DNA of 64,000 nucleotides from Thermogemmatispora onikobensis (GCF_001748285.1 NZ_BDGT01000031.1:1-64000), one strand, 5' to 3'; shown: positions 1 through 64,000, counted from the stretch's first letter. Program-made: numbers and translations. Notes: a model not told the origin generated them from the sequence alone.

Positions 1-1120
1 CCTTATACAGTTCAAGCTCATCGGAGGCTTCTTTAAGAGATTGTTCCAGCGTATCAAGCTGCCTCTGACCCTCGGCGAGCTGCTGGCGCTGCTCAGCAAA
101 GCGGGCCTCAAGCTCGCGAGCGATGGCCTCCTCCTGCTGGCGGCGGAAGTCGGCCATCTCCTGGCGAGTCTGTTCCTGAGCCTCCTGATAGGCTTGCTGG
201 TGAGCTGCTTCGCGGATGGCGGCGAGCTGCTGCCGGACAGCGGGGAGCTGTTGCAGAAAGTCGCTGAACTCTTCCCAGTCGTCGATGACCTGCTCGCCAG
301 CTTGCAATAGGGCTTTGGCGCGTGTGAGGGTATCTGGCAGCAATGGCAGATTGGTGGCTGGTGACTGGGTGCTGAAGGCATGCTTCAGCGCCTTGAGCAC
401 GCGCCGCACCTGGTCCACGTCGAGATCTTTGACCAGGGGCTGCTTGTGATAGGCCGTGAGCACCTGCTTGATAATGACACCTGGAGGAGACCAGTCCAGC
501 TGCTCGGAGACGGCTGGCTCGATTGTCAGGAGGCGCAGCTCCTCGCCGTTGTCAAGCGGGAAGGTAAGAATCGCCTGCTCATCGTCGGGAAGCTTGCAGA
601 CGCCGACATACAGTGTTTGCTCCGTAAGGCCGTTGCTGTAGGCGAGAGGACGTAGCCGCTCGCCGTCTAGCTGGATGGGCCCATAGAGCTGGCCCCCATG
701 CTGGATATAGATGGTTTTCGTATAGCATGGCCTGGTGAAAGGTTCGCTCAGTCTGGCAAGGAGCCGCTCCCGTGGGATCGTGCTCCAGTCGAGGACTTGA
801 GCCAGTCCCTCGGGCGAGGGCCAGGGGGAACCAGCGATACGGTAATAGGCGTAGGTCGGGGAGTCTTTGAGGTCCTCGCGACCCTGGGCCGGTTCAACGC
901 GAAAGCTGTAGAGCAGCTCGGGTCTCCATCCACTCGGCCCACGTGGCCAGGCGACCTTACCGGTATTGGGGAAGAAGTGTTTGCGAGCCTCCCAGACCAG
1001 TGCTTCCCAGACCTTCATTTCACTACCTAAAAATGCAAGAGGTGTTATAAAAGATAAATTTTCCTTTATATCGTCTTTCCTAATAATTCCGATCCAATAG
1101 TATCTTTCTGTATCCGACAT
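1..1120 (-). CDS. Uncharacterised coiled-coil protein, 3' end cut by the window edge
   Basis: An uninterrupted minus-strand frame of 373 codons runs from an ATG at 1120 off the left edge. It begins MSDTERYYWIGIIRKDD and has a GGAAAGG ribosome site about 8 nt upstream. An internal ATG at 1018 is possible, but the upstream codons stay open and look coding. Residues 1-250 look globular and are rich in Trp and Tyr. From about residue 270 to the edge the sequence turns into a Gln/Glu/Arg/Ala-rich heptad pattern (QEAQEQTRQEMADFRRQQEE), a likely long coiled coil. It lies 60 nt downstream of the 640-aa gene on the same strand, so the two are probably co-transcribed. I do not recognise the family. A large protein with a domain beyond the coiled coil, such as an ATPase or nuclease, is possible but not visible here. 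Confidence 0.75.
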   Translation of the reverse strand, partial: MSDTERYYWIGIIRKDDIKENLSFITPLAFLGSEMKVWEALVWEARKHFFPNTGKVAWPRGPSGWRPELLYSFRVEPAQGREDLKDSPTYAYYRIAGSPWPSPEGLAQVLDWSTIPRERLLARLSEPFTRPCYTKTIYIQHGGQLYGPIQLDGERLRPLAYSNGLTEQTLYVGVCKLPDDEQAILTFPLDNGEELRLLTIEPAVSEQLDWSPPGVIIKQVLTAYHKQPLVKDLDVDQVRRVLKALKHAFSTQSPATNLPLLPDTLTRAKALLQAGEQVIDDWEEFSDFLQQLPAVRQQLAAIREAAHQQAYQEAQEQTRQEMADFRRQQEEAIARELEARFAEQRQQLAEGQRQLDTLEQSLKEASDELELYK

Positions 1121-1180
1121 GGCCGAGACCTTTCCATAGGGACAGGGGGAGCGTACAGAACACTGACTATGGCACTCGCT

Positions 1181-3103
1181 CTATGGTATCAGCTTCCCCG
1201 AGAAGAGTGCTATGAGGCGGTTCACTACCCAGGGAGGCAGATGCGAGGTCAGGAGGCGCCGCAGCGCCAGGGCCAGCGGCGGATCATCCTGGCGGGCAGT
1301 CTGCTCCAGAGAGCGCAACTGCTGCTGCAGAGCAGCCGGAAGCCCTGGCGTATGGGCAAGCTCAGCCGTTGGCAGGGTGGTGAGACAATGGCCCAGCCAG
1401 AGCAACTGCGCGCGTTGGGCAGTACTGAGCCGTAGTGGTGCAGCGACCGGTCTGGGGGCAGGCTCTAGAGAGATCTCCAGGCAGCCCAGGGCCCCCCCGT
1501 CGAGGACCAAGCGGGCCTGGCTGGCCCTGGCGAGCGCTGGCCAGATCTGCTGTCGCCAGAGGTCTGTCAGCTTCTCGCCTGTGGTCACTGGGGAGAAAGC
1601 ACGATCCTGGTGCCAGGGGGCCTCTGCAGTGCACCAGCGCCAGGAGACGCTGACCGGCAGGCCCGGCGGGGCCAGTTCCCATACCAGTGTGGCCCCTTCC
1701 TCTGCGCTCTTCAGCACCAGGCGGCCTGGCTCCGTGGCTCCCGCTGCCGCCTCTGCCGTCGGGCTGAACGCGGTGAACTCCTGCCGGGCACCACCCTGGG
1801 TCACCGCTGTGCAGCGCAAGCCTGCCAGCCATTCCGGCGGCAAGAGATCGGTCCCGGCCTCCCCAGCGCAAGGATCAAGAGTGAAGGCCAGGCGACCCGA
1901 CTGCCTCTCCTGCCAGAGCTGATAGCTCCCTGGCGCCAGACCGTCCACGGCCACGTAAACCATGCTGGTCTCCGTGGGCAGCAAAAACCGTTGCTCCACA
2001 GGCGGACCCCCACCCTCTTGTCTCAGACGCAGATCCAGGGTCAGGGCGCCAGCTCGCCCAGACTGAGAAGAGAGCAAGTCGGTGGGTGGTCTGCAGCCCA
2101 CAAGCACTTGCGAGCGCGATCCCAGCACGGGTGGTCTCTCCTTCGGGAGCAGCAGGGGCGGACTGAGCAGCAGCAGCGACCAGCTCGACTGCTGCCCCTT
2201 CAGTTCGCTGTAGTTCAGCCAGCGCTCAAGCCGGGCCTCAGCGTCCTTCGTGGCCAGGGTCGAAGAAGTCAGCTCCAGTTCCCATAACTGCCAGTCGGAG
2301 CAAGGTGGGCCGATCTGACGCTGCAGACCTGGCCAGTCCTCAAGCAGTCCCTGCTCAACAGTAAGCTCGCTGCGCACCAGCCAGTAGAGGCGCCTCCCAC
2401 GATAGAGCCTCACGCTCTCGCCGCGACGCAGGCGCCGGGGCAGCTTCTCATCTTCCTCCTCGTCCTCACAAAAGAGTGTTCCCTGCCAGTCGGCTGCGAG
2501 ACCGGGTGTTGGGGGGACTGTCTGCAGGCAATGGCACCCATCGGCGAGCTGACAGCAAAGCTCATATGCGCTGTCCTGTGGGGGCACCGGTAGCAGGGGT
2601 GAAAATGCCAGCTCCCTGAGTGATCGCCCCCTGGTTAGCTCTGGCGAGCCAGCCAGCAGACGAGCGTCAGCCGCCGGGCCAGCGAGCTGCTGCAGCTCCT
2701 GCCACGTCTCCTCACCCAGGGCAGAGAGATCAAGAGCGAGCTGCCAGCGCTCCTTGTGGTCGTCTGTTGCCACCATCAGCAGCAGAGGAAGCCCGGCGGG
2801 GATCTCTTCTTGACCTTCGTTGCGCTCGTCGTCGTCATCGTCCTGCCTGGGACTGCCTGGTGGACTGGCCGCGGGCGAGAGCGAGAGACCTTTTCTGTAG
2901 AGACAGCCGATATCTCGCAGCTTGCGAAATGTCCCCAGCGAAAGAGAAACGCCCTCATCGCTCTGTCTACCGGGGCGAGGGGGCCGAATACCCCACTTGG
3001 CCAGCCGCAAAAGGCCCTCTGGCGTGATCTGAAAGGTGCCCTGGCTCTTGCCCGCGACAATATAGTAGTGGCTCCCGTCCTTCGTCTGAAAAAGCTTGGC
3101 CAT
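1181..3103 (-). CDS. Uncharacterised 640-aa protein, first gene of a two-gene operon
   Basis: Starts MAKLFQTKDGSHYYIV with GGGGGAAGG just upstream of the ATG. No signal peptide or membrane segment is evident. Residues 1-60 resemble a small compact domain. Two acidic, low-complexity linkers follow (QDDDDDERNEGQEE near residue 90 and FCEDEEEDEKLPRR near 215). The rest is Leu-, Trp- and Pro-rich with no catalytic motif I can name. The C-terminus is Leu-rich and helical (LLTSHLPPWVVNRLIALFSG). The gene lies 60 nt upstream of the coiled-coil gene at the left edge, which suggests the two products work together. The family is unknown. A paired large unknown protein plus coiled-coil protein could be a defence or surface-assembly module, but nothing in the sequence decides this. 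Confidence 0.7.
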   Translation of the reverse strand: MAKLFQTKDGSHYYIVAGKSQGTFQITPEGLLRLAKWGIRPPRPGRQSDEGVSLSLGTFRKLRDIGCLYRKGLSLSPAASPPGSPRQDDDDDERNEGQEEIPAGLPLLLMVATDDHKERWQLALDLSALGEETWQELQQLAGPAADARLLAGSPELTRGRSLRELAFSPLLPVPPQDSAYELCCQLADGCHCLQTVPPTPGLAADWQGTLFCEDEEEDEKLPRRLRRGESVRLYRGRRLYWLVRSELTVEQGLLEDWPGLQRQIGPPCSDWQLWELELTSSTLATKDAEARLERWLNYSELKGQQSSWSLLLLSPPLLLPKERPPVLGSRSQVLVGCRPPTDLLSSQSGRAGALTLDLRLRQEGGGPPVEQRFLLPTETSMVYVAVDGLAPGSYQLWQERQSGRLAFTLDPCAGEAGTDLLPPEWLAGLRCTAVTQGGARQEFTAFSPTAEAAAGATEPGRLVLKSAEEGATLVWELAPPGLPVSVSWRWCTAEAPWHQDRAFSPVTTGEKLTDLWRQQIWPALARASQARLVLDGGALGCLEISLEPAPRPVAAPLRLSTAQRAQLLWLGHCLTTLPTAELAHTPGLPAALQQQLRSLEQTARQDDPPLALALRRLLTSHLPPWVVNRLIALFSGKLIP

Positions 3104-3304
3104 CGACCTTCCCCCAGGGGCCTGCTATCTTGATGCCGACTGCTTGCCAGAAGGAGAGACAGGACCCCAGCCGCTGGATCTTGCTCAACCGGGAAGAGGG
3201 TAAGGCGGCCTGCTCTGGCCTGGCGACAAAACCGACTTTGGAAGATGAGTCCCCGGTGATCACAGGCGCCTGCCTTCCCCGGCGTAGCCCCATCGATGAG
3301 AGTT

Positions 3305-3334
3305 ACTATACTCCAAAGAAAGGGCCGCAATCAA
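3305..3334 (-). promoter_or_regulatory. Probable sigma-A promoter of the 640-aa gene
   Basis: Read on the minus strand, TTGATT (3329-3334) and TATAGT (3305-3310) are separated by 18 nt. The 5' leader to the ATG at 3103 would be about 195 nt. Confidence 0.5.
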
Positions 3335-3637
3335 GAGAAACACTCTTCTCTTCGCTGTAAAACCCTTGCTGAAGCGCTTCCCTATGGCCGGGCCGATGGC
3401 TGGTGCTGGTAGGCCGATGGTCCAATGATTGGCTGGCTGATGAGAAGCTGGCAGGATGTGCCAATCAGTCTGATCTCATGAAGAGAGGATCAACGGGGGA
3501 GTTGTTTTGGCCGGCGATCCTTGCTTGGCTTTCCATCAAGTCACGCCATGCCGGCAAAGCGGCGGACAGGAGCGGAGCCTGTTCCCCTCCTGTCCAACTG
3601 TCTACTCAGCGCTGGCCAGCGGCCAGCCAGCGCTGTC
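3335..3637. other. Intergenic stretch without a recognisable gene
   Basis: It lies between the promoter of the 640-aa operon and the 3' end of cutA. Short open frames exist, but none has a ribosome site with coding-like composition. I see no clear terminator or repeat. Confidence 0.5.
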
Positions 3638-3988
3638 TCACTGTGGCCTGTCGCTCGTAGGGCGAGTCGTCTCAGCCGTCAGCCAGCGCAGATAGCCCTC
3701 GCTGCCAGCGGCGAGCGGCAGAGCGATAATCTCCGGCTCCTCGTAAGAATGGGCTGCCCGGATGGCCTGCTCGACAGCGCTGTAGAGATCGGCGCGCGTC
3801 TTGGCGCTACAGAGCCATTCCTGGGCCTGCTCGATTGCTCCCTGCCACCAGTAGACGCTCTGGATAGGACCGGAGATCTGCACACAGGCGGCCAGGCGCT
3901 GCTCGACGAGCTGCTGAGCGATCCGGCGTGCGCCCTCCTCCGAATCGATCGTTGTGCGCACCTCAAGAAACTCTGCCATTGTCTGCAT
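3638..3988 (-). CDS. cutA: CutA-type divalent ion tolerance protein
   Basis: The 116-aa product (MQTMAEFLEVRTTIDSEEGA...) matches the small trimeric CutA1 family. It has the N-terminal strand with EGARRIAQQLVEQRLAACVQ, the core YWWQGAIEQAQEWLCSAKT, and YEEPEIIALPL near the C-terminus. The start at 3988 has GAAGGAAGG immediately upstream. The next in-frame ATG at 3979 (MAEFLEV) has better spacing to that site, so the true start may be either. CutA is widespread and was linked to copper tolerance, but its biochemical role is still unsettled. It follows a gene remnant by 10 nt. Confidence 0.88.
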   Translation of the reverse strand: MQTMAEFLEVRTTIDSEEGARRIAQQLVEQRLAACVQISGPIQSVYWWQGAIEQAQEWLCSAKTRADLYSAVEQAIRAAHSYEEPEIIALPLAAGSEGYLRWLTAETTRPTSDRPQ

Positions 3989-3998
3989 GATCCTTCCT

Positions 3999-4319
3999 TC
4001 ACTCTGGGCTAGGCAACGGCTTGAAGAAATCACGGGCCAGCCACTGGATCTGTGGCTTGTGCTGCCAGGAGCGCGGCGCCCGCTGAAAGACTTCGAGCAC
4101 CTCATTATAGCGTTTCTGGCTGTGCAGCGTCAGGGCCAACTCGGCCCCCTGGCGTACGTAGCGGGCGAAGAGGTCCAGCTCACCGATCAGGCGAGCGGCA
4201 TCGGCCTGATAAATGATGGACTCGTTGCTGGCGCGCTCTGAGATCGAGGGTGTGGCAAGACTCAGCTCAATGGCCTGCCAGCTGCGCAGCTCGCGCGCCT
4301 GAGCAGCTGATTGGCCTTC
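3999..4319 (-). pseudogene. C-terminal remnant of a larger helical (TPR-like) protein
   Basis: 106 sense codons are open between an in-frame TAA (4320-4322) and a TGA at 3999. There is no ATG or GTG until deep inside the frame. The peptide (ARELRSWQAIELSLAT... RYNEVLEVFQRAPRSWQHK) is helical and looks like the last helices of a TPR-type regulator. It sits 10 nt before cutA in the same direction. A non-standard start such as CTG cannot be excluded, but a 5'-truncated remnant is the simpler reading. Confidence 0.5.
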
Positions 4320-4567
4320 TTAGGTGAAGGTGCTTCTCTGACCCCGTCGCTCATCGCTGCTCTCACTTTCAGTTTACTCAGAGAGAGACCATCTTTCAAG
4401 GGTATTTCGTGCAGAAGATGGAGGAATCTGGCTGGCCCCCTGTTGGCCCCTGCCCTGTATGCTCCTGGCCCCGTTGCTGCTCCTGTGCTGGCTCCTTGCT
4501 GGCGGTTCCTGGCGTGCCAGGGGTGTGCTATGCTTAGAGCGAGATGCGACCATCTTGTATATAAATT

Positions 4568-4582
4568 ATATGCTGAGCATAT
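4568..4582. promoter_or_regulatory. Perfect 7-1-7 palindrome upstream of the 37-aa membrane peptide
   Basis: ATATGCT, one G, then AGCATAT. It lies in an AT-rich island, unusual for this DNA, that ends 31 nt before the start codon. The position fits a promoter with an overlapping operator. The binding protein is unknown. Confidence 0.4.
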
Positions 4583-4613
4583 TGAATGTCAATATATAAG
4601 CAGGAGGTTGCAC

Positions 4614-4727
4614 ATGGTGACACTAGATGTCTGGTTGCTCTGTACGATTGCCCTGCTCTGTCTGCTGTGTGGGCTGATCATAGGTGTCTGGCTGGCGCGT
4701 CCGTCCCTCTCCTATCGAAGGCCCTAG
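4614..4727 (+). CDS. 37-aa single-pass membrane peptide
   Basis: A short frame begins at an ATG 6 nt after a perfect AGGAGG (4602-4607). It encodes MVTLDVWLLC followed by a continuous hydrophobic run to about residue 27, then ARPSLSYRRP with a basic tail. One membrane helix with a short cytoplasmic basic end is expected. A longer upstream reading in the same frame lacks a ribosome site and would cross the AT-rich promoter-like region, so the short start is preferred. No family is recognised. It is between the cutA remnant region and the convergent DNA methylase gene. Confidence 0.5.
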   Translation: MVTLDVWLLCTIALLCLLCGLIIGVWLARPSLSYRRP

Positions 4728-4921
4728 ATCGACGCAAAGCGGGGAGATAGAGCGATAGGACTGGAGAGAAGAGGAAGCTAAGGGGCCTTCTCTGCCTCCC
4801 TGGCTGAGAGGAAAGCGTATGGTAATAATGTGACTGCTTGGCTCTCAGGAGAAGCGCGCAGAGCGGGGTCTTGTCTCTCCTCCGAGAAAGCAAGCCAATG
4901 GCAGAGACAAGACCCTGCTCT

Positions 4922-5917
4922 CTACGATAGCCCTGATGTCTCCAACCAGCGCAGTTCACGCCCGATGAGCAGCTCCATCTGCTGCGTGTGATGGGTTGTA
5001 CGCATAGGCACGGCGGCCAGAGTCAGGCTGTAGCGTCTGGCCAGTGCGCGTACCTCTGGTGTGTCGTCGTACGTGACCAGAAAATCGCCCGCGAGGCAGC
5101 TCACCAGCGCAAACAGCGCCTCGTGATCCAGCTCAGAGTAGCGGTAGAGCCGGCGCCCGGCCTTTTTGCCGGTGAGTGTGTAGGGGGGATCAATAAAGCT
5201 GACCACGTCATGGCGTCCCTGATACTGGCGGAGCTGCTCCAGGCCATCGCCGTGGATGAACGCAAGGCGTGGACTCAGGCGGGCGATCTCCTCGATGCGC
5301 CGCCGCAAGGTTGCTGGATACCAGCGCGAGCGTAGGCCGCGTCCATCTTCGCCATGCTTGAGAAGACCGGCGCCGGGGGCCAGAATACCGCCGTGGCTGA
5401 CGCGGTTGCGAAGCAAGGTCTGAAAGGCATGCTCGGCGAGAGAAAGGGTCTGGCGCGGGCGTGTGAGCCAGTCCTCTACTTCTGCGGGTGTCAGCTCAAA
5501 GGATTGGAGGAGCTGTAGTAGCTGGGCGCATGGCTCCTCTTGCAAGAGAGTCTGCCAGACGGCGGCCACGTCCTCGTCCAGCTCTACCATCAGGGCCTGC
5601 TCTACCAGTCCCTCAGCGACGGCGGTCAGACTGACGCTGCCGCCGCCAGCGAAGGGTTCTAGTAGCACAGTCGGACGGGCTGGTGACAAGCCGCGGCTCG
5701 CTCTGCCCTTGGCGGAGAGCCAGCGGCGTATGTAAGGGACGAGCCAGGTCTTGCCGCCCGGATAGCGAAAGGGACTGCGCTGGGGCACGCTGGCTACATT
5801 AACAGGCTCTGGGAAATCCTTTCCTTGAAGGGGGGCAGTACCGCTGGCATGGCTTGCCATTTCGCCATCGCCAAAGAGCGGAGCCATCAGAGAAAATGCT
5901 TGTTCTTTTGAACCCAC
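4922..5917 (-). CDS. Adenine-specific DNA methyltransferase (D12 / Dam class)
   Basis: Transfers methyl from S-adenosylmethionine to N6 of adenine in DNA. The 331-aa product has the D12-class signature FRYPGGKTWLV at residues 50-60, the SAM-binding LLEPFAGGGSVS at 85-96, and the catalytic DPPY at 243-246 in VVSFIDPPYTLTGKK. The first 45 residues are a non-conserved extension. The start is GTG at 5917, with AGGAGG 5 nt before it. No restriction endonuclease lies next to it, so it looks like an orphan or solitary methylase. The recognition site cannot be read from the sequence. Confidence 0.9.
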   Translation of the reverse strand: MGSKEQAFSLMAPLFGDGEMASHASGTAPLQGKDFPEPVNVASVPQRSPFRYPGGKTWLVPYIRRWLSAKGRASRGLSPARPTVLLEPFAGGGSVSLTAVAEGLVEQALMVELDEDVAAVWQTLLQEEPCAQLLQLLQSFELTPAEVEDWLTRPRQTLSLAEHAFQTLLRNRVSHGGILAPGAGLLKHGEDGRGLRSRWYPATLRRRIEEIARLSPRLAFIHGDGLEQLRQYQGRHDVVSFIDPPYTLTGKKAGRRLYRYSELDHEALFALVSCLAGDFLVTYDDTPEVRALARRYSLTLAAVPMRTTHHTQQMELLIGRELRWLETSGLS

Positions 5918-6088
5918 TCAATCCTCCTCCCACTCAAGAAGCTCTAAAGTCTGGAAAGTGACTGCCTGGACCGGGTGATCCAGGCAGTCCGGTGTCACAA
6001 CAAGCAGGAAACCCAGGGCGTGAGGGTGTGAGTGAGGTGGTAACGATCTGCTACTGCTGCTACAGCTTTTCCCATTGCTTGAGAGCCA

Positions 6089-7363
6089 CTAGGCCCCGGC
6101 CCGGGGGCCACGCGCAGGCCGCTCGGATTTAGCCCGCATCTGGGCCTCATGTTGGGCGATCACCGTGGCCGTACTGCTCGGATACGTCACACGGAAACCG
6201 TCGTAGTTGGGATAGAGCGTGCCATCATCCTGCAGGCCCGTCAGAATCCAGAACTGATCACCATTGCCGTTCAACCGATAGACCTGGTCGGTCCACTGGC
6301 GATAGATATCATCGCGCGTCGTCAGATCCAGCCAGCCATATTCCTCCAGGACCACTGGCTTGCCCAGCGCATGGCCATCGCGAATATGATCGGCGATCCA
6401 CTGCAGCGACCAGGCATTGTCTTTGCCCCAGTAGTCCGGGTATAAGTGCAGCGTCCCGTAGTCAACCGTGGGCAGAGCCACCAGGCGCTTCCAGTCCACG
6501 CCCTGACTCCCGTTGTAAGCCCAGTCGGCGTTTCCCGGCTCGTTGTACCAGCCTTCGTCACCGACCGCCACCAGATGGAGGCCATCCATACTCTTGATGA
6601 AGGCGCTCATTTCATGAACCCAGGCCGTCAGGGTCTGGCCGCTGGGGTCCGACTGACAGCGCGGCTCGTTGGCCAGTTCCCAGGTCATAATGGTTGGGTC
6701 GAGATAGAGCGGTTTGCCTGTGTAACGGTTCACGCGATGGATGAAATGACGCACGTAAGCCTTGTAGGCAGCCTTAATCTGAGGATTCGTGTAGAAGTCA
6801 TCATGACTGCTGGCTCCGAACCAGGCCACATACTGGTTCATACCGCCGAAGTCGTCCCAGTTGTTGACCAGGGGGACCACCAGCTTGATGCCCAGCTGAC
6901 CAGCACGCCAGACCGTGTAGTCGAAACGCTCGTAGCCGTCTTCAGGATAGACGCCCGGCTCAGGCTGCATGACAAAGCCATTGTGCGGCTGCCCGTCGAG
7001 AAAACCCCAAATGCGTAAGACCGGCAGGCCCAGCGCGGCAACATCCTTGAGGACATCGTCGATCATAAAGTGGGATTGATAATGCATATAATAATTGTTG
7101 GTGCCAGCAAAATAGAAAGGCTTGCCGTCCAGGATGAAGAACGGCCCGCGCCGGCTGATGAAGCTGCTGCGTTGCTGCCGCAAGCTGGCCGCCGTGAAAC
7201 GAGGAGATGATGCCGCATCGGCACTGGGGCGCGCAAATGCCGTTCCCGCACCAAAGCCACGACCCGCCGCCCAAAGGCTCAGACCAGCGGCGGCTACGGC
7301 TCCAAGAAAGGCCCTCCTGCTCGCTTGCGGTTGCGGGGTCTCAGCATGTTGTGCATCCTGCAT
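6089..7363 (-). CDS. Exported GH5 endo-beta-mannanase
   Basis: A secreted glycoside hydrolase likely to cleave beta-1,4-mannan. From the ATG at 7363 (AAGGAG 8 nt upstream) the 424-aa product has a twin-arginine signal, SRRAFLG near residues 15-21, followed by a hydrophobic Ala-rich segment. The catalytic barrel starts with FILDGKPFYFAGTNNYYMHY, typical of GH5 mannanases. The acid/base is Glu233 in TWELANEPR and the nucleophile lies in VVLEEYGW (Glu340/341). HLYPDYWG is also typical. A longer reading from 7432 lacks a ribosome site. The gene is divergent from a LacI regulator, and an operator-like site lies between them. Confidence 0.88.
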   Translation of the reverse strand: MQDAQHAETPQPQASRRAFLGAVAAAGLSLWAAGRGFGAGTAFARPSADAASSPRFTAASLRQQRSSFISRRGPFFILDGKPFYFAGTNNYYMHYQSHFMIDDVLKDVAALGLPVLRIWGFLDGQPHNGFVMQPEPGVYPEDGYERFDYTVWRAGQLGIKLVVPLVNNWDDFGGMNQYVAWFGASSHDDFYTNPQIKAAYKAYVRHFIHRVNRYTGKPLYLDPTIMTWELANEPRCQSDPSGQTLTAWVHEMSAFIKSMDGLHLVAVGDEGWYNEPGNADWAYNGSQGVDWKRLVALPTVDYGTLHLYPDYWGKDNAWSLQWIADHIRDGHALGKPVVLEEYGWLDLTTRDDIYRQWTDQVYRLNGNGDQFWILTGLQDDGTLYPNYDGFRVTYPSSTATVIAQHEAQMRAKSERPARGPRAGA

Positions 7364-7432
7364 AGGCTCTGCTCCTTCCTGGATGAATGGCTGCGCTCCA
7401 GTGAGTTTCAATGAACGATGCAAATTTTTCAA

Positions 7433-7444
7433 TGAACCGTTACA
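7433..7444. promoter_or_regulatory. LacI-type operator half-palindrome upstream of the mannanase
   Basis: TGAACCGTTACA is an imperfect inverted repeat of the kind bound by LacI/GalR proteins. A related site stands at 7571-7583 before the LacI gene. Confidence 0.45.
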
Positions 7445-7570
7445 CGGAAGAATGGTACCATCTTACCAACCATTCTGTCAATAGGTGCCCCTTCTAATGG
7501 TTGAGAATCGTCATGCCGCCCACGGCTGGCCTGTAGATTGACAGATATCAATGTAGATGTTATCTTTTTC

Positions 7571-7583
7571 GTGAACGTTTCAC
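7571..7583. promoter_or_regulatory. LacI-type operator upstream of the regulator gene
   Basis: GTGAACGTTTCAC is a near-perfect palindrome with a single central G. It lies 20 nt before the regulator's start, which suggests autoregulation. Confidence 0.5.
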
Positions 7584-7602
7584 ATCCTTGGAGGGATCGG
7601 CG

Positions 7603-8727
7603 TTGGCAAACACTGTCACCTTGAGAGACATCGCGAGGGAGGCGGGGGTTTCAGTTGGCACCGTTTCGCGAGTCCTCAACAACCACGGCAACGTCACCGC
7701 GGAGACGCGCCAGCGTGTGCTGCGTGCGGCCTCGCGGCTTGGCTACTTTGGGAGTGGGAGGCAAGGGGTGGGAGAAGAAGAGCGTCCTGTTGAGGGGCGC
7801 ATTGTCAGAGAGATCGGCTTTCTCTTCTGCTCCTTTCTGCCCAAGACCAGCGTTCCCACCAATCCATTCTGGTCGCACATCCTGCACGGCGTCGAGAGCG
7901 AGGCGCGGCGGGCCAACGTCAAAGTGACCTATCGCGCCATTAGCGAGATCCAGGCGGACCCTGATCGTCTGCTGACCACCATCTACGATATGCGTCTCGG
8001 CGGCATTCTGCTGGTAGGGCCTGCCGAGGCCGTCACGGTGCAGGCCATTCAGCAGACGGGCACGCCGCTAGTCCTCGTTGACAACTATGTTCCCCAAACA
8101 GATGCTGTCTTGGGGAATAACCTGGATGGTGCGCGCCAGGCCGTTGAGTACCTGATCAGTCTGGGCCATCGCCGCATTGCCTTCATGGGTGGACCCTTGA
8201 TGACGGAGGCCAGTGACGAGCGGGAGCAGCCAGGAGAAGAAGGGGGGCCACGACTGCCAAGGAACCGCGTCTATACGATTGAGCGCCGTGCCCAGGGGTA
8301 TCGTCTGGCCCTGCTGGAGGCCGGCCTGCCCATTCTGCCAGAGCTTTACGAGGATGGTGGCCTCTCGATGGAAGGGGGGTATCTGGCCTGCAGGCGGCTG
8401 CTGGAACGCGGCGAGCAGTTCAGTGCCCTTTTCTGTGCCAACGATGAGATGGCCGTAGGAGCGATGAAAGCTCTGCGTGAGGCCGGGTTGCGTCTGCCCG
8501 AGGACGTCTCGCTGGTGGGCTTCGACGACATCGATATGGTGGAGCACCTGACTCCGGCCCTGACGACGGTTCGCGTCAATAAGGAGGCTCTCGGCATGGT
8601 GGCCTTGCGGCGGCTGCTCGCTTTGATCAGTCACCCTGATCCTGTGCACGTAGTCTCTATGCTAGACGTAGAGCTGGTGCAACGCGAGTCGGCCTGTGCT
8701 CCGCCTCCTGCCTCTGCCCGCCATTGA
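7603..8727 (+). CDS. LacI-family transcriptional regulator
   Basis: The 374-aa product has an N-terminal LacI helix-turn-helix (VTLRDIAREAGVSVGTVSRVLNN), a hinge helix region (RQRVLRAASRLGYF), and a periplasmic-binding-protein-like sensor domain ending in LVGFDDIDMVEHLTPALTTV. The start is taken as TTG at 7603, because the GGAGGG ribosome site lies just upstream. An earlier in-frame TTG at 7588 would place that site inside the gene. A low-complexity insertion (GSGRQGVGEEERPVEG) sits between the two domains, and another Glu/Gly-rich loop near residue 207. It is divergent from the mannanase and upstream of a large hydrolase, so it probably controls mannan or mannooligosaccharide use. Confidence 0.9.
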   Translation: MANTVTLRDIAREAGVSVGTVSRVLNNHGNVTAETRQRVLRAASRLGYFGSGRQGVGEEERPVEGRIVREIGFLFCSFLPKTSVPTNPFWSHILHGVESEARRANVKVTYRAISEIQADPDRLLTTIYDMRLGGILLVGPAEAVTVQAIQQTGTPLVLVDNYVPQTDAVLGNNLDGARQAVEYLISLGHRRIAFMGGPLMTEASDEREQPGEEGGPRLPRNRVYTIERRAQGYRLALLEAGLPILPELYEDGGLSMEGGYLACRRLLERGEQFSALFCANDEMAVGAMKALREAGLRLPEDVSLVGFDDIDMVEHLTPALTTVRVNKEALGMVALRRLLALISHPDPVHVVSMLDVELVQRESACAPPPASARH

Positions 8728-8951
8728 ACCTGATGCTCCTGACAGGCTGAGAAGGAAGCGCTGTTGTTGGTCTCTTCCCTACCGTGCAGGGATGCTGCCA
8801 GCCGCCTCTCTCCTTTCCGCTGCTCTGGAGTTGCTGCATTCTGATTGATCCTGGCTTGCTGGCGTGGGCGCGTGCTGCTCCCTCCGTCCGTGGTCTTTGT
8901 TGTCGGTGAGGGAAGCGCCTTGTTTGTCTGGATGCTTTTGTGTGAGGAACG

Positions 8952-11900
8952 ATGGTCTCATTGATTCGCTCAGATCGCGTGCTCGTCTTCGCTGATCCGG
9001 CCTATCCGCGGGCCTGCAGTCAGGCGCTGCTGCGTGAATTGCTGCCCGGCCCTTTTGAGATCTGCGATGCGGCTCAGCTAGCCCAGGCTCTGGAGAGCGC
9101 GCCGCGTCTCCTGGTCTCATTTCACGGTCCCTATTTCCCGAAAGCGGCCTGGAATGCTCTGCTGCGCTTTCTGGAGCGCGGGGGCAACCTGGCTATCTTC
9201 GGAGGTGTGCCCTTTGCCCGGCCTGTGACCGCTGCTGGTGAGGTAGAGCCGGAACAGGATGTCTATGCGCGCCAGCTCTGCCTCGGGCCGTTCTTCCCGG
9301 TCGACCTGGCGGCGAGCGGGGTCCAGGCGCACACGTTGCGCCTGGTGGCTGCCGCGGAGGCGCGCTTTCTGCAGAATTATGCCCTGCCATTGCCTGCCGA
9401 GCGCCCAGGACGCTTCTGGGCCTGTTATCCACGCCTGACGCAGACGTCCGACTATCCAGAAGAGATCGGCTCGGCGGGACCGTTCGACACACTGCTGCTG
9501 CCTCTGCTCTTCGCCGTCGCGGAGACGCCCGCTGGCGAGGAGCGGCTGGCGACGCCGGCCTTTGTGCTCGACCAGCTTGGGGGACGCTTTCAGGGTGGGC
9601 GCTGGCTGCTCTCGCTTTGGGAGCCTGACACTGCAGAGGATTGGCTGGCTCTGGCTGAGCCTGTGCGGCGTCTGCTGGCCCTGGCCCTGGAAGACCCTCT
9701 CTGCTTCGCCGTGCGTCCCGTCTTGGCCTGCTATCGGCCCGAAGAGGCGCCAGCACTGGTGGTGACGCTCCCTGAGCGGCTGACGCTGGAGCTGCGCATC
9801 ACGGTGACGCATGCGGATACTGGTGAGGTACTGCGGCGCTGGGAGTTCGAGGCTCCAGCCTCGCCGGTGCATTCCGAGCGCTATCTGCAGCTGGCGCCAG
9901 CGCCCAGGGCTGGCCTTTATCGTGTGCGTACCGAGTATCGGCCCAAGGGCGGCCAGTGGCTGGGCCAGGAGACGGGCTTTTGGATCTGGGATGAGGCGCT
10001 GGTGGAGGCGACACGCGGAAAACGCCTGGTGGCCGGACGCGACTATTTTTATCAGGGCCAGCGGCTCTTTCTGGTCTGTGGCACAACCTATATGGACAGC
10101 CGCGTGCAGCGCAAGTACTGGCGCCTGCCCAATCCAGCCCGTTGGGAGCGCGAGATGGCCGAGATGAAGGCCGCCGGCATCAATCTACTGCGCACTGGCC
10201 TCTGGACAGCCTGGCGCGAGGTAATGCCGGTGGCCGGGGTGCCGACGGAGTCTTTTCTGCGCGCGCTCGATGCCTTTGTGCTGACGGCCTGCCGTCACGA
10301 GCTGCAGGTGATCTTTACCTTCTTTGCCTTCTTCCCCCCTCTCTTCGATGGCCTGAACCCCTGGCTTGATCCGCGCTCGCTGGAGGCGCAGGAGCGCTTT
10401 CTCTCGCTGCTGGCCCGCCGCTATGCGCGCGTGGAGTTGCTGTCGTGGGACCTGATCAATGAGCCGAGCTTTGGTGATCCAGCTCGCGCCTTCGCTCAGC
10501 GTCCGTTGCCTAACTATGACCGCTACGAGCAGCAGGCTTTTGTGCAGTGGCTTAAGGAGCGCTACACGCTGGAACAGCTGCAGCTGCGCTGGCGCGAGAC
10601 ACCGGCAGAGCTACCTTCCTGGGAGCAGCTGCGCCTGCCGCGCGAGTCCGACTATTCAACGTCGGTGCGCGATACGGCGGCGCGTGCCATGCTGAAGGTG
10701 GCCGACTATACGCGCTTTTCGCAGGAGGCGTTTGTGGCCTGGGCGCGGCGCATGTATCGAGCCATTCGGGCCGCTGGCAGCCAGACCGTGATTGGCGTTG
10801 GCCAGGATGAGGCGGGAGCACGCATTGCGCCGCAGTTCTATGCCAGCGCTGTCGATTATACGACGACGCACCCCTGGTGGAATGTCGATGACCTGCTCTG
10901 GGATATGCTGCTCGACAAGACGCCGGAGCGCCCCAATCTGATCCAGGAGACGGGTGTGATGCTGGTGCGCGACCTCGATGGCCGCCCCTGGCGAACGGAG
11001 CAGGCCAGTGCCTGGCTGCTGGAGCGCAAGCTGATCATGGGCCTGATGGCTAATGGGGCCGGCCTGATCCAGTGGCTCTGGCATACCAATGCCTACATGA
11101 CCAGCGAGAATGAGAATAGCATTGGCCTGGTGCGCGCCGATGGCAGCGCCAAGCCGGAGCTGCTGGCCATGCGCGAGTTCTGTCGCCTGGTCCAGGCGCT
11201 GGAGGGCCAGCTGCAGGAGGCGCCGGAGCCGCCGGCGGTCTGGCTGGTGATCCCCTATAGCCAGTGGTTTGCACGCCCGGACCTGGGAGCCTTGCCGACG
11301 CGCCAGGCGGTGCGTGCATTGGCCTATGAGCTGGGCGTGATCCCGCAGCTTATTGGTGAGCCGCGCCTCTCGGAGCTGGCAACCATGCCCTATCGGCCCC
11401 AGGTGATCATCGTGCCCTCCCTGCAGCTCTGCGAACCGACGGCCTGGTTCGCTCTGCTCGAATATGTCCAGCGCGGCGGGACGGCCCTGGTGAGCGGCGT
11501 CATCGGTCACGATCTGCATCATTTGCTTTTTGATGCGCGCCTGGACGCTGGCGATGCTCTCCCGGAGCCAGAGCCGGTGGCTTCCTATGAGGAGCTGCTG
11601 CTTGAGGATGGGAACCGCTATCAGCTGAGCTTTACGCAGGAGAAGACGGGCTATGTGCACAAGGCTCACAATGAGCTGCGGGAGCTGCGGCTCGGTGCCG
11701 GACGCTTACTATGGGCTGGGGTGCCACTGGAGCTGGCCAGTGAACTGGAGCCGTTGGCGCGTCTCTATCGGCGTGTGCTGGGGAAAACGCCGTTGGAGCC
11801 GCGGCCCGAGGGATGGCGCCGGCCCTGGCTGCTAGTGCGTCGTCCCCTGAAGGAGGGGATGCTCGTGCTGGTGGCCTCCGAAGCTGGCAGTGAGCAGCGT

Positions 11901-12044
11901 CTCTCACTAGAGGAAGAGGGCCTGACGCTGGCAGTGGCTCCGCAGCGCGCGGGGGCTGTGCTGTGGCGTCCGGGGGAGCCACCCCGGCTTTTTGGGGGCC
12001 TGCGCCTTGTCGAGGCGGCTGCTCGTGAGGTGCCGAGGGGATAG
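8952..12044 (+). CDS. Large clan GH-A glycoside hydrolase (beta-mannosidase / beta-galactosidase-like)
   Basis: The 1030-aa protein has no signal peptide, so it is probably cytoplasmic. Residues 1-330 form an unassigned N-terminal region (LLVSFHGPYFP, GGNLAIFGG). A TIM barrel follows from about residue 360 (FYQGQRLFLVCGTTYMDSR). The predicted acid/base is Glu504 in SWDLINEPSF and the nucleophile is Glu666 in NLIQETGVM. The C-terminal 300 residues resemble the glutamine-amidotransferase-like and beta-sandwich parts of GH42-type enzymes (VIIVPSLQLCEP). The order of domains fits no single textbook family. Proximity to the LacI/mannanase pair suggests it finishes oligosaccharide breakdown. The substrate is inferred. 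Confidence 0.75.
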   Translation: MVSLIRSDRVLVFADPAYPRACSQALLRELLPGPFEICDAAQLAQALESAPRLLVSFHGPYFPKAAWNALLRFLERGGNLAIFGGVPFARPVTAAGEVEPEQDVYARQLCLGPFFPVDLAASGVQAHTLRLVAAAEARFLQNYALPLPAERPGRFWACYPRLTQTSDYPEEIGSAGPFDTLLLPLLFAVAETPAGEERLATPAFVLDQLGGRFQGGRWLLSLWEPDTAEDWLALAEPVRRLLALALEDPLCFAVRPVLACYRPEEAPALVVTLPERLTLELRITVTHADTGEVLRRWEFEAPASPVHSERYLQLAPAPRAGLYRVRTEYRPKGGQWLGQETGFWIWDEALVEATRGKRLVAGRDYFYQGQRLFLVCGTTYMDSRVQRKYWRLPNPARWEREMAEMKAAGINLLRTGLWTAWREVMPVAGVPTESFLRALDAFVLTACRHELQVIFTFFAFFPPLFDGLNPWLDPRSLEAQERFLSLLARRYARVELLSWDLINEPSFGDPARAFAQRPLPNYDRYEQQAFVQWLKERYTLEQLQLRWRETPAELPSWEQLRLPRESDYSTSVRDTAARAMLKVADYTRFSQEAFVAWARRMYRAIRAAGSQTVIGVGQDEAGARIAPQFYASAVDYTTTHPWWNVDDLLWDMLLDKTPERPNLIQETGVMLVRDLDGRPWRTEQASAWLLERKLIMGLMANGAGLIQWLWHTNAYMTSENENSIGLVRADGSAKPELLAMREFCRLVQALEGQLQEAPEPPAVWLVIPYSQWFARPDLGALPTRQAVRALAYELGVIPQLIGEPRLSELATMPYRPQVIIVPSLQLCEPTAWFALLEYVQRGGTALVSGVIGHDLHHLLFDARLDAGDALPEPEPVASYEELLLEDGNRYQLSFTQEKTGYVHKAHNELRELRLGAGRLLWAGVPLELASELEPLARLYRRVLGKTPLEPRPEGWRRPWLLVRRPLKEGMLVLVASEAGSEQRLSLEEEGLTLAVAPQRAGAVLWRPGEPPRLFGGLRLVEAAAREVPRG

Positions 12045-12109
12045 AGGATAGAGTGGGAACAGATCGCTAGCCGGGCATCTGCTTCCCCGCTGGCGCCAGC
12101 GGGCGGCTC
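12045..12109. other. Spacer after the large hydrolase
   Basis: Start of the 517-nt gap before the MFS gene. Only promoter and leader elements (12110-12561) are recognisable in the gap. Confidence 0.3.
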
Positions 12110-12138
12110 TGGACAGAGTCCATCTGTGCAGTTATAAT
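12110..12138 (+). promoter_or_regulatory. Strong promoter of the MFS transporter
   Basis: TGGACA (12110-12115), 17 nt, then TATAAT (12133-12138). The start codon it serves is at 12562, giving a leader of about 415 nt. Confidence 0.65.
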
Positions 12139-12145
12139 ATAACCA

Positions 12146-12561
12146 ATTGCATACCTTCGGAAAGGCATGCCCCTCAGACAGCGAGCGAAGTGGTGGTCTG
12201 CTCAGGCAGCTCGCCCAGATTGGTAAGAAGAGGCGAGACCGGACGTAGGTCCCTTGGCAGGACTAATCTGCTCTTCTCTGCAGGGGGAAGCTGGCCAGCC
12301 TCGTTGCTGTCCATACATGCCGGGAGAGGCATTGCAAGCGACAAAAGAATGAGAAGAAGCATGCCGTTGCCTCGTCGGGCCAGCAACGCTGCCGCCTGCC
12401 CTGTCGTTTGGTGCCGCGAAGGTGAGGCCACTGCTCTCTCTGGAGAGCGCACGGGGGCGCAGCAGGTGCGTCCTCGCCTATCGGACTGCGCTCTGCAGCT
12501 AGAGTCTTCCTCGATGCGAGAATGTCGCTGTTGATCCTGACTTCGCTTCAAGGAGGAATGC
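12146..12561 (+). other. Long untranslated leader of the MFS gene
   Basis: It opens with a compact hairpin (12149-12170: GCATACCTT, tetraloop, AAGGCATGC, one mismatch) and ends with AAGGAGG before the ATG. Frames inside it lack ribosome sites. It matches no riboswitch class that I recognise. Control by leader structure is possible, as is a simple long UTR. Confidence 0.35.
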
Positions 12562-13935
12562 ATGGCAACGGTCTCAGAGACGAGTCCCGTCACTGTACGC
12601 CGTATGGTGCCCATTCTGGCGGCCAGCACCGTCGGAACGGCCATTGAGTGGTACGATTTCTTCCTCTACGGCTTCCTCTCGGCGACGGTTTTCCCCAGGC
12701 TCTTCTTCCCGGAGCTGAACCCGGTTGCTGGGACAATCGCTTCCTTTACGACCAACTTCGTCGGATTCTTTGCACGTCCACTGGGTGGGGCCTTCTTCGG
12801 CTGGTTTGGCGATCGCGTGGGGCGGAAGTCAACGCTGATTGCGACGCTGTTGCTGATGGGGATCGCCACGGCGCTGATGGGCCTCTTGCCTGGCTATGAC
12901 CAGATTGGCCTGGCGGCCCCGTTGGTGCTCTCGGTACTGCGTTTCCTGCAGGGGGCTGGCGTTGGTGGCGAGTGGGGTGGCTCGGTCCTGCTCTCAATGG
13001 AGTATGGCGATGATCGCCGCCGCGGCTTCTGGATGAGCTGGCCACAGACTGGCGTGCCACTGGGGCTGGCCCTGGCGGCTATTGCCGTCCTGAGCTTTCA
13101 GGCCATTTTCCCTGGTGAGGCCTTTTTAGCGATCGGCTGGCGCATTCCCTTCCTGCTGAGTTTGCTGCTGATCCTGGTCGGCCTTTACATCCGCCTGCGC
13201 ATTCTGGAGACGCCGGCTTTTCGTCGTGTCAAGGAGACGGGGCGCATTGCTCATGTGCCGCTGGTGGAGGTCTTCCGCCATTACTGGCGCGAGATCATCC
13301 TCTCGGCTCTGGTGCGCTCGGCTGAGCAGGCGCCGTTCTATCTCTTCACGACTTTCGTTCTCTCCTATGGCTCCAAGACGCTCAAGGTTGATTCCAGCGT
13401 TCTCTATGCTGGCCTGATCATCTCGGCGGTTTGCAGTTTGATCCTGATGCCGACCTGGAGTCATCTCTCGGATCGCTTCGGGCGCAAGCGCTGGTACATG
13501 ATTGGCTGCGTCTTGATGGCCCTCTATGCTTTTCCGTACTTCCTGCTGCTGGAGACGCGCCTGCCGGTGGTGGTCCTGCTGGCGATGATCCTCTCGATCA
13601 GCTTCTGCCATGACTGGCTCTACGGTCCGCAGGCGGCCTTGATTTCGGAGCGCTTTGGAACGCGGCTGCGCTACAGTGGGGCCTCACTCGGCTACCAGCT
13701 TGCTTCGATTACGGCGGGCGGCCCGGCGCCGATCCTGGCGACCTGGCTAGTGGCCAATACGCATACCTGGCTGGGGAATGGGGCGCCGTCCTTTACGCTG
13801 ATTGCCGTCTTCATCATCTTTATGGCCGTGGTCTCCTTTATCTCGACGGCCCTGATCGGGCGTGAGCTGGCCGGTCAGGCTGCTGTAGAAGAGGTGGGGG
13901 GCGAGGGGACGGCGCTGGCGCCGCAGGCGCAGTAA
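12562..13935 (+). CDS. MFS transporter, metabolite:H+ symporter family
   Basis: The 457-aa protein has 12 predicted membrane helices. It carries the family hallmarks: IEWYDFFLYGFLSATVFPRLFFP in helix 1, the loop 2-3 motif GGAFFGWFGDRVGRKSTL, FLQGAGVGGEWGG in helix 4, and a second LSDRFGRKRWY in the 8-9 loop. These place it with the MHS group (ProP, ShiA, KgtP). Members import organic acids, betaine or shikimate with protons. The exact substrate cannot be told. The ATG has AAGGAGGA upstream. It is a single-gene unit with a promoter at 12110 and a terminator at 14018. Confidence 0.9.
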   Translation: MATVSETSPVTVRRMVPILAASTVGTAIEWYDFFLYGFLSATVFPRLFFPELNPVAGTIASFTTNFVGFFARPLGGAFFGWFGDRVGRKSTLIATLLLMGIATALMGLLPGYDQIGLAAPLVLSVLRFLQGAGVGGEWGGSVLLSMEYGDDRRRGFWMSWPQTGVPLGLALAAIAVLSFQAIFPGEAFLAIGWRIPFLLSLLLILVGLYIRLRILETPAFRRVKETGRIAHVPLVEVFRHYWREIILSALVRSAEQAPFYLFTTFVLSYGSKTLKVDSSVLYAGLIISAVCSLILMPTWSHLSDRFGRKRWYMIGCVLMALYAFPYFLLLETRLPVVVLLAMILSISFCHDWLYGPQAALISERFGTRLRYSGASLGYQLASITAGGPAPILATWLVANTHTWLGNGAPSFTLIAVFIIFMAVVSFISTALIGRELAGQAAVEEVGGEGTALAPQAQ

Positions 13936-14017
13936 GTCTGGCCAGGTCCTGGTCCTGCTCTCGGCCTGCTCAGGCCGCTTCTTCTGCCTCGGGGAGGGGG
14001 AGAGGGGGCCATTACGG

Positions 14018-14060
14018 GGCGGGTCCCGTCAGCAGCGCTGTCTGCGGAGCGGGGCCCGCC
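14018..14060. terminator. Hairpin between convergent MFS and lycopene cyclase genes
   Basis: GGCGGGTCCCG (14018-14028) pairs with CGGGGCCCGCC (14050-14060) with one G-T pair. TCTTCTCTT follows. It lies just after the MFS stop and before the end of the facing operon. Confidence 0.6.
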
Positions 14061-14087
14061 TCTTCTCTTGCTCTTGCTTGTGCCGCG

Positions 14088-14444
14088 TCAGTGGACGGGG
14101 GTCTCTGCCTCGGGCCTGGGTGGCGAACCGGGGGGAGTGAGGGAGGCGGGCAGCAGGAGAACGAAGCCCTGAGCGATCATGGCCGCCGTCAGGAAGTAGA
14201 AGAGGGCTTCCTCCAGGGGAACGTTGCCGAGAGTGAGGCCGAGGGTCAGAGCGGGCTGGAAGAACCAGATATGTTGAGCGATCGCCAGGCTATCGGCCAG
14301 CGTCAGGTAGCTGCCGACCAGAAGCACTGCCCAGGGCCAACGTCGGCGCCAGGCCCAGAGTTTGCGCCAGCCGAGGAGCCATTGCAGGGCCAAAATAGGC
14401 AGCGCCCAGACCAGTAGGAAGAGCAGATAGGTCGTGTGGGCCAT
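14088..14444 (-). CDS. crtYd: Lycopene cyclase subunit, CrtYd-type
   Basis: Small integral membrane protein (118 aa, three hydrophobic segments) with the lycopene cyclase domain motif NVPLEEALFYFLTAAM at residues 74-89. In Actinobacteria and some archaea such a polypeptide pairs with a second one to cyclise the ends of lycopene or related carotenoids. It lies 6 nt downstream of the partner subunit gene, so they form an operon. Residues 100-118 are a Pro-rich hydrophilic tail. Specificity for beta or epsilon rings, or for C50 substrates, cannot be read. Confidence 0.8.
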   Translation of the reverse strand: MAHTTYLLFLLVWALPILALQWLLGWRKLWAWRRRWPWAVLLVGSYLTLADSLAIAQHIWFFQPALTLGLTLGNVPLEEALFYFLTAAMIAQGFVLLLPASLTPPGSPPRPEAETPVH

Positions 14445-14450
14445 ACTTGC

Positions 14451-14834
14451 TCAGGCTCCCTTCTTGTTGTTGGCTGGCTCTCTCTGTGGAACCTTCCGTC
14501 CGGGGACCCTCCGCCTGGGACCAGGACCAGGGTCAGGGGGCAAGAGAGCAAAAAGCAGGAGGGTGGTCAGCAGGGTCTCTAGCAGAGCGAAGAGATATTC
14601 TTCAAGCGGGATGAGCCAGAGGCGCAGGCCCCAGGTCTGGGTGGGGGACCAGTTCCAGATGCCCCGCGCGACGGCGGCATGATCCCAGGGGGCCATAGCA
14701 AGCAGGACGATGCCGCCGAGCAGCGCTGTGACCAGCCAGTAGTAGCGTCGACAGAGCAGTCGTCGACGCAACAGAAGCGCCAGTAAGGCGCAAGGTGCAA
14801 GCAAGAACAGTGCCAGAAAGCCAGCGTAGGTCAT
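14451..14834 (-). CDS. crtYc: Lycopene cyclase subunit, CrtYc-type
   Basis: The 127-aa membrane protein has three hydrophobic segments and the conserved IPLEEYLFALLETLLTTLLL near residues 75-94, the same PxEE motif seen in its neighbour. It should form the other half of a heterodimeric lycopene cyclase. GGGAGAG precedes the ATG. The last 25 residues are basic (RRRVPGRKVPQREPANNKKGA) and probably cytoplasmic. No phytoene synthase or desaturase is present in this window, so the rest of the carotenoid pathway must lie elsewhere. Confidence 0.8.
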   Translation of the reverse strand: MTYAGFLALFLLAPCALLALLLRRRLLCRRYYWLVTALLGGIVLLAMAPWDHAAVARGIWNWSPTQTWGLRLWLIPLEEYLFALLETLLTTLLLFALLPPDPGPGPRRRVPGRKVPQREPANNKKGA

Positions 14835-15379
14835 TAAAGATCTCTCCCAAAAGATGTGTTGGACCCATCTTGAAACCAGTAGCGACGTTCAACTGCCGAG
14901 AGATCTCGCTCATAGAACCTCTCCCTGATAAGGACGCGCGCCGCACTCTTGTCTGACCCTCTGCCAGCCACAACGCGCTGGTGAGCCGGGCTCCTGTTGC
15001 TGTCTGAAGATGAGCTGACTCCATCTTTCTCTCTTCGTGGCCGGCTGAGGATTTCCATCGTTCTGGTAGAGCAGTGATGGAGCACGAGAAGGATGGGGCC
15101 GCTGCCATGCTTCCTGTGGCTCCTGGCAGTGCAGAGATGCGCCGATTGGTCGATGGGCCGCTCTGCCTGCTGCTACTCTTGCGCGACATTGATTGCACTG
15201 CACGGAGGGACAGATCGACGCGATGCATACTCCTCTTCCTGTGGCTCCCGCTCATCCAGTAAGGGGAGGGGAGCCAATTGAGCCTGTTCGGGCTTTTCTT
15301 GGGAATGTTGGTGCTTGTTGCCAGCTCCGAGATCGGGGGCGAGGGGCGCTGTCAAGATGTGAGCCGGAAGGAGGCTGCC
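14835..15379. other. Divergent intergenic region without a clear gene
   Basis: 545 nt between the divergent crtYc and COG4705 genes. Several overlapping short frames on both strands lack ribosome sites and conserved features. An in-frame upstream TTG at 15278 with GGGGAGGGGAG before it could extend the COG4705 gene by 34 residues. I see no repeat or RNA gene. Confidence 0.4.
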
Positions 15380-16222
15380 GTGTCTGACAGGCGCCCTTCT
15401 CCGTTGGGAGTCCATCCTGCCAGGCAGGCGCCACCTTCGCCTTCTCCTGCGCTCTCACCCCGGCAATGGCAGCCGCTGCTCGTCAAGGTACCGGAGATCA
15501 CAGTCTATTTCTGGGTGATCAAGCTCCTGACGACGGCCCTGGGGGAATCGACCTCGGACTTTCTGGTTTACCAGATCAATCCCTATGTGGCGGTGGGCCT
15601 GGGCTGTTTAGGGCTGGTGGCGACCGTGATCTTGCAGCTCTGGCTGCGGCGCTATGTCGCCTGGGTCTACTGGTTGGCGGCCTTGATGGTGGCGGTCTTT
15701 GGAACGATGGCCGCCGATGTCTTGCATGTGGTGCTGGGTGTCTCATATGTGGTCTCGACGGTCCTTTTTTCGGCGGCTCTGGCGGTGATCTTCGTGGCCT
15801 GGTATGTGTCTGAGCACACGCTCTCGATCCACAGCGTCTATCGCGGGCGCCGTGAGCTGTTCTACTGGGCGGCGGTGATCGCTACTTTTGCCCTCGGAAC
15901 AGCGGCAGGCGACCTGACGGCAGCTACCCTGAATCTCGGTTACTTCCCCTCGATTCTGCTCTTCGCGGTCCTCTTTGCGCTGCCCGCCTTGGGCTACTGG
16001 TTGCTCCGCTTCAATGCGATCGCAGCCTTCTGGTGGGCCTATATTGTGACCAGGCCCCTGGGCGCTTCGATTGCGGACTGGCTGGGCAAGCCGTATCTGG
16101 GCGGCCTGGGTTTCGGCGACGACAAGGTCTCGCTGGTCTTGCTGATCTTGCTGGTGCTGTTTGTGGCTTATGTGAGTGTCACGCGCCGCGATGTGCAGGA
16201 CCGCCCTGCCGAGACGCGCTGA
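15380..16222 (+). CDS. COG4705-type multi-pass membrane protein
   Basis: The 280-aa product has about eight hydrophobic helices. It carries an internally repeated signature: KLLTTALGESTSDFLV, VIATFALGTAAGDLTA and IVTRPLGASIADWLG. This triplicated T/R-x-L-G-x-S/A-x-x-D pattern is typical of the uncharacterised COG4705 membrane-anchored family. The start is placed at GTG 15380 because GGAAGGAGG stands 5 nt upstream. A TTG at 15278 is the alternative. The N-terminal 30 residues are Pro- and Ser-rich and probably cytoplasmic. Function is unknown; repeated Asp-containing helices could line a transport path. Confidence 0.8.
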   Translation: MSDRRPSPLGVHPARQAPPSPSPALSPRQWQPLLVKVPEITVYFWVIKLLTTALGESTSDFLVYQINPYVAVGLGCLGLVATVILQLWLRRYVAWVYWLAALMVAVFGTMAADVLHVVLGVSYVVSTVLFSAALAVIFVAWYVSEHTLSIHSVYRGRRELFYWAAVIATFALGTAAGDLTAATLNLGYFPSILLFAVLFALPALGYWLLRFNAIAAFWWAYIVTRPLGASIADWLGKPYLGGLGFGDDKVSLVLLILLVLFVAYVSVTRRDVQDRPAETR

Positions 16223-16293
16223 CTGCCTGGCTTATGACTGGTTGACTGCAAGCGGCAGGGACTGGCCTTCACCGGGTCGGACAAGATCATGCT

Positions 16294-16340
16294 GGGTGCC
16301 CTACCACCTTCAGCGGCGGGTGGCGGGGCACCCTGTTTTT
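16294..16340 (+). terminator. Rho-independent terminator after the COG4705 gene
   Basis: GGGTGCCC plus CCACC pairs with GGGTGG plus GGGCACCC, followed by TGTTTTT. The rest of the 405-nt gap to 16628 shows no gene. Confidence 0.75.
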
Positions 16341-16627
16341 GGCTGCCTCTTTGGCGGCAGGTCTGGCTTGCTGACTGGCGCTCGGTAGTGGGCTTCTCTC
16401 ATCAGTGGGGGCGCGTGCCGCTCTCTTGGGGATGATGCTGGCTCTGCTGCCGTTGCTGGATGAGGTTCTGCGTAGGTCATCGAGATGCCCCCCTCTGTTT
16501 AGCTCCAATTCAGGTCTTTCAGGTATACCTTCTATAACGAAGAGTCAGTCAGTCACGCCTGAGCAGAGTCTCCGTAGTATTCACTCATGCCCTGACTCCT
16601 ATGGAAGGGGCAGAGAGGGGGGAGCCG

Positions 16628-17980
16628 ATGAACTGCATAAAGATGAGGGGCAGCGCGCAGCCTTTGCAGCTCTTCTTGCTGGTGACGGTTGTCCTGCTCC
16701 TGGCGTTGGGGGCCTGTGGTGGCCAGCCAGCGCCGTCGCGCGGAGGCGGAGAGAGGCAGAGTCTCCTTGGAAACAACGTATTGTATGTTGTGGATGGTTC
16801 ACCTTCCAGCCAAAGCAGCCAGCGCCTACTCGTGTTTGAGGCCGTGGGCAAGTCTTCTGGGAAGGTCTTGACCTTGCCCGTTGGGTTGATGTCGCAAGAT
16901 CACCACCGCCTCTATCGCGCGCTGGCAGGAGGAGGACAGACGAGGATCACAGTGGTTGATACACGCTCGGGGGAGACGCTGCGCTCGCTGACCATTGCCG
17001 GCAGCTACTCGACCGCGGACCTCGGCGCCGGCAAATCATTGCTCTCTGGCGATGGTCGCTGGCTTGTGTTGCGTGATCTCAGTACGCCAGCTCAGAGCAC
17101 CCGTCTCGCGCTGATCGATATGGTGGCGGGCAGGTTGGCAGCTACCATTAGCCTGAGCGGCGATTTCGATCTTGATGGCATTTCATCCCAAGGGCGCATC
17201 CTTTATCTGCTCGAATATCTTGATCGCGCCGCCTATCACTATAATGTGCGAGCATATGATGTGGCGGATGGCCGACTGCTGCCCCAGGTGATCGTTGACA
17301 AGAACGAGCCTGATGAGAAGATGCAGGGGCTTGCTCTGACCCGCCAACTGGCACCCAACGGAAAGGCCGCCTTTACCATCTACATCAATCCCGGGCAGAA
17401 TAAGGCCTTCATTCACGTTCTGCCCCTCACTGATCGGCTGGATGACCCGCTGCTGGCGCGCTGCGTCGATCTGCCGACCGGGACAGGTGCGCAGGCCAGG
17501 GCCTTGCTCCACTTCTATACGCTGGCTCTTTCGCAGGATGAGCAGACCCTGTACGCGGTCAATGCGGCCCTGGGGGTGATGGCAGTGGTTGATGTCAGGC
17601 TCGCGTATGATCCGAAGAGCGTGACGGGGGTGCCTGGGCCAAAGACCGAGCAATTCAGTCCTGGGCGCATGCAGCAGGCGGATGCCAAGGCCATGAGTCG
17701 CCAACTGGCCGGCGGGGCGGTGCTCTCACCTGATCAGCGGCGGCTCTACGTTGTTGGCCTGAAAGGCATCTGGGTTTTTGATCCTCAGCTGCCGGGCCTG
17801 CAAAGCGAGTATGTTCCCCAGCAAAGCTTCACTGGACTGACCATTGATGGGACGGGCAGGATGCTCTATGCTGTCAGTCCTACTGAGGGGATTATCCCCA
17901 TCGACCTCAGCAGCGGCGAGTCCCAGGCTCCGCTGAAAGTGCCGGCCAGGACTCCCTGGGCGATTGGTCGTCTTGATTGA
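16628..17980 (+). CDS. Lipoprotein with beta-propeller-like repeats
   Basis: The 450-aa product starts at the ATG 16628 with GGGGGGAG upstream. It has a lipoprotein signal, a hydrophobic run ending LLLALGAC with Cys as the lipid-modified residue, then a Gly/Ser-rich tether. The remaining 400 residues consist of repeated blades (TRITVVDTRSGETLRSLTI, LYVVGLKGIWVFDPQ, MLYAVSPTEGIIPIDLSSG). These resemble surface WD40/YVTN-like propellers. It is probably an outer-face binding or sensing protein. It lies about 140 nt upstream of a two-component pair and may feed it a signal, but this link is only positional. Confidence 0.75.
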   Translation: MNCIKMRGSAQPLQLFLLVTVVLLLALGACGGQPAPSRGGGERQSLLGNNVLYVVDGSPSSQSSQRLLVFEAVGKSSGKVLTLPVGLMSQDHHRLYRALAGGGQTRITVVDTRSGETLRSLTIAGSYSTADLGAGKSLLSGDGRWLVLRDLSTPAQSTRLALIDMVAGRLAATISLSGDFDLDGISSQGRILYLLEYLDRAAYHYNVRAYDVADGRLLPQVIVDKNEPDEKMQGLALTRQLAPNGKAAFTIYINPGQNKAFIHVLPLTDRLDDPLLARCVDLPTGTGAQARALLHFYTLALSQDEQTLYAVNAALGVMAVVDVRLAYDPKSVTGVPGPKTEQFSPGRMQQADAKAMSRQLAGGAVLSPDQRRLYVVGLKGIWVFDPQLPGLQSEYVPQQSFTGLTIDGTGRMLYAVSPTEGIIPIDLSSGESQAPLKVPARTPWAIGRLD

Positions 17981-18118
17981 TGAGCGGTTTGACGAGTGAT
18001 ACGAGTCAGGCTGGCTGTGGCGGGGGAACGGCCTGCGGTCTTCGGTTGGGGGCCGTGCCGTCTCGCTCCGCCGCGGCCCATGATCGAATCTGGGGGCCTT
18101 CCGGCCCCGCCAGGCAGG

Positions 18119-18808
18119 ATGAAGAAGGCACACATTCTGATTGTTGACGACGATAGCCGCCTGGTCAACACACTGCGGCGCACCCTGATCTACGAGGGCT
18201 TCCAGGTCTCGACGGCCTTTGACGGACAAAGTGCGCTGGAGGCGGTACGGGCGGCTGTGCCCGATCTGGTCATTCTCGATATCATGCTCCCCGGCCTCGA
18301 CGGTCTGCAGGTCTGTCGCCACCTGCGCGAGGCCAGGGAGCGTGTTGCCATTTTAATGCTCACGGCGCGTGATGCGGTGAAGGATCGCGTACAGGGGCTA
18401 GAGCTGGGGGCGGATGACTATCTTGTCAAGCCCTTTGCGCTTGAAGAGCTGCTGGCGCGTGTCAAAGCGCTGCTGAGGCGCGCAGCTCCGCCTGCCCTCA
18501 GCCGTGAGGTGCTATGCTTTGCCGATCTGGAGCTGGACACGGCCACGCGCCAGGCCCGGCGCGGCGAGCGTCTGATTGAGTTGAGCACGACGGAGTATGA
18601 GCTGCTGGTACTCTTTCTGCGCAATCCGCAGGTGGTGTTGACGCGCGCTTTCTTGATGGAACAGATCTGGGGGTATGATTTTGAGGGGAGTCCGAATATT
18701 CTCGAAGTCTATGTTGGGCGCCTGCGCAATAAGCTGGAGCAGCAAGGGGAGAAGCGGCTGATTCAGACGGTGCGCGGCGCTGGCTATGTCTTGCGGCTTT
18801 CCGAGTAA
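18119..18808 (+). CDS. OmpR/PhoB-family response regulator
   Basis: The 229-aa product starts at [14 protein letters not shown]. The receiver domain (1-120) has acidic residues Asp10-12, phospho-acceptor Asp54 in [10 protein letters not shown], Thr in ILMLTARD and Lys in DYLVKPF. The C-terminal winged helix (130-229) has [14 protein letters not shown] and [17 protein letters not shown]. Longer upstream readings lack ribosome sites. It is followed after 19 nt by a histidine kinase, its obvious partner. Targets are unknown. Confidence 0.95.
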
Positions 18809-18827
18809 GGGGAGCCGGAGGAGGGCG

Positions 18828-20492
18828 ATGGTAGCGATGGCAGCGATGGTAGCAATGGCGCCGAGGGCCTGGAGGGTGCTCCCGCTGCAGGTGCGCCTGA
18901 CACTGGTCTATATGCTGCTGCTGGGGCTGGCGCTGGCTGCTTTCGGGTGGCCCGTCTACCGGCAGGCTGAGCGCACGGCCTATCAGGGGCTGGATGATCT
19001 GCTACGCAGCCGTGCTGCAAGCGTGCGCTTTGGAAAGATCCTCTGGGCCAGTGAGTGTAGTGCTTCTGCGCAGGAGTCCTTGCCGCGGGAGCTGCCTGTG
19101 CTCCTCAACGGGGTTGACACGCTGGGGGCGGGGGTCTCGATCGAGGTGCTGAGCGCGACGGGAAAACTGCTGGCCACGACCTCGGGGGCCGGGGCGGCGG
19201 CTGCCGCGAACGCCAACCCGCTGGAGGCGCTGGTGTATCTTGATCCGGGCAGCATGACACCTCTTCCCCAGCCGGTGCCCTGGGATGCTGCCGCGTTTCG
19301 GCAAGTTATCCAGAGCAGTCGCAACGAGTCCGTGGCGGCGGGGGAGGAGGGCCTCTTCACCACCCTTTCCTATGGTGGCCGTCATGTGCGCGTCTACACC
19401 CTGCTCAGCGGTCCTGGTTGCCAGGGGGCCTATCACGTGATCCAGGTAGCGCGCTCGGAGCAGGATATCGAGCAGTGGCTGACCTGGTTGCGCGCAGCGC
19501 TCCTCGGAGGGGCTGCGCTGACGCTGCTACTTGCCATGCTGGGAGGCTCGTTTCTGACGCGGGGGCCGCTGCGGGCCATGCAGCGCATCACGCGCACAGC
19601 CCGGCAGATTAAGGATGCGCGTGATTTTAGCCAGCGGCTGCCTCTGGATGGTGGTGAGTTGGAAGGAAGTAAGGAGCTGGGGGAGCTGGCTCGCACACTG
19701 AATAGTATGTTAGCCGCCTTGGAAGAGGCTTATCGTGCTCAGCAGCGTTTTATCGCCGACGCTTCCCATGAGTTGCGGGCCCCTGTGACCTCCATTCGTT
19801 GCAACCTTGATCTGCTGGCGCGTGCGCCTGATCTGCCAGCTAGCGAGGTGCAGGCGGCGCTGGAAGATGCCCGCGCGGAGGCCCAGCGCATGGGGCGTCT
19901 GATTCAGGACCTGTTGTTACTGGCGCGTAGCGATGAGCAGCAGCGGCTGCGTGTCGGTGGCGGGCAGGAGTGGCAGGCAGCGCAACGTTCCTTGTCGCGT
20001 GTGCCGCTTGACGATCTGCTGCTGGAGGTCTTCCATCAATACCGGCGGCTGAGCCGGCCCGAGCGGTCCGAGGGCCAGGGGACTCTCGACGAGGGTGATT
20101 GCGGGCCACGGCTGGTGCTGCTGCAGACGGAGCCGGTGCAGGTCTATGGCGATGCTGACGCTCTCAAGCAGGCCCTGATCGCCCTGGTGGATAACGCGCT
20201 CAAGTATACTCCTGCCCAAGGGACGGTCTCGCTGGCGCTCTCGATCGAGGGGGGGCAGGCGCAACTACGGGTGAGCGATACGGGGATCGGCATTGCGCCC
20301 GAGGACCTGCCCTATGTCTTCGAGCGCTTCTATCGGGCCGATCGGGCGCGCAGTCGCGACCGCGGTGGTAGTGGGCTGGGGTTAGCCATTGTGCGCAGTA
20401 TTGTGCAGGCGCATGGGGGCAGTGTCAGCGTTGAGAGCACACTGGGCCAGGGCAGCACGTTTGCAATCAGGTTGCCGTTGGCGGAGCCGTAG
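18828..20492 (+). CDS. Sensor histidine kinase
   Basis: The 554-aa membrane kinase partners the preceding regulator. The order is: transmembrane helix near residues 20-45, an extracytoplasmic sensor of about 180 residues, a second helix (ALLGGAALTLLLAMLGGSFL), a HAMP-type linker, HisKA with phospho-acceptor His314 in FIADASHELRAPVTSIR, and an ATPase domain with DNALKYTP, DTGIGI and GSGLGLAIV. The ATG at 18828 follows GGAGGAGGG. The N-terminus has a short codon repeat giving MVAMAAMVAMAP. The 3' end overlaps the facing glycosyltransferase gene by 26 nt. The signal sensed is unknown. Confidence 0.93.
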   Translation: MVAMAAMVAMAPRAWRVLPLQVRLTLVYMLLLGLALAAFGWPVYRQAERTAYQGLDDLLRSRAASVRFGKILWASECSASAQESLPRELPVLLNGVDTLGAGVSIEVLSATGKLLATTSGAGAAAAANANPLEALVYLDPGSMTPLPQPVPWDAAAFRQVIQSSRNESVAAGEEGLFTTLSYGGRHVRVYTLLSGPGCQGAYHVIQVARSEQDIEQWLTWLRAALLGGAALTLLLAMLGGSFLTRGPLRAMQRITRTARQIKDARDFSQRLPLDGGELEGSKELGELARTLNSMLAALEEAYRAQQRFIADASHELRAPVTSIRCNLDLLARAPDLPASEVQAALEDARAEAQRMGRLIQDLLLLARSDEQQRLRVGGGQEWQAAQRSLSRVPLDDLLLEVFHQYRRLSRPERSEGQGTLDEGDCGPRLVLLQTEPVQVYGDADALKQALIALVDNALKYTPAQGTVSLALSIEGGQAQLRVSDTGIGIAPEDLPYVFERFYRADRARSRDRGGSGLGLAIVRSIVQAHGGSVSVESTLGQGSTFAIRLPLAEP

Positions 20493-22209
20493 GGACCAGC
20501 GTTGACAACCGGCTGCTGGCAGTGGCCGGGGAGCGCTCTGAGGAGATCTCTGGTGCAACAGCGTAGAGGCGCACACTGATGTCCCCGGCGCTGCTCATGG
20601 AGGCCAACAGGCGGTAGTGGTGGTCCAGCCAGCTCTCAACGGCGCTGACTTGCTGGGCAGCCTGGCTATCGGGGACGCGCCCGACGATGTAGAAGAGGCG
20701 CGGGTGTTGGCGGGCGTAGGCGGCGACGGCGTTGATGTCGAGGGCGGCGTCTGGTGTGCGTCCCGGGGCGGCGTAGCCACTGTCGGTCTGCCAGGAGAGT
20801 AGGTTGCCCGGGGCGTCATTGGTGAAGTGGGCCTGGCTGATGGGGTAGGCGGCGAAATAGTATTCGAAGGAGACCTGACAGCCCTGGATAGTGTTGTAGC
20901 AGACAAGGCCGTCGTTGGGCTGGTAGTGGTGCTGGAGCCACATGGCAGCGCTGCGCCGGTCTTCGAGCTGGGCGTGTGGGTAGTAGTTGAGAGCATTGAC
21001 GAAGGAGAGGGCGACGAGGAGGAGAGCGAGCGCTCCCTGGAGCAGACGCGGACGCACGAGTGAGAGGCCCAGGGCGCTGAGGAGGGCGAAGGCGGGCATG
21101 GTGACTACCAGGTAGCGGGAGGAGAAGAGGCGGGCTGGTCCGAGTGAGAGGCCGAAGCTGAGCAGAATGGTCACGATGAACCAGCAGCTGATGAGCCAAA
21201 GCAGCGGCAGGTGATCAGCGGCCAGATGCCTGGCATAGGCCAGCCAGCGATTGCCGTGCTGGACAGAGAAGGCTAAGCCCTGACGTTCGGCCCGGCGCAG
21301 GATGAGGGCCAGCGGGATCAGTAGCAGGGCTGGCAGGCAGCTCAGGACCAGCAGGGTCACGAGTGGATGATCGCCGCCGAGCATGACGGCCAGCAGGTTG
21401 AGCAGGTCGTGGAAATGCGGCTGTGCCAGCCAGTCGGTCTTACCAGTTTGCCTGGCGACGGGGATCAGCGGGAGGGCGAGCAGGCCAATAGCGACGAGGG
21501 CGCTGGCGATGAGCTTCCAGCGCTGGCGGGCGTCTTCGCGCCAGGCTGTGGGCAGCAGCCAGAGGCCGGCAATGGTTACAAGCTGGATGAAGAAGATGAC
21601 CAGGCTGAAGAGCTGGGCGTAGAAGGCCAGGGTGGTGGTGACCACGTAGAGGGTCCACCAGCCGGCCAGGCGTCGGCGGGCGGTGTAGCAGGCAGCCAGG
21701 GCGTACCAGGAGAGGGTGAGCAGCAGAAGCTGCAGGGCGTAGGCCCGCGTTTGCTGGGCGTAGATGAGCGTCGAGTAGTTGAGCAGGTAGAGCAGGGCGG
21801 CGCAAAGACCGGCGGTGACGCTGAGGTAGCGTTTGCCGAAGAGGTAGACGACAACGACGCTGAGGGCGGCGCAGATGGCCGAGGGGAGGCGGACGATGAA
21901 TTCGGTGGGTGCCAGCCCGAGAGCGCCGGTGAGTTGCAGCCAGAAATGCAGTAGGAGATAATACAGCTCCATATTCGGCTCAGGTCCCCAGATGGCTTGC
22001 CAGAGCCGCGGCAGTGGTTGGCGCGCCAGTTCGACGGAGAAGGCTTCGTCAAACCAGAGGCTGGGCGATCCCAGAGCATGCAAGTAGAGCAGCAAGGCGA
22101 GTAAGAACAAACAGCTGACGGGTAGCCAGGCTATGGCCAGGTCAAGCGACGCGCGCGAGCGAAGCTGCGAGCTGAGTGGGCCGAAGGACTTCCGTGCGAC
22201 AGGGTTCAT
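20467..22209 (-). CDS. GT39-family membrane glycosyltransferase (ArnT/PMT-like)
   Basis: The 580-aa protein has about 11 membrane helices. Its first extracytoplasmic loop holds SLWFDEAFSVELARQPLPRLW, where the Asp-Glu pair matches the catalytic DE of GT39/GT-C enzymes that use lipid-linked sugars. RLPSAICAALSVVVVYLFGKRY and AALLYLLNYSTLIYAQQTRAYALQ are typical of the family. A hydrophilic C-terminal domain of about 140 residues follows. The ATG at 22209 has GGGTGAGG upstream, better supported than the earlier in-frame ATG at 22272. The acceptor is unknown; protein or lipid glycosylation is likely. Confidence 0.88.
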   Translation of the reverse strand: MNPVARKSFGPLSSQLRSRASLDLAIAWLPVSCLFLLALLLYLHALGSPSLWFDEAFSVELARQPLPRLWQAIWGPEPNMELYYLLLHFWLQLTGALGLAPTEFIVRLPSAICAALSVVVVYLFGKRYLSVTAGLCAALLYLLNYSTLIYAQQTRAYALQLLLLTLSWYALAACYTARRRLAGWWTLYVVTTTLAFYAQLFSLVIFFIQLVTIAGLWLLPTAWREDARQRWKLIASALVAIGLLALPLIPVARQTGKTDWLAQPHFHDLLNLLAVMLGGDHPLVTLLVLSCLPALLLIPLALILRRAERQGLAFSVQHGNRWLAYARHLAADHLPLLWLISCWFIVTILLSFGLSLGPARLFSSRYLVVTMPAFALLSALGLSLVRPRLLQGALALLLVALSFVNALNYYPHAQLEDRRSAAMWLQHHYQPNDGLVCYNTIQGCQVSFEYYFAAYPISQAHFTNDAPGNLLSWQTDSGYAAPGRTPDAALDINAVAAYARQHPRLFYIVGRVPDSQAAQQVSAVESWLDHHYRLLASMSSAGDISVRLYAVAPEISSERSPATASSRLSTLVPTAPPTAT

Positions 22210-22450
22210 TGTGGCCTCACCCTTTATGAGTAGAGTCAGAGTCAAGAGCAGACTATCGATATGGATGAGCATAGCATAAGCAAGCGAGAGGCAAAAGTGA
22301 GCAGGACAGAGGTAATGGAGAGGGCAGGTAGAGGAGGCAGCCGTGGGCAGTCGGGGAAAGGTAGCTGAGGCACTGGGGCTAGCAATGGAGGCGTGCTAGC
22401 TAGGTAGGAGCCTCTGACTCGTGCTGTAGGGATGCTCGGTCAGGGGGTAC

Positions 22451-22626
22451 TCGGCCTGGCTCCAACCGCGGAGACGACGGTAGGTGTGGATGAGGTGGCC
22501 GGAAAGCATTCTTGGATAACAAGAACGAAGGCATTCTCCGCTTCTGATAGGTAGCATAGTGTGCCATCATAAGGAACATGTAGTACCGTTTTTAGCTCTA
22601 GTCTTCCTGCTATGGTAAGAGCCAGG
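22451..22626 (-). pseudogene. Broken duplicate of the 5' end of the neighbouring XRE regulator gene
   Basis: This stretch aligns with 23769-23940, the start and upstream region of the XRE/TPR gene, at roughly 85-90 percent by eye. The aligned part includes the stretch coding for HLIRTYRRLRGWSQA. An extra C in the copy shifts the frame after the equivalent of the sixth codon, and the start codon is changed to TTG. It is a decayed partial duplication. Confidence 0.75.
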
Positions 22627-22672
22627 CACGAGCAGGCTGGCCTGGAACGATCATGCTGTGCTCTCAGGCTGA

Positions 22673-23839
22673 TTATTCTAGCTTCCTTCTTGCCTCAGAC
22701 AAGGCGTCTTTCAAAGTATCAAGACGTTTATCCTTCCCGATGGGGAGTACGCGCAAGCGCTGATACGTTTTTTCGACCCAGCCTAGCTGACGTCTTGATT
22801 GATAGGAGGTGGCTAGTTCTATCCCTTTCAAGGACAGAGAGATTCCCTCATCTAGCTCTCCCAGGCGTAGGTAAGCCTCTCCCTTATCAATCAAGTACGC
22901 TCCCTGCTCTCGCAGTGGCCTGAATGGGCGCAATTTGTCTGTCTGCTCATAGACCTTGAGAGCCTCGGCAGGTTTCCACAACTCTGAGAAGCCACCGGCC
23001 TTAGCCCAGAGGACATCATCGAGGCTGAAATCGTTGGCCAGTCCGGCGAGGCTGTCCTGCTGGCTGGAGGCCAGATCGAGGGCCTGCTCGATGCAACGCA
23101 GAAAAGGGGTTTCCTGGCCGCTGTCCGCGTAGACCGTGGAGAGATGGACGTAGTACATGCCCTGGGTGGCCGGGCTGGTGCTACCCAGATGCTGGCGAGC
23201 GGCCTCGAAGCAGCGGATGGCCGTTTCGAAGCGGCCCCGCTTGCGCAAGAGGCTGCCCTGATAGACCATGCCGATGGTGAGCAGATCGGGGTCACGAAGC
23301 TCCTCGCCGAGGGCGATGGCTTCGGAGAAGTGGCCGGCGGCGGCAGCCAGGTCGAGGCGGTCGACGGCCATGCGTCCGAGCATCTGGTGGGCGTAGGCGA
23401 GCAGCTGCTGAGCGGGTTTGAGGAGGTCGCCGTGGTAAGAGATGAGGGCCTGGTCGAGTTGGGAAACGAGGTCGTGGAGCTTGTCTTGGAGGGAGGGGGC
23501 TTGATCGGCGATCCAGAGCAGGTAAGAGAGCTGGACCATGTCGCGGCTAGGGGCGAGGAGCATCTGGAGGATGGCGCTATCGGCTTGTTCGGGGCGCTGG
23601 ATCTGGATGGTGCGGCGAGGGATGCCGCGCCCGATGGCGTCGAGCTGGTCTTGAGGGATGTCGAGGAGGTCGGCGAGGCGCAAGACCTGCTGGAGGCTGT
23701 CGAGCTTACGTTTGCCGCGTTCGATCTGGGAGACGTATTCACGGCTGTAGCCCCAGCGTTGGGCCAGGTCGGCCTGGCTCCAACCGCGGAGACGACGGTA
23801 GGTGCGGATGAGGTGGCCGAAAGTATTCTTGGGTAACAT
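22673..23839 (-). CDS. XRE-type regulator with C-terminal tetratricopeptide region
   Basis: The 388-aa product has an N-terminal Cro/CI helix-turn-helix (FGHLIRTYRRLRGWSQADLAQ... YVSQIERGKRKL). About 300 residues of helical TPR-like repeats follow (AAAAGHFSEAIALGEELRD, GRFETAIRCFEAARQHLG, GEAYLRLGELDEGISLSLKG). This is the peptide-sensing or protein-sensing layout seen in Rgg/PlcR-like and actinobacterial XRE-TPR regulators. The start is at 23839 with GGAGGATG 8 nt upstream. It is divergent from two small unknown genes, the likely targets. A frameshifted copy of its first 60 nt and promoter lies just downstream. Confidence 0.88.
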   Translation of the reverse strand: MLPKNTFGHLIRTYRRLRGWSQADLAQRWGYSREYVSQIERGKRKLDSLQQVLRLADLLDIPQDQLDAIGRGIPRRTIQIQRPEQADSAILQMLLAPSRDMVQLSYLLWIADQAPSLQDKLHDLVSQLDQALISYHGDLLKPAQQLLAYAHQMLGRMAVDRLDLAAAAGHFSEAIALGEELRDPDLLTIGMVYQGSLLRKRGRFETAIRCFEAARQHLGSTSPATQGMYYVHLSTVYADSGQETPFLRCIEQALDLASSQQDSLAGLANDFSLDDVLWAKAGGFSELWKPAEALKVYEQTDKLRPFRPLREQGAYLIDKGEAYLRLGELDEGISLSLKGIELATSYQSRRQLGWVEKTYQRLRVLPIGKDKRLDTLKDALSEARRKLE

Positions 23840-24018
23840 AACGAAGGCATCCTCCGCTTCTAATAGGTGACATTGTGTGCCGTCGTAAGGAACATGTAGC
23901 ACCGTTATCGCCCTGATATTCCTGCTATGATACAAGTCAGAGAAGCATCTGACTATCTCGATGGACAGTATAGTCGTTCGACGAAGATACTGACAAGTAG
24001 AGAGGAGGAAACTTCAAC

Positions 24019-24240
24019 ATGGCCACCGCGCCCCAGCCCTGTCTCCCAAGCGTAGCGAGCAAACAGCCGCTCTGCGAGCGCTGCCTCTGCCGCAGCCTCT
24101 ATCTCACCCAGCCGCAGCTTGCCGCCGTCAACCATCTCCCTCGCGAGCAGGTGGCCGAGACTCTCGCCGCTCTGTCCCAGGAATGGGAGCGCCTGCGCAC
24201 CAGCAGCGGAGGACTGGCCGTCTGGGGGCGCAAACCATGA
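24019..24240 (+). CDS. Small Cys-containing protein of unknown function (73 aa)
   Basis: Starts 9 nt after GAGGAGGAA. It encodes MATAPQPCLPSVASKQPLCERCLCRSL, with a Cys cluster C-x-x-C-x-C that could bind a metal. A short helical part follows (NHLPREQVAETLAALSQEWERLRT), resembling a small winged-helix end. It overlaps the next gene by 4 nt (ATGA), so translation is coupled. It is divergent from the XRE/TPR regulator. No family is recognised. Confidence 0.6.
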   Translation: MATAPQPCLPSVASKQPLCERCLCRSLYLTQPQLAAVNHLPREQVAETLAALSQEWERLRTSSGGLAVWGRKP

Positions 24241-24779
24241 GCCGGCGCCGTCCTTCTCCTCAAGAGCGCCAGCCGAGACGCCCGCGCCGCCGTTCGCTGC
24301 TGGCCGGCATGCCGCAGTTTCCACTGACCACCCTGGTTGAATGGGTCCTTGCCGGGCGTCTGCTGGCCGAACTCCAGGAGCAGCTCTTTGCCATGCTCTC
24401 CCCTGGCGGACAAGCCTGCTGGGAGCACTGGCTCCAGGCGCGAGAAGTTCTCTGGCTCCAGGGACCCATTGCCCGAGAGTTGAGTGATGAGGAGCGAGCC
24501 ACCCTGTGCGGCATGCGAGAAATAGAGGAAGTGCTCACCTTGCTGCAGCGGCGCTGCCAGCAGACGATGGCCAGCCGGACAGCCTGCCTGGTCTATTTCA
24601 CTGAGCCGGAAATGCACCAGGTCCGCTGGCTCCTGGGCCTGGTCGAAAGCTTACTGAGGCGCTTCTGCCATAGAGTGGAGACGAGAGATCTGTCGCTCGA
24701 ACTGCGCCTTGGGCGCAGCCTGCTGCGGCGCCTTGGGAGAACCCTGCGCGACCAGCCGCGGCGTGAGAGCCTCAACTGA
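24237..24779 (+). CDS. Uncharacterised 180-aa basic protein
   Basis: The ATG at 24237 overlaps the stop of the 73-aa gene. The first 25 residues are strongly basic (SRRRPSPQERQPRRPRRRS). The rest is Leu-rich and helical (LVEWVLAGRLLAELQEQLF, REIEEVLTLLQRRCQQTM, WLLGLVESLLRRF). No catalytic motif is visible. It appears to act together with the preceding Cys protein, under the divergent XRE/TPR regulator. The family is unknown. Confidence 0.6.
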   Translation: MSRRRPSPQERQPRRPRRRSLLAGMPQFPLTTLVEWVLAGRLLAELQEQLFAMLSPGGQACWEHWLQAREVLWLQGPIARELSDEERATLCGMREIEEVLTLLQRRCQQTMASRTACLVYFTEPEMHQVRWLLGLVESLLRRFCHRVETRDLSLELRLGRSLLRRLGRTLRDQPRRESLN

Positions 24780-24799
24780 GCCGTCCCCCAAAAGTGCCC

Positions 24800-24828
24800 T
24801 TGTCAGCCTGGGCTGGCTCCGCTACAAT
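24800..24828 (+). promoter_or_regulatory. Promoter of the biotin operon
   Basis: TTGTCA (24800-24805), 17 nt, TACAAT (24823-24828). It is about 107 nt before the bioF start. No clear BirA or BioR operator was noticed. Confidence 0.6.
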
Positions 24829-24935
24829 AGGACCGACCGCGTCGCCTCAGCGCCTCGCCGGAGCAGAGCGCAACCGGGGCCACGAGGCAGAGCGAGCCAG
24901 AGACATCACAGCAGTGAGCGAGGGGGACAGGTAGA

Positions 24936-26135
24936 ATGATGCAAGAGGGCAGGCCCCTGGATTTCATGCGCGAGCGGCTGGAGGCCCTGCGTGAGGCTCA
25001 ACTCTATCGGCGGCTGCGCCCGGAACTGGGGAGTAGCGAACCCTGGCTAGAGTGCAACGGGCATCGCCTGCTCAATCTCAGCTCCAACAATTATCTTGGC
25101 CTGGCCACCCATCCAGCCCTCAAAACAGCCGCCAAGCAGGCCAGCGAGCGCTACGGTTGCGGCGCCGGCTCCTCGCGGCTCATCGCCGGCAGCAGCGATC
25201 TCCACGCCGAACTAGAGCGGCGCCTCGCCCGCTTCAAAAGGAGCGAAAGCGCCCTTCTCTTCAACAGCGGCTACGTTGCTAATGTCGGCGTCATCACCGC
25301 CCTCGTCGGTCCCGGCGACCTCATCCTCAGCGATGCCCTCAACCATGCCAGCATCATCGACGGCTGTCGACTCAGCCGCGCCACCTGCAAAGTCTACCCG
25401 CACAACGACAGCGATACCGTTGCACAGCTGCTTGCCGAAGCATATCGCAGCGGGCAGTATCGCCGAATCCTCGTCGTCACTGACTCCGTCTTCAGCATGG
25501 ACGGCGACGTCGCTCCCCTGGGGGACCTGATCGCCCTCTGTCGTCAGTACGGCGCCCTCCTGCTCGTCGACGAAGCCCACGCCACTGGCTGTCTGGGACC
25601 GGGCGGGCGCGGGCTGCTGGCTACTGTAGCGAGCGACTACGAGGGCCTCATCGCCATCGGTACCCTCAGCAAAGCCCTCGGCAGCTTTGGCGCCTTCGTG
25701 ACCGGCCCGGTCCTGCTCACCGACTACCTGATCAACGTCGCGCGCCCCTTCATCTTCACCACTGCCCTACCTCCGCCGGTCATTGCTGCCTCCCTGGCCG
25801 CGCTCACCCTCCTTGAAGAGCAGCCCACACTCGTCGAGCGTCTCCAGGCCAACGCTGCCTACCTGCGTCGGGGACTGCAAGCCCTCGGCTATGACACCCT
25901 GACCTCCCGCACCCATATCGTGCCGGTGCTCGTCGGCGATGCCGGGCTGGCCCTCAAGATGGCGGCGCGCCTGCAAGATTATGGCGTCCTCGCCGTCGCC
26001 ATCCGTCCGCCAACGGTCCCAGCGGGCATGGCGCGCATCCGGGCCAGCGTCATGGCCGTGCACGAGCGCAGCGACCTCGATTTCGCCATAGAGGCCTTCG
26101 AGCGTGTCGGGGGCGAACTGAAGCTGCTCCGCTGA
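24936..26135 (+). CDS. bioF: 8-amino-7-oxononanoate synthase
   Basis: A PLP enzyme that joins pimeloyl thioester and L-alanine to make KAPA, the first ring-building step of biotin synthesis. The 399-aa product has [21 protein letters not shown] near the start, [27 protein letters not shown], the PLP contacts [12 protein letters not shown], and the Schiff-base Lys246 in [11 protein letters not shown]. It resembles 2-amino-3-ketobutyrate ligase, but the bioA-bioD-bioB context fixes it as BioF. GGGGGACAGG precedes the ATG pair. Confidence 0.93.
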
Positions 26136-26267
26136 GCGCATGGGCCGGGCAGAGCTGAATCAGGCTCGGCCTGAGCAGCCCGAAGCAGGCCAGAACGCGG
26201 TAGAGGTGGAAGTCTGGACGTGCCGGCAGAGAGATGGAAAGAGACAACGGAGGAGAAAGGAGAAGCT

Positions 26268-27635
26268 ATGGCCTCTCACAGCGAGAGCATTCGCTGGCAG
26301 AATCTCGACAAAAGCGTCCTCTGGCATCCCTTCACCCAGCAAAGCGACTGGGAGGCGGAAGCCCAGCTTGTCATCGAGCGCGCCGATGGCTGCTATCTCA
26401 TCGATAGCGACAACAATCCCTATCTTGACGGCGTCTCATCGCTGTGGGTCAACATCCACGGCCATCGTCATCCGACCATCGATCAGGCCATTCGCGAGCA
26501 GCTAGAGCGCGTCGCCCACACCACCTTTCTCGGCCTGACCCACCCTCCTGGCATCGAACTGGCGCAGCGGCTCGTCGATCTCGCGCCGGGGCGCCTGCAG
26601 CGCGTCTTTTACTCCGACACCGGGGCTGCCGCAGTCGAGATCGCTCTGAAGATGGCTATCCAGTACTGGCAACAGTGTCCCTCGCCCCAGCCGCAGCGCA
26701 CCAAGTTTTTCGCCCTGCACAGCGCCTATCACGGCGACACCGTCGGCGCCATGAGCGTCGGCGGTATCGACATGTATCGTCGTTCCTATCTAGCGCTACT
26801 CTTCCCTCATGTTGAAGCTCGCAGCGCCTACTGCTATCGTTGCCATCTGCAAAAAAGCTATCCGGCCTGTCAGATGGCCTGTCTTGAAGAGGTGGAGCGA
26901 GTCATCAGCACCCATGCTCACGAGCTGGCGGCGGTCATCATGGAGCCATTGGTCCAGGCAGCGGCGGGCATCTATGTTTATCCCAAAGGCTACACGCGCG
27001 CCGTCTGGGAGATCGCCAAACGTCATGGCATCCTCTTCATCGCCGATGAAGTCGCCACCGGCTTCGGGCGCACCGGCAAGATGTTCGCCTGCGAGCACGA
27101 AGGTATCGAGCCTGACCTGATGGCCATCGGTAAGGGCCTGACCGGGGGCTATCTACCGCTGGCGGCCACCCTGGCCACCGAAGAGATCTATCGCGCCTTC
27201 CTTGGTCCTGGGCGCACCTTCTATCACGGCCACACCTATACCGGCAATCCGCTGGCCTGTGCGGCGGCCCTGGCCAACCTGAAGGTCTTCGAGCAGGAGG
27301 AGACTCTGCAGCGGCTGGAGCTGCGCATTGCCTTGATGGAGGAGTGGCTGCGCTCGTTCCGCGCTCTACCGATCGTCGGAGACATTCGCCAGTGCGGTTT
27401 TATGGTTGGGATCGAGCTGGTACAGGACAAGAAGACAAAGACGCCTTTCCCGCCCGAGCAGCGGGTGGCTGTGCGCGTTATCAAGGAAGCACGGAAGCGT
27501 GGCCTGATCTTACGTCCACTTGGCGATGTTCTGGTCATCATGCCGCCGCTGGCGATCTCGCATCCCGAGCTGGTGCGCTTATTGGACATTACGTATGCTG
27601 CTATCGAGAAAGTTGCGGAGGAAGTGCTCTCATGA
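26268..27635 (+). CDS. bioA: Adenosylmethionine-8-amino-7-oxononanoate aminotransferase
   Basis: Converts KAPA to DAPA with S-adenosylmethionine as the usual amino donor. The 455-aa class III aminotransferase starts at ATG 26268 after AAGGAGAAG. It has [11 protein letters not shown] near residue 18, [18 protein letters not shown], the PLP-binding [19 protein letters not shown] and the Schiff-base Lys289 in [19 protein letters not shown]. The WHPFTQ motif is characteristic of BioA. Its stop overlaps the bioD start (ATGA), showing tight coupling. Confidence 0.95.
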
Positions 27636-28438
27636 AATGGGCCTGCTTTATTACTGGCACCGATACGGGCGTTGGCAAGACCGTGGTTACGGCGGCCCTG
27701 GCTGCGGCCCTGGTACAGCGCGGGCTGCGCGTCGGGGTGATGAAGCCGGCAGAGACCGACTGTCCCCCGGAGCAGGGACGTGAGGGGGCCCATGATGCGC
27801 AGTGGCTGCGTCAGGTGGCGCACTGTACGGCGCCGCTGGAGCTGATCGTCCCATATGCCTTGCCGCTGCCGCTGGCCCCGACCCTCTCGGCGGAGGAGGC
27901 CGGGGTCACCATCGAATTGGCCGAAATCGTCCACTGCTATCGACAGCTCCTGGCGACCCATGATGCGGTGCTTGTCGAAGGAGCGGGTGGTCTCTTGGTG
28001 CCGCTGACGGCCCAGCAGACTATGCTTGATCTGGCCGTCACGCTGGGGCTACCGCTGCTGGTCGTCGCGCGCAACGTCCTGGGAGTCATCAACCACACCT
28101 GTCTGACCGTCGCCGTGGCCAGCCGGCGGACGCGCGTCCTGGGCGTTGTGCTCAACCATCCGGGAGCACCTGACGAGAGCGATCTGTCGGTGCGCAGCAA
28201 TGCCGACGCCTTGCGGCGCTGGTGTCCGGTGCCGTTGTATGGTCCCTTGCCCCATCTCACCGACCTGAACGAGGAGACCCTGGCGGCTGCCGGCAGCCAG
28301 CTTCTGGGCGCCGGATTGCTGGAGAGCATGGCGCTGGACATCGCCGAGGGTCAGGGAGTTGGCACGACTGCGGCGGCGTCGGCGTCGGCGACGGAAGAGG
28401 GGATTCCCACCGAGCCGCTCAATGAAGCGGGCGCCTGA
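27632..28438 (+). CDS. bioD: Dethiobiotin synthetase
   Basis: ATP-dependent ring closure of DAPA with CO2 to dethiobiotin. The 268-aa product starts with FITGTDTGVGKTVVTAAL, the BioD P-loop. It has the substrate-binding MKPAETDC and LVEGAGGLLVPLT. The last 30 residues are an Ala/Ser/Glu-rich tail (GVGTTAAASASATEEG) absent from standard BioD. The ATG lies inside the bioA stop overlap. Confidence 0.94.
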   Translation: MKWACFITGTDTGVGKTVVTAALAAALVQRGLRVGVMKPAETDCPPEQGREGAHDAQWLRQVAHCTAPLELIVPYALPLPLAPTLSAEEAGVTIELAEIVHCYRQLLATHDAVLVEGAGGLLVPLTAQQTMLDLAVTLGLPLLVVARNVLGVINHTCLTVAVASRRTRVLGVVLNHPGAPDESDLSVRSNADALRRWCPVPLYGPLPHLTDLNEETLAAAGSQLLGAGLLESMALDIAEGQGVGTTAAASASATEEGIPTEPLNEAGA

Positions 28439-28473
28439 TTACCGGCAAGCTGCCTGGGGAGGAAAGAAGATTG

Positions 28474-29541
28474 ATGATTGTTGATTTTCAGCATTTGGCT
28501 GACAAAGCCATCAATGGAGAGGTTTTGACGCGCGAGGAATGTCTTGCGGTGCTGACCTGCCCGGATGAGCGTGTCTTAGATCTCCTGGCTGCGACCTATC
28601 GCGTGCGACTGACCTTCTGTGGTCGGCGTGTGCATCTGCACATGCTCATCAACGCCAAGAGCGGGATCTGTCCCGAGGATTGTCATTATTGCTCGCAGTC
28701 GAGTATTTCGCGGGCGGCCATCGAGCGCTATCCGCTGGTCAGTCTGGAGCGTCTGCTGGAGGGGGCGCGCCGGGCGAAGGAGGCGCACTGTCGGCGTTAT
28801 TGCATTGTCATCAGCGGGCGTGGTGCCAACAATCGTGAGATCGATTTTCTGGTGCGGGCCGTGCGGCGTATCAAAGAAGAGGTGGACATTGCCATCTGCT
28901 GCAGCGTCGGGCTGATCTCGGAAGAGAAGGCGCGCCGGCTCGCTGAGGCGGGAGTGGAGCAGCTCAATCATAACTTGAATACCAGCGAGCGCTACTATCC
29001 GACCATCTGTACGACACATACCTATGAAGATCGCTGGCAGACCCTCCAGGCGGCGCGGCGGGCTGGCTTGCACCTGTGTAGTGGGGCGATCTTTGGTCAG
29101 GGGGAGTCGCTGGAGGATATTATCGATGTGGCGCTGGCCCTGCGCGAGCTGGAGCCGCAATCGATTCCGGTGAATTTCCTGTTGCCAATTGCGGGGACGC
29201 CCCTTGAGAACACGCGCTATTTGCGCCCCTATGACTGCCTGCGCATTCTCTGCCTGATGCGCCTGACGAATCCAAAGCAGGAGATTCGCGTCTCAGCGGG
29301 GCGTGAGGTGCACTTGCGTTCATTGCAGCCATTGGCGCTCTATGCGGCCAATTCGGTCTTTGTGTCGGGCTATCTGACGACGCCGGGGCAGCATTATGAG
29401 GAGACGTGGCAGATGATTCGTGATCTAGGCTTTGAGATTGAGGAGCATGTCCCTGAAAGGCCGGAGGAGGCGGCAGCGGTCCTGACGGTTGATGAGGTCG
29501 GTGAGGCCGGCAAGTCGGTTCAAGCTGGTGGGGCTGACTGA
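28474..29541 (+). CDS. bioB: Biotin synthase
   Basis: A radical-SAM enzyme that inserts sulfur into dethiobiotin. The 355-aa product has the CxxxCxxC cluster motif as Cys66, Cys70 and Cys73 in SGICPEDCHYCSQSSIS. It also has VISGRGANNREIDFLVRAVR, AGVEQLNHNLNTSERYYP and PVNFLLPIAGTPLE. The ATG at 28474 follows GGGGAGGAAAG; an in-frame TTG directly before it is less likely. It is last in the bio operon, with a terminator at 29590. Confidence 0.95.
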   Translation: MIVDFQHLADKAINGEVLTREECLAVLTCPDERVLDLLAATYRVRLTFCGRRVHLHMLINAKSGICPEDCHYCSQSSISRAAIERYPLVSLERLLEGARRAKEAHCRRYCIVISGRGANNREIDFLVRAVRRIKEEVDIAICCSVGLISEEKARRLAEAGVEQLNHNLNTSERYYPTICTTHTYEDRWQTLQAARRAGLHLCSGAIFGQGESLEDIIDVALALRELEPQSIPVNFLLPIAGTPLENTRYLRPYDCLRILCLMRLTNPKQEIRVSAGREVHLRSLQPLALYAANSVFVSGYLTTPGQHYEETWQMIRDLGFEIEEHVPERPEEAAAVLTVDEVGEAGKSVQAGGAD

Positions 29542-29589
29542 GGAAGGCTGCTGGACCAGGCTGCCTGCCGGTTCATGGATCACGAAAAA

Positions 29590-29642
29590 GCAGAGGGCAA
29601 CCGTCCTGCTTTGAGCGAGCGGGATGGTTGCCCTCTTTCTGC
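29590..29642. terminator. Bidirectional terminator after bioB
   Basis: GCAGAGGGCAACCGTCC pairs with GGGATGGTTGCCCTC and CTGC. An A-run lies before it and TTTCT in the distal arm. It separates the bio operon from the facing Rpn-like island. Confidence 0.8.
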
Positions 29643-29671
29643 ACAGGTCTGGGAGTGCGGGGGGGTGAGCT

Positions 29672-30013
29672 TTAGGGTTCAGTGTCGTCGCTTTCGTGCT
29701 CGAGGAGATAGGGGAGCAAGAGAGCGCGCAGGTGCTCGGCGTCAGGGGCCTGGCCGATCATGAGCAAGAGCTGATGGATGGTGCGCAGCGAATGGATGTG
29801 AGCGGCCACGGTGGTGGCGAGGGGCTCCAATTGGGGGAAGCAGCTGCGCACACCGGTGACGAAGTCTTCGCGGCCCTGCTGGAGGGCTTGCTGACGACCC
29901 TGCTGGAAAGCTTGCTGAATACCTTGCTGAATGCCTTGCTGCAGTCCTTCCTCAATGAGGGCACGGGCAGCGTCGGTCTGTTTGAGTTCGGCGATGAGGT
30001 CATCGAGTGACAT
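29672..30013 (-). CDS. Tail-only copy of an Rpn/PD-(D/E)XK protein (113 aa)
   Basis: Starts MSLDDLIAELKQTDAARALIEEG, then short QQGIQQ-type repeats, then GREDFVTGVRSCFPQLEPL. This is the C-terminal third of the full-length protein at 30151-31188. It has its own start codon and an AAGGAT ribosome site, and no nuclease domain. The stretch 29769-29853 is nearly identical at DNA level to 30261-30345 of the full-length gene. It is probably translated, and could act as an assembly partner or competitor of the full protein. A non-functional leftover of tandem duplication is the alternative. Confidence 0.6.
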   Translation of the reverse strand: MSLDDLIAELKQTDAARALIEEGLQQGIQQGIQQAFQQGRQQALQQGREDFVTGVRSCFPQLEPLATTVAAHIHSLRTIHQLLLMIGQAPDAEHLRALLLPYLLEHESDDTEP

Positions 30014-30056
30014 AGCGGCCTGCGATCCTTTCCTTATCTTCGTAGGGGGTGAGTGA

Positions 30057-30087
30057 TCAGCTCCCGCTCGTGACGAGTGGGAGCTGA
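30057..30087. terminator. Hairpin between a full-length Rpn-like gene and its tail-only copy
   Basis: TCAGCTCCCGCTCG, TGA loop, CGAGTGGGAGCTGA, with one G-T pair. No T-run follows in either direction, so it may be a processing or attenuation element. A hairpin in the same relative place follows the other full-length gene (31949-31987). Confidence 0.5.
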
Positions 30088-30150
30088 CCAGAGAAAGGGA
30101 GAAGCTAACTCCGACGGCGGTGAAAGTGGGTGATGAGAGAAAGGGTCTGG

Positions 30151-31188
30151 CTAAGGCTGGGAGCCGTTGCCGGTCGGCGGCTGACCCGTGTTGTCAGGCA
30201 GGTGGGCGAGCAGCGACGACTGGAGCTCCTCGGCGCTACGTGCGAGGCCGATCGTGAGCAGGAGCTGATGGATGGTGCGCAGCGAATGGATGTGAGCGGC
30301 CACGGTGGTGGCGAGCGGCTCCAACTGGGGGAAGCGGCTGCGCACGCCAGCGATGAAGTCCTCGCGGCCCTCTAGCAGGTCTTGCTGGATGCCTTGCTGA
30401 ATACCTTGTTGGATGCCTTGCTGAATACCTTGTTGGATGCCTTGCTGAATACCTTGTTGGATGCCTTGCTGAATACCTTGCTGCAGCCCTTCCTCAATGA
30501 GGGCACGGGCAGCGTCGGTCTGTTTCAGTTCTTGTAAAAATTCGGTCAGCATCGTGAACTGCTCCTGAAGCCACTGGCGCTCGCTGGCGGGAGCGTCGGC
30601 CCAGGCCAGCGAGGCTAACAACAAACCCACTTCGAGTAACTCATACTGACGTGCCTGCTGCAGGCGCTCGATCATCGCCCGGATGACCTGGCGACTGCGC
30701 CCCTCGCGAGTGAGTGGCAGCAGAGGTAATAACCCTGGCAATTGTCTCGCAAGCAACTCCTGCGCGGGCAGCTCCCAGAGCTTGATCACCTGAAAGTAGA
30801 AGTCGTAAACGGGGGTAGCGTTAGGCAGTTGACGCCGGTAGGGTGTCGCAACTACCCCGCAACGACGCAGATAGATCACGCAGGAGAGCACAGGATAGCC
30901 GTAGCGTTCGTCTGCAAGGATATTATACATCAGCAGACGCTGGGCCATCTTGCCATCGGCCCGGCTCTGAAACTCTAGATGAATGAGCAGCGTTTTCCCT
31001 TCCAGAGAGCAGGCGCTCAATGTGTCGGCGGCGAGCAGCCCTAGCTCAGGAAGGGACGGATCGGGTTTCAGGACAAACTCCCCAGAGGCATGCTGCAGCA
31101 AGCGAGCCTGCGGCAGAATATAGGTGATCAGGTCCTGTGCCGCCAGCCCGAAGAGTCGCTTCATGCTCCGGTCCCAGTGGGAAACCAT
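30151..31188 (-). CDS. Rpn-family PD-(D/E)XK nuclease-like protein with QQGI repeats (copy 1)
   Basis: The 345-aa product starts MVSHWDRSMKRLFGLAAQDL. The Rpn/transposase-31-like core has Asp in LLAADTLSACSLEGK and the Glu-x-Gln in LLIHLEFQSRAD, matching the PD-(D/E)XK pattern. YPVLSCVIYLRRCG and the helical ASERQWLQEQFTMLTEFLQEL follow. A run of eight QQGI units, encoded by 24-nt DNA repeats, leads to a conserved C-terminal tail. In E. coli related Rpn proteins promote recombination and cleave DNA. An in-frame GTG at 31200 is an alternative start. The upstream region shares a 27-bp element with copy 2. Confidence 0.8.
   Translation of the reverse strand: MVSHWDRSMKRLFGLAAQDLITYILPQARLLQHASGEFVLKPDPSLPELGLLAADTLSACSLEGKTLLIHLEFQSRADGKMAQRLLMYNILADERYGYPVLSCVIYLRRCGVVATPYRRQLPNATPVYDFYFQVIKLWELPAQELLARQLPGLLPLLPLTREGRSRQVIRAMIERLQQARQYELLEVGLLLASLAWADAPASERQWLQEQFTMLTEFLQELKQTDAARALIEEGLQQGIQQGIQQGIQQGIQQGIQQGIQQGIQQGIQQDLLEGREDFIAGVRSRFPQLEPLATTVAAHIHSLRTIHQLLLTIGLARSAEELQSSLLAHLPDNTGQPPTGNGSQP
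30373..30490. repeat. 24-nt tandem repeat inside the Rpn-like gene
   Basis: Alternating CTTGCTGAATAC and CTTGTTGGATGC units, about four and a half copies of the 24-nt pair. On the minus strand they encode QQGIQQGI. Such in-frame repeats can expand or contract without breaking the frame. Confidence 0.8.
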
Positions 31189-31295
31189 CGCCCGGTGCAC
31201 TTCCTCCTTGATGGCAGAGCTTCTGAGAGGAGTATACCAGCTTGAGTAATAGAGATCAATATCTAAAACGATAAATTTTCCTGAGAATGTGTGAC

Positions 31296-31322
31296 CATTT
31301 CTAAACAAGCAAGCTATATTTA
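31296..31322. promoter_or_regulatory. Conserved 27-bp element upstream of Rpn-like copy 1
   Basis: Begins CATTTCTAAACAAGCAAGC and ends ATATTTA. The element at 33174-33200, upstream of copy 2, differs at one base. The flanking AGATCAA is also shared. It is likely part of the promoter or a regulator site. Confidence 0.55.
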
Positions 31323-31475
31323 AAGAAGCGAGCAGTGAAATGGGAGCCACGACTCTGCCCGGGTAGTGGTGGTGAGGAGGAGGGCCGTCAGCGCAGAGCG
31401 AGCAGGTGGGTGCGAGAGGGCGTGCTCGCTCTGCGGGCCGACGGGATCTCGGAGCAGGATCAGCTCTTGGACTCG

Positions 31476-31910
31476 CTAGCGGGAGCCGTGGTCGGTGGGA
31501 GCGCTTGGGGGCTGGTCATCGCTTGCGGGCAGGTGGGCGAGCAGGAGAGCGCGCAGACGCTCGGCGTCGGGCAGAGTAGCGGCCTGTCCAGTGAGCATCA
31601 AAAGCGTGTCAAGATCGCTGATGGCGGTAGCGGCCAGAGCGGCAAGCTCGCTGAGAGAGGAGAAACGGGCACTGACAATGTCTACCAGGAGCCGTCGGTT
31701 CTTCTGGAGACTTTCTTGTAGGCCCTCTTGACGGCCCTGCTGGAGGCCTTCTTGTAAGCCCTCTTGACGGCCCTGCTGGAGGCCTTCTTGTAAGCCCTCT
31801 TGGCGACCCTGCTGGAGGCCTTCTTGTAAGCCCTCTTGACGGCCTTCCTGGATAAGAGCGCGGGCGGCGTCGGTCTGTTTGAGTTCGGCGATGAGGTCAT
31901 CGAGGGACAT
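31476..31910 (-). CDS. Tail-only copy of an Rpn/PD-(D/E)XK protein (144 aa)
   Basis: Starts MSLDDLIAELKQTDAARALIQEG, the same leader peptide as the other tail-only gene. It continues with 12-residue repeats RQEGLQEGLQQG and then KNRRLLVDIVSARFSSLSEL. It copies the C-terminal end of the full-length neighbour at 32043-33068; 31586-31735 is almost identical to 32143-32292. It has its own ATG with AAGGATGGAG upstream and lacks the nuclease core. It carries one repeat more than its parent. Roles as subunit partner or inhibitor are possible, but nothing proves them. Confidence 0.6.
   Translation of the reverse strand: MSLDDLIAELKQTDAARALIQEGRQEGLQEGLQQGRQEGLQEGLQQGRQEGLQEGLQQGRQEGLQESLQKNRRLLVDIVSARFSSLSELAALAATAISDLDTLLMLTGQAATLPDAERLRALLLAHLPASDDQPPSAPTDHGSR
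31720..31850. repeat. 36-nt tandem repeat in the tail-only gene, also present at 32277-32370
   Basis: Units of the form CTGGAGGCCTTCTTGTAAG plus CCCTCTTGACGGCC encode RQEGLQEGLQQG on the minus strand. There are about three and a half copies here and two and a half in the full-length gene. Confidence 0.8.
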
Positions 31911-31948
31911 GGCAGCTCCATCCTTTCTGTATGAAGAGGGGTGGGTGG

Positions 31949-31987
31949 GTGGTCAGCCCCGCTCTGAGGAAGCTGCGGCTGACCACC
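31949..31987. terminator. Hairpin between full-length copy 2 and its tail-only gene
   Basis: GTGGTCAGCC (31949-31958) pairs perfectly with GGCTGACCAC (31978-31987). No T-run. Same position as the hairpin at 30057-30087, although the sequence differs. Confidence 0.5.
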
Positions 31988-32042
31988 GTGAGGGGTGAAG
32001 CCGGCTCCGACTTTGGTGAAAGTGGAGGGTGAAGCGTTGAGG

Positions 32043-33068
32043 TTATGGCTGGAAGCCGTTGCCGGTCGGGGACTGACCCGCGTTGTCAGGCAGATGGGCG
32101 AGCAGCAAGGAACGCAGGTGCTCGGCGTCGGGAACAGTGCTGGCCTGTCCAGTGAGCGTCAAAAGCGTGTCAAGATCGCTGATGGCGGTAGCGGCCAGAG
32201 CGGCAAGCTCGCTGAGAGAGGAGAAACGGGCACTGACAATGTCTACCAGGAGCCGCCGGTTCTTCTGGAGACTTTCTTGTAAGCCCTCTTGACGGCCCTG
32301 CTGGAGGCCTTCTTGTAAGCCCTCTTGGCGACCCTGCTGGAGGCCTTCTTGTAAGCCCTCTTGACGGCCTTCCTGGATAAGAGCGCGGGCGGCGTCGGTC
32401 TGCTTCAATTCTTGTAAAAATTCGGTCAGCATTGTGAACTGCTCCTGAAGCCACTGGCGCTCGCTGGCGGGAGCGTCGGCCCAGGCCAGCGAGGCTAACA
32501 ACAAACCAACTTCGAGTAATTCATACTGGCGCGCCCGCTGCAGGCGCTCGATCATCGTGCGGATAACCTGGCGACTGTGCCCCTCACGCGAGAGCGGCAA
32601 CAAAGGCAGCAACCCCGGAAGCTGCCGCGCCAGCAAGGCCTGTGCCGAAAGTTCCCAGAGTTTGACGATGCGAAAGTAGAACTCATGCACAGGCGAATCA
32701 TCAGGCAGAAAGCGCTGATAGGGCGTCGTCGGGACACCACAGCGGCGCAGGTAGATGACACACGAGAGCACCGGGTACCCGAAGCGCCGGTCTGCAAGAA
32801 TATTATACATCAGCAGGCGCTGGGGCATGCTGGGGTCAGCCCGACTCTGAAACTCCAGGTGGATGAGCAGAGGCTTGCCCGCCAGCGTGCAAGTGCTCAA
32901 GGCATCAGCGTACAAGGCTCCTAGCTCGGTGAGCGGCGGATCAATGGCAAGCACAAACTCGCCCGAAGCCTGCTGGACATGGCTGGCCCCCGGCAAGACA
33001 AAGGTGATCAGATCCTGCGCGGCCAGCGAGAACAGCCGCTTCAGGCTGAGATCCCAGGACGAGACCAT
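32043..33068 (-). CDS. Rpn-family PD-(D/E)XK nuclease-like protein with QEGLQ repeats (copy 2)
   Basis: The 341-aa product starts MVSSWDLSLKRLFSLAAQDL and is a close paralogue of the 30151-31188 protein through the core. It has Asp in LYADALSTCTLAGK and LLIHLEFQSRAD with the ExQ of the PD-(D/E)XK fold. From the repeat onward it differs: QEGLQEGLQQGR units replace QQGI, and the tail is KNRRLLVDIVSARFSS rather than EDFIAGVRSRFPQL. The core is therefore combined with two unrelated-looking tails. AAGGAGG lies 15 nt before the ATG, a rather long spacing. Confidence 0.8.
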   Translation of the reverse strand: MVSSWDLSLKRLFSLAAQDLITFVLPGASHVQQASGEFVLAIDPPLTELGALYADALSTCTLAGKPLLIHLEFQSRADPSMPQRLLMYNILADRRFGYPVLSCVIYLRRCGVPTTPYQRFLPDDSPVHEFYFRIVKLWELSAQALLARQLPGLLPLLPLSREGHSRQVIRTMIERLQRARQYELLEVGLLLASLAWADAPASERQWLQEQFTMLTEFLQELKQTDAARALIQEGRQEGLQEGLQQGRQEGLQEGLQQGRQEGLQESLQKNRRLLVDIVSARFSSLSELAALAATAISDLDTLLTLTGQASTVPDAEHLRSLLLAHLPDNAGQSPTGNGFQP

Positions 33069-33173
33069 AGAGTGAGGCGCTCAACCTCCTTCAGCGTGCT
33101 GAGGGAAGTATAGCAGATTTGGAAACATAGATCAAGGGCTTTTGATGGAAAGATCGCTTGAAAAAGAAGTGAT

Positions 33174-33200
33174 CATTTCTAAACAAGCAAGCGATATTTA
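33174..33200. promoter_or_regulatory. Conserved 27-bp element upstream of Rpn-like copy 2
   Basis: Matches 31296-31322 at 26 of 27 positions. It lies about 110 nt before the start codon at 33068. The remainder of the gap to 33493 holds no recognisable gene. Confidence 0.55.
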
Positions 33201-33493
33201 GTAGAGCCACTGCGAAAGCCTCTCACAGCCGCTCGCCGGCCTGCTTGACGGAAGGAGAAAACTGCGGCAAGGCGCTGCCCCGTCCGTCCGCTCCGCGGGC
33301 AGGGACCTCACGCCGCCTGCTCGCGCTCAAGAGAAAGTCGGTCTGAAGGGGCCTGACGACGGCCAGACTGGCAGGCTGAAACTTCGAAGGCACACAGCAT
33401 GATCAGTGGGACAGTGGGACAGTCGCCGGGAGCAGCTAGCCCATATCTCGGCGCTCACAGTGCAAGACGAATGGGGACAGGGAAGACGACAGC

Positions 33494-33739
33494 TCACTCT
33501 TCCTGGTCCTGGTGCCCGTTCTCCGCTTCTTCCTCCGGCCCCTCAACCTCTTCAAGCAGCTCTTCCATCGGCACCTTGAGGTAACGCGCTACTTTCCAGA
33601 GCGTCAGCGAACTCGGCATGTAGTGCTTGTCGTTCACCAGACGCCGAACGAGGTTGATGGGGACATTGGCTTCGCGAGAAAGGCGACCTTGACTGATTCC
33701 TCTCTCTCGCAGGATTTCTCTGACACGCAAACGTAGCAT
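33494..33739 (-). CDS. Small XRE (Cro/CI-type) repressor
   Basis: The 81-aa product from MLRLRVREILRERGISQ has a lambda-repressor-like helix-turn-helix (GISQGRLSREANVPINLVRRLVND). ALWKVARYLKVPME-like ends and an acidic tail (EEEAENGHQDQEE) follow. The frame stays open for 44 more codons upstream, so an earlier start (ATG 33817) is possible, but it has no better ribosome site. Three related palindromes lie in the divergent promoter region to 33990 and are the probable operators. Confidence 0.8.
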   Translation of the reverse strand: MLRLRVREILRERGISQGRLSREANVPINLVRRLVNDKHYMPSSLTLWKVARYLKVPMEELLEEVEGPEEEAENGHQDQEE

Positions 33740-33815
33740 AGGAATAGCACTCAGATTCTCCCCAGCTTTCTTGTTCTGAGTATACAGATCACTTACTAGT
33801 GATAGAACTCCCCTC

Positions 33816-33917
33816 ATCAGAGCACTCTGATAAGAGGAGTCTAATCTAGTGCATTTCATTAGAATCCCCAAACTTTAGAGCGCTCTTATAAAAGATCCTT
33901 GATAAGAACACTCTGAT
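33816..33917. promoter_or_regulatory. Three related operator-like palindromes before the XRE gene
   Basis: Site 1 (33816-33831) is ATCAGAG, CA, CTCTGAT, a perfect inverted repeat. Site 2 (33877-33886) is AGAGCGCTCT. Site 3 (33902-33917) is ATAAGAA, CA, CTCTGAT. A different palindrome, ATCACT-N4-AGTGAT, lies at 33788-33803. The set sits in the AT-rich divergent region, the usual place for repressor sites. Confidence 0.6.
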
Positions 33918-33990
33918 ATGATATACTTGATCTGGTACTACTACTACCGAAGATCCCAAAGATGCCTATCTCAAGAAAGGAGCGTGCAAG

Positions 33991-34260
33991 ATGACGCGCC
34001 AGGAAGCTGAAGCGCTGGCCGAGCGCATCCGCAACGATCGAGAAGCGCGGGTCACGGTCCTGCGCATTCAAGAGCAGCGCGAGCCGCCGGGCAGCTATCA
34101 TCTGCTCTGCGCCCATGCCAATGGTCTCTGTTTCCTGGTCACCAAAGAACAGGACTGGCAGCGCCAGCGCCAGCACGCGCTAGAAGGTCATCCCCTGACC
34201 AGGCTCGCTCTGGAGAAAGAGAGGTGGGAACCGTTGTCGCACTTCGACAGTGCCTTGTGA
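33991..34260 (+). CDS. Uncharacterised 89-aa protein divergent from the XRE repressor
   Basis: MTRQEAEALAERIRNDREARVTVLRI is followed by a short beta-rich part (SYHLLCAHANGLCFLVTKEQDW). AAAGGAG lies 9 nt before the ATG. No motif is recognised. It shares the operator-rich divergent region with the XRE gene, so it is probably repressed by it. Confidence 0.6.
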   Translation: MTRQEAEALAERIRNDREARVTVLRIQEQREPPGSYHLLCAHANGLCFLVTKEQDWQRQRQHALEGHPLTRLALEKERWEPLSHFDSAL

Positions 34261-34394
34261 GATGGTGAGGGCGGCCTGCCTTGCGCTGCTGGTCTTGCTT
34301 TGCCTTGCCTCGCCTCGCCTGATGTGATGGTGATGGCCTGCTATTTCGTGGAGTTGGCTTTGTTACCTTGCTGAAGAAGTGGAGAGTGGTTCTG

Positions 34395-35144
34395 ATGTTA
34401 CGACGCACCCTCTTGCTCGGCTCGCCCGCGCTGGCCCTGGCCCTGACCGGGACCGGAACGGCTGCGCAAGACGCCGACGCCTGTGACGATCCGACCGTGG
34501 TCCTGGCGCTGGATAAAGACGAGTGTCAGGCGCGCCTGCTGATGCGAGCGGCGACGCTGGCCGAACGCAGCGGCAGGCTGGTTGAGGCCCTGCGCCTGAC
34601 GCAGGCGGCCTCTGAGCTAGCCCGGCGCTCGACTTCTCCCTACACCGAGGTCCCCGTCGCCTATCTGGCGGTCCTCTGCGGCGAATATGCCCGTCAGCAC
34701 CACGATACCCCCATGTTGGAGACGGCCCACAGCCTGGCGCACAAGCTCCGCGGCACGCTCCTGCACGATGGCGACCTGGCTCAGCTCCGCCTGCAGCTTG
34801 CCCTGTTGACCAGGCCCCAGGCCGCTGCTGAGCTGGCCCGCCTCACGCTCGACGTCTGGTGGCACCCTGAGCTGATGCTCAGTGACGGAACCTGGCACTG
34901 GGCACGCGGGGGCTTTGTGGTGAAGTCGCTGGAAGCTCTGATCCTGGGCGGCTACCTGGCGCAGGCCCGCGAGCTGGCCGACTATTTTGCCCGCCATCCG
35001 CAGACCTTCACCGCCTACGAGGCCCTGCGCTGGGAATGGGCCGCCATTCGCACCCGCCTCTACGGCTGCCTGACTGAGCGCCGCGCCTTCCGCCGCCAGG
35101 CCTGCTGTCGCGGCTACGTCCGTCAAGCCGTGGTTGCCCTCTAA
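34395..35144 (+). CDS. Uncharacterised 249-aa protein with helical repeats
   Basis: The N-terminus MLRRTLLLGSPALALALTGTGTAAQ looks like a signal or membrane-insertion segment, or a remnant of one. The rest is helical and Ala/Leu-rich with TPR-like pairs (ATLAERSGRLVEALRLTQAASELA, GGYLAQARELADYFARHP), resembling the C-terminal sensor part of XRE/TPR regulators. GGAGAG lies 9 nt before the ATG at 34395. In a few such regulators the helix-turn-helix has been lost, and this gene may be one. Function is unknown. Confidence 0.6.
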   Translation: MLRRTLLLGSPALALALTGTGTAAQDADACDDPTVVLALDKDECQARLLMRAATLAERSGRLVEALRLTQAASELARRSTSPYTEVPVAYLAVLCGEYARQHHDTPMLETAHSLAHKLRGTLLHDGDLAQLRLQLALLTRPQAAAELARLTLDVWWHPELMLSDGTWHWARGGFVVKSLEALILGGYLAQARELADYFARHPQTFTAYEALRWEWAAIRTRLYGCLTERRAFRRQACCRGYVRQAVVAL

Positions 35145-35173
35145 TAAGGAATGCCTGGAGGAGGCTCGATGCA

Positions 35174-35536
35174 ATGATCACTGTTCAGGGAAGCGCAGAA
35201 GAGAGCCAGCCCACCACGATGGCCATCTATAAGGCGATCGCGCGCCGTCGAGAGAAGGATTATCGCCGTCGGCTGGTGGCCTCGGGACGCGCCTGCCGAC
35301 CCTATGGCTCCTTCGGCGATGATCCTGTCGCCGTGATGGTGCTCACCCCACGTTTCGAACGTGCCGAGCGCGAATTTCTGCCGGCTCGCATTCGACGCCG
35401 CCTGCGCCGCTATCGCCTGGGCCAGACCTGCGCTGAGACACCCGCCAGACCCGCCAGCGCCCAGCCCGCTGCAGCGTCTGGCTCACAAGCAGACCCCTTT
35501 CCGATCCGCTCTTCGAGTGTTCGTTTGCTCTCTTAA
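35174..35536 (+). CDS. Uncharacterised 120-aa basic protein
   Basis: It starts 9 nt after GGAGGAGG and encodes MITVQGSAEESQPTTMAIYKAIARRREKDYRRRLV. This is basic and helical to about residue 80, then a Pro/Ala-rich tail. It is 29 nt downstream of the 249-aa gene and probably in the same transcript. No family is recognised; it could be spurious. Confidence 0.4.
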   Translation: MITVQGSAEESQPTTMAIYKAIARRREKDYRRRLVASGRACRPYGSFGDDPVAVMVLTPRFERAEREFLPARIRRRLRRYRLGQTCAETPARPASAQPAAASGSQADPFPIRSSSVRLLS

Positions 35537-35556
35537 CCCTCTGGCCCGCTCAGGTT

Positions 35557-35593
35557 GGGGAGGGCGAGTCGGTCGCGACCGGTCGCTCTCCCC
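35557..35593. terminator. Hairpin between convergent genes
   Basis: GGGGAGGGCGA pairs with TCGCTCTCCCC (one G-T), with an inner palindrome GGTCGCGACC. No T-run. It lies between the 120-aa gene and the 3' end of the facing depolymerase gene. Confidence 0.45.
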
Positions 35594-35732
35594 CGTCTTC
35601 TGATCCTGCCACCGGTCCGGGTGACGACGATGTGCAAGAGCGTCGCGCCGCCCGGACCGGTCCCGTGTCGACTCAACAGCCAGGCTGCTGGCCTGCTGCT
35701 GCCAGGGCAGGAAGCCGCAAAGTGGGGAATAA

Positions 35733-36770
35733 TCAGGACATGGGGTGATTCATAAAGAAGGTGTACATGGCGTTGGTCGCGCTCGGTCCGGCGGGATCGG
35801 TATAGCTACCGCTGCTGCTGCCGCCCGACCAGGCATGGCCCATGCCGTAGACCTTCCAGTATTCCTGGATCTCTCTGCCACTGCTATCGGTCCAGGTCTG
35901 GACCGTATAGGCGTGTCCCCCCGGAACCTGGCCGTTGCTGCTGCTCGACGGGCTGCCGAAACTGGCGTTGTAGCTACCGCCCGAGGCGAGAGAGTCGGTC
36001 GTCATCCACTGCTGCACTACCTGATCACCATTGATCGGATAGACCACGTAGTCGCTCTGACCGTGGAAGACAATGGTCGGCACAACCCGCGCCCGGCTGC
36101 CCATCTCCTGGTAGGCAAGCTGGCCCTGCTGCTGCGGATCAGGGCCGCCATAGAGCTGAGCCAGCGGCGCAGTGTAGGCCGAGGTCGCCGCCTGGTATTC
36201 GAGGCCCGAAGCCACACCGATAGCCGCAAAGAGATCAGGATAGGTGACACCCATAATCACGCTCATCGCCGCCCCGGCTGAAAGGCCGGCCACGTAGACG
36301 CGCTTACGATCAATCGTCCACTGCGACGTACGCTGCTCAACGGTCTGGACGATGCCAGCGATGATGGCCGGCTCGCCATAACCTCGTACCTGGTTGCTTG
36401 GCAGGAACCAGTTCCAGCAGGCAGAAGCATTATACAGGGTCGTCTGCTGGGGATAGACCACAATGAACTGCTGCTGATCTGCCAGGGCGTTCATCTGCGT
36501 CCCAGCGGCGAAGTCAACGGGTGTCTGCAGGCAGCCATGCAGCATGACGATCAAAGGCACTGCAGTGCCGACATGGTAGCCGGCAGGGGTGTAGACGTAG
36601 TAGGGACGGCTCCCCGCTGGTCCGCTATAGAGATACTGGACAAAGGTGCCGCCGCTGGCATGGGCCGCCGGCGCTGGCAGAAGGAAAAGGCTCGTCAGCA
36701 TGAGGACGAGAAGGCCGACGAGCAGCCAACGGCTGTGAGGAAGAGGACCAGGGGGCGTGGAGTTCGGCAT
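35733..36770 (-). CDS. Secreted PHB depolymerase / esterase (LpqC-PhaZ type)
   Basis: An extracellular alpha/beta hydrolase of the short-chain-length polyhydroxyalkanoate depolymerase type 1 group. The 345-aa product has a Sec signal peptide (hydrophobic 14-32, cleavage near AAHAS at 35-39). It also has the oxyanion region VMLHGC (75-80), the nucleophile Ser164 in AGLSAGAAMS, Asp240 in FHGQSDYVV and His312 in GMGHAWSGG. There is no substrate-binding or linker domain, so amorphous polymer, oligomers or other esters (feruloyl, xylan acetyl) are alternatives. GGGAG precedes the ATG. It is divergent from a Liv-type importer and both promoters carry the same 23-bp operator. The same regulon includes 3-hydroxybutyrate dehydrogenase, which supports PHB as substrate. 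Confidence 0.85.
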   Translation of the reverse strand: MPNSTPPGPLPHSRWLLVGLLVLMLTSLFLLPAPAAHASGGTFVQYLYSGPAGSRPYYVYTPAGYHVGTAVPLIVMLHGCLQTPVDFAAGTQMNALADQQQFIVVYPQQTTLYNASACWNWFLPSNQVRGYGEPAIIAGIVQTVEQRTSQWTIDRKRVYVAGLSAGAAMSVIMGVTYPDLFAAIGVASGLEYQAATSAYTAPLAQLYGGPDPQQQGQLAYQEMGSRARVVPTIVFHGQSDYVVYPINGDQVVQQWMTTDSLASGGSYNASFGSPSSSSNGQVPGGHAYTVQTWTDSSGREIQEYWKVYGMGHAWSGGSSSGSYTDPAGPSATNAMYTFFMNHPMS

Positions 36771-36998
36771 ACGGCAATCTCCCTTGCTTGCTCATGGATG
36801 CCCTCATGGCATCGCGAGGCCGCGGTCTGTCTGCGGACAGACCTGAACAGGTTGTCTGGACAGGAAGGGCAGCGCTGTCGCCATCCTGCGCTCGCCGCCT
36901 CCGGCCAGCCCCGACCCACTCGGGCGCTAACCAGCTCGTCAGTGACGCTGGCCCTCCCTCGCGAGTCGGGCCTGCCTCGGCTGACCGGAGGAGCGAAC

Positions 36999-37021
36999 AT
37001 GACACATGATTCATGTATCAT
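36999..37021. promoter_or_regulatory. TetR-type operator at the depolymerase promoter
   Basis: A 23-bp near-palindrome that begins ATGACACATG and ends CATGTATCAT. It is the exact reverse complement of 37092-37114. On the minus strand TTGACA (37036-37041) lies upstream, and a GATACA-like -10 (37013-37019) falls inside the operator. Confidence 0.75.
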
Positions 37022-37035
37022 ATTTCGCCTGATCC

Positions 37036-37093
37036 TGTCAAGGGTAGAAGGTGGAGAATTCCCCCTTGACAATGGCGGTTTTCCGACTATCAT
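37036..37093. promoter_or_regulatory. Back-to-back divergent promoters
   Basis: Minus strand: TTGACA at 37036-37041, directed at the depolymerase. Plus strand: TTGACA at 37066-37071 and TATCAT at 37088-37093 (16-nt spacer), directed at the ABC operon. The two -35 boxes are 24 nt apart and each is followed by one copy of the operator. Confidence 0.7.
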
Positions 37094-37114
37094 GATACAT
37101 GAATCATGTGTCAT
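37092..37114. promoter_or_regulatory. TetR-type operator at the ABC importer promoter
   Basis: The 23-bp sequence begins ATGATACATG and ends CATGTGTCAT, and overlaps the -10 box. A further inverted repeat, TGAGTGA-N8-TCACTCA, follows at 37119-37140. The rest of the 36771-37237 gap has no gene. Confidence 0.75.
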
Positions 37115-37237
37115 ATGATGAGTGACTCATGATTCACTCAGCTGATCACTGCGATAGCCCACGCATAGCCCAGCACAGCGATCGGTGTGGCTGCTAAGCA
37201 ACGAGGCTGTCACCAGCGGAAGGAGGAAAGCGAGACC

Positions 37238-38497
37238 ATGAGGCTTCAGCGACCACCAGCACCAATGGAGCAGCGCAGACGCGGCGGTTCCGGTGTGGGC
37301 CTGCTTCTCCCCAGCGTACTCCTGTTCCTGCTCCTCTTGAGCGCCTGTGGGAGCACCAGCGGCGGCGGAGGCGGGGGAAGCAGCACCAGCGCGCCTGGAG
37401 TCAGCGCCGACACCATCACCATCGGGGGAGTTCTAGACACCACCGGTCCCATCAAGGTTATTTGTGCTCCGATCTTGCAGGGGGACCAGCTCTATTTTAA
37501 CCAGATCAATGCCGCTGGCGGGATCAATGGGCGCAAGATCAAATTCATCCAGGTCAGCGACAATGGCGACTCCACGCGCACGCGCGATGCGGTGCGTCAA
37601 CTCGTCGAGCAAGACCATGTCTTCGCCATCTTCCAGGTCTGCGGCTCCGGCAATGCCAACGTCGCCGAGAGCTACACCGTCCCGCGTGGCATTCCTTTTA
37701 TTGATCCCATTGGCGGCGGCTCCAAATACACCGACCAGAGCGGCAAGGCCCTACCCTGGGTCTGGATGACCCAGCCCAACTATGGAGACGAAGGGCACGT
37801 CATTGGCTACTATGCCGCCACCACCCTCAAAGCGCGTAGTGTTGGCCTCCTCTATGAAGACGACGTCCTTGGGTTGCAGCAGAAGACCACCCTGGGTGAG
37901 GCGCTGCAAAAGTACGGCAGCAAGCTCGTGGCCTCCGTCGGCTACAACGCCACTCAGACCGACTTTTCGGCGGCTCTCCAGACCCTCAAAGCCGCCGCGC
38001 CCGACCTGATCGTCCTCAACGGCCTGCCCAGTCCCACAGCGCGCTTTGTCGCTACCGCTGCCGCCCAGGGCTATCGTCCGCGGCTGGGCTACCTGGCCAA
38101 CTATCCGATGGCTGACAACTCCTGGGCCAAGGTCCTGGGTGCTGCCGGCGAAGGCATCTACGTCAGTGGCTACACCAGCATGGACACACCCGTGGCGCAG
38201 CAATATTTGCAGGCCACCCGCAGCGATCCTGTCTTTAGCGCCTACAAGTTCTACGGCTACATCAATGCCAAGATCATGGTCGATGCCCTGCGCAAGGCCG
38301 GCAGTAATCCCACGCGCGCCAGCCTGCGCGACGCTCTCGACCACGATTTCGTCAACTACGATACTGGCTTTGGGCCGACGCTGACCTGGACGCCGGAGCG
38401 TCACGGGGGGGTGAGCGACTTCATGTTCTTCCAGATCAAGCAAGGGCAGCTCACGCCTGTCAGTTCGTTCGTCAAAGCCAGCGCCGTCTGGCCCTAG
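37238..38497 (+). CDS. Liv-type ABC importer, lipoprotein substrate-binding protein
   Basis: The 419-aa product starts at ATG 37238 after GGAGGAAAG. A basic N-terminus and hydrophobic segment end in LLLLSACG, with Cys as the lipid anchor, then a Gly/Ser tether. The mature part is a type I periplasmic-binding fold of the branched-chain amino acid group (ITIGGVLDTTGP, QLYFNQINAAGGINGRKIKF, VAESYTVPRGIPFIDPIGGG). Homologues bind amino acids, amides, urea, or aromatic and short organic acids. Co-regulation with a PHB depolymerase and co-transcription with 3-hydroxybutyrate dehydrogenase suggest 3-hydroxybutyrate or its oligomers here; that is inference. Confidence 0.9.
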   Translation: MRLQRPPAPMEQRRRGGSGVGLLLPSVLLFLLLLSACGSTSGGGGGGSSTSAPGVSADTITIGGVLDTTGPIKVICAPILQGDQLYFNQINAAGGINGRKIKFIQVSDNGDSTRTRDAVRQLVEQDHVFAIFQVCGSGNANVAESYTVPRGIPFIDPIGGGSKYTDQSGKALPWVWMTQPNYGDEGHVIGYYAATTLKARSVGLLYEDDVLGLQQKTTLGEALQKYGSKLVASVGYNATQTDFSAALQTLKAAAPDLIVLNGLPSPTARFVATAAAQGYRPRLGYLANYPMADNSWAKVLGAAGEGIYVSGYTSMDTPVAQQYLQATRSDPVFSAYKFYGYINAKIMVDALRKAGSNPTRASLRDALDHDFVNYDTGFGPTLTWTPERHGGVSDFMFFQIKQGQLTPVSSFVKASAVWP

Positions 38498-38685
38498 AGC
38501 CTGCTCTGTCTGCATGGGCGTGGGGTGAGAGACGGTGCTCGCCTGCCGCCTGCAACTCGACAGCCAGCGCCGCTGCTGTGGCCTTCCTTATAAACAAGAA
38601 GGGCGCCGGCGGTCTAAGGCTCTGGCTGTCGTTCTGCTTGTTTGCTGACTGGCTCGTCCTGGCTGACGAAGAGAGGAGGCACCTT

Positions 38686-39603
38686 GTGCTTGCACTGCTC
38701 CAGGTCCTGCTGTCGGGGCTGGTCACCGGCAGCCTCTACGGCTTGCTGGCGCTGGGCATTGTTCTGATCTATCGCACGACGGGCGTGCTCAACTTCGCCT
38801 ACGGAGCGCTGGCTGCCACCTCGACCTGCTTACTGTATATCCTGCTGACGGGGCCGCGGCTTCCCTTCTGGCTGGCCGTCCTGCTCAGCCTGCTCTTTGC
38901 CCTCCTGCTTGGCGCCGTCGTTGAGCGCGCCTTTGCACGTCCGCTGCTGGCGGCCCCTATTCTCACCAAGGCCATTGCTACCCTCGCTTTAGCCCTGGTG
39001 CTGCAGACGCTCGTTCAGGCGCTCTGGCCGCAACTGACCTCGCCGGTGCACTTCCCAACTCCTTTCGAGGGCCACGCCCTGCGTCTCGGCGGCCTCTATC
39101 TCTCGCTGAGCGATGCTCTGGCGCTCCTGACGACGGGCCTGCTGCTCATCGTGTTGCAGCTCTTTCTGCTGCGCACGCGCCTGGGTATTGCCATGCGAGC
39201 GACCGCTGATAGTCTCGAGGCGGCGCGGCTGATGGGCATTCCCGTGGGGCTGATCTTCCTGCTCGTCTGGATACTGGCCAGCCTTCTGGCTGCCGTTGCC
39301 GGCATCCTGATCGCCGCCCGGCAGACCGTGATCGACGTGCAGTTCATGGACCCGGTGCTCTTACTGGCCTTTATCGGCGCCGTGCTGGGCGGCCTCGACC
39401 GTCTGGAGGGGGCGGTACTCGGCGGTCTGCTCGTGGGTCTGGCGGAGAATGTGCTGGCTCTGCTGCTGGCCGGCCACAGCCTGGGCGCCCTGGACCTGGG
39501 CAATCCGGGCGTCCGTGAGGCCCTGATCTTCGCCGGCTTTGTGCTCTTGCTGCTGCTGCGTCCCCGCGGACTCTTTGGCGGGGCCGCCCTGCGGCGTGTC
39601 TAG
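38686..39603 (+). CDS. Liv-type ABC importer, LivH-like permease
   Basis: The 305-aa permease has about eight helices. It starts at GTG 38686 with GAGGAGG 6 nt upstream, rather than at the longer open frame. Family features are SGLVTGSLYGLLALGIVLIYRTTGVLNFAYGAL at the N-terminus, split here by helix turns, RATADSLEAARLMGIPV (the cytoplasmic loop contacting the ATPase) and LAFIGAVLGGLDRLEGAVLGG. A 188-nt spacer separates it from the binding protein gene. It forms the channel with the LivM-like protein. Confidence 0.92.
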   Translation: MLALLQVLLSGLVTGSLYGLLALGIVLIYRTTGVLNFAYGALAATSTCLLYILLTGPRLPFWLAVLLSLLFALLLGAVVERAFARPLLAAPILTKAIATLALALVLQTLVQALWPQLTSPVHFPTPFEGHALRLGGLYLSLSDALALLTTGLLLIVLQLFLLRTRLGIAMRATADSLEAARLMGIPVGLIFLLVWILASLLAAVAGILIAARQTVIDVQFMDPVLLLAFIGAVLGGLDRLEGAVLGGLLVGLAENVLALLLAGHSLGALDLGNPGVREALIFAGFVLLLLLRPRGLFGGAALRRV

Positions 39604-39624
39604 CGCGGATGGAGGTGAGTGGCT

Positions 39625-40734
39625 ATGAAACGGATGGTCTTGCCGCTCAAGAGAGGCCGGGTCGGGCAGCCCTCCCCCAGCGAAGCGCTGTCTCTGGCTG
39701 CGAGCGAACGGTCAGACAGGGCGCCAGGGAGAGCGCGCCTCGGCTGGCCGCGAGCGACGGCGTCGCTCCTGGCGCTCATCGCCCTGGTCATGCTGCCATC
39801 GCTCTTCGACCTGCTCTTTGGCGACAGCGCCGAGTTCCAGCTGCACCGTGTCACGTTGATCCTGATCCTGGCGATCGCCGCCCTGGCCCAGAACCTGCTT
39901 ACCGGCTATGCTGCCCAGCCATCGCTGGGTAACGCTGCCTTCTTCGGCGTCAGCGCCTATCTACTGGCCTGGCTGAATGGCGACCTGCAGCAGCCCTACT
40001 GGCTGGCGGTGCTGGTTGCTCTCCTGGCCTGTGCCCTCCTTGGCCTGATCGTCGGCGGCCCGGCCCTCAGCGTCTCGGGGGCCCATCTGGCCATCGCCAC
40101 CCTGGGCCTGGTTGTCTTGACCGGTTCACTGCTGACGCTGTGGGATACCAGTGCGGGTCGCCAGAGCTACGAGCTGACGGCCCTGCCCGAGGCCCTGGGC
40201 GACGATCGCGTCCTCTATTATCTGGTGCTGGTTCTGACAGCGCTCATCTTCTTTTGTGCCTTCCACCTGCTGCGCTCGCGCATCGGGCGGGCCTGGATCG
40301 CTCTGCGCGACAGCGAGGTGGCGGCGGCGGCCTGTGGCGTGGCCCTGACGCGCTACAAGCTGTTAGCCTTTGTGGTCAGCGCGGTGCTGACCGGGCTGGC
40401 GGGCGTGCTCTATGCGACCTGGGGCACGACGGCCACGGCCAGTATGTCGAGCGTTGACCAGACCATCGCCTTTTTGACGATGATCGTCGTCGGCGGGGCC
40501 GGCTCCCTGTCCGGCTCCCTACTGGGGGCGCTCTTTGTGGGCCTTGTGCCGCTGCTCTTAGGCGAGCTACCTGATCCGCTGACGCTGGGGCCGCTGCAGC
40601 TCCCAATTGCCACACTGACCACGGGCATCTACGGCGTGCTGCTGCTGCTCGCCTTGATTTTCTTCCCCGGCGGCCTGAGCGCAGTCTTTAGCCGAGGCGG
40701 GCGCCTGGCTCAGGGAGAGGGAGGAAAGCCATGA
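39625..40734 (+). CDS. Liv-type ABC importer, LivM-like permease
   Basis: The 369-aa second permease follows the LivH-like gene by 21 nt with GGAGGTGAG before the ATG. Residues 1-45 are a basic, Ser/Pro-rich extension. Helices then include LLTGYAAQPSLGNAAFFGVSAY, the coupling loop ALRDSEVAAAACGVALTRYK, and TIAFLTMIVVGGAGSLSGSL. Its last codon overlaps the ATPase gene (ATGA). Confidence 0.92.
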   Translation: MKRMVLPLKRGRVGQPSPSEALSLAASERSDRAPGRARLGWPRATASLLALIALVMLPSLFDLLFGDSAEFQLHRVTLILILAIAALAQNLLTGYAAQPSLGNAAFFGVSAYLLAWLNGDLQQPYWLAVLVALLACALLGLIVGGPALSVSGAHLAIATLGLVVLTGSLLTLWDTSAGRQSYELTALPEALGDDRVLYYLVLVLTALIFFCAFHLLRSRIGRAWIALRDSEVAAAACGVALTRYKLLAFVVSAVLTGLAGVLYATWGTTATASMSSVDQTIAFLTMIVVGGAGSLSGSLLGALFVGLVPLLLGELPDPLTLGPLQLPIATLTTGIYGVLLLLALIFFPGGLSAVFSRGGRLAQGEGGKP

Positions 40735-41588
40735 GTGCTGAGTGGCAGACAGCTGCACAGGAGGTGCGCCAGCGCAGGCCCTTGCTGGAGGTGCAGGGGC
40801 TGACCGTGCGCTTTGGCGGCCTGGTAGCGGTGGCCGATCTTGATCTGCGTGTCGAGGAGGGCGAAATCTTTGCCCTGGTCGGCCCGAATGGGGCTGGCAA
40901 GACGACGGTTCTCAATTGCATCAGTGGCTTCGTCAGGCCGAGCAGCGGCAGCATTCGCCTGGCCGGGCAGGATCTACTCGCCCTGGGCGCGGAGCGCCGG
41001 GCAGCCCTCGGAATCGGGCGGACCTTTCAAAATGGACAGCTGTTCAGCAGCATGACGGTCCTGGAAAATCTACTGGTGGGGCGCCATAGCCGGCTGCGTG
41101 CTGGTCTCTTCCAGAGCCTGCTTCCCATTGGCCCGGCCAGGCGCGAAGAGACAGCCGCGCGTCAGCGGGCAAGGGAGGTCCTGACCTGGCTCGGGCTGGA
41201 GAGCTACGCCGATCGCCTGGTGGCCACGCTGCCGGCGGGCCTGCAAAAGCTGATTGGAGTAGCGCGGGCCCTGGCCGGAGAGCCACGCCTGCTCTTGCTG
41301 GATGAGCCGGCGGCGGGGGTCCCTCTGCGCGAAGTGGCGGCCCTGGCCGAGCAGCTGCGACGCTGGAATGCGGAGCTGGGTCTGACCCTGCTGCTGATTG
41401 AGCACAACATGGAGGTGGTCCAGGCGGTAGCGCAGCGCGTCTGTGTCCTCAACTACGGGCGCAAGCTGGCCGAAGGCGAGCCGGCGACGGTGCTGCGCGA
41501 GCCTGCCGTCCTGGAAGCCTACCTCGGGCGCGAGGAGGAGATCGGCGCTCGTGAGGAATGGGAGGTGAGCGACCATGCTGCGGGTTGA
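40731..41588 (+). CDS. Liv-type ABC importer, LivG-like ATPase
   Basis: The 285-aa ATP-binding subunit has Walker A GPNGAGKTTVLNCI, Q-loop region GRTFQNGQLFSSMTVLEN, signature LPAGLQKLIGVARALAG, Walker B LLLLDEPAAGVP and switch His in LLLIEHNMEV. The signature is LPAGLQ rather than LSGGQ, a variation common in LivG-type proteins. It overlaps both neighbours by a few nt, so translation is coupled. Confidence 0.93.
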   Translation: MSAEWQTAAQEVRQRRPLLEVQGLTVRFGGLVAVADLDLRVEEGEIFALVGPNGAGKTTVLNCISGFVRPSSGSIRLAGQDLLALGAERRAALGIGRTFQNGQLFSSMTVLENLLVGRHSRLRAGLFQSLLPIGPARREETAARQRAREVLTWLGLESYADRLVATLPAGLQKLIGVARALAGEPRLLLLDEPAAGVPLREVAALAEQLRRWNAELGLTLLLIEHNMEVVQAVAQRVCVLNYGRKLAEGEPATVLREPAVLEAYLGREEEIGAREEWEVSDHAAG

Positions 41589-42372
41589 GAATTTACGCGC
41601 CGGCTATGGGCCGCTGGAGATTCTTCATGGTGTCTCGCTGGAGGTCCCCACGGGGAGCCTGGTGGCCCTACTGGGGGCCAATGGGGCCGGGAAGACAACC
41701 CTGATGCGCACACTGCTGGGCCTGTTGCCGGCGCGGAGCGGGCGCATCCTGTTCGCTGGCCAGGAGGTACAGCGTGCCAGCGTTGAGCGGCGGGTGCGCC
41801 TGGGGTTGGGACTGGTGCCCGAGGGACGAGAGTTGTTTCCATCCTTGAGTGTGCGCGAGAATCTGCTCATGGGGGCCTTCACGCGCCGCGGGCGTGCGGC
41901 CATCGAGGCTGATATCGAGCGTGTTCTGACCTGCTTTCCGCGCCTCAAGGAGCGGTTGGCTCTGCCAGCAGCCAGCTTGAGTGGTGGCGAGAGCCAGATG
42001 CTGGCCATCGGACGAGCCTTGATGAGCCGGCCTCGTCTGCTGCTCATCGACGAGCTGTCCCAGGGCCTGGCGCCGGCCATCGTCGAAAGCGTGCTCGCCG
42101 TGTTGGCGCGCCTCAACCGCGACGAGGGGCTGACCATTCTGCTGGTCGAGCAGAATGCGCGCAAGGCGCTCAAGGTAGCCAGTTTGGCCTACGTGCTCCA
42201 GAGCGGCAGCATCGTCCTGCAGGGCCGGCCAGCTGACCTGGCAGCCAGCCCGGCTATACAGCATCTCTATCTGGGCGGCGAGGCGAAGGCCGAAGGGCCA
42301 GACGAGAAAAGCCTTGACGCGCGCTCCCTGGTGCGCGGGGGCCTGAACAACGAAGCAAGAGGAGAGGAGTGA
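41575..42372 (+). CDS. Liv-type ABC importer, LivF-like ATPase
   Basis: The 265-aa second ATPase has Walker A GANGAGKTTLMRT, Q-loop region GLVPEGRELFPSLSVRENL, signature LSGGESQMLAIGRALMS, Walker B LLLIDELSQGLAP and LLVEQNARKALK. Walker B ends in Asp-Glu as in active ATPases. The start overlaps the LivG-like gene by 14 nt. It completes a full five-part importer. The last 30 residues are a hydrophilic tail. Confidence 0.93.
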   Translation: MLRVENLRAGYGPLEILHGVSLEVPTGSLVALLGANGAGKTTLMRTLLGLLPARSGRILFAGQEVQRASVERRVRLGLGLVPEGRELFPSLSVRENLLMGAFTRRGRAAIEADIERVLTCFPRLKERLALPAASLSGGESQMLAIGRALMSRPRLLLIDELSQGLAPAIVESVLAVLARLNRDEGLTILLVEQNARKALKVASLAYVLQSGSIVLQGRPADLAASPAIQHLYLGGEAKAEGPDEKSLDARSLVRGGLNNEARGEE

Positions 42373-42379
42373 GCAAGCA

Positions 42380-43150
42380 ATGGAAGGTTTGACAGGCAAG
42401 GTGGCGCTGGTCACGGGCGCCGCCTCGGGTATTGGCTTGGCCATTGCGCGTGATCTGGCAGGGCATGGGGTGCGCGTGACGCTGTGCGATGTCAACGCCG
42501 CCCAGGGGGAGAAGGTGGCGGCGACCCTACCACAGGCGCGCTTTGTGGCGGCGGACCTGACGCACGAGGCCGACATTGAACGTCTCGTCGCCACAACGCT
42601 GGACGCTGAGGGGCGCATCGATATTCTGGTCAATAATGCTGGCTTCCAGCATGTGGCGCCGCTGGAGCAGTTCCCGGTCGAGAAGTGGCGTCAGATGATC
42701 GATCTGATGTTGACAGCTCCCTTTCTGCTGACACGGGCCGTGCTGCCCGGCATGTATGAACGTGGTTGGGGACGCATTGTCAATATCGCTTCGGTACATG
42801 CCTTGCGAGCGTCGGCGCTGAAGGCGGCCTATGTCAGCGCCAAGCATGGCCTGCTGGGACTGACGCGCGTGACGGCCCTGGAGGGGGCGCCCCACGGCGT
42901 TACCTGCAATGCTGTCTGCCCTTCGTACGTGCGCACGCCGCTGGTCGAGGGCCAGATTCCGGCCCTGGCCCGCCAGCATGGGATTGCCGAGGAGCGCGTG
43001 GTGGCAGAGGTGATGACGGCGCGCAGCGCCATTCGCCGCCTGCTGGAGCCGGAGGAAGTGGCTCAGTTGGTGAGCTATCTCTGTAGCGAGGCGGCGGCGG
43101 GTATCACGGGCAGCGCTCAGGTGATCGACTGCGGCTGGACGGCGCAGTAG
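42380..43150 (+). CDS. 3-hydroxybutyrate dehydrogenase (SDR family)
   Basis: NAD-dependent oxidation of (R)-3-hydroxybutyrate to acetoacetate. The 256-aa SDR has TGAASGIG (12-19), NNAG (85-88), catalytic Ser138, Tyr151 and Lys155. It also has the residues that hold the substrate carboxylate in characterised bacterial HBDH: Gln90 in NAGFQHVAP, His140 in ASVHAL, Lys148 in LKAAYVSAKHG and Gln192 in LVEGQIP. Each lies four positions before its counterpart in the Pseudomonas fragi enzyme as I recall it. The end CGWTAQ matches the family's GWxAQ. It starts 7 nt after the LivF-like stop, so it is the last gene of the importer operon. Confidence 0.88.
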   Translation: MEGLTGKVALVTGAASGIGLAIARDLAGHGVRVTLCDVNAAQGEKVAATLPQARFVAADLTHEADIERLVATTLDAEGRIDILVNNAGFQHVAPLEQFPVEKWRQMIDLMLTAPFLLTRAVLPGMYERGWGRIVNIASVHALRASALKAAYVSAKHGLLGLTRVTALEGAPHGVTCNAVCPSYVRTPLVEGQIPALARQHGIAEERVVAEVMTARSAIRRLLEPEEVAQLVSYLCSEAAAGITGSAQVIDCGWTAQ

Positions 43151-43209
43151 TCCAGCCGGGGAGAGGACGGGCGAAGACCGCGAGGACCAGGCCGGGCCGG
43201 ATTGGGCGG

Positions 43210-43233
43210 GCCGCAGTCAGTCAGGGCTGCGGC
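43210..43233. terminator. Hairpin between convergent dehydrogenase and TetR genes
   Basis: GCCGCAG pairs with CTGCGGC, without a T-run. It overlaps the last codons of the TetR gene. Confidence 0.4.
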
Positions 43234-44048
43234 TCCAACGTCCTGGCCTCCGACCCTGGCTCTGCCGAGGGCGACGTGGGGGCCAGACCGTGGGTGATGA
43301 AGTCCATGAGCGTTGCAAAGACCTGGGGAGGCAGCACCTGCTCTGCGCTCTGCTCGCTCTCGGGCTGGCTCTGATGGGCTGCAGCACGTGCAGCACTCGC
43401 CTCGCTCGCAGCGGCGGACTCTGGCGCACTCGTCAACTGGGGCCAGACGATCCAGCGCAGGGCGAGGAAGTGGCCGATGCCCATGAGGGCGTAGGCCAGC
43501 GTCTCCGGGTCCATTGAACGGATCTGGCCGGCCTCCATCGCGGCACGCAGGCCGCGCGCATAGCCCCGGCTGATGCTTTGGTAGTATTCTTGCGCCGCTT
43601 CGGGGGCGACACGCTCAGCTTCTTCGACGATGCGGTAGACGCTGCGATGAGCGGCAGCAAAGCGGAAGAAGGCGATGAACCCCTGCCGCTCGGTCTCCAG
43701 ACGGTTGGTCAGACCGGCGGTGGCCGCCGCCGAGGCTTCGCGCAGGCGCCGCCCCAGATCTTTGACCAGCTCAACAAAGATCTCGCGCTTGGTACGGAAA
43801 TAGATGTAGAAAGTGCCCTGAGCGACACCGGCGCGCCGCGTGATCTCTGAGATGCTGGCCTCGTAGTATCCCAGCTCGCCAAAGACCGCTTCGGCGGCCT
43901 CCAGGATGCGTTGGCGCGTGATCTCACCGCGCGAGAGGCTGGGTGTACTCGCACTCTCTTTCTCTCTGGTTGGCTGCGTCGACCCTGCTTTGCTGGGGGC
44001 GGCGCGCTCGTTCTCCAAGGCGTTCGGCTGGGCTGCTTCGTCCATCAT
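43221..44048 (-). CDS. TetR-family regulator
   Basis: The product is about 275 aa. A 35-residue polar extension is followed by the TetR DNA-binding domain: RQRILEAAEAVFGELGYYEASISEITRRAGVAQGTFYIYFRTK, seen as helix 1, the turn and the recognition helix. The C-terminal ligand domain (YRIVEEAERVAPEAAQEYY, LAYALMGIGHFLALRWIVWP) resembles acyl-CoA or fatty-acid-sensing members. The last 60 residues are an Ala/Ser/Glu-rich tail. Start 44048 is tentative; 44072 is possible. It is divergent from an acyl-CoA ligase. The shared region holds a 23-bp site related to the two operators at 36999 and 37092, so it probably controls the whole regulon. Confidence 0.88.
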   Translation of the reverse strand: MMDEAAQPNALENERAAPSKAGSTQPTREKESASTPSLSRGEITRQRILEAAEAVFGELGYYEASISEITRRAGVAQGTFYIYFRTKREIFVELVKDLGRRLREASAAATAGLTNRLETERQGFIAFFRFAAAHRSVYRIVEEAERVAPEAAQEYYQSISRGYARGLRAAMEAGQIRSMDPETLAYALMGIGHFLALRWIVWPQLTSAPESAAASEASAARAAAHQSQPESEQSAEQVLPPQVFATLMDFITHGLAPTSPSAEPGSEARTLEPQP

Positions 44049-44299
44049 GTGCTGTTGCCTATTCCTCCTCATGCTCCTTCTGATAGTGCCGGACTTCACG
44101 GTGGCCTCGCAATGCGATGATGATGGTCTGGCGATGCTCTTATGGTCACACAAGTGGGTACTTCGTGTCCAGTACCTGCTCTTGCCCCTGGCTGGCACTC
44201 CGTCACTCTGCCGCTTCCTTGCTGGAGGGCAAAAGCGGACTGCGATGGCGGCGGACTCCCCGAGCGAGGGGCAAGGGGCCTGGCTGGCACTCTCCCAGC

Positions 44300-44328
44300 T
44301 TGATTTTCGGCCCGACCTCGGGTACAGT
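44300..44328 (+). promoter_or_regulatory. Promoter of the acyl-CoA ligase
   Basis: TTGATT (44300-44305), 17 nt, TACAGT (44323-44328). The operator starts 8 nt downstream, so a bound repressor would block initiation. Confidence 0.55.
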
Positions 44329-44335
44329 TAGCGAT

Positions 44336-44358
44336 ATGATAGATGATTCACATATCAT
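44336..44358. promoter_or_regulatory. Third member of the 23-bp TetR operator set
   Basis: Begins ATGATAGATG and ends CACATATCAT. It shares the ATGATA and TCAT ends and the ATGA/TCA core with the sites at 36999-37021 and 37092-37114. Confidence 0.65.
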
Positions 44359-44448
44359 ATTTTAGCATAACGGCCAAGAACCTGGGTAGCTGAGTTGCGG
44401 CTTGCGCTGCTGCGAGCTGCGAGAGTTTCCTCTGTGAGGAGGTCCTGG

Positions 44449-45987
44449 ATGGAGAAGACCTTTCTTGGTCTGGGCGAATGGTTGGAGCGCCGTGCCCAGC
44501 TGACGCCCGAGAAGATCGGCCTGATCGATGTCGAGAGTGGGGCGCGGCTGAGCTATCGCGTTTTGAACGAGCGGGCCCGGGCCCTGGCGACGCTGCTGAG
44601 CGAGGGCTACGGCGTTGGCCCGGGCGAGCGCGTGGCGGTGCTGGCCCACAATGCGCCCGAGTATCTGGATGCCCTCTTCGCCGTGGCCCTGCTCGGGGCC
44701 ATTCTGGTGCCGCTCAACTGGCGCCTGACGATTCCTGAGCTGCTGACGATAGTGCGCGACTGTGAGCCGTGTCTGCTCATGCACGACGAGGAGCACAGCC
44801 AGCGGGCCAGCGAGCTGCTGGCGGCGCTGTCACCTGTAGGCGTGGTGCCGCGCCTGCTCTCCTTTGCGGCCTTTCCCGGGGACGATCGGCGGCTGGCCGC
44901 GCTGGCGCGTCCTTTCGCAAGTGCCGACGGTGAGGAGCCGGTGCTGATCCTCTATACCTCTGGCACCACGGGCGTGCCCAAAGGAGCCTTGCTTTCGCAC
45001 CGCATGATCACCTGGAATGCTATTAATACGCAAATCAGTTGGGGGCTGCGCGACGACGATATCACGCCGACCTTTGCTCCGTTCTTTCATGCTGGCGGCC
45101 TGAATGTGCTGACGACGCCGCTCTACCATTGTGGCGGCACGGTGGTGCTGCTGCGCTCCTCTGATCCGGCGCTGATTTTGCGCACCATTGAGGCCGAACG
45201 TTGCACGGTAGTTTTTGCCGTGCCGACCGTTTTTCAACTGATGCTGGAGCATCCGGCTTTTGCTACAACAGACCTGTCATCGCTGCGCTTCTGCGTGACG
45301 GGCGGCTCTTCTTGTCCACTGCCGGTGATTCGCGGCTATGGGGAGCGCGGCGTATTGCTACGCCAGGGCTATGGCCTGACCGAGGTCGGGGTCAATTGTT
45401 TCAGCCTGGCGCCCGAGGATGCGCTGCGCAAGGCTGGCTCGGTGGGGCGTCCGGTCTTCCATTCGCGGGCGCGCCTGGTCGACGAACACGATCGAGATGT
45501 GGCGCCTGGCGAGGTGGGCGAGCTGGTGCTGGCGGGGCCACATGTCTGCTCGGGCTACTGGCGGCGTCCGGTGGAGACAGCGGAGGCCGCACGCGGCGGT
45601 TGGTGGCATACTGGCGATCTGGCGCGCTGCGATGAAGATGGCTACTACTACATTGTGGGGCGCAAGAAGGACCTCTTTATCTCGGGTGGAGAGAATGTCT
45701 ATCCCGCCGAGGTGGAGGCGGTGCTGCTTGCCCATCCGGGGGTGGCCGAGGCGGCGGTGATCGGCAGGCCCGACCCGCGCTGGGGTGAGGTTGGGCTGGC
45801 GATCGTCGTGCCGCGTGTGCCGGGCAGCCTGCGCCCTGAAGAGCTGCTGGCTTTCTGTGGCGAGCGTCTGGCCCGCTACAAGATCCCCAAAGGGATCGTC
45901 TTTGCCGAGGCCCTGCCGCGCAATGCGATGGGCAAGGTTCTTAAGGCGGAACTGCGGGCGCGCTATGTGCGGGAAGAGACGCCGTGA
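44449..45987 (+). CDS. Acyl-CoA synthetase (ANL superfamily, FadD-like)
   Basis: ATP-dependent thioesterification of a carboxylic acid with CoA through an acyl-AMP. The 512-aa product starts at ATG 44449 with GAGGAGG upstream. It has the AMP-binding P-loop LYTSGTTGVPKGALLSH, LRQGYGLTEVGVN, HTGDLARCDEDGYYYIVGR and the C-terminal catalytic Lys in LPRNAMGKVLKAELR. The size fits medium- and long-chain ligases (about 510-560 aa) rather than acetoacetyl-CoA synthetase (about 650 aa). In this setting it may activate acetoacetate, 3-hydroxybutyrate or a related short acid. The substrate is unproven. Confidence 0.9.
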   Translation: MEKTFLGLGEWLERRAQLTPEKIGLIDVESGARLSYRVLNERARALATLLSEGYGVGPGERVAVLAHNAPEYLDALFAVALLGAILVPLNWRLTIPELLTIVRDCEPCLLMHDEEHSQRASELLAALSPVGVVPRLLSFAAFPGDDRRLAALARPFASADGEEPVLILYTSGTTGVPKGALLSHRMITWNAINTQISWGLRDDDITPTFAPFFHAGGLNVLTTPLYHCGGTVVLLRSSDPALILRTIEAERCTVVFAVPTVFQLMLEHPAFATTDLSSLRFCVTGGSSCPLPVIRGYGERGVLLRQGYGLTEVGVNCFSLAPEDALRKAGSVGRPVFHSRARLVDEHDRDVAPGEVGELVLAGPHVCSGYWRRPVETAEAARGGWWHTGDLARCDEDGYYYIVGRKKDLFISGGENVYPAEVEAVLLAHPGVAEAAVIGRPDPRWGEVGLAIVVPRVPGSLRPEELLAFCGERLARYKIPKGIVFAEALPRNAMGKVLKAELRARYVREETP

Positions 45988-46039
45988 TGCTCCCACCGGG
46001 TGCCCTGGACCTGCTCGCTTGTCCGACTGGCGGACAGGT

Positions 46040-46470
46040 CTGCAGCCAGCCTCGCCCAGGCTAAAGCGGGGCTGTGTCAGGATGTGGCTGGCGGGGTAGG
46101 CGCCGACTCCGGCTGTCGGCCCCAGGCAGGCGGTCAGCACGTTCCAGAGGCCGCAAAAATCTGCCTGCTGCCTGTCAGCGATGGCCTGCTGGTAGAGCCG
46201 GGGCGGCTCGGCCTCGCTGGCCAGTCCCAGCTTGAGGTAGAAGGGGGGCCCAGCTCCAGGGCCATAACGGCCTCCTGGAGGAAGCGCTCGTGGGCCGGCG
46301 CGCCGTAGGACCAATCGAGGGCACTGGCTCGCTTGACCGCTCGTGCGCTCAGGTCGATGCCTACCACCTTGACCGAGGGAAAGACGGCGGCGACCTCGAT
46401 GGCCTAGCCGCTGGGATCGCAGGCCAGGTCGAGCACGCGCCCCCCGTCCGGCAAGGTCAGTTGCAAGGGA
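46040..46470 (-). pseudogene. Decayed SAM-dependent methyltransferase
   Basis: On the minus strand one frame reads GGRVLDLACDPSG, an in-frame TAG at 46404-46406, then AIEVAAVFPSVKVVGIDLSARAVKRA, a class I methyltransferase core. Near 46240-46255 the homology moves to another frame (PPFYLKLGLASEAEPPRLYQQ, DFCGLWNVLTA). One nonsense change and one frameshift make a functional product unlikely. It faces the acyl-CoA ligase gene and fills most of the 45988-46630 gap. Confidence 0.65.
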
Positions 46471-46630
46471 GTGGTATGGCTGGAACGGATGGAGGAGAAT
46501 CAAGGGCGTGGTTATGTTGGCGAGGCTGGAGCGAATGGGCGAGCAGCATGGGTACCCCAGGTGGGGACGGCGGTGCTATAATAGCAAAGGACTTATCCCG
46601 TGAGATGCGCGCAGAAAGGAGGCACTGGAC

Positions 46631-47713
46631 GTGAATGAGCCTGCAGCGAGCGGCGAGCAGCGGCGTCGCGTCCCGGTGCCGGTTCGTGAGCGAGCCTTGC
46701 GCGTCGGCGACCTGATCGTCATCGACGGTCATCGTACCCGGCGTCAGGCGGTGGCTGAGCGCTTGCAGGTGGGCGGCTACCGGCTACAGCACACGGCCCA
46801 TTTTCTCATGGCGGAGCGAGCGGAGGAGCCGCGGCGCCTGCTGGTGCACTTTTTCGCTCCCCAGGAACTGGATGCCGATCTTGGCGCCTGGTTTCTCGAA
46901 GAGCTGCGACCCGCTGGCTGGCTGGCGACCTCTGCCGACCTGGCCCATCTCTTCGCGGGCGTCATTGGCTCCTGTACCCCGCGTGACCCTGCTCTGGCCT
47001 GGCGGCGCTATGGCGAAAACACCCTCTGGCGCTACCGTCATCTTCTGCAGAGCGCTCAGCCGCAGGCGCCGCTGCCCCAGCTCCGGCCAGACTCGCCTGT
47101 CGCCGTCTTCTCCAGCCTCTACCGTCGCGTCGTTGCCCTCATCAGGCGAGAGCGCGCCACTGCTGCCGGCGCCCTGCTCGATGCTGGCTGCTCCTTCGGC
47201 TTCCTCCCCCTGCTGCTCGCCGAAGCTTCTCCTGAATTGAGGGAGATTGTCGGCCTCGATCTGCGTCCTGACGCCTTTCTTGTGGCTCGTCAGCTGGCCG
47301 CTGAACGTGGCTGGCAGCAGGTGCGTTTTGTGCAGGCTGATCTGCGCAGCGCCGACCAGGTCGCGGCTCTTGGCCAGTTCGACACCGTCGTGGCTCTGCA
47401 CGTGCTGGAGCACTTCGGCCCCCAGGAAGGTGAGCAGGTTCTGAGCAACCTGCTGGCGGCCACCAGGCGCCTCCTGGTGATCGCCGTCCCCTATGAAGAG
47501 CAGCCTGAGCCGGTCTATGGGCATCTGCGGGTCTTCTCGCCGGCCACCCTTGAGGAGCTGGGGAGACGCTGCCTGGAGCACTGGGGAGAGCAAGGAGGAT
47601 GCTACTGGTGCGAAGAATGCGCCGGCGGCCTGCTCGTTGTCGAGCGTGGCCAGAACGGTGCGATATCGGCGAGCGCGGCGCGAGCCACACCAGGCACAAC
47701 GACAGAGGCGTGA
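46631..47713 (+). CDS. Class I SAM-dependent methyltransferase
   Basis: The 360-aa product starts at GTG 46631 with AAAGGAGG 8 nt upstream. Residues 15-130 form a separate N-terminal region (RVGDLIVIDGHRTRRQAVAERL, ELRPAGWLATSADLAHLF). The methyltransferase fold follows with motif I LLDAGCSFGFLPLLLAE near residue 178, acidic motif IVGLDLRPDAF, and FDTVVALHVLEHFG. VYGHLRVFSPATLEEL resembles sugar or mycofactocin-glycan O-methyltransferases, but that is a weak suggestion. The acceptor is unknown. There is no operon partner. Confidence 0.78.
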   Translation: MNEPAASGEQRRRVPVPVRERALRVGDLIVIDGHRTRRQAVAERLQVGGYRLQHTAHFLMAERAEEPRRLLVHFFAPQELDADLGAWFLEELRPAGWLATSADLAHLFAGVIGSCTPRDPALAWRRYGENTLWRYRHLLQSAQPQAPLPQLRPDSPVAVFSSLYRRVVALIRRERATAAGALLDAGCSFGFLPLLLAEASPELREIVGLDLRPDAFLVARQLAAERGWQQVRFVQADLRSADQVAALGQFDTVVALHVLEHFGPQEGEQVLSNLLAATRRLLVIAVPYEEQPEPVYGHLRVFSPATLEELGRRCLEHWGEQGGCYWCEECAGGLLVVERGQNGAISASAARATPGTTTEA

Positions 47714-47796
47714 AGCTCCAGCAGCATAGCTATCAGGCGCGGGTCGTGTCCGCACTGCCTGGCCTGAGCTGGGCTATGCGGCAGAGACCGACGCTG

Positions 47797-47853
47797 TTGA
47801 CAAGGGGAGCGCTGGCCTTTTACAATATTTCTCAAGGTTGCACGTTGGTGCAA
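47797..47853 (+). promoter_or_regulatory. Promoter and operator of the SorC regulator
   Basis: TTGACA (47797-47802), 18 nt, TACAAT (47821-47826). A perfect inverted repeat TTGCAC, GTTG, GTGCAA follows at 47838-47853, just past the expected start site. This suggests self-repression. Confidence 0.7.
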
Positions 47854-47920
47854 AGGTCGGCGTTTGTGCCGAAACGGGCGTGCGAACGATCTCTGTTGCT
47901 CAGGGAAAGGGCACAACAGT

Positions 47921-48928
47921 ATGACTCAGGAAAGTGACGACATTTATCTCCTGACCGAAGTGGCCAGCCTCTACTACGAGGAGAACTACACGCAGGAGCA
48001 GATTGCCAAAATGATCGGCATCTCGCGCTCTGGCGTTTCTCGCCTGCTGAGCCGCTCACGGGAGCTGGGTCTGGTCGACATTCACGTCCATCAGGTGCTG
48101 CGCACCTCTGCCGCTCTGCAAGAGGATCTGGTAGCGCGCTTTAGGCTACAGGATGCGCAGGTGCTTGAGGCGGCGGAAGCGGAAGGGGTAGCGCTGGACC
48201 GTGTGGGGGCGTTGGCGGCGCGCTACGTTGACCGACGCATCCAGGAATCGCACGCAGAGGGGAAGCGGCCCATTCGCACGGTCGGCATTTCGTGGGGGAC
48301 CTCGATGCTGGAGATGCTCAAAGCCCTGCGTCCCCGGCGGCGCCTGCCGCTCAATGTGATCCAACTTATGGGCAGCGTCGACACCTCCAGCCGGCCCGAC
48401 ATCGATGGACCGGAGATCGCGCGTCGCCTGGCGGACGCCTATGGTGGACGCTGCTATTACCTGCACGCGCCCCTGTTAGTGGCCGATGCCACGGTGCGCG
48501 AAGGGCTGCTCAAGGAGCGCAGCCTGCGTCGCTCGTTCCAGATGATGGAGCAGATGGACATGGCGCTGGTGGGCATCGGAGGCGCACGCCCGGAGGCCTC
48601 TGGTCTCTTTCGTGCTGGCTACCTGGATGAGGAGGAGCTGCAGGTCATTCGCAGTCAGGGTGCTGTCGGCGATATCTGCGGCTGCTACTTTGATATCGAG
48701 GGCTGCCTCTGCGCCCAGGAACTGCTCTGTCGCACGGTGACCGTCTCGTTTGAGACGTTGCGCAAAGTGCCGCTGGTCATCGCCGTAGCGGCGGGTGCGG
48801 CCAAAAAGGAAGCCATGTTTGGGGCCTTGCGGACCGGCGTCGTCAAAGTGCTGATCACCGACGAACCGGGGGCCCGTGCCCTGCTGCAGCTGGCTGCTAG
48901 CCAGGAGCTGGCTCAGCTCCCCGGCTAA
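47921..48928 (+). CDS. SorC-family sugar-binding regulator
   Basis: The 335-aa product has an N-terminal helix-turn-helix of the SorC/DeoR-sigma70-like type (LLTEVASLYYEENYTQEQIAKMIG, SRSGVSRLLSRSRELGLVDI). It has a sugar-phosphate-sensing domain with TVGISWGTSMLEMLKAL, IGGARPEASGLFRAGYL and VIAVAAGAAKKEAMFGALR. SorC proteins respond to phosphorylated sugars or sugar alcohols. It sits at the head of the PTS region. TTGCAC/GTGCAA at its own promoter resembles the TGCACAA half-sites at 53305, 57245 and 57421, so these are its likely targets. Confidence 0.92.
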   Translation: MTQESDDIYLLTEVASLYYEENYTQEQIAKMIGISRSGVSRLLSRSRELGLVDIHVHQVLRTSAALQEDLVARFRLQDAQVLEAAEAEGVALDRVGALAARYVDRRIQESHAEGKRPIRTVGISWGTSMLEMLKALRPRRRLPLNVIQLMGSVDTSSRPDIDGPEIARRLADAYGGRCYYLHAPLLVADATVREGLLKERSLRRSFQMMEQMDMALVGIGGARPEASGLFRAGYLDEEELQVIRSQGAVGDICGCYFDIEGCLCAQELLCRTVTVSFETLRKVPLVIAVAAGAAKKEAMFGALRTGVVKVLITDEPGARALLQLAASQELAQLPG

Positions 48929-49073
48929 GCCAGCTAGCCCGGCCCGGCATCTTTCTGTGGAGAGAGAGGTACGGGGACGGGGTAGTACCGTCAAGCGCAG
49001 CGAGCAGATGCCAGACCCGCGCTGTGCCCGGCCTGCCGTCCCCCTCTCTGCCTGCAGTCTTACCTGGCCTGCC

Positions 49074-49358
49074 TTACGAAGAGGGCGGCAAGGCTTCCTC
49101 GGCAAAGTCGCGCTCGATCAGATCGACCAGGGCGGCGACGGCCTGCTGCTCGTCTTCGCCTTCGGCGGTGATCTCCACCTCGGTATTCTTCCCCACGGCC
49201 AGCGTCAGAATCAAGACCAGGCTCTTGGCGTTGACGCTCTTGCCTTTGCTGCTGATAGTGATCTTGCTCTTGAACTGATTGGCCAGCCTGACGAATTGCG
49301 CTGCAGGGCGGGCGTGCAGGCCAACCTCATTGCGCACAATGGTTTTTGCTTGCTGCAT
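49074..49358 (-). CDS. HPr phosphocarrier protein
   Basis: A general PTS protein that passes phosphate from enzyme I to IIA domains. The 94-aa product has the active His15 in RNEVGLHARPAAQFV and the regulatory Ser46 in SVNAKSLVLIL, both at standard positions. The start at 49358 follows GGAG. It lies about 260 nt downstream of the E2 gene on the same strand and may be co-transcribed. No enzyme I is in the window. Presence of Ser46 leaves room for HPr-kinase control. Confidence 0.94.
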   Translation of the reverse strand: MQQAKTIVRNEVGLHARPAAQFVRLANQFKSKITISSKGKSVNAKSLVLILTLAVGKNTEVEITAEGEDEQQAVAALVDLIERDFAEEALPPSS

Positions 49359-49621
49359 GCACCTGTCTCCTTCAGTCGGTGGTGGAGCACTCTGCTCCAG
49401 AGGACAGTGTACCATCTCCGTGGCTCCCTGTCGCCTCTCTGGCTCCGGTTCCCGGACAACGAGAGACAGGCGCCGCGGACACCGGTGTGGACCATGCACC
49501 CTCCCGGCTGATAGGTAATGACCCGGCAGCGGTGCCCGCTCCTGTTGTCGGACGGGGGATGTAGCCAGATGGTACCTCTGCCCGTGCGCTTCCTCGTAGG
49601 AAGAATTGCCGCGCCTGCATC

Positions 49622-51181
49622 TTAGAGCAGTAAGTAGGGATTTTCCAGCAGCTGCTTGAAGCGCTGCAGGAAGCGGCTGCCGCTGGCCCCATCGAGGACG
49701 CGGTGATCGGCGGAGAGCGAGACCTTCATCACGGGGCGGATCTCCAGGCGGGCCGTCTGCTCTGCGGCGCCGCTCAGGCCCTCGTCGACGACCACGCTGC
49801 GCCGTGTCACCTTGCCTACAGCAAGAATGGCGCTCTGGCCCGGGGGAATGATGGCGTGGAAGGTATCGATCCCGTACATGCCCAGGTTCGAGATAGTGAA
49901 GGTGGCCCCGCTGAGGTCGTCGGGCGAAAGTCTGCCGGAGCGCGCCCCCTCGACCAAACGGCGCAGGGTACGCGCCAGGTCAGGCAGACTCTGGCGGTCG
50001 GCATGACGAATGACCGGCGTCAGGAGAGACTGGCCGGTATCGACGGCCACGCCGATGTGAATGGCGTGCCAGCGACGGATGACCTCCTTGCCTCGTCCAC
50101 GGCTATCATCGAGGGTGGCATTGACCTCGGGAGAGGCGCGCAGAGCAGCGGCCACCGCGCGAATGATGATGGCCGTCAGGGAAGGGACCTCTTCGCGCTG
50201 GGCTGCGAGGCTGGCGGCCAGGCGCTGGCGACAGCGTTCCGCCTCGCTCATATCGATCTCCAGATCAAGATAGATATGGGGCATGGTGGTGACGCTGGTC
50301 AGCATGCGCTGTCCGATGAGGCGCCGTGCTGGCGAGAGTGGGATGACCTCGGCCTCCTCGCTCTCCTCTGCAGGGGTCACAGGCGTGGGCGCTGCAGGAG
50401 CCTGTGACCGGGACTGGGCCACTGCCGCACTGGCCGTGGCGCCATCGACCGGGGTGCTTTGAACCGTCTCCTGCTGCTGGCGGAGCGCCAGGGCTGTCTC
50501 GACATCGGCGCGCGTCACCTTCTCGCCTCTCTTCTGCTCGGCCAGGGCCGCCAGGTCTACCTGATGCTCGCGAGCCATCTTGCGCGCCAGCGGCGTGGCC
50601 CGTACCTCTGGGCCTGCCTGCTGAGCCGGCTGGGTGGCCATGAAGGCCAGGATATCGGCGCGTGTCAGCGGAGGCTCGAAGCCAGCCGCTACCACGGCGC
50701 GCAGATCAACAGCCTGCGACGCCGCCTCACGCTTGGCGGCGGGCGTACTGGCGATGCGCGTTTCTTCCGTGGGCGCCTCTGCCGGGCTGGACGGGGCTGA
50801 GACTGCGGTTGAGGAAGGAACCTCGGCGGCAGGAGAGGAGAGAGAAGGATGCTCCTGGCGATGGGCGGAGGCCACAGCCGCAGTGGCAGCCGAGCTAGCA
50901 GCAGCGGCAGCAGCAGCCGGATCGCGCCCCTCCGCCAGCAAGAGAGCCAGCGGGGCGCCCACCTCCAGTGTCTCCTCCTCGCCGGCCAGAATCTTCAGGA
51001 GCTGACCCGTACAGGGGGCCTCGACCTCCAGAGCGACCTTATCGGTCATCACCTCGACCAATGGCTCCCCTTTCTCAAAGCGCGCCCCCTCGCTGAGAAG
51101 CCAGCGCACCACCGTGCCTTCGGTCATCGTCATGCCCAGCTTGGGCATTGTCAGCGTACGTTGCTCATGCTGCGTCTGCAT
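49622..51181 (-). CDS. 2-oxo-acid dehydrogenase E2 (dihydrolipoamide acyltransferase)
   Basis: Core of a multienzyme complex that transfers an acyl group from E1 to CoA. The 519-aa product has an N-terminal lipoyl domain with Lys48 in VEVMTDKVALEV. A long Ala/Ser/Glu/Pro linker follows, with two E3/E1-binding-like segments (FEPPLTRADILAFM and ATPLARKMAREHQVDLAAL). A C-terminal catalytic domain has His493 and Asp497 in SADHRVLDGASG. It follows the E1-beta gene by 66 nt. No E3 is encoded nearby. Acetyl, acetoin or branched-chain specificity cannot be told. Confidence 0.92.
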   Translation of the reverse strand: MQTQHEQRTLTMPKLGMTMTEGTVVRWLLSEGARFEKGEPLVEVMTDKVALEVEAPCTGQLLKILAGEEETLEVGAPLALLLAEGRDPAAAAAAASSAATAAVASAHRQEHPSLSSPAAEVPSSTAVSAPSSPAEAPTEETRIASTPAAKREAASQAVDLRAVVAAGFEPPLTRADILAFMATQPAQQAGPEVRATPLARKMAREHQVDLAALAEQKRGEKVTRADVETALALRQQQETVQSTPVDGATASAAVAQSRSQAPAAPTPVTPAEESEEAEVIPLSPARRLIGQRMLTSVTTMPHIYLDLEIDMSEAERCRQRLAASLAAQREEVPSLTAIIIRAVAAALRASPEVNATLDDSRGRGKEVIRRWHAIHIGVAVDTGQSLLTPVIRHADRQSLPDLARTLRRLVEGARSGRLSPDDLSGATFTISNLGMYGIDTFHAIIPPGQSAILAVGKVTRRSVVVDEGLSGAAEQTARLEIRPVMKVSLSADHRVLDGASGSRFLQRFKQLLENPYLLL

Positions 51182-51247
51182 CGCGCCGTCACCTCTGCCT
51201 TGTCTGCTTAGCTGGATTACCTGGGACTGCCCGGCGGCTGAGCCAGC

Positions 51248-52312
51248 TCACAGCGGCCTCCGCTGCAACAGGCGTCTGGCGGCCTGATAAATATCCTCTT
51301 CCTGGGGCGTGGCCCGTCGTTCGAGAGTTCGGTTGTAGGGAATGGGCGTCTCGGCCCCGCCCAGGCGCAGGATCGGAGCATCGAGATAGTAGAAGGCCTC
51401 GCTAGAGGCAATGCGGGCCGCGATCTCACCGCCGAAGCCGCCGGTCAGCACGGCCTCATGGACGATCAGCACCCGCCCGGTCTTGCGCGCCGAAGCGATC
51501 AGGGTCTCCTCGTCGAGCGGGCGCAGCGTGCGGGGATCAACCACCTCGGCCTCGATACCCTCTTCGGCCAGGCGTGCGGCCACGGCCAGGGCGCGCGGCA
51601 CCATAATCGAGAGGGCGATAATCGTCAGGTCCTTGCCGGGACGCTTGACTTCGGCCTGCCCGATAGGGATCGTCCATTCACCACGAGGCACGGGCCCCTT
51701 ATAGCGATAGAGCAGCTTGTGTTCGAGGAAGATCACCGGATTGGGGTCGCGGATGGCCGAGAGCAGCAGCCCCTTGACGTCGGCAGGTGTTGAAGGGAGG
51801 ACCACCTTCAGACCGGGCACATGGGCAAACCAGGCTTCCAGGCTCTGCGAGTGCTGGGCCGCTGCGCCGGTGCCGGAGCCGAGCGGGGCGCGGAAGACCA
51901 CCGGTACCTGGGCCTTGCCGCCGAACATAAAGCGCAGCTTGGCCCCCTGGTTGACGATCTGGTCCATGCCGATGGCCATGAAGTCGCTGAACTGGAATTC
52001 GGCCACTGGGCGCATACCGGTGAGGGCGGCCCCGATGGCGCAACCCGCCAGGGCTGCCTCCGAGATCGGCGTATCGCGCACGCGCTCCTCGCCAAACTCA
52101 TCGATGAGGCCATAGGTCACGCCGAAGGCCCCCCCATAGATGCCGATGTCCTCGCCCATCAGGAAGACACGCGGATCACGCCGCATCTCCTCCCGCAGGG
52201 CCTCGCGAATGGCCTCGGCGTAGGTCATCTCCTGAACCTGGCTCTGAGCCGCCTCTGCCTGCTGAGGCGTGCCGGCGGCGACGGTTGTCGGGAGAGAAGA
52301 AGGACCGCTCAT
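51248..52312 (-). CDS. 2-oxo-acid dehydrogenase E1, beta subunit
   Basis: The 354-aa product has [38 protein letters not shown] in two adjoining parts. It also has [33 protein letters not shown] and a C-terminal transketolase domain with [17 protein letters not shown]. The first 28 residues are a flexible extension. It pairs with the alpha subunit whose stop overlaps its start by 4 nt. Pyruvate or acetoin dehydrogenase is the best general label. Confidence 0.94.
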
Positions 52313-53283
52313 GCGTACACTCCTTCCAGGAGAGAGTCGGGATCGGGTTCGGGGCTGGCCAGAGCGAACTGATAGGCTTCCTCAATAGCCTGGTAGGCCG
52401 CGGCTTCCTCGCGCTCGATCTCCTCTTGGGTCAGCAGGCTGTGCTCGCGCAGATAGGCGGCCAACCGCTTGATGGGGTCGCGCTCCTGCCAGGCGCGGAT
52501 CTCATCGCGTGTGCGGTAGCGGTTCTGGTCGCTCTTGGAGTGACCTTTGTAACGATAGGTGACGGCCTCGATCAGGGTTGGACCCTGGCCGGAGCGGGCG
52601 CGAGCGGCAGCACGAGAGACGGCCTCGTAAACGGCGAAGACGTCGTTGCCATCGACGCGCTCGCCGGGAATGCCGTAGGCCACGGCACGCTGGGCAATGG
52701 TCTCGCAGCGCGTGGCCTTCCGCACGGACATCGACATGCCGTACTGGTTATTCTCGCAGAGGAAGATGACGGGGAGATCCCAGATAGCGGCCAGGTTGAT
52801 CGACTCGTGGAAGGTGCCTTCGTTGGCGGCGCCGTCGCCGAAGAAGCAGAGGCAGACACGATCAAGTCCCTGCATCTTGATGCTGAGTCCGACGCCGGTG
52901 GCAATGGGGATACCGCCGCCGACCACGCCGTTAGCGCCGAGGTTGCCGGAGGCGACGTCGGCGATGTGCATGGAGCCACCGCGTCCGCGGCAGTAGCCGG
53001 TTTCTTTGCCGAGCAGCTCGGCCATCATCAGCTTGAGGTCGGCCCCTTTGCTGATGCAATGACCGTGACCGCGGTGGGTGCTGGTGATATAGTCATCGGG
53101 CCGCAGGGCCTGTAAGGCCGCGGCGGCGGTAGCCTCTTCTCCGATGGAGAGATGGGTGGTGCCGTGGACTTCTCCGCGCATGAAGAGTTCATCAACCTTT
53201 TCTTCAAAGGCGCGGATGCGGTACATGGTCTGCAGCAGGCAGCGCATCTGCTCGGGAGAGAGGGCGGGAACCGCTTCAGACAT
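52309..53283 (-). CDS. 2-oxo-acid dehydrogenase E1, alpha subunit
   Basis: The 324-aa thiamine-diphosphate subunit starts at ATG 53283 with AGGAGAGG 7 nt upstream. It has [11 protein letters not shown], the [13 protein letters not shown] loop, the ThDP motif from GDG (149-151) to Asn178-Asn179 in CENNQYGM, and the phosphorylation-loop-like [22 protein letters not shown] is frequent in acetoin dehydrogenase and bacterial pyruvate dehydrogenase alpha chains. It is first in the E1a-E1b-E2 operon, under a promoter that carries two SorC-type half-sites. Confidence 0.94.
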
Positions 53284-53304
53284 AGCTGGCCTCTCCTGCT
53301 CTGT

Positions 53305-53364
53305 TGCACAAATATTCAATAATGCACACATATTCAATGTACCATGCTGAAGGGCAGCTGTCAA
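53305..53364 (-). promoter_or_regulatory. Promoter of the 2-oxo-acid dehydrogenase operon with SorC-type repeats
   Basis: On the minus strand TTGACA (53359-53364), 17 nt, TACATT (53336-53341). Downstream of the -10, read on the plus strand, are TGCACAAATATTCAATA (53305-53321) and TGCACACATATTCAATG (53323-53339). These direct repeats are 18 bp apart. The rest of the gap to 53617 shows no gene. Confidence 0.72.
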
Positions 53365-53617
53365 TAGGCGGGCGGCGTGAAGCGAGGCGGGGAGCGGGAT
53401 GGGAGGCCGTTCTCTTCCTTCCACGCTGGGCTTGATCAAGGGAACGTTCCTCAGAGGCTGTATGAGATGCTTCGCGATGAAACGAAACCATTTCCCCGGG
53501 TAAAGAAGCGTCAGGGCTGATGACGTGAAGCACGGAAGAAGGCGGCGAGGCGGGGAGCCAGGGGCCTGCTGGGGCAGGAGCGCTGGTCTGTCTGCCTCCA
53601 GCGGGCCCGGACTCTCG

Positions 53618-54121
53618 CTACCCCTCGTTCACGGCGATTTGCAGCATGCTTTGCAGGCAGGCTTTGATCTCCTGGGGCGTCTGCAGGGCAATGAAGTGCT
53701 CATAGAAGCCGGGCTGTTGCAGCGCACAGGTCACAGCCTGCAAAAAAGCCAGCTGTGCGTCTCCGGAAGTCAGCACGGGGAAAATAGCCAGCCGGCAGAG
53801 GTGCTGCCGTGCGGGATCATCCATCGCCTGAAAAGGTAGCGCCTCGCTGAGCAGAGCCACCACCAATGCTGGCTGAATGACATGCTCGAAGTCGACGTGG
53901 GGCAGGGCCACGGCGAAGTCGCCGAAGTCCAGTCCTGTCGGATACTGTCGCTCGCGCTCCTGGACGCCCTCCAGATAGCTCGGGTGCACCTGGCCGCGCC
54001 GCAGCAACTCTGCATGCACGCAGGCAAACAGCTCCTCCTTGCTTCTGACCGCCAGGCCCCACAGCACCAGCACTGGCATCGTGATCCCACTGAGCGTTAG
54101 CTCTAGCTCGATCGGTTCCAT
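53618..54121 (-). CDS. gatA: PTS galactitol-type IIA component
   Basis: The 167-aa phosphotransfer protein of the fructose/mannitol-like IIA fold accepts phosphate from HPr. The active His75 lies in [13 protein letters not shown], matching GatA. YPTGLDFG precedes it as in galactitol IIA proteins. AGGAGAGGG precedes the ATG. Directly upstream, at 54145-54162, is a run of six TCG triplets. It is last in the gat operon. Confidence 0.85.
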
Positions 54122-54144
54122 GTTCCGAGTAATGCCCTCTCCTA

Positions 54145-54162
54145 TCGTCGTCGTCGTCGTCG
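54145..54162. repeat. Six TCG triplets between two gat-operon genes
   Basis: A pure trinucleotide run 23 nt before the gatA start, outside any coding frame. Confidence 0.7.
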
Positions 54163-54205
54163 GTCGCTTCCTTTCTTACTGATCCTGTCTGGAAACAATG
54201 CAGAC

Positions 54206-54679
54206 TCATTGGTCCAGGGGCCGCGCGCTTAGCGCCGTGCGGGACTGGCGGCGCCGGTGGGACGCAGACGGCGGGTGGGACGCTGCTGACTGGGGGGTCA
54301 GGCGGAGCAGCAGACGAGCCAGGCCCTCCGCAGTAAAGCCCACTTCCGCGCGCAGGGCCTCGGGAGTGGCTCGCCGTATCCAGAGGCCGTGGCGGGTTGG
54401 CATATAGCGCACGCGGGCCGCCGCCTCCTGCCAGCGTGGTTCCAGGACCGCTAGCAGTTGCTGGGGCGTCCCCGGCTGCGAGGGATCGCAAAGCGGCAGT
54501 AGCTCCTGTACCCAGCGCCGCAGCTGCTGCCGCAGACGGATCACTCCGCGCAGGCCCCAACAGACCACTCCCATCCAGACCAGCAAGAGCAGACCAATGG
54601 GCAAGGAATGGGTCAGATAAGCGTTTTCCAGGGCGCGCCCCAAAGGCCCCATCAAATAGTCGACCAGAACGCCGATCAT
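54206..54679 (-). CDS. GutM-like membrane-anchored protein in the gat operon
   Basis: The 157-aa product has an N-terminal membrane helix (PIGLLLLVWMGVVCWGLRGVI) followed by a basic region and a soluble part (RYMPTRHGLWIRRATPEALRAEVGFTAEGLARLLL). The overall plan, one helix plus a small cytoplasmic domain, is like GutM, but the GutM core motif is not evident. It sits between gatC and gatA. Function is unknown; a local PTS regulator or scaffold is a guess. Confidence 0.65.
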   Translation of the reverse strand: MIGVLVDYLMGPLGRALENAYLTHSLPIGLLLLVWMGVVCWGLRGVIRLRQQLRRWVQELLPLCDPSQPGTPQQLLAVLEPRWQEAAARVRYMPTRHGLWIRRATPEALRAEVGFTAEGLARLLLRLTPQSAASHPPSASHRRRQSRTALSARPLDQ

Positions 54680-54849
54680 CGTTGGTTGGCTCCCTTTCTT
54701 CTGCTTGCTCTCCGTCCCATTAGCCTGGCCAGGCCAGGCAGGCCCTTCCTCGGCCCACGGCCAGCCGGGCGCTCGATCGCCCTGGTTCCAGCCGCACCGC
54801 GGCGGGCCAGAGCGATCCGCCCGCTGACCGTGTAGTGAGCCTGGCCGGT

Positions 54850-54885
54850 AGGCAGGCAGGCAGGCAGACAGACAGACAGACAGAC
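54850..54885. repeat. Tetranucleotide microsatellite between gatC and the next gene
   Basis: Four AGGC units (54850-54865) followed by five AGAC units (54866-54885). It lies 15 nt after the gatC stop and is non-coding. Confidence 0.85.
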
Positions 54886-54900
54886 GGTCCAGAGCTGCCT

Positions 54901-56421
54901 TTAGCCCTGGCCAGCGATCGCCTGGCCGCTGGCGCCCTCGGCCTCGATCCCGACCCCGGCTTCGTTCTCCGGTGTCTCTGCCTCCTCGCGCACGTAGAGG
55001 GCCTTATCGTCGATGCCGGGCACATGGGAGCGGCAATAGAGGAAGTAGATGATATAGCAGGCCACCGTGAAGGCCACCCACAGTGCCGACCAGATCAAGA
55101 AGACCGGTCCGTAGGAGCCAACCTGCTGCAGCGAGAAGAAGAAGACCAGTGCAAAGGAAATCAAGTGAGCGCCAGAATCGAGGCTAGAGATAGAGATTGC
55201 CCCCTTGGGGATAGCGAAATGGGCGCCCTTGGCCAGCACCACCGTCATCGGCGCCAGGAAAGTACCCACTGAGAGAATGCCGGCCATAAAGATCGTAGCG
55301 ATGATCACCCCACGGATCACATTACCGCGCGACCAGGTCGTGGCCCAGATCACCAGGAAGGGCAGGACTGCCAGATCGGTGAAAGGCAGCACATGGTTCA
55401 GGCCAAGGAAGCTGAGAGCGATCGCCAAAATGAGCGTGATTGGCACCATCAGCAGGGCCACCGTCATATTATTGGCGAAGCCGATCACAATAGCGGCATC
55501 CAGGCCGATGTAGAGTTCCCGGCCCGGGAAGCGCTGGCTGATGAACGTCTGTGCGCCCTCCGAGAGCGGAACCAGGCCCTCCATCAGGATAGCCACCATG
55601 CGCGGCAGGACCAGCATCACGGCGCCCAGCGTAATACCAGTCGTCAGGATCTTGGCGAAGGAGCCGCCGAAGTCGCTGCTCAGGCCCGGGAAATAGGCCA
55701 GGAGGCCGATGAGCAGGCCCAGGACCAGCCCGATGATCATCGGCTCGCCGACGATGCCGAAGCGCTCCTGAATGGTGCCGGTATCGGCGTGCAGCTTATT
55801 GAGGCCGGGAATGCGGTCCAGCAGCTTGTTCAAGACCCAGCCGACCGGCGACCAGTCGACGGTACTGCTGTGCGGCAGCGAGATGCCCGGCAGGCCGTAG
55901 TAGTCCTGGACGACGGGAGCCGAAAGGTCGGCCAGCTTGAGGATGAACAGCTCAGTGAGCAGGGCCAGCGCCAGGGCGATAAAGAAGTTGCCGGTGATGA
56001 CGTAGACGAAGGCCGCGGTAAAGATAAAGTGCCAGTAGTTCCACATGTCGATGTCGAGCGTCTTGACGAAGCGCACGACAATCAACAGCAGGTTGAGCAG
56101 GATACCCAGAATGAAGACCCAGGGAACAACGGAGACAGTGCCGAAGGAGATGGCGGCAGCCACCGGCCAGCCGACATCGATGACGTCGAGGTGAATGCCG
56201 AGGTTGTTGACCATCGCCTGCGCCGCCGGCCCCAGCGTATTGACCAGTAGGCCGATCACCAGGTTGATGGCGATGAAGCCAACGCCGATGGTGATGGCGG
56301 CCCGCAGCGAGCGCCCAAGAGGCATGCGGAAGATCATGCACAGAATAAAGATGATGATGGGCATCATGACGCTGGGGCCAAGATTCAAGATATAGTTGAT
56401 AACGCCCATAACAGCGGACAT
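54901..56421 (-). CDS. gatC: PTS galactitol-type IIC component
   Basis: The 506-aa permease has about 12 helices and imports a hexitol or other polyol while IIB phosphorylates it. Family features are NLGPSVMMPIIIFILCMIFRMP at the N-terminus, VDWSPVGWVLNKLLDRIPGLNKL, ERFGIVGEPMIIGLVLGLLIGLLAY and FPGRELYIGLDAAIVIGFAN. The C-terminal 40 residues are an acidic cytoplasmic tail. It follows gatB by about 185 nt. The true substrate may be another polyol such as a pentitol or tetritol. Confidence 0.9.
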   Translation of the reverse strand: MSAVMGVINYILNLGPSVMMPIIIFILCMIFRMPLGRSLRAAITIGVGFIAINLVIGLLVNTLGPAAQAMVNNLGIHLDVIDVGWPVAAAISFGTVSVVPWVFILGILLNLLLIVVRFVKTLDIDMWNYWHFIFTAAFVYVITGNFFIALALALLTELFILKLADLSAPVVQDYYGLPGISLPHSSTVDWSPVGWVLNKLLDRIPGLNKLHADTGTIQERFGIVGEPMIIGLVLGLLIGLLAYFPGLSSDFGGSFAKILTTGITLGAVMLVLPRMVAILMEGLVPLSEGAQTFISQRFPGRELYIGLDAAIVIGFANNMTVALLMVPITLILAIALSFLGLNHVLPFTDLAVLPFLVIWATTWSRGNVIRGVIIATIFMAGILSVGTFLAPMTVVLAKGAHFAIPKGAISISSLDSGAHLISFALVFFFSLQQVGSYGPVFLIWSALWVAFTVACYIIYFLYCRSHVPGIDDKALYVREEAETPENEAGVGIEAEGASGQAIAGQG

Positions 56422-56605
56422 GGCTGGTTCCTCCTACCCGTAGTGAGGATAAAAAGCCAACTCTTTGCGTACATCTCTACTCTTGCGCGCGATGTACGCC
56501 CGTTCGCGAACCTTGCGGTGATTGTCTGCTCTGTCTGCTGCGTGCCTGCCTACCCTCTACCTGCTTGCCAGGGGGTTCCTCTCTTGTTTGCTAGCGCAAC
56601 TCAGC

Positions 56606-56908
56606 TCAGCTAGCGCTGAGAGTCTTAAGATAGGCGGCAATCTCGTCGGCGAGCTGGTCGGCTCCCACGCCGCTGATGAGGGGCAGGCCGTTGAAGACCT
56701 TGACGGGCACTTTCACAGCGACCTGGGTGGTCGAGACGATAGCGTGTGGTCGAAAGGTGGAGACTTTGCCAGCGACTTCGGCGGCTTTACACGAGGCGGT
56801 TGTAACGCTGAGGCCGCGACTCTTGAGCAGGCGCTTGAGTTTGTCGGCGGCCAGGGTTGAGGTGGCGATCCCGGTGCCGCAGCTGACGAGGATGCGTAGA
56901 TCGGACAT
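56606..56908 (-). CDS. gatB: PTS galactitol-type IIB component
   Basis: The 100-aa IIB passes phosphate to the incoming polyol. The phospho-cysteine is Cys10 in ILVSCGTGIATSTLAADK, the usual P-loop-like site. A longer reading to 57559 has no ribosome site; GGAGG precedes the ATG at 56908. It is first in the gatB-gatC-unknown-gatA operon. The promoter at 57212-57241 carries paired SorC-type half-sites upstream of the -35. Confidence 0.92.
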   Translation of the reverse strand: MSDLRILVSCGTGIATSTLAADKLKRLLKSRGLSVTTASCKAAEVAGKVSTFRPHAIVSTTQVAVKVPVKVFNGLPLISGVGADQLADEIAAYLKTLSAS

Positions 56909-57211
56909 GGGCGGAAAAACCTCCTGGCAACTGGTCACAGCTCTGTGAAGTGCTCCCGACTCGTTTCTCCGCTGCCCAGCTGGAGACACGAGAGGGGCGA
57001 CGGCTCTTCCTTGAAGAGAAAATATCAGGAAGGAAGGCTGATGCTTCTGCTGGCCTTGTCCCGCGACGCCGCAGGGGGCCATATGTTGCTCTCCTCTGCT
57101 CTTCTTGCTCTCCCTCCTTTCAAAGGGCACACCTGAAGATTTTAAAATGGTCGATCGCTCGATTTGTAAAGTTTTGCCCTTACTATAAACTGCTCCATTC
57201 CGGTTGTTTCT
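56909..57211. other. Leader of the gat operon, no gene seen
   Basis: About 300 nt between the predicted gat promoter and gatB. Plus-strand short frames here lack ribosome sites. No clear hairpin terminator or riboswitch was recognised. Confidence 0.4.
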
Positions 57212-57269
57212 ATGGTACCTGATGGTGACGACTGTTGTCAACCCTTGTGCATAAGTGGACAATTGTTCA
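57212..57269 (-). promoter_or_regulatory. gat operon promoter with paired half-sites upstream
   Basis: Minus strand: TTGACA (57236-57241), 18 nt, TACCAT (57212-57217). Directly upstream of the -35 are TGCACAA (plus coordinates 57245-57251) and TGAACAA (57263-57269), 18 bp apart. The position upstream of -35 fits an activator. Confidence 0.65.
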
Positions 57270-57390
57270 CTGCCGCTCGCCCGGGCAGGGAAATGCCGCT
57301 CGTGCGCGCTGGAGGGCTGGACGCTGGCCAGAGTGGAAGATTGCGCGGGGAGGCGACTGGGCGGTTGCGGTTTTTCTCTATGCCGCCCGC

Positions 57391-57446
57391 TTGACATTCG
57401 CCAGAGGGCAAGGTATACTATGCACAAAATATCGAATGTGCACAAA
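57391..57446 (+). promoter_or_regulatory. ispD-srl operon promoter with paired half-sites downstream
   Basis: TTGACA (57391-57396), 17 nt, TATACT (57414-57419), a near-consensus promoter. TGCACAAA occurs at 57421-57428 and again at 57439-57446, 18 bp apart and overlapping the expected start site, a repressor position. Confidence 0.75.
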
Positions 57447-57455
57447 GGTGAAACG

Positions 57456-58190
57456 GTGTTCGACCAGCGGAGTGCAGCGAAGCACGTTGTGGCCATCGTG
57501 CTGGCGGCGGGCCAGGGCAGGCGTATGGGGCTGCCGATCAACAAAATCTTCCTGCCCATTCATGGCAAGCCGGTTATCATCTACACGCTGGAAGCCTTTG
57601 AGCGCTGTCCAGTGATTGACGAGATCCTGCTCGTCGCGGCGGCTGGCGAAGAGGAGCAGCTTGCCAAGCTAGCACAAGCGGCCCACTGTCAGAAAGTCAG
57701 GCGTATCGTCCAGGGTGGTCCGACGAGGCACGCCTCCGAGCAATGTGCGCTGGAGGCCCTGCGTTCGCGCATCGAGAGTGGCGAGATTGACCTGATTCTG
57801 ATCCATGATGGGGCCCGTCCCTTTGTGCTCCTCGAGCGCATCCAGCAGCTGGTCGAGGCGGCGCGTGCCTGTGGTGGGGCTATTCTGGCCATGCCGCTGC
57901 AGGAGGAGGAGCTGATCGTCGAAGTGGATGAGCAGCAGGCCATCTGCCGCCGCTTTGCTGGTCAGCGGGCCTGGCGGGCCCAGACGCCCCAGGCTTTTCG
58001 TGCGGCCTGGTTGCTGGCGGCCTACGATCGGGCGCGTCAGGACCAGTTTGAGGGGACCGACACGGCGGCCTCTCTGGAGCGTCTCGGCTATCCGGTGGCG
58101 GTGGTCGAAAGCGATCAGAGCAATCTGAAGATCACCACCGCTTACGACCTGTTGCAGGCCGAGCGGCTCTGTCGCCACTATGGTCTCTAG
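57456..58190 (+). CDS. IspD-like cytidylyltransferase heading the glucitol-PTS operon
   Basis: The 244-aa nucleotidyltransferase has VVAIVLAAGQGRRMGLPINK, IHDGARPFV, RAQTPQAFRAAWL, EGTDTAASLERLG and SDQSNLKITTAYDL. All are typical of IspD (CTP plus 2-C-methylerythritol 4-phosphate) and the related TarI group (ribitol 5-phosphate). The start is GTG 57456, because an upstream ATG at 57420 would lie on the promoter. AAAGGTG precedes it. Heading a sugar-alcohol PTS operon is odd for a housekeeping isoprenoid enzyme, so it may handle an imported polyol phosphate. Confidence 0.85.
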   Translation: MFDQRSAAKHVVAIVLAAGQGRRMGLPINKIFLPIHGKPVIIYTLEAFERCPVIDEILLVAAAGEEEQLAKLAQAAHCQKVRRIVQGGPTRHASEQCALEALRSRIESGEIDLILIHDGARPFVLLERIQQLVEAARACGGAILAMPLQEEELIVEVDEQQAICRRFAGQRAWRAQTPQAFRAAWLLAAYDRARQDQFEGTDTAASLERLGYPVAVVESDQSNLKITTAYDLLQAERLCRHYGL

Positions 58191-58251
58191 GCGGGTCGGA
58201 GGCCGGGTCAGGTGGCTTACCTATTTCTTTCTGATTGGAAGTAGGCTCTGT

Positions 58252-58264
58252 CTAACGACGTTAG
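58252..58264. promoter_or_regulatory. 13-bp palindrome in the ispD downstream gap
   Basis: CTAACG, A, CGTTAG. Its role is unknown. It lies in the 230-nt gap before the zinc-ribbon gene. Confidence 0.3.
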
Positions 58265-58420
58265 TGACACTTCGCCTTGCTGGCAATGCGTGATGGAGGG
58301 CAGGCCCTGGCCGGGCGGGCTGGGCTAGCGAGAGCGCCTTGAGCAAGCGCTTCAGCCAGAGCTGTCCTGTTCGTCTCCATCGCTGATCGATCGTCGAGGA
58401 AAGAGGGGGCGTCGCTCGCT

Positions 58421-58726
58421 ATGATAGCCTGCCAGACTGAACTGGACTGCCTCTACTGCGGTCGTCCGACGGTGCACACGGTCTTTTATGCCTCGCTCTA
58501 TATCAAGCGGATCGTCTGCCATCGTTGTGCCCACGCCGTTGAAAAGCCAGCGGCTGTCTTACTCCGCCAATATTGTCGTGATCTCCCCTGGCGTGCCACC
58601 GCCCTCGCGCGTCGCTTAAAGCATGAGGCGCAGGCCGATCCACTGCTCTTCGTCTCCAGCTTGCCCCGGCGCGTGGTCAACAAACCGATCGAGCTTTCCC
58701 GTGAGCTAGCCGAGGTCTGTCTGTAG
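58421..58726 (+). CDS. Small zinc-ribbon-like protein of PTS operons (101 aa)
   Basis: MIACQTELDCLYCGRPTVHTVFYASLYIKRIVCHRCAHAVEKP has two CxxC pairs (Cys10/Cys13 and Cys33/Cys36), a likely zinc site. A helical C-terminal half follows (RATALARRLKHEAQ). Small proteins of this kind, annotated only as bh protein, occur beside gutM in other sorbitol-type PTS operons as far as I recall. The role is unknown. Confidence 0.7.
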   Translation: MIACQTELDCLYCGRPTVHTVFYASLYIKRIVCHRCAHAVEKPAAVLLRQYCRDLPWRATALARRLKHEAQADPLLFVSSLPRRVVNKPIELSRELAEVCL

Positions 58727-58796
58727 GAGCGAAGTTCTTCGCGGCTCCAGACGGCCACGCGCTCGCCGCGTTAGAGTATGACATCAGGAGGTTCGT

Positions 58797-59246
58797 ATGA
58801 TCGAGCAAGTTGCCCTCGCTGCCCTGGTGGCCTGGTGCCTGCAGCTGGCTCTGGCCTACTGGCAGGCGCGGCGCTTCTATCGCGACGTGAGTCGTCTGCG
58901 CCGGCTCGGGCCTTGCGCCACTGCGATGGCTGGGGGGCGTTACCGCGGGCGCACCTATGTGGTGCTTGTGGCCCATCCCAAGCGGCGGGCTATTCTCGCT
59001 GCCCGGCAACTCAGTGGCTTCACGGTCTTTGCGCGGCTCCGTCCCCTGCCCCAGGTTGAGGGGCGTCCGCTCGACGAGCTACTCGTTCCCGAGACGCTTG
59101 GGGCGCTTGGGCTGAAGCCGCGCCTGATCGAGGCGGTCAGGACCGCTGCCAGCACGCTTCAGGACTCCTTCGAGCGTCAGACCGCGAAGGTAGCTGGTGG
59201 GGGAAACGTGCTCCCCCCGCGGACGTCGCTGCAGCCGCTGGCTTGA
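58797..59246 (+). CDS. gutM: GutM-type glucitol operon activator
   Basis: The 149-aa product has an N-terminal membrane helix (VALAALVAWCLQLALAYWQ), then FYRDVSRLRRLGPCATAMAGGRYRGRTYVVLV, the conserved GutM core. In E. coli GutM activates the glucitol operon together with GutR. Here the DNA-binding partner would be the SorC protein, which is inference. The ATG follows AGGAGG. Confidence 0.88.
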   Translation: MIEQVALAALVAWCLQLALAYWQARRFYRDVSRLRRLGPCATAMAGGRYRGRTYVVLVAHPKRRAILAARQLSGFTVFARLRPLPQVEGRPLDELLVPETLGALGLKPRLIEAVRTAASTLQDSFERQTAKVAGGGNVLPPRTSLQPLA

Positions 59247-59418
59247 AAGGTGGGTAATCACTCACTCGGCTTACTCGCCAAGGCACTCGCTCAGCTCTTC
59301 TCACTGCTGAGTAGTCCTCGCCGGCTGCTACCTGGCTCTGGTCCTGGCCAGCTGGCCTGTGTGGTGGTCTGAGAGGACAAAAGATTGTCACAATGTCCTT
59401 TTGTCTGGAGGTGACTCT

Positions 59419-60039
59419 GTGGAGATCGCAGCCCGTATTGCCGAAGGCTTCATCGGCATGTTCCAAAAGGGGGGGACGACCTTTGTTGGTCTGGTCACGG
59501 GCATCATCCCCCTGTTGATCGTGCTGATGACTGCCGTCAATGCCCTGGTGCGCCTCATTGGCCCCGAACGGATCGACAAGGTGGCCATGATCAGTAGCCG
59601 CAATGTCCTGCTGCGCTATCTGGTCCTGCCCTTTCTGGCCGTCTTCTTCCTGACTAACCCGATGGCCTACACGATGGGGCGCTTTCTGCCGGAGAAGCAG
59701 AAGCCGGCCTTCTATGATGCGGCGGTGTCTTTTGTCCATCCCATTCTTGGTCTCTTTCCCCATGCCAATCCGGGTGAGATCTTTGTCTGGGCTGGTATTG
59801 CGGCGGGCATTACCAAGCTTGGGCTGGGGCTAGGGGATCTGGCGATTCGCTATTTCCTGGTGGGCCTGTTAGTGATCTTTATTCGCGGGCTGGTGACGGA
59901 GCGCATCACGGCCATCATGTGGGCGCGGCGCTCGGTGCCCGAGGGCCAGAGCCAGGGTGAGGAGTCAACGTCGGCAGCCGAGGCGGCCCCTGCTGTGGAA
60001 GCGGGCGGGGCGGCCTTCGCTAGCGGAGAGGAGGCGTAG
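59419..60039 (+). CDS. srlA: PTS glucitol/sorbitol-type IIC component
   Basis: The 206-aa permease starts at GTG 59419 with CTGGAGGTG upstream. It has FIGMFQKGGTTFVGLVTGIIP, MISSRNVLLRYLVLPFLAVFFLTNPMAYTMGRFLP in adjoining parts, and LGLFPHANPGEIFVW, all typical of SrlA/GutA. The C-terminal 30 residues are a Ser/Glu/Ala-rich cytoplasmic tail. It forms the sugar channel with the SrlE membrane half encoded next. Confidence 0.92.
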   Translation: MEIAARIAEGFIGMFQKGGTTFVGLVTGIIPLLIVLMTAVNALVRLIGPERIDKVAMISSRNVLLRYLVLPFLAVFFLTNPMAYTMGRFLPEKQKPAFYDAAVSFVHPILGLFPHANPGEIFVWAGIAAGITKLGLGLGDLAIRYFLVGLLVIFIRGLVTERITAIMWARRSVPEGQSQGEESTSAAEAAPAVEAGGAAFASGEEA

Positions 60040-60041
60040 TC

Positions 60042-60587
60042 ATGCAAGTTGTGGCGCGTGGTCTGGAGGCCATTGGGCGGGCCGTTGGCAATGTGGTCGG
60101 CATCCTGTATCAGGCTGGCCGTGACACCATTGACCAGGTGATCCGCAATATTCTGCCGTTCATGGCCTTCATTAGTATGGTCATTGGCATCATTCTCTAC
60201 ACGGGGATTGGCAACATTATTGCTCATACCCTGTCGCCGCTGGCCTCGAATATTTTCGGGCTGCTGCTGATGTCGGTGATCTGTGCCATTCCGATTCTGT
60301 CGCCGTTGCTGGGTCCCGGGGCGGTGATCGCCCAGGTTGTGGGGACGCTGCTGGGCGTGGAGATTGGCCTGGGCCATATTCCGGCGCAGTATGCGCTGCC
60401 GGCCCTCTTTGCTATTAATCCGCAGGTCGGTTGTGACTTTATCCCGGTCGGGTTGGCGCTTGGTGAGGCCGAGCCGGAGACGACCGAGATCGGGGTGCCA
60501 GCGGTTTTGATGTCGCGCCTGATCACGGGGCCGCTGGCGGTGGTCATTGCCTATCTGGCCAGCTTTGGGATGTATGCCGGCCATTAG
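60042..60587 (+). CDS. PTS glucitol-type SrlE membrane half (IIC2), split from IIB
   Basis: The 181-aa product equals the C-terminal membrane part of E. coli SrlE. It has the helices IRNILPFMAFISMVIGIILYTGIGNIIA and LSPLLGPGAVIAQVVGTLLGVEIGLGHIP, and NPQVGCDFIPVGLALGEAEPETTEIGVPAVL. In E. coli this follows the IIB domain in one protein. Here it is a separate gene that precedes IIB. It starts 2 nt after the srlA stop. Confidence 0.88.
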   Translation: MQVVARGLEAIGRAVGNVVGILYQAGRDTIDQVIRNILPFMAFISMVIGIILYTGIGNIIAHTLSPLASNIFGLLLMSVICAIPILSPLLGPGAVIAQVVGTLLGVEIGLGHIPAQYALPALFAINPQVGCDFIPVGLALGEAEPETTEIGVPAVLMSRLITGPLAVVIAYLASFGMYAGH

Positions 60588-60793
60588 GGCTGGCTGAGTG
60601 AATGAATGAGTGAGTGGGGGTGGATAGGGAGGGGTGGAGGGAGGTTGTGCTGTGGCTCAGGCCGGGCGGGGTGACGGCGATGGTGGATTACTCTCGCTGC
60701 GCGGCGTTGGTTGCCCGAGGCTGGCTGGTTGGCCTGTTGCCTGTCTGCCTGGTCTGGGCCTGATCGCTTGAGGAGAGAAAGGAGTGTGCGACG

Positions 60794-61171
60794 ATGCCTT
60801 ATCGTGCTGTGAAGATTGCGCGAGGACGCGGTGGCTGGGGCGGGCCGCTGGTTGTCAAGCCCGAGCCAGGAAAGGATCTGATCTATTGCGTGACCGGTGG
60901 GGGCATTCATCCGGTGGCGCAGCGCATTGCGGAGCTGAGTGGCGGGCGAGCTTTCGATGGCTTTCGTTCGTCGGCCCCTGAGAAGCAGATTGCCTGTGTG
61001 GTGATTGACTGCGGCGGGACGGCGCGCATCGGGGTCTATCCGATGAAGAAGATTCTGACTATCGATGTGAAGCCGAGTTCGCCCTCGGGGCCGCTGATGA
61101 AGTTCATCACGGAGCAGCTCTTTGTGTCGGGGGTGCGCCCCGAGGATGTGACGCTGCTTGAGGAGTCCTGA
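60794..61171 (+). CDS. PTS glucitol-type IIB domain as a separate gene
   Basis: The 125-aa product equals the N-terminal IIB part of SrlE: VKIARGRGGWGGPLVVKP, CVTGGGIHPVAQRIAELSG, and VIDCGGTARIGVYP with the probable phospho-cysteine Cys73. AAAGGAG precedes the ATG. A 206-nt spacer with TGAG/TGAA short repeats (60595-60625) separates it from the membrane half. Confidence 0.9.
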   Translation: MPYRAVKIARGRGGWGGPLVVKPEPGKDLIYCVTGGGIHPVAQRIAELSGGRAFDGFRSSAPEKQIACVVIDCGGTARIGVYPMKKILTIDVKPSSPSGPLMKFITEQLFVSGVRPEDVTLLEES

Positions 61172-61338
61172 TGACGGGGGCTGGTCGGGCCTCGCTCTCG
61201 TTGGCGCTGGCTGGTGCTCTTTGGGCTGCTGGCGAGGGTGGAGTCAGCGCAGGGGCGAGGCAAGGCTGGCGCTGAGTTGTCTAGAGGGCGGGCGGCTGTT
61301 GTGAGCGCTTACTCAAGGAGGGAGGAGGAGAGACGGCT

Positions 61339-61857
61339 ATGTCTCTGCTGCGTTTCAATCACTTTCTTGGGGCGGGAATGGCGGGCGCCGAGGGGGCGGG
61401 GACTGCTGGGGAGGGGGTGGAGCTGGGTGCGGGGAGGCGGGTTTTGCTCAAGTATCGGGCGATGATTGGGGAGATTGGGCCGCAGGTGCCGGAGTTCCTG
61501 CCGCATGGCATTTTGATTTTCTTTGGTCCGCAGGCGCCGGCGGAGCTGCGCGAGGTCTCGCTTGTCCATTCGGGGGCGACGTTGCAGGGGGCGATCGAGG
61601 TGGGCGACTGGCTTTGCTTCCGGGAGCCGTCTGACGATGGCGGCGAGGTAGGTCGGGTGTTCACGTATCGGGTGACGGCGGTCGGCGAGGTGGCCAGTGC
61701 CAATCTGGCCGAGCTGGGTCATCTGGTGGTGCATTTCGATGGCGCGGCGGAGGCGGCGCTGCCCGGGACGATCTCGGTGGAGCCGGCTCTGCTCCATCTG
61801 CCCCCGGTGGGAACCATTCTGGAATTGCTCAGACTGGAGGATTGCCACGAGCTATGA
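61339..61857 (+). CDS. srlB: PTS glucitol/sorbitol-type IIA component
   Basis: The 172-aa product carries the SrlB fold: YRAMIGEIGPQVPEFL, ILIFFGPQAPAELREVSLVHSG with the likely active His77, YRVTAVGEVASANLAELGHLVVHFDG, and LPGTISVE. It is about 50 residues longer than E. coli SrlB. Most of the extra is a Gly/Ala-rich N-terminal stretch (GAGMAGAEGAGTAGEG). Its stop overlaps the next start (ATGA). Confidence 0.88.
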   Translation: MSLLRFNHFLGAGMAGAEGAGTAGEGVELGAGRRVLLKYRAMIGEIGPQVPEFLPHGILIFFGPQAPAELREVSLVHSGATLQGAIEVGDWLCFREPSDDGGEVGRVFTYRVTAVGEVASANLAELGHLVVHFDGAAEAALPGTISVEPALLHLPPVGTILELLRLEDCHEL

Positions 61858-63170
61858 ATCTGGTTGCGGAACTTGAGGCGCGTCAGCGCGAGGGGCGTCC
61901 GATCCGTGTGGGGCTGGTGGGGGTTGGTCAGATGGGGGCGGGTCTGATTGCTCAGGTGAGTCAGATGCAGGGCATGGAGGTAGTGGCGGCTGCCGATATT
62001 GAGACGGAGCGAGCTGTGGCGGCCTTCCGCGCCTGTGGCTATAGTGAGGAGGAGGTGCTGCTCTTGCCGCCTGGGGCCAGCAGCCACGAGGCCGATGCGG
62101 CGGTGCGAGCTGGCAAGCGGGTGGTGACGGCGCGGGCGACCTTGGTCCCTGATATCGCTTCGCTGGATGCTGTGGTGGAAGCTACGGGCGTGCCTGCTGT
62201 GGGGGCGCTCGTCGCCTATCGGACGATTCTGGCGCGTCGTCATATCATCATGCTCAATGTGGAGACCGATGCTACAATCGGCTATTTGCTGAAGCGTATG
62301 GCCGATGCGGCAGGCGTGGTTTATACGACCTCGGCAGGCGATGAGCCGGGGGCGATTTTGGAGTTGTATGATTTTGCTCGCTCGCTCGGCTTTGAGATTG
62401 TGGCGGCTGGCAAGGGGAAAAATAACCCGCTGGACCGCGGTGCGACGCCGGAGCAGTTGGCCGAGCAGGCGCGGAGCCGGCATATGAGTCCCCATATGCT
62501 GACATCGTTTGTCGATGGGACGAAGACGATGGTGGAGATGACGGCAGTGGCCAATGCGACGGGGTTGGTGCCGGATGTCAGTGGAATGCATGGGCCGCAG
62601 GCGACGCCAGAGACGCTGGCGCAGATTTTTTGTCCGCGTGAGGATGGGGGCATTCTGGGACGACGGGGTGTGGTTGATTATGCGCTGGGAAGCGTGGCGC
62701 CGGGGGTCTTTCTGGTGATTACGACTCAGCAGCCGAAGGTGATTGAGGATTTGCGCTATTTGCGCCTGGGCGAGGGACCATACTGGGCGCTCTATCGTCC
62801 GTATCATCTGGCCAATCTGGAGACGCCGCGTTCGATTGCCCAGGCGGTTCTGTATCAGCAGGCGACGCTGGCGCCAGCGGGGCCACCGGTGGCGGAGACG
62901 ACGGCGGTGGCGAAGCGCGATTTGCAGGAGGGGGAGGTGTTGGAGGGGTTGGGGGGAACGTCTCTCTATGGCAATATTGAGCGGGTCGAGGTGGCGCGGG
63001 CGCAGCGAATGCTGCCGTTGGGGTTGACGGCGCGGGCGCGGGTGCGCCGTCCAGTGGCTCGCGGTCAGACGCTGACCTACGATGATGTGGAGCTGGATGC
63101 CCATTCCTTTATAGTGCAGGCACGGCGTATGCAGGATGCACTGATTTACGATGGGGAGCCACCGCTGTAG
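61854..63170 (+). CDS. NAD(P)-binding oxidoreductase with SAF domain
   Basis: The 438-aa product has an N-terminal Rossmann fold (PIRVGLVGVGQMGAGLIAQV) of homoserine-dehydrogenase-like type. A middle domain follows (LNVETDATIGYLLKRMADAAG, TSAGDEPGAILELYDFARSLG). The C-terminal SAF domain contains AVAKRDLQEGEVLEG and RRPVARGQTLTYDDV. Such proteins are common in sugar-alcohol and branched tetrose gene clusters, where they probably oxidise a polyol phosphate or sugar acid. GGAGGATT lies upstream and the start overlaps srlB by 4 nt, so it is the last gene of the operon. Confidence 0.85.
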   Translation: MNLVAELEARQREGRPIRVGLVGVGQMGAGLIAQVSQMQGMEVVAAADIETERAVAAFRACGYSEEEVLLLPPGASSHEADAAVRAGKRVVTARATLVPDIASLDAVVEATGVPAVGALVAYRTILARRHIIMLNVETDATIGYLLKRMADAAGVVYTTSAGDEPGAILELYDFARSLGFEIVAAGKGKNNPLDRGATPEQLAEQARSRHMSPHMLTSFVDGTKTMVEMTAVANATGLVPDVSGMHGPQATPETLAQIFCPREDGGILGRRGVVDYALGSVAPGVFLVITTQQPKVIEDLRYLRLGEGPYWALYRPYHLANLETPRSIAQAVLYQQATLAPAGPPVAETTAVAKRDLQEGEVLEGLGGTSLYGNIERVEVARAQRMLPLGLTARARVRRPVARGQTLTYDDVELDAHSFIVQARRMQDALIYDGEPPL

Positions 63171-63405
63171 CTGAGACGATAGGCCCGGTGTCAAGGCAAG
63201 GGGGATTACGGTGGATGCACCTCTGATGCTGTTTGCCGTTGATGGCTGGACTGACTGGGCGGGGGCAGATGAGAGCGGATAGCCTGGCTCTCTGCTGCTC
63301 CCGCCTTCATTGTGACTGACTGGCTGAACTGACTGGGAGAGGGTCGAGGGTGGGCGTGAAAAGGCCCTTTTGAGGGGCTGATTCGAAACTCTCCGGGCTC
63401 TCCCC

Positions 63406-63436
63406 GGAAATGCGGTCAGAATCTGACCGCATTTCC
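63406..63436. terminator. Perfect 15-1-15 inverted repeat after the srl operon
   Basis: GGAAATGCGGTCAGA, A, TCTGACCGCATTTCC. Very stable and without a T-run. It could be a bidirectional terminator or a mobile palindromic element. Confidence 0.55.
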
Positions 63437-63488
63437 CTGGGAGCATGCATCTTTTGCTGCTTTTATTATTGAAAGTATGTTGATGCTC

Positions 63489-63533
63489 TCTCGAAACTCG
63501 CCCCTTGCGGCTTGCAAAAAACGAGTTTCGAGA
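63489..63533. repeat. 12-bp inverted repeat near the CRISPR leader
   Basis: TCTCGAAACTCG (63489-63500) and CGAGTTTCGAGA (63522-63533) flank 21 nt that include TTGCGGCTTGC. A third partial copy, TCGAAACTC, is at 63383-63391. Confidence 0.55.
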
Positions 63534-63661
63534 AAGGTCGTGATACGATAGATTTTGGCAGGTGGGAGGAGAAGAAAATGAGGCTCTCAGAAGCCAAAAA
63601 CGGGGCCTCGATCGTTATAGAATAGGTGAGAAGTATCCCTGATGCTCCTCCGCTGCCTGCG
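63534..63661 (+). other. Probable CRISPR leader
   Basis: It is locally richer in A and T than the surrounding DNA and directly precedes the first repeat. The repeat ends in CTGAAAG, the common 3' handle, which puts the leader on the left. Contains AGAAGAAAATGAGG and no plausible gene. Confidence 0.45.
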
Positions 63662-64000
63662 GTTGCAGGGGAGTCGATCCGCACGAGGATACTGAAAGCT
63701 TTGAACTGTCTGCTTTCTTTTGAATACAAGCACGGGTTGCAGGGGAGTCGATCCGCACGAGGATACTGAAAGTCGCGCTATTTTATATCGCTTTGTGCAT
63801 TATTTGCTGGTTGCAGGGGAGTCGATCCGCACGAGGATACTGAAAGATGGCTACAGCGGCGAGAGCCGGCCAGGCTGGCTCGGTTGCAGGGGAGTCGATC
63901 CGCACGAGGATACTGAAAGTGCGAGATCTCCCGGCACAGTACCAGCCGGAGGGCGTTGCAGGGGAGTCGATCCGCACGAGGATACTGAAAGGCTGCAACA
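63662..64000 (+). CRISPR. CRISPR array, first five repeats, running off the right edge
   Basis: Five identical 37-bp repeats start GTTGCAGGGGAGTCGATC and end GGATACTGAAAG. They lie at 63662-63698, 63736-63772, 63810-63846, 63883-63919 and 63955-63991. Spacers are 37, 37, 36 and 35 bp, and a fifth begins at 63992. The repeat form with a GAAAG end is common in type I and type III systems. No cas gene is in the window. Minus-strand frames reading FSILVRIDSPAT are translations of the repeats, not genes. Confidence 0.98.

Follow-up and report, generated by a model that had tools for sequence, protein, structure and literature searches.

Putative twin operators with an 18-bp period at a SorC-family locus of Thermogemmatispora, and a possible route for 2-C-methyl-D-erythritol catabolism

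Results

Genes and promoters of the locus

We analysed a 64,000-nucleotide stretch of the genome of the thermophilic soil bacterium Thermogemmatispora onikobensis (GCF_001748285.1 NZ_BDGT01000031.1:1-64000), referred to below as the window. It contains a gene for a SorC-family regulator, genes for an E1/E2 dehydrogenase, and two sets of PTS genes, one galactitol-like (gat) and one of glucitol type (srl), the latter in a row of genes that opens with an IspD paralogue and closes with a DRL/DXR-II oxidoreductase:

47921..48928, plus strand: SorC-family regulator, 335 aa, closest to B. subtilis DeoR (PF04198, NF053881, PDB 8r7y)
49074..49358, minus strand: HPr-like phosphocarrier protein, linked in relatives (family read from sequence)
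49622..51181, minus strand: E2, lipoyl acyltransferase (PF00198, PF00364, PF02817)
51248..52312, minus strand: E1 beta, thiamine-dependent dehydrogenase (PF02779, PF02780)
52309..53283, minus strand: E1 alpha (TIGR03182, 384 bits, cut-off 394)
53618..54121, minus strand: PTS EIIA, galactitol-like (PF00359)
54206..54679, minus strand: 157-aa protein between gatA and gatC, no Pfam match
54901..56421, minus strand: PTS EIIC, galactitol-like (PF03611, 289 bits)
56606..56908, minus strand: PTS EIIB, galactitol-like (PF02302)
57456..58190, plus strand: second IspD, a paralogue of the MEP cytidylyltransferase (TIGR00453, 190 bits, cut-off 181)
58421..58726, plus strand: 101-aa protein, linked in relatives, no Pfam match
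58797..59246, plus strand: GutM-like protein (PF06923)
59419..60039, plus strand: SrlA, glucitol-type PTS EIIC (NF049923, 246 bits, cut-off 150)
60042..60587, plus strand: C-terminal part of SrlE, a separate gene (PF07663)
60794..61171, plus strand: N-terminal (EIIB) part of SrlE, a separate gene (PF03612)
61339..61857, plus strand: SrlB, glucitol-type PTS EIIA (PF03829)
61854..63170, plus strand: DRL/DXR-II oxidoreductase with SAF domain (PF21135, 232 bits; 3upl/3upy, E 2e-110)

The glucitol-type EIIA, EIIB and EIIC are all present (Srl), and the genes that we identified from 57420 to 63170 do not include a glucitol-6-phosphate dehydrogenase (SrlD). Elsewhere the genome holds a better IspD (217 bits against PF01128 vs 178 for the copy in the regulon), canonical Dxr, IspF and IspH, as well as seven further genes that match E1 alpha strongly. 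The IspD, DRL and E1 of the regulon are dedicated copies. We also considered whether DRL could be the only Dxr of this organism, an idea dropped because of the canonical Dxr in the genome, and whether the second IspD could be the core of the locus, which was rejected since it is missing from most loci of this kind.

Apart from genes, the window contains short tandem CAGG/CAGA repeats at 54850-54890, just downstream of gatC and before the 157-aa gene, and a CRISPR-like array at 63660-64000 with at least five copies of GTTGCAGGGGAGTCGATCCGCACGAGGATACTGAAAG and unique spacers, which reaches the window end.

Four promoters serve these genes:

47797..47826, plus strand: sorC promoter, TTGACA-18-TACAAT (read by eye from the sequence)
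53336..53364, minus strand: dehydrogenase operon promoter, TTGACA-17-TACATT (hexamers in sequence)
57212..57241, minus strand: gat promoter, TTGACA-18-TACCAT (hexamers in sequence)
57391..57419, plus strand: ispD-srl-drl promoter, TTGACA-17-TATACT (hexamers in sequence)

Putative twin operators at four promoters

The first-pass annotation had reported TGCACAA-type sites in pairs exactly 18 bp apart at three of these promoters, and all its coordinates proved correct. The E1 alpha pair consists of TGCACAA at 53305 and TGCACAC at 53323, the gat pair of TTGTGCA at 57245 and TTGTTCA at 57263 (on the minus strand, TGAACAA-N11-TGCACAA) and the ispD pair of TGCACAA at both 57421 and 57439, each with a period of 18 bp. 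When the whole 5.56-Mb genome was searched for the pattern TGCACAA-N11-TGCACAA, on which the genome-wide statistics rest, there was one exact match (57421), and a single mismatch was seen in just three others, at 53305, at 57245 and within a 747-codon ORF; the three pairs are thus among the top four matches genome-wide. Within the window, 14 pairs matched with at most three mismatches vs 4.2 expected, a number equalled in none of 100 shuffles. At the sorC promoter, the TTGCAC/GTGCAA palindrome noted previously at 47838 is present as TTGCACGTTGGTGCAA but does not stand alone, as an additional 18-bp pair lies there too (47846-47870, minus strand, two mismatches).

The 7-bp half-site had been taken as the binding unit, and in this the annotation has to be revised. 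As we read the sequence, each predicted operator is built of two 16-bp pseudo-palindromes in tandem, in which the TGCACAA half-site is the arm with the stronger conservation. Examples in this frame are TTGCACAAATATTCAA, ATGCACACATATTCAA, GTGAACAATTGTCCAC and TTGCACCAACGTGCAA; their quality as pseudo-palindromes varies, with a weak right-hand arm in several units. Described in this way, the four operators all lie on good sigma-70-like promoters, and their positions relative to the start are approximate, the start sites being estimates from the -10 hexamers:

47838..47871: twin operator at sorC, TTGCACGTTGGTGCAA (47838-47853) and CGGCACAAACGCCGAC (minus strand, 47856-47871), period 18, about +6 to +39
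53304..53337: twin operator at the E1 alpha promoter, TTGCACAAATATTCAA (53304) and ATGCACACATATTCAA (53322), period 18, about -8 to +26
57237..57270, minus strand: twin operator at gat, GTGAACAATTGTCCAC TT ATGCACAAGGGTTGAC, about -65 to -32, overlapping the -35
57420..57453: twin operator at ispD-srl-drl, ATGCACAAAATATCGA and GTGCACAAAGGTGAAA, period 18, about -6 to +28, abutting the -10

A weight matrix made from the eight 16-bp units of the window and scanned at periods of 14-26 ranked the four operators first, all at period 18, with 41.2, 33.7, 32.7 and 28.7 bits, followed by 23.0 bits for the next candidate. Because this matrix was built from the same units, the independent test comes from other genera.

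The TGCACA at 57420 includes an in-frame ATG and was therefore considered as coding sequence; this was rejected since it directly adjoins the -10 and Ktedonosporobacter lacks the ATG. In the second ispD unit, a ribosome-binding site could account for the conservation of one portion, AAAGGTGA, a point against the operator reading. An 18-bp pair with two mismatches was also seen elsewhere in the genome (C24:61323-61347, locus L016) as intergenic TGCTCAATTGTACATTACTGAACAA. Although intergenic, it was not accepted as a member of the regulon, as it precedes a gene for an XRE-type regulator (by eye) with GAACA repeats of its own.

A DeoR-like SorC protein as the probable repressor

The SorC protein contains a PF04198 sugar-binding effector domain at residues 63-323 (207 bits, cut-off 27). 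It scores 219.9 bits with NF053881, the DeoR equivalog model, which is under the curated cut-off of 420, and its nearest solved structure is that of DeoR (PDB 8r7y, E 9e-44). In the N-terminal helix-turn-helix, its ISRSGVSR aligns to ISRPTVSR of DeoR, with conservation of R34 and R39, both base-contacting residues of DeoR. We predict from these similarities that the protein works like DeoR and is not a DeoR orthologue. DeoR binds as a tetramer and needs both halves of its operator, which is composed of TTGAACAAAATTTCAA and a second degenerate unit (PMC11229326). Given the likeness to DeoR and the conserved arginines, we read the pairs, by analogy, as putative SorC tetramer operators. The best pairs in the genome cluster at the sorC locus, include the promoter of sorC itself and travel with sorC in relatives, which makes this protein very probably the reader of all four.

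At E1 alpha (-8 to +26), ispD (-6 to +28) and sorC (+6 to +39), the operator positions are most naturally read as sites of repression. The gat site, at about -65 to -32, suits a repressor equally well, because the operator through which DeoR represses in B. subtilis covers -60 to -21 (PMC11229326). Judged by position, repression at all four promoters seems likely. The annotation had proposed that the same protein represses some promoters and activates another; the single SorC regulator is retained here, whereas activation at gat is not, given the DeoR precedent. That SorC represses three promoters and activates gat, or that some other regulator reads the pairs, would fit the placement of the gat site, which unlike the other three lies upstream of the -35 and overlaps it. 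We nevertheless consider either improbable, since the sites co-occur with sorC, its own promoter included, DeoR offers a repressor acting from a similar place, and we found no other regulator gene that all relatives share at this locus.

In the repression model that we prefer, each 16-bp half would be bound by one dimer of DNA-binding domains, and a SorC tetramer would span both units, 18 bp apart, to block RNA polymerase at the promoters of sorC, the E1/E2 dehydrogenase operon, the gat PTS and ispD-srl-drl. A phosphorylated substrate would then free SorC from the DNA.

The window SorC protein also matches PDB 4r9n, the effector domain of Listeria Lmo0547, another member of the SorC family. 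The Lmo0547 gene presumably adjoins a sorbitol PTS in Listeria, and the SorC-srl-DRL module may be present there; Listeria is listed with DXR-II in a published study.

Conservation of the operators

The loci of the congeners T. aurantia, T. tikiterensis and T. carboxidivorans are near-identical to that of T. onikobensis, and the pairs are retained in all five congeners wherever the stretch was covered. The sorC and gat operators are conserved in these five, the E1 alpha operator in loci L062-L068, and the ispD operator occupies the same place, right behind the -10, in Ktedonosporobacter rubrisoli (L067) and in a third genus (L068). In K. rubrisoli, whose SorC is 81% identical, the E1 alpha and ispD promoters are the two best matrix matches, with period 18 and 37.2 and 28.4 bits; the highest score among 200 dinucleotide shuffles was 20.9, and other periods do not come close to these scores. 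The same two promoters are the best matches in the third genus (SorC 79%; period 18; 37.0 and 27.5 bits vs 22.4 for the best shuffle), where one overlapping combination with period 23 scores 27.4 bits. The pair at the sorC promoter is weak or not seen in Ktedonosporobacter and the related genus, and weaker in L068/L069. An order-level relative (L071), with a SorC about 51% identical, scores lower and has periods of 18 and 19.

In Anaerolineae, Spirochaetes, Acidimicrobiia and Bacillota, loci with the module described below often have twin palindromes of the TTCACA..TGTGAA type before sorC, 19-21 bp apart. Five such twins with period 19-21 at the sorC promoters of other phyla score at least 36, vs none in shuffles, and a motif-free test for direct repeats with period 18-22 found 18 vs about 1 in shuffles. 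A strict scan of the DRL loci of other phyla for TTGNACA-type half-sites yielded too few pairs for any preferred spacing; it missed these twins because the half-sites there are of the TTCACA type, and the motif-free test revealed them. With 18 bp kept in close genera and 19-21 bp found in other phyla, we conclude from the comparison that the fixed spacing apparently marks this lineage and that the twin arrangement belongs to the wider family. The annotation would have been refuted by a spacing not conserved in related genomes, and it withstands this check: the period is exactly 18 bp in congeners and two further genera, and distant lineages keep twins at 18-21 bp.

One congener (L066, genome G041) has a second SorC-family gene, about 31% identical, at 3604-4506, between gatC and the gene for the 157-aa protein.

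A SorC-srl-DRL-E1/E2 module across phyla

Our sample of the module is the 80 best DRL matches, which leans towards close relatives of the Thermogemmatispora DRL. Outside Ktedonobacterales, 39 DRL loci had 10 kb of flanking sequence to either side, and of these srl genes are present in 36, SorC in 35, and E1 alpha with E1 beta in 30, with all three together in 29. The HPr-like and 101-aa genes are also linked in relatives. In L092, L094, L113 and L150, near 11300-12150, DRL is directly followed by an additional gene. In Anaerolineae modules this encodes a class II aldolase (PF00596, confirmed in L092 and L094), and in Geosporobacter, by eye, a HAD-like phosphatase; such genes could point to another substrate or a further one.

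IspH, the last enzyme of the MEP pathway, is absent from 16 of 26 module genomes, and IspF is absent too from the four of these that were checked for it, which include Virgibacillus oceani and a MAG whose assembly is a single chromosome; incomplete MAGs may explain some of these absences. Genome G142, which we take to be Chloroflexus aurantiacus J-10-fl, has no IspF and three DRLs, whose order and spacing fit YP_001634831, YP_001634944 and YP_001636771, the middle one lying within a full module. YP_001634944.1 is listed as the DXR-II-clade entry of C. aurantiacus J-10-fl, for which DXR-II activity was demonstrated by complementation, and Chloroflexi representatives use mevalonate only (PMC3847144).

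The locus could in principle serve isoprenoid supply, with imported methylerythritol or deoxyxylulose feeding the MEP pathway as 2-C-methylerythritol 4-phosphate (MEP) and CDP-ME. This would suit the position of the IspD paralogue, first in its operon in Ktedonobacterales, and the IspF and IspH of the Thermogemmatispora genome. However, IspD occurs in only 6 of 73 module loci, IspH is missing from most of the 26 module genomes, and E1/E2 would be unexplained, all of which makes such a role rather implausible.

Discussion

We suggest, with some confidence, that the regulon is concerned with the import and breakdown of 2-C-methyl-D-erythritol or a close analogue under SorC repression from twin operators. 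This view of the whole locus builds on what the sequence displays, namely the sites with their spacing and conservation, the gene content and the gene linkage, from which binding by a tetramer, the sign of control, the effector, the substrate and the enzyme directions are inferred; the catabolic pathway itself, taken separately and for 2-C-methyl-D-erythritol, falls slightly short of an even chance. In this pathway, the Srl-type PTS would produce MEP from imported methylerythritol, DRL running in reverse would convert MEP to 1-deoxyxylulose 5-phosphate (DXP), and the E1/E2 complex would cleave the acyloin DXP to acetyl-CoA and glyceraldehyde 3-phosphate, with an E3 that we assume to be shared with other complexes. 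The module genes would thus provide a complete short route, and in Ktedonobacterales the extra IspD could divert some MEP to isoprenoids. Where a genome lacks the MEP pathway but encodes the enzyme linking DXP and MEP beside a polyol PTS and a thiamine-dependent E1/E2, the best explanation that we see is that DRL runs backwards. Cleavage of DXP by E1/E2 is plausible since DXP, as acetoin does, belongs to the acyloins, and pyruvate dehydrogenase and acetoin dehydrogenase are recorded as forming 1-deoxyketoses (reference 39 of PMC3424233). A mutant pyruvate dehydrogenase E1 (AceE) can also replace DXS in E. coli (PMC3424233). We found no description of methylerythritol uptake or catabolism in the open-access literature.

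Some observations fit the pathway less well. DRL occurs without srl in 3 of the 39 loci and srl without a nearby E1 in six, the module's E1 genes do not quite form a single clade (two changes), and the class II aldolase of the Anaerolineae modules is not needed and is left unaccounted for. This aldolase would be more at home if the operators are correctly identified but the substrate is an ordinary or other branched polyol (such as glucitol, a tetritol or apiitol), with the PTS yielding its phosphate, DRL acting as a polyol-phosphate dehydrogenase and E1/E2 as a substrate-induced pyruvate dehydrogenase. The PTS does score as glucitol type, a galactitol-type PTS belongs to the same regulon, and some clades of DRL-related proteins fail to complement DXR loss (PMC3847144). 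On the other hand, the Chloroflexus module DRL falls within the DXR-II clade, with activity reported for that strain (PMC3847144), no sorbitol-6-phosphate dehydrogenase is among the genes identified at 57420-63170, and it is hard to see why a hexitol would call for an E1/E2 of its own, set apart from seven strong paralogues in this genome and accompanying DRL in 30 of 39 loci. We therefore regard such a polyol as an unlikely, if serious, alternative to methylerythritol.

With a probability likewise short of even, the SorC-srl-DRL-E1/E2 module may represent a previously unrecognised methylerythritol catabolic pathway, in which the first two reactions of the MEP pathway are reversed, and many DXR-II enzymes may natively serve catabolism. 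DXR-II has so far passed for an oddity of isoprenoid synthesis whose distribution lacked an explanation. That it is linked to a PTS, SorC and E1/E2 in several phyla, often in genomes with no MEP pathway, suggests that it acts in degradation, on a substrate that can be tested. If true, this would explain the scattered occurrence of DXR-II in genomes that make isoprenoids via mevalonate. Plants make methylerythritol, which is otherwise familiar chiefly as an isoprenoid-synthesis intermediate, and with such a source a dedicated bacterial pathway would make ecological sense.

Comparison with known systems

Among solved structures, the regulator is most similar to B. subtilis DeoR, a SorC-family protein acting at the dra-nupC-pdp operator. 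Both operators combine a 16-bp pseudo-palindrome with a second, degenerate unit, TTGAACAAAATTTCAA of DeoR resembling TTGCACAAATATTCAA here, and the DNA-contact arginines are conserved; the DeoR effector, a deoxypentose 5-phosphate, is chemically close to DXP. Unlike DeoR, our regulator has operators at four promoters, mostly in downstream positions, a different regulon and a score of 220 bits against the required 420. The CggR tetramer likewise binds two tandem palindromic units at the B. subtilis gapA operator, downstream of the start as at sorC here, whereas the operator sequence and the DNA-binding domain subfamily differ. The periods, which we counted from the sequences printed in PMC11229326, are 22 for DeoR and 20 for CggR. 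The 18-bp period puts the two units on relative helix faces clearly different from those in CggR and DeoR. This is the single unusual feature of the operators themselves, and a tetramer would therefore need another geometry, which counts against our explanation. The operators add a third spacing to the SorC/DeoR picture, giving a comparative series from 18 to 22 bp for one kind of tetramer on differently phased sites. That they define a regulon is the more important result.

The Thermogemmatispora DRL is about 43% identical over its full length to Brucella DRL (L078), and it shares the DRL_cat domain with the Brucella abortus enzyme (3upl). Unlike the known role of DXR-II/DRL in isoprenoid synthesis, it belongs here to a PTS regulon in a genome with a housekeeping Dxr, and its relatives are found elsewhere in genomes without the MEP pathway. 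The dehydrogenase has the E1 alpha, E1 beta and lipoyl-domain E2 of the acetoin and pyruvate dehydrogenase complexes, but differs from them as a dedicated paralogue tied to DRL and a PTS, with DXP as its proposed substrate.
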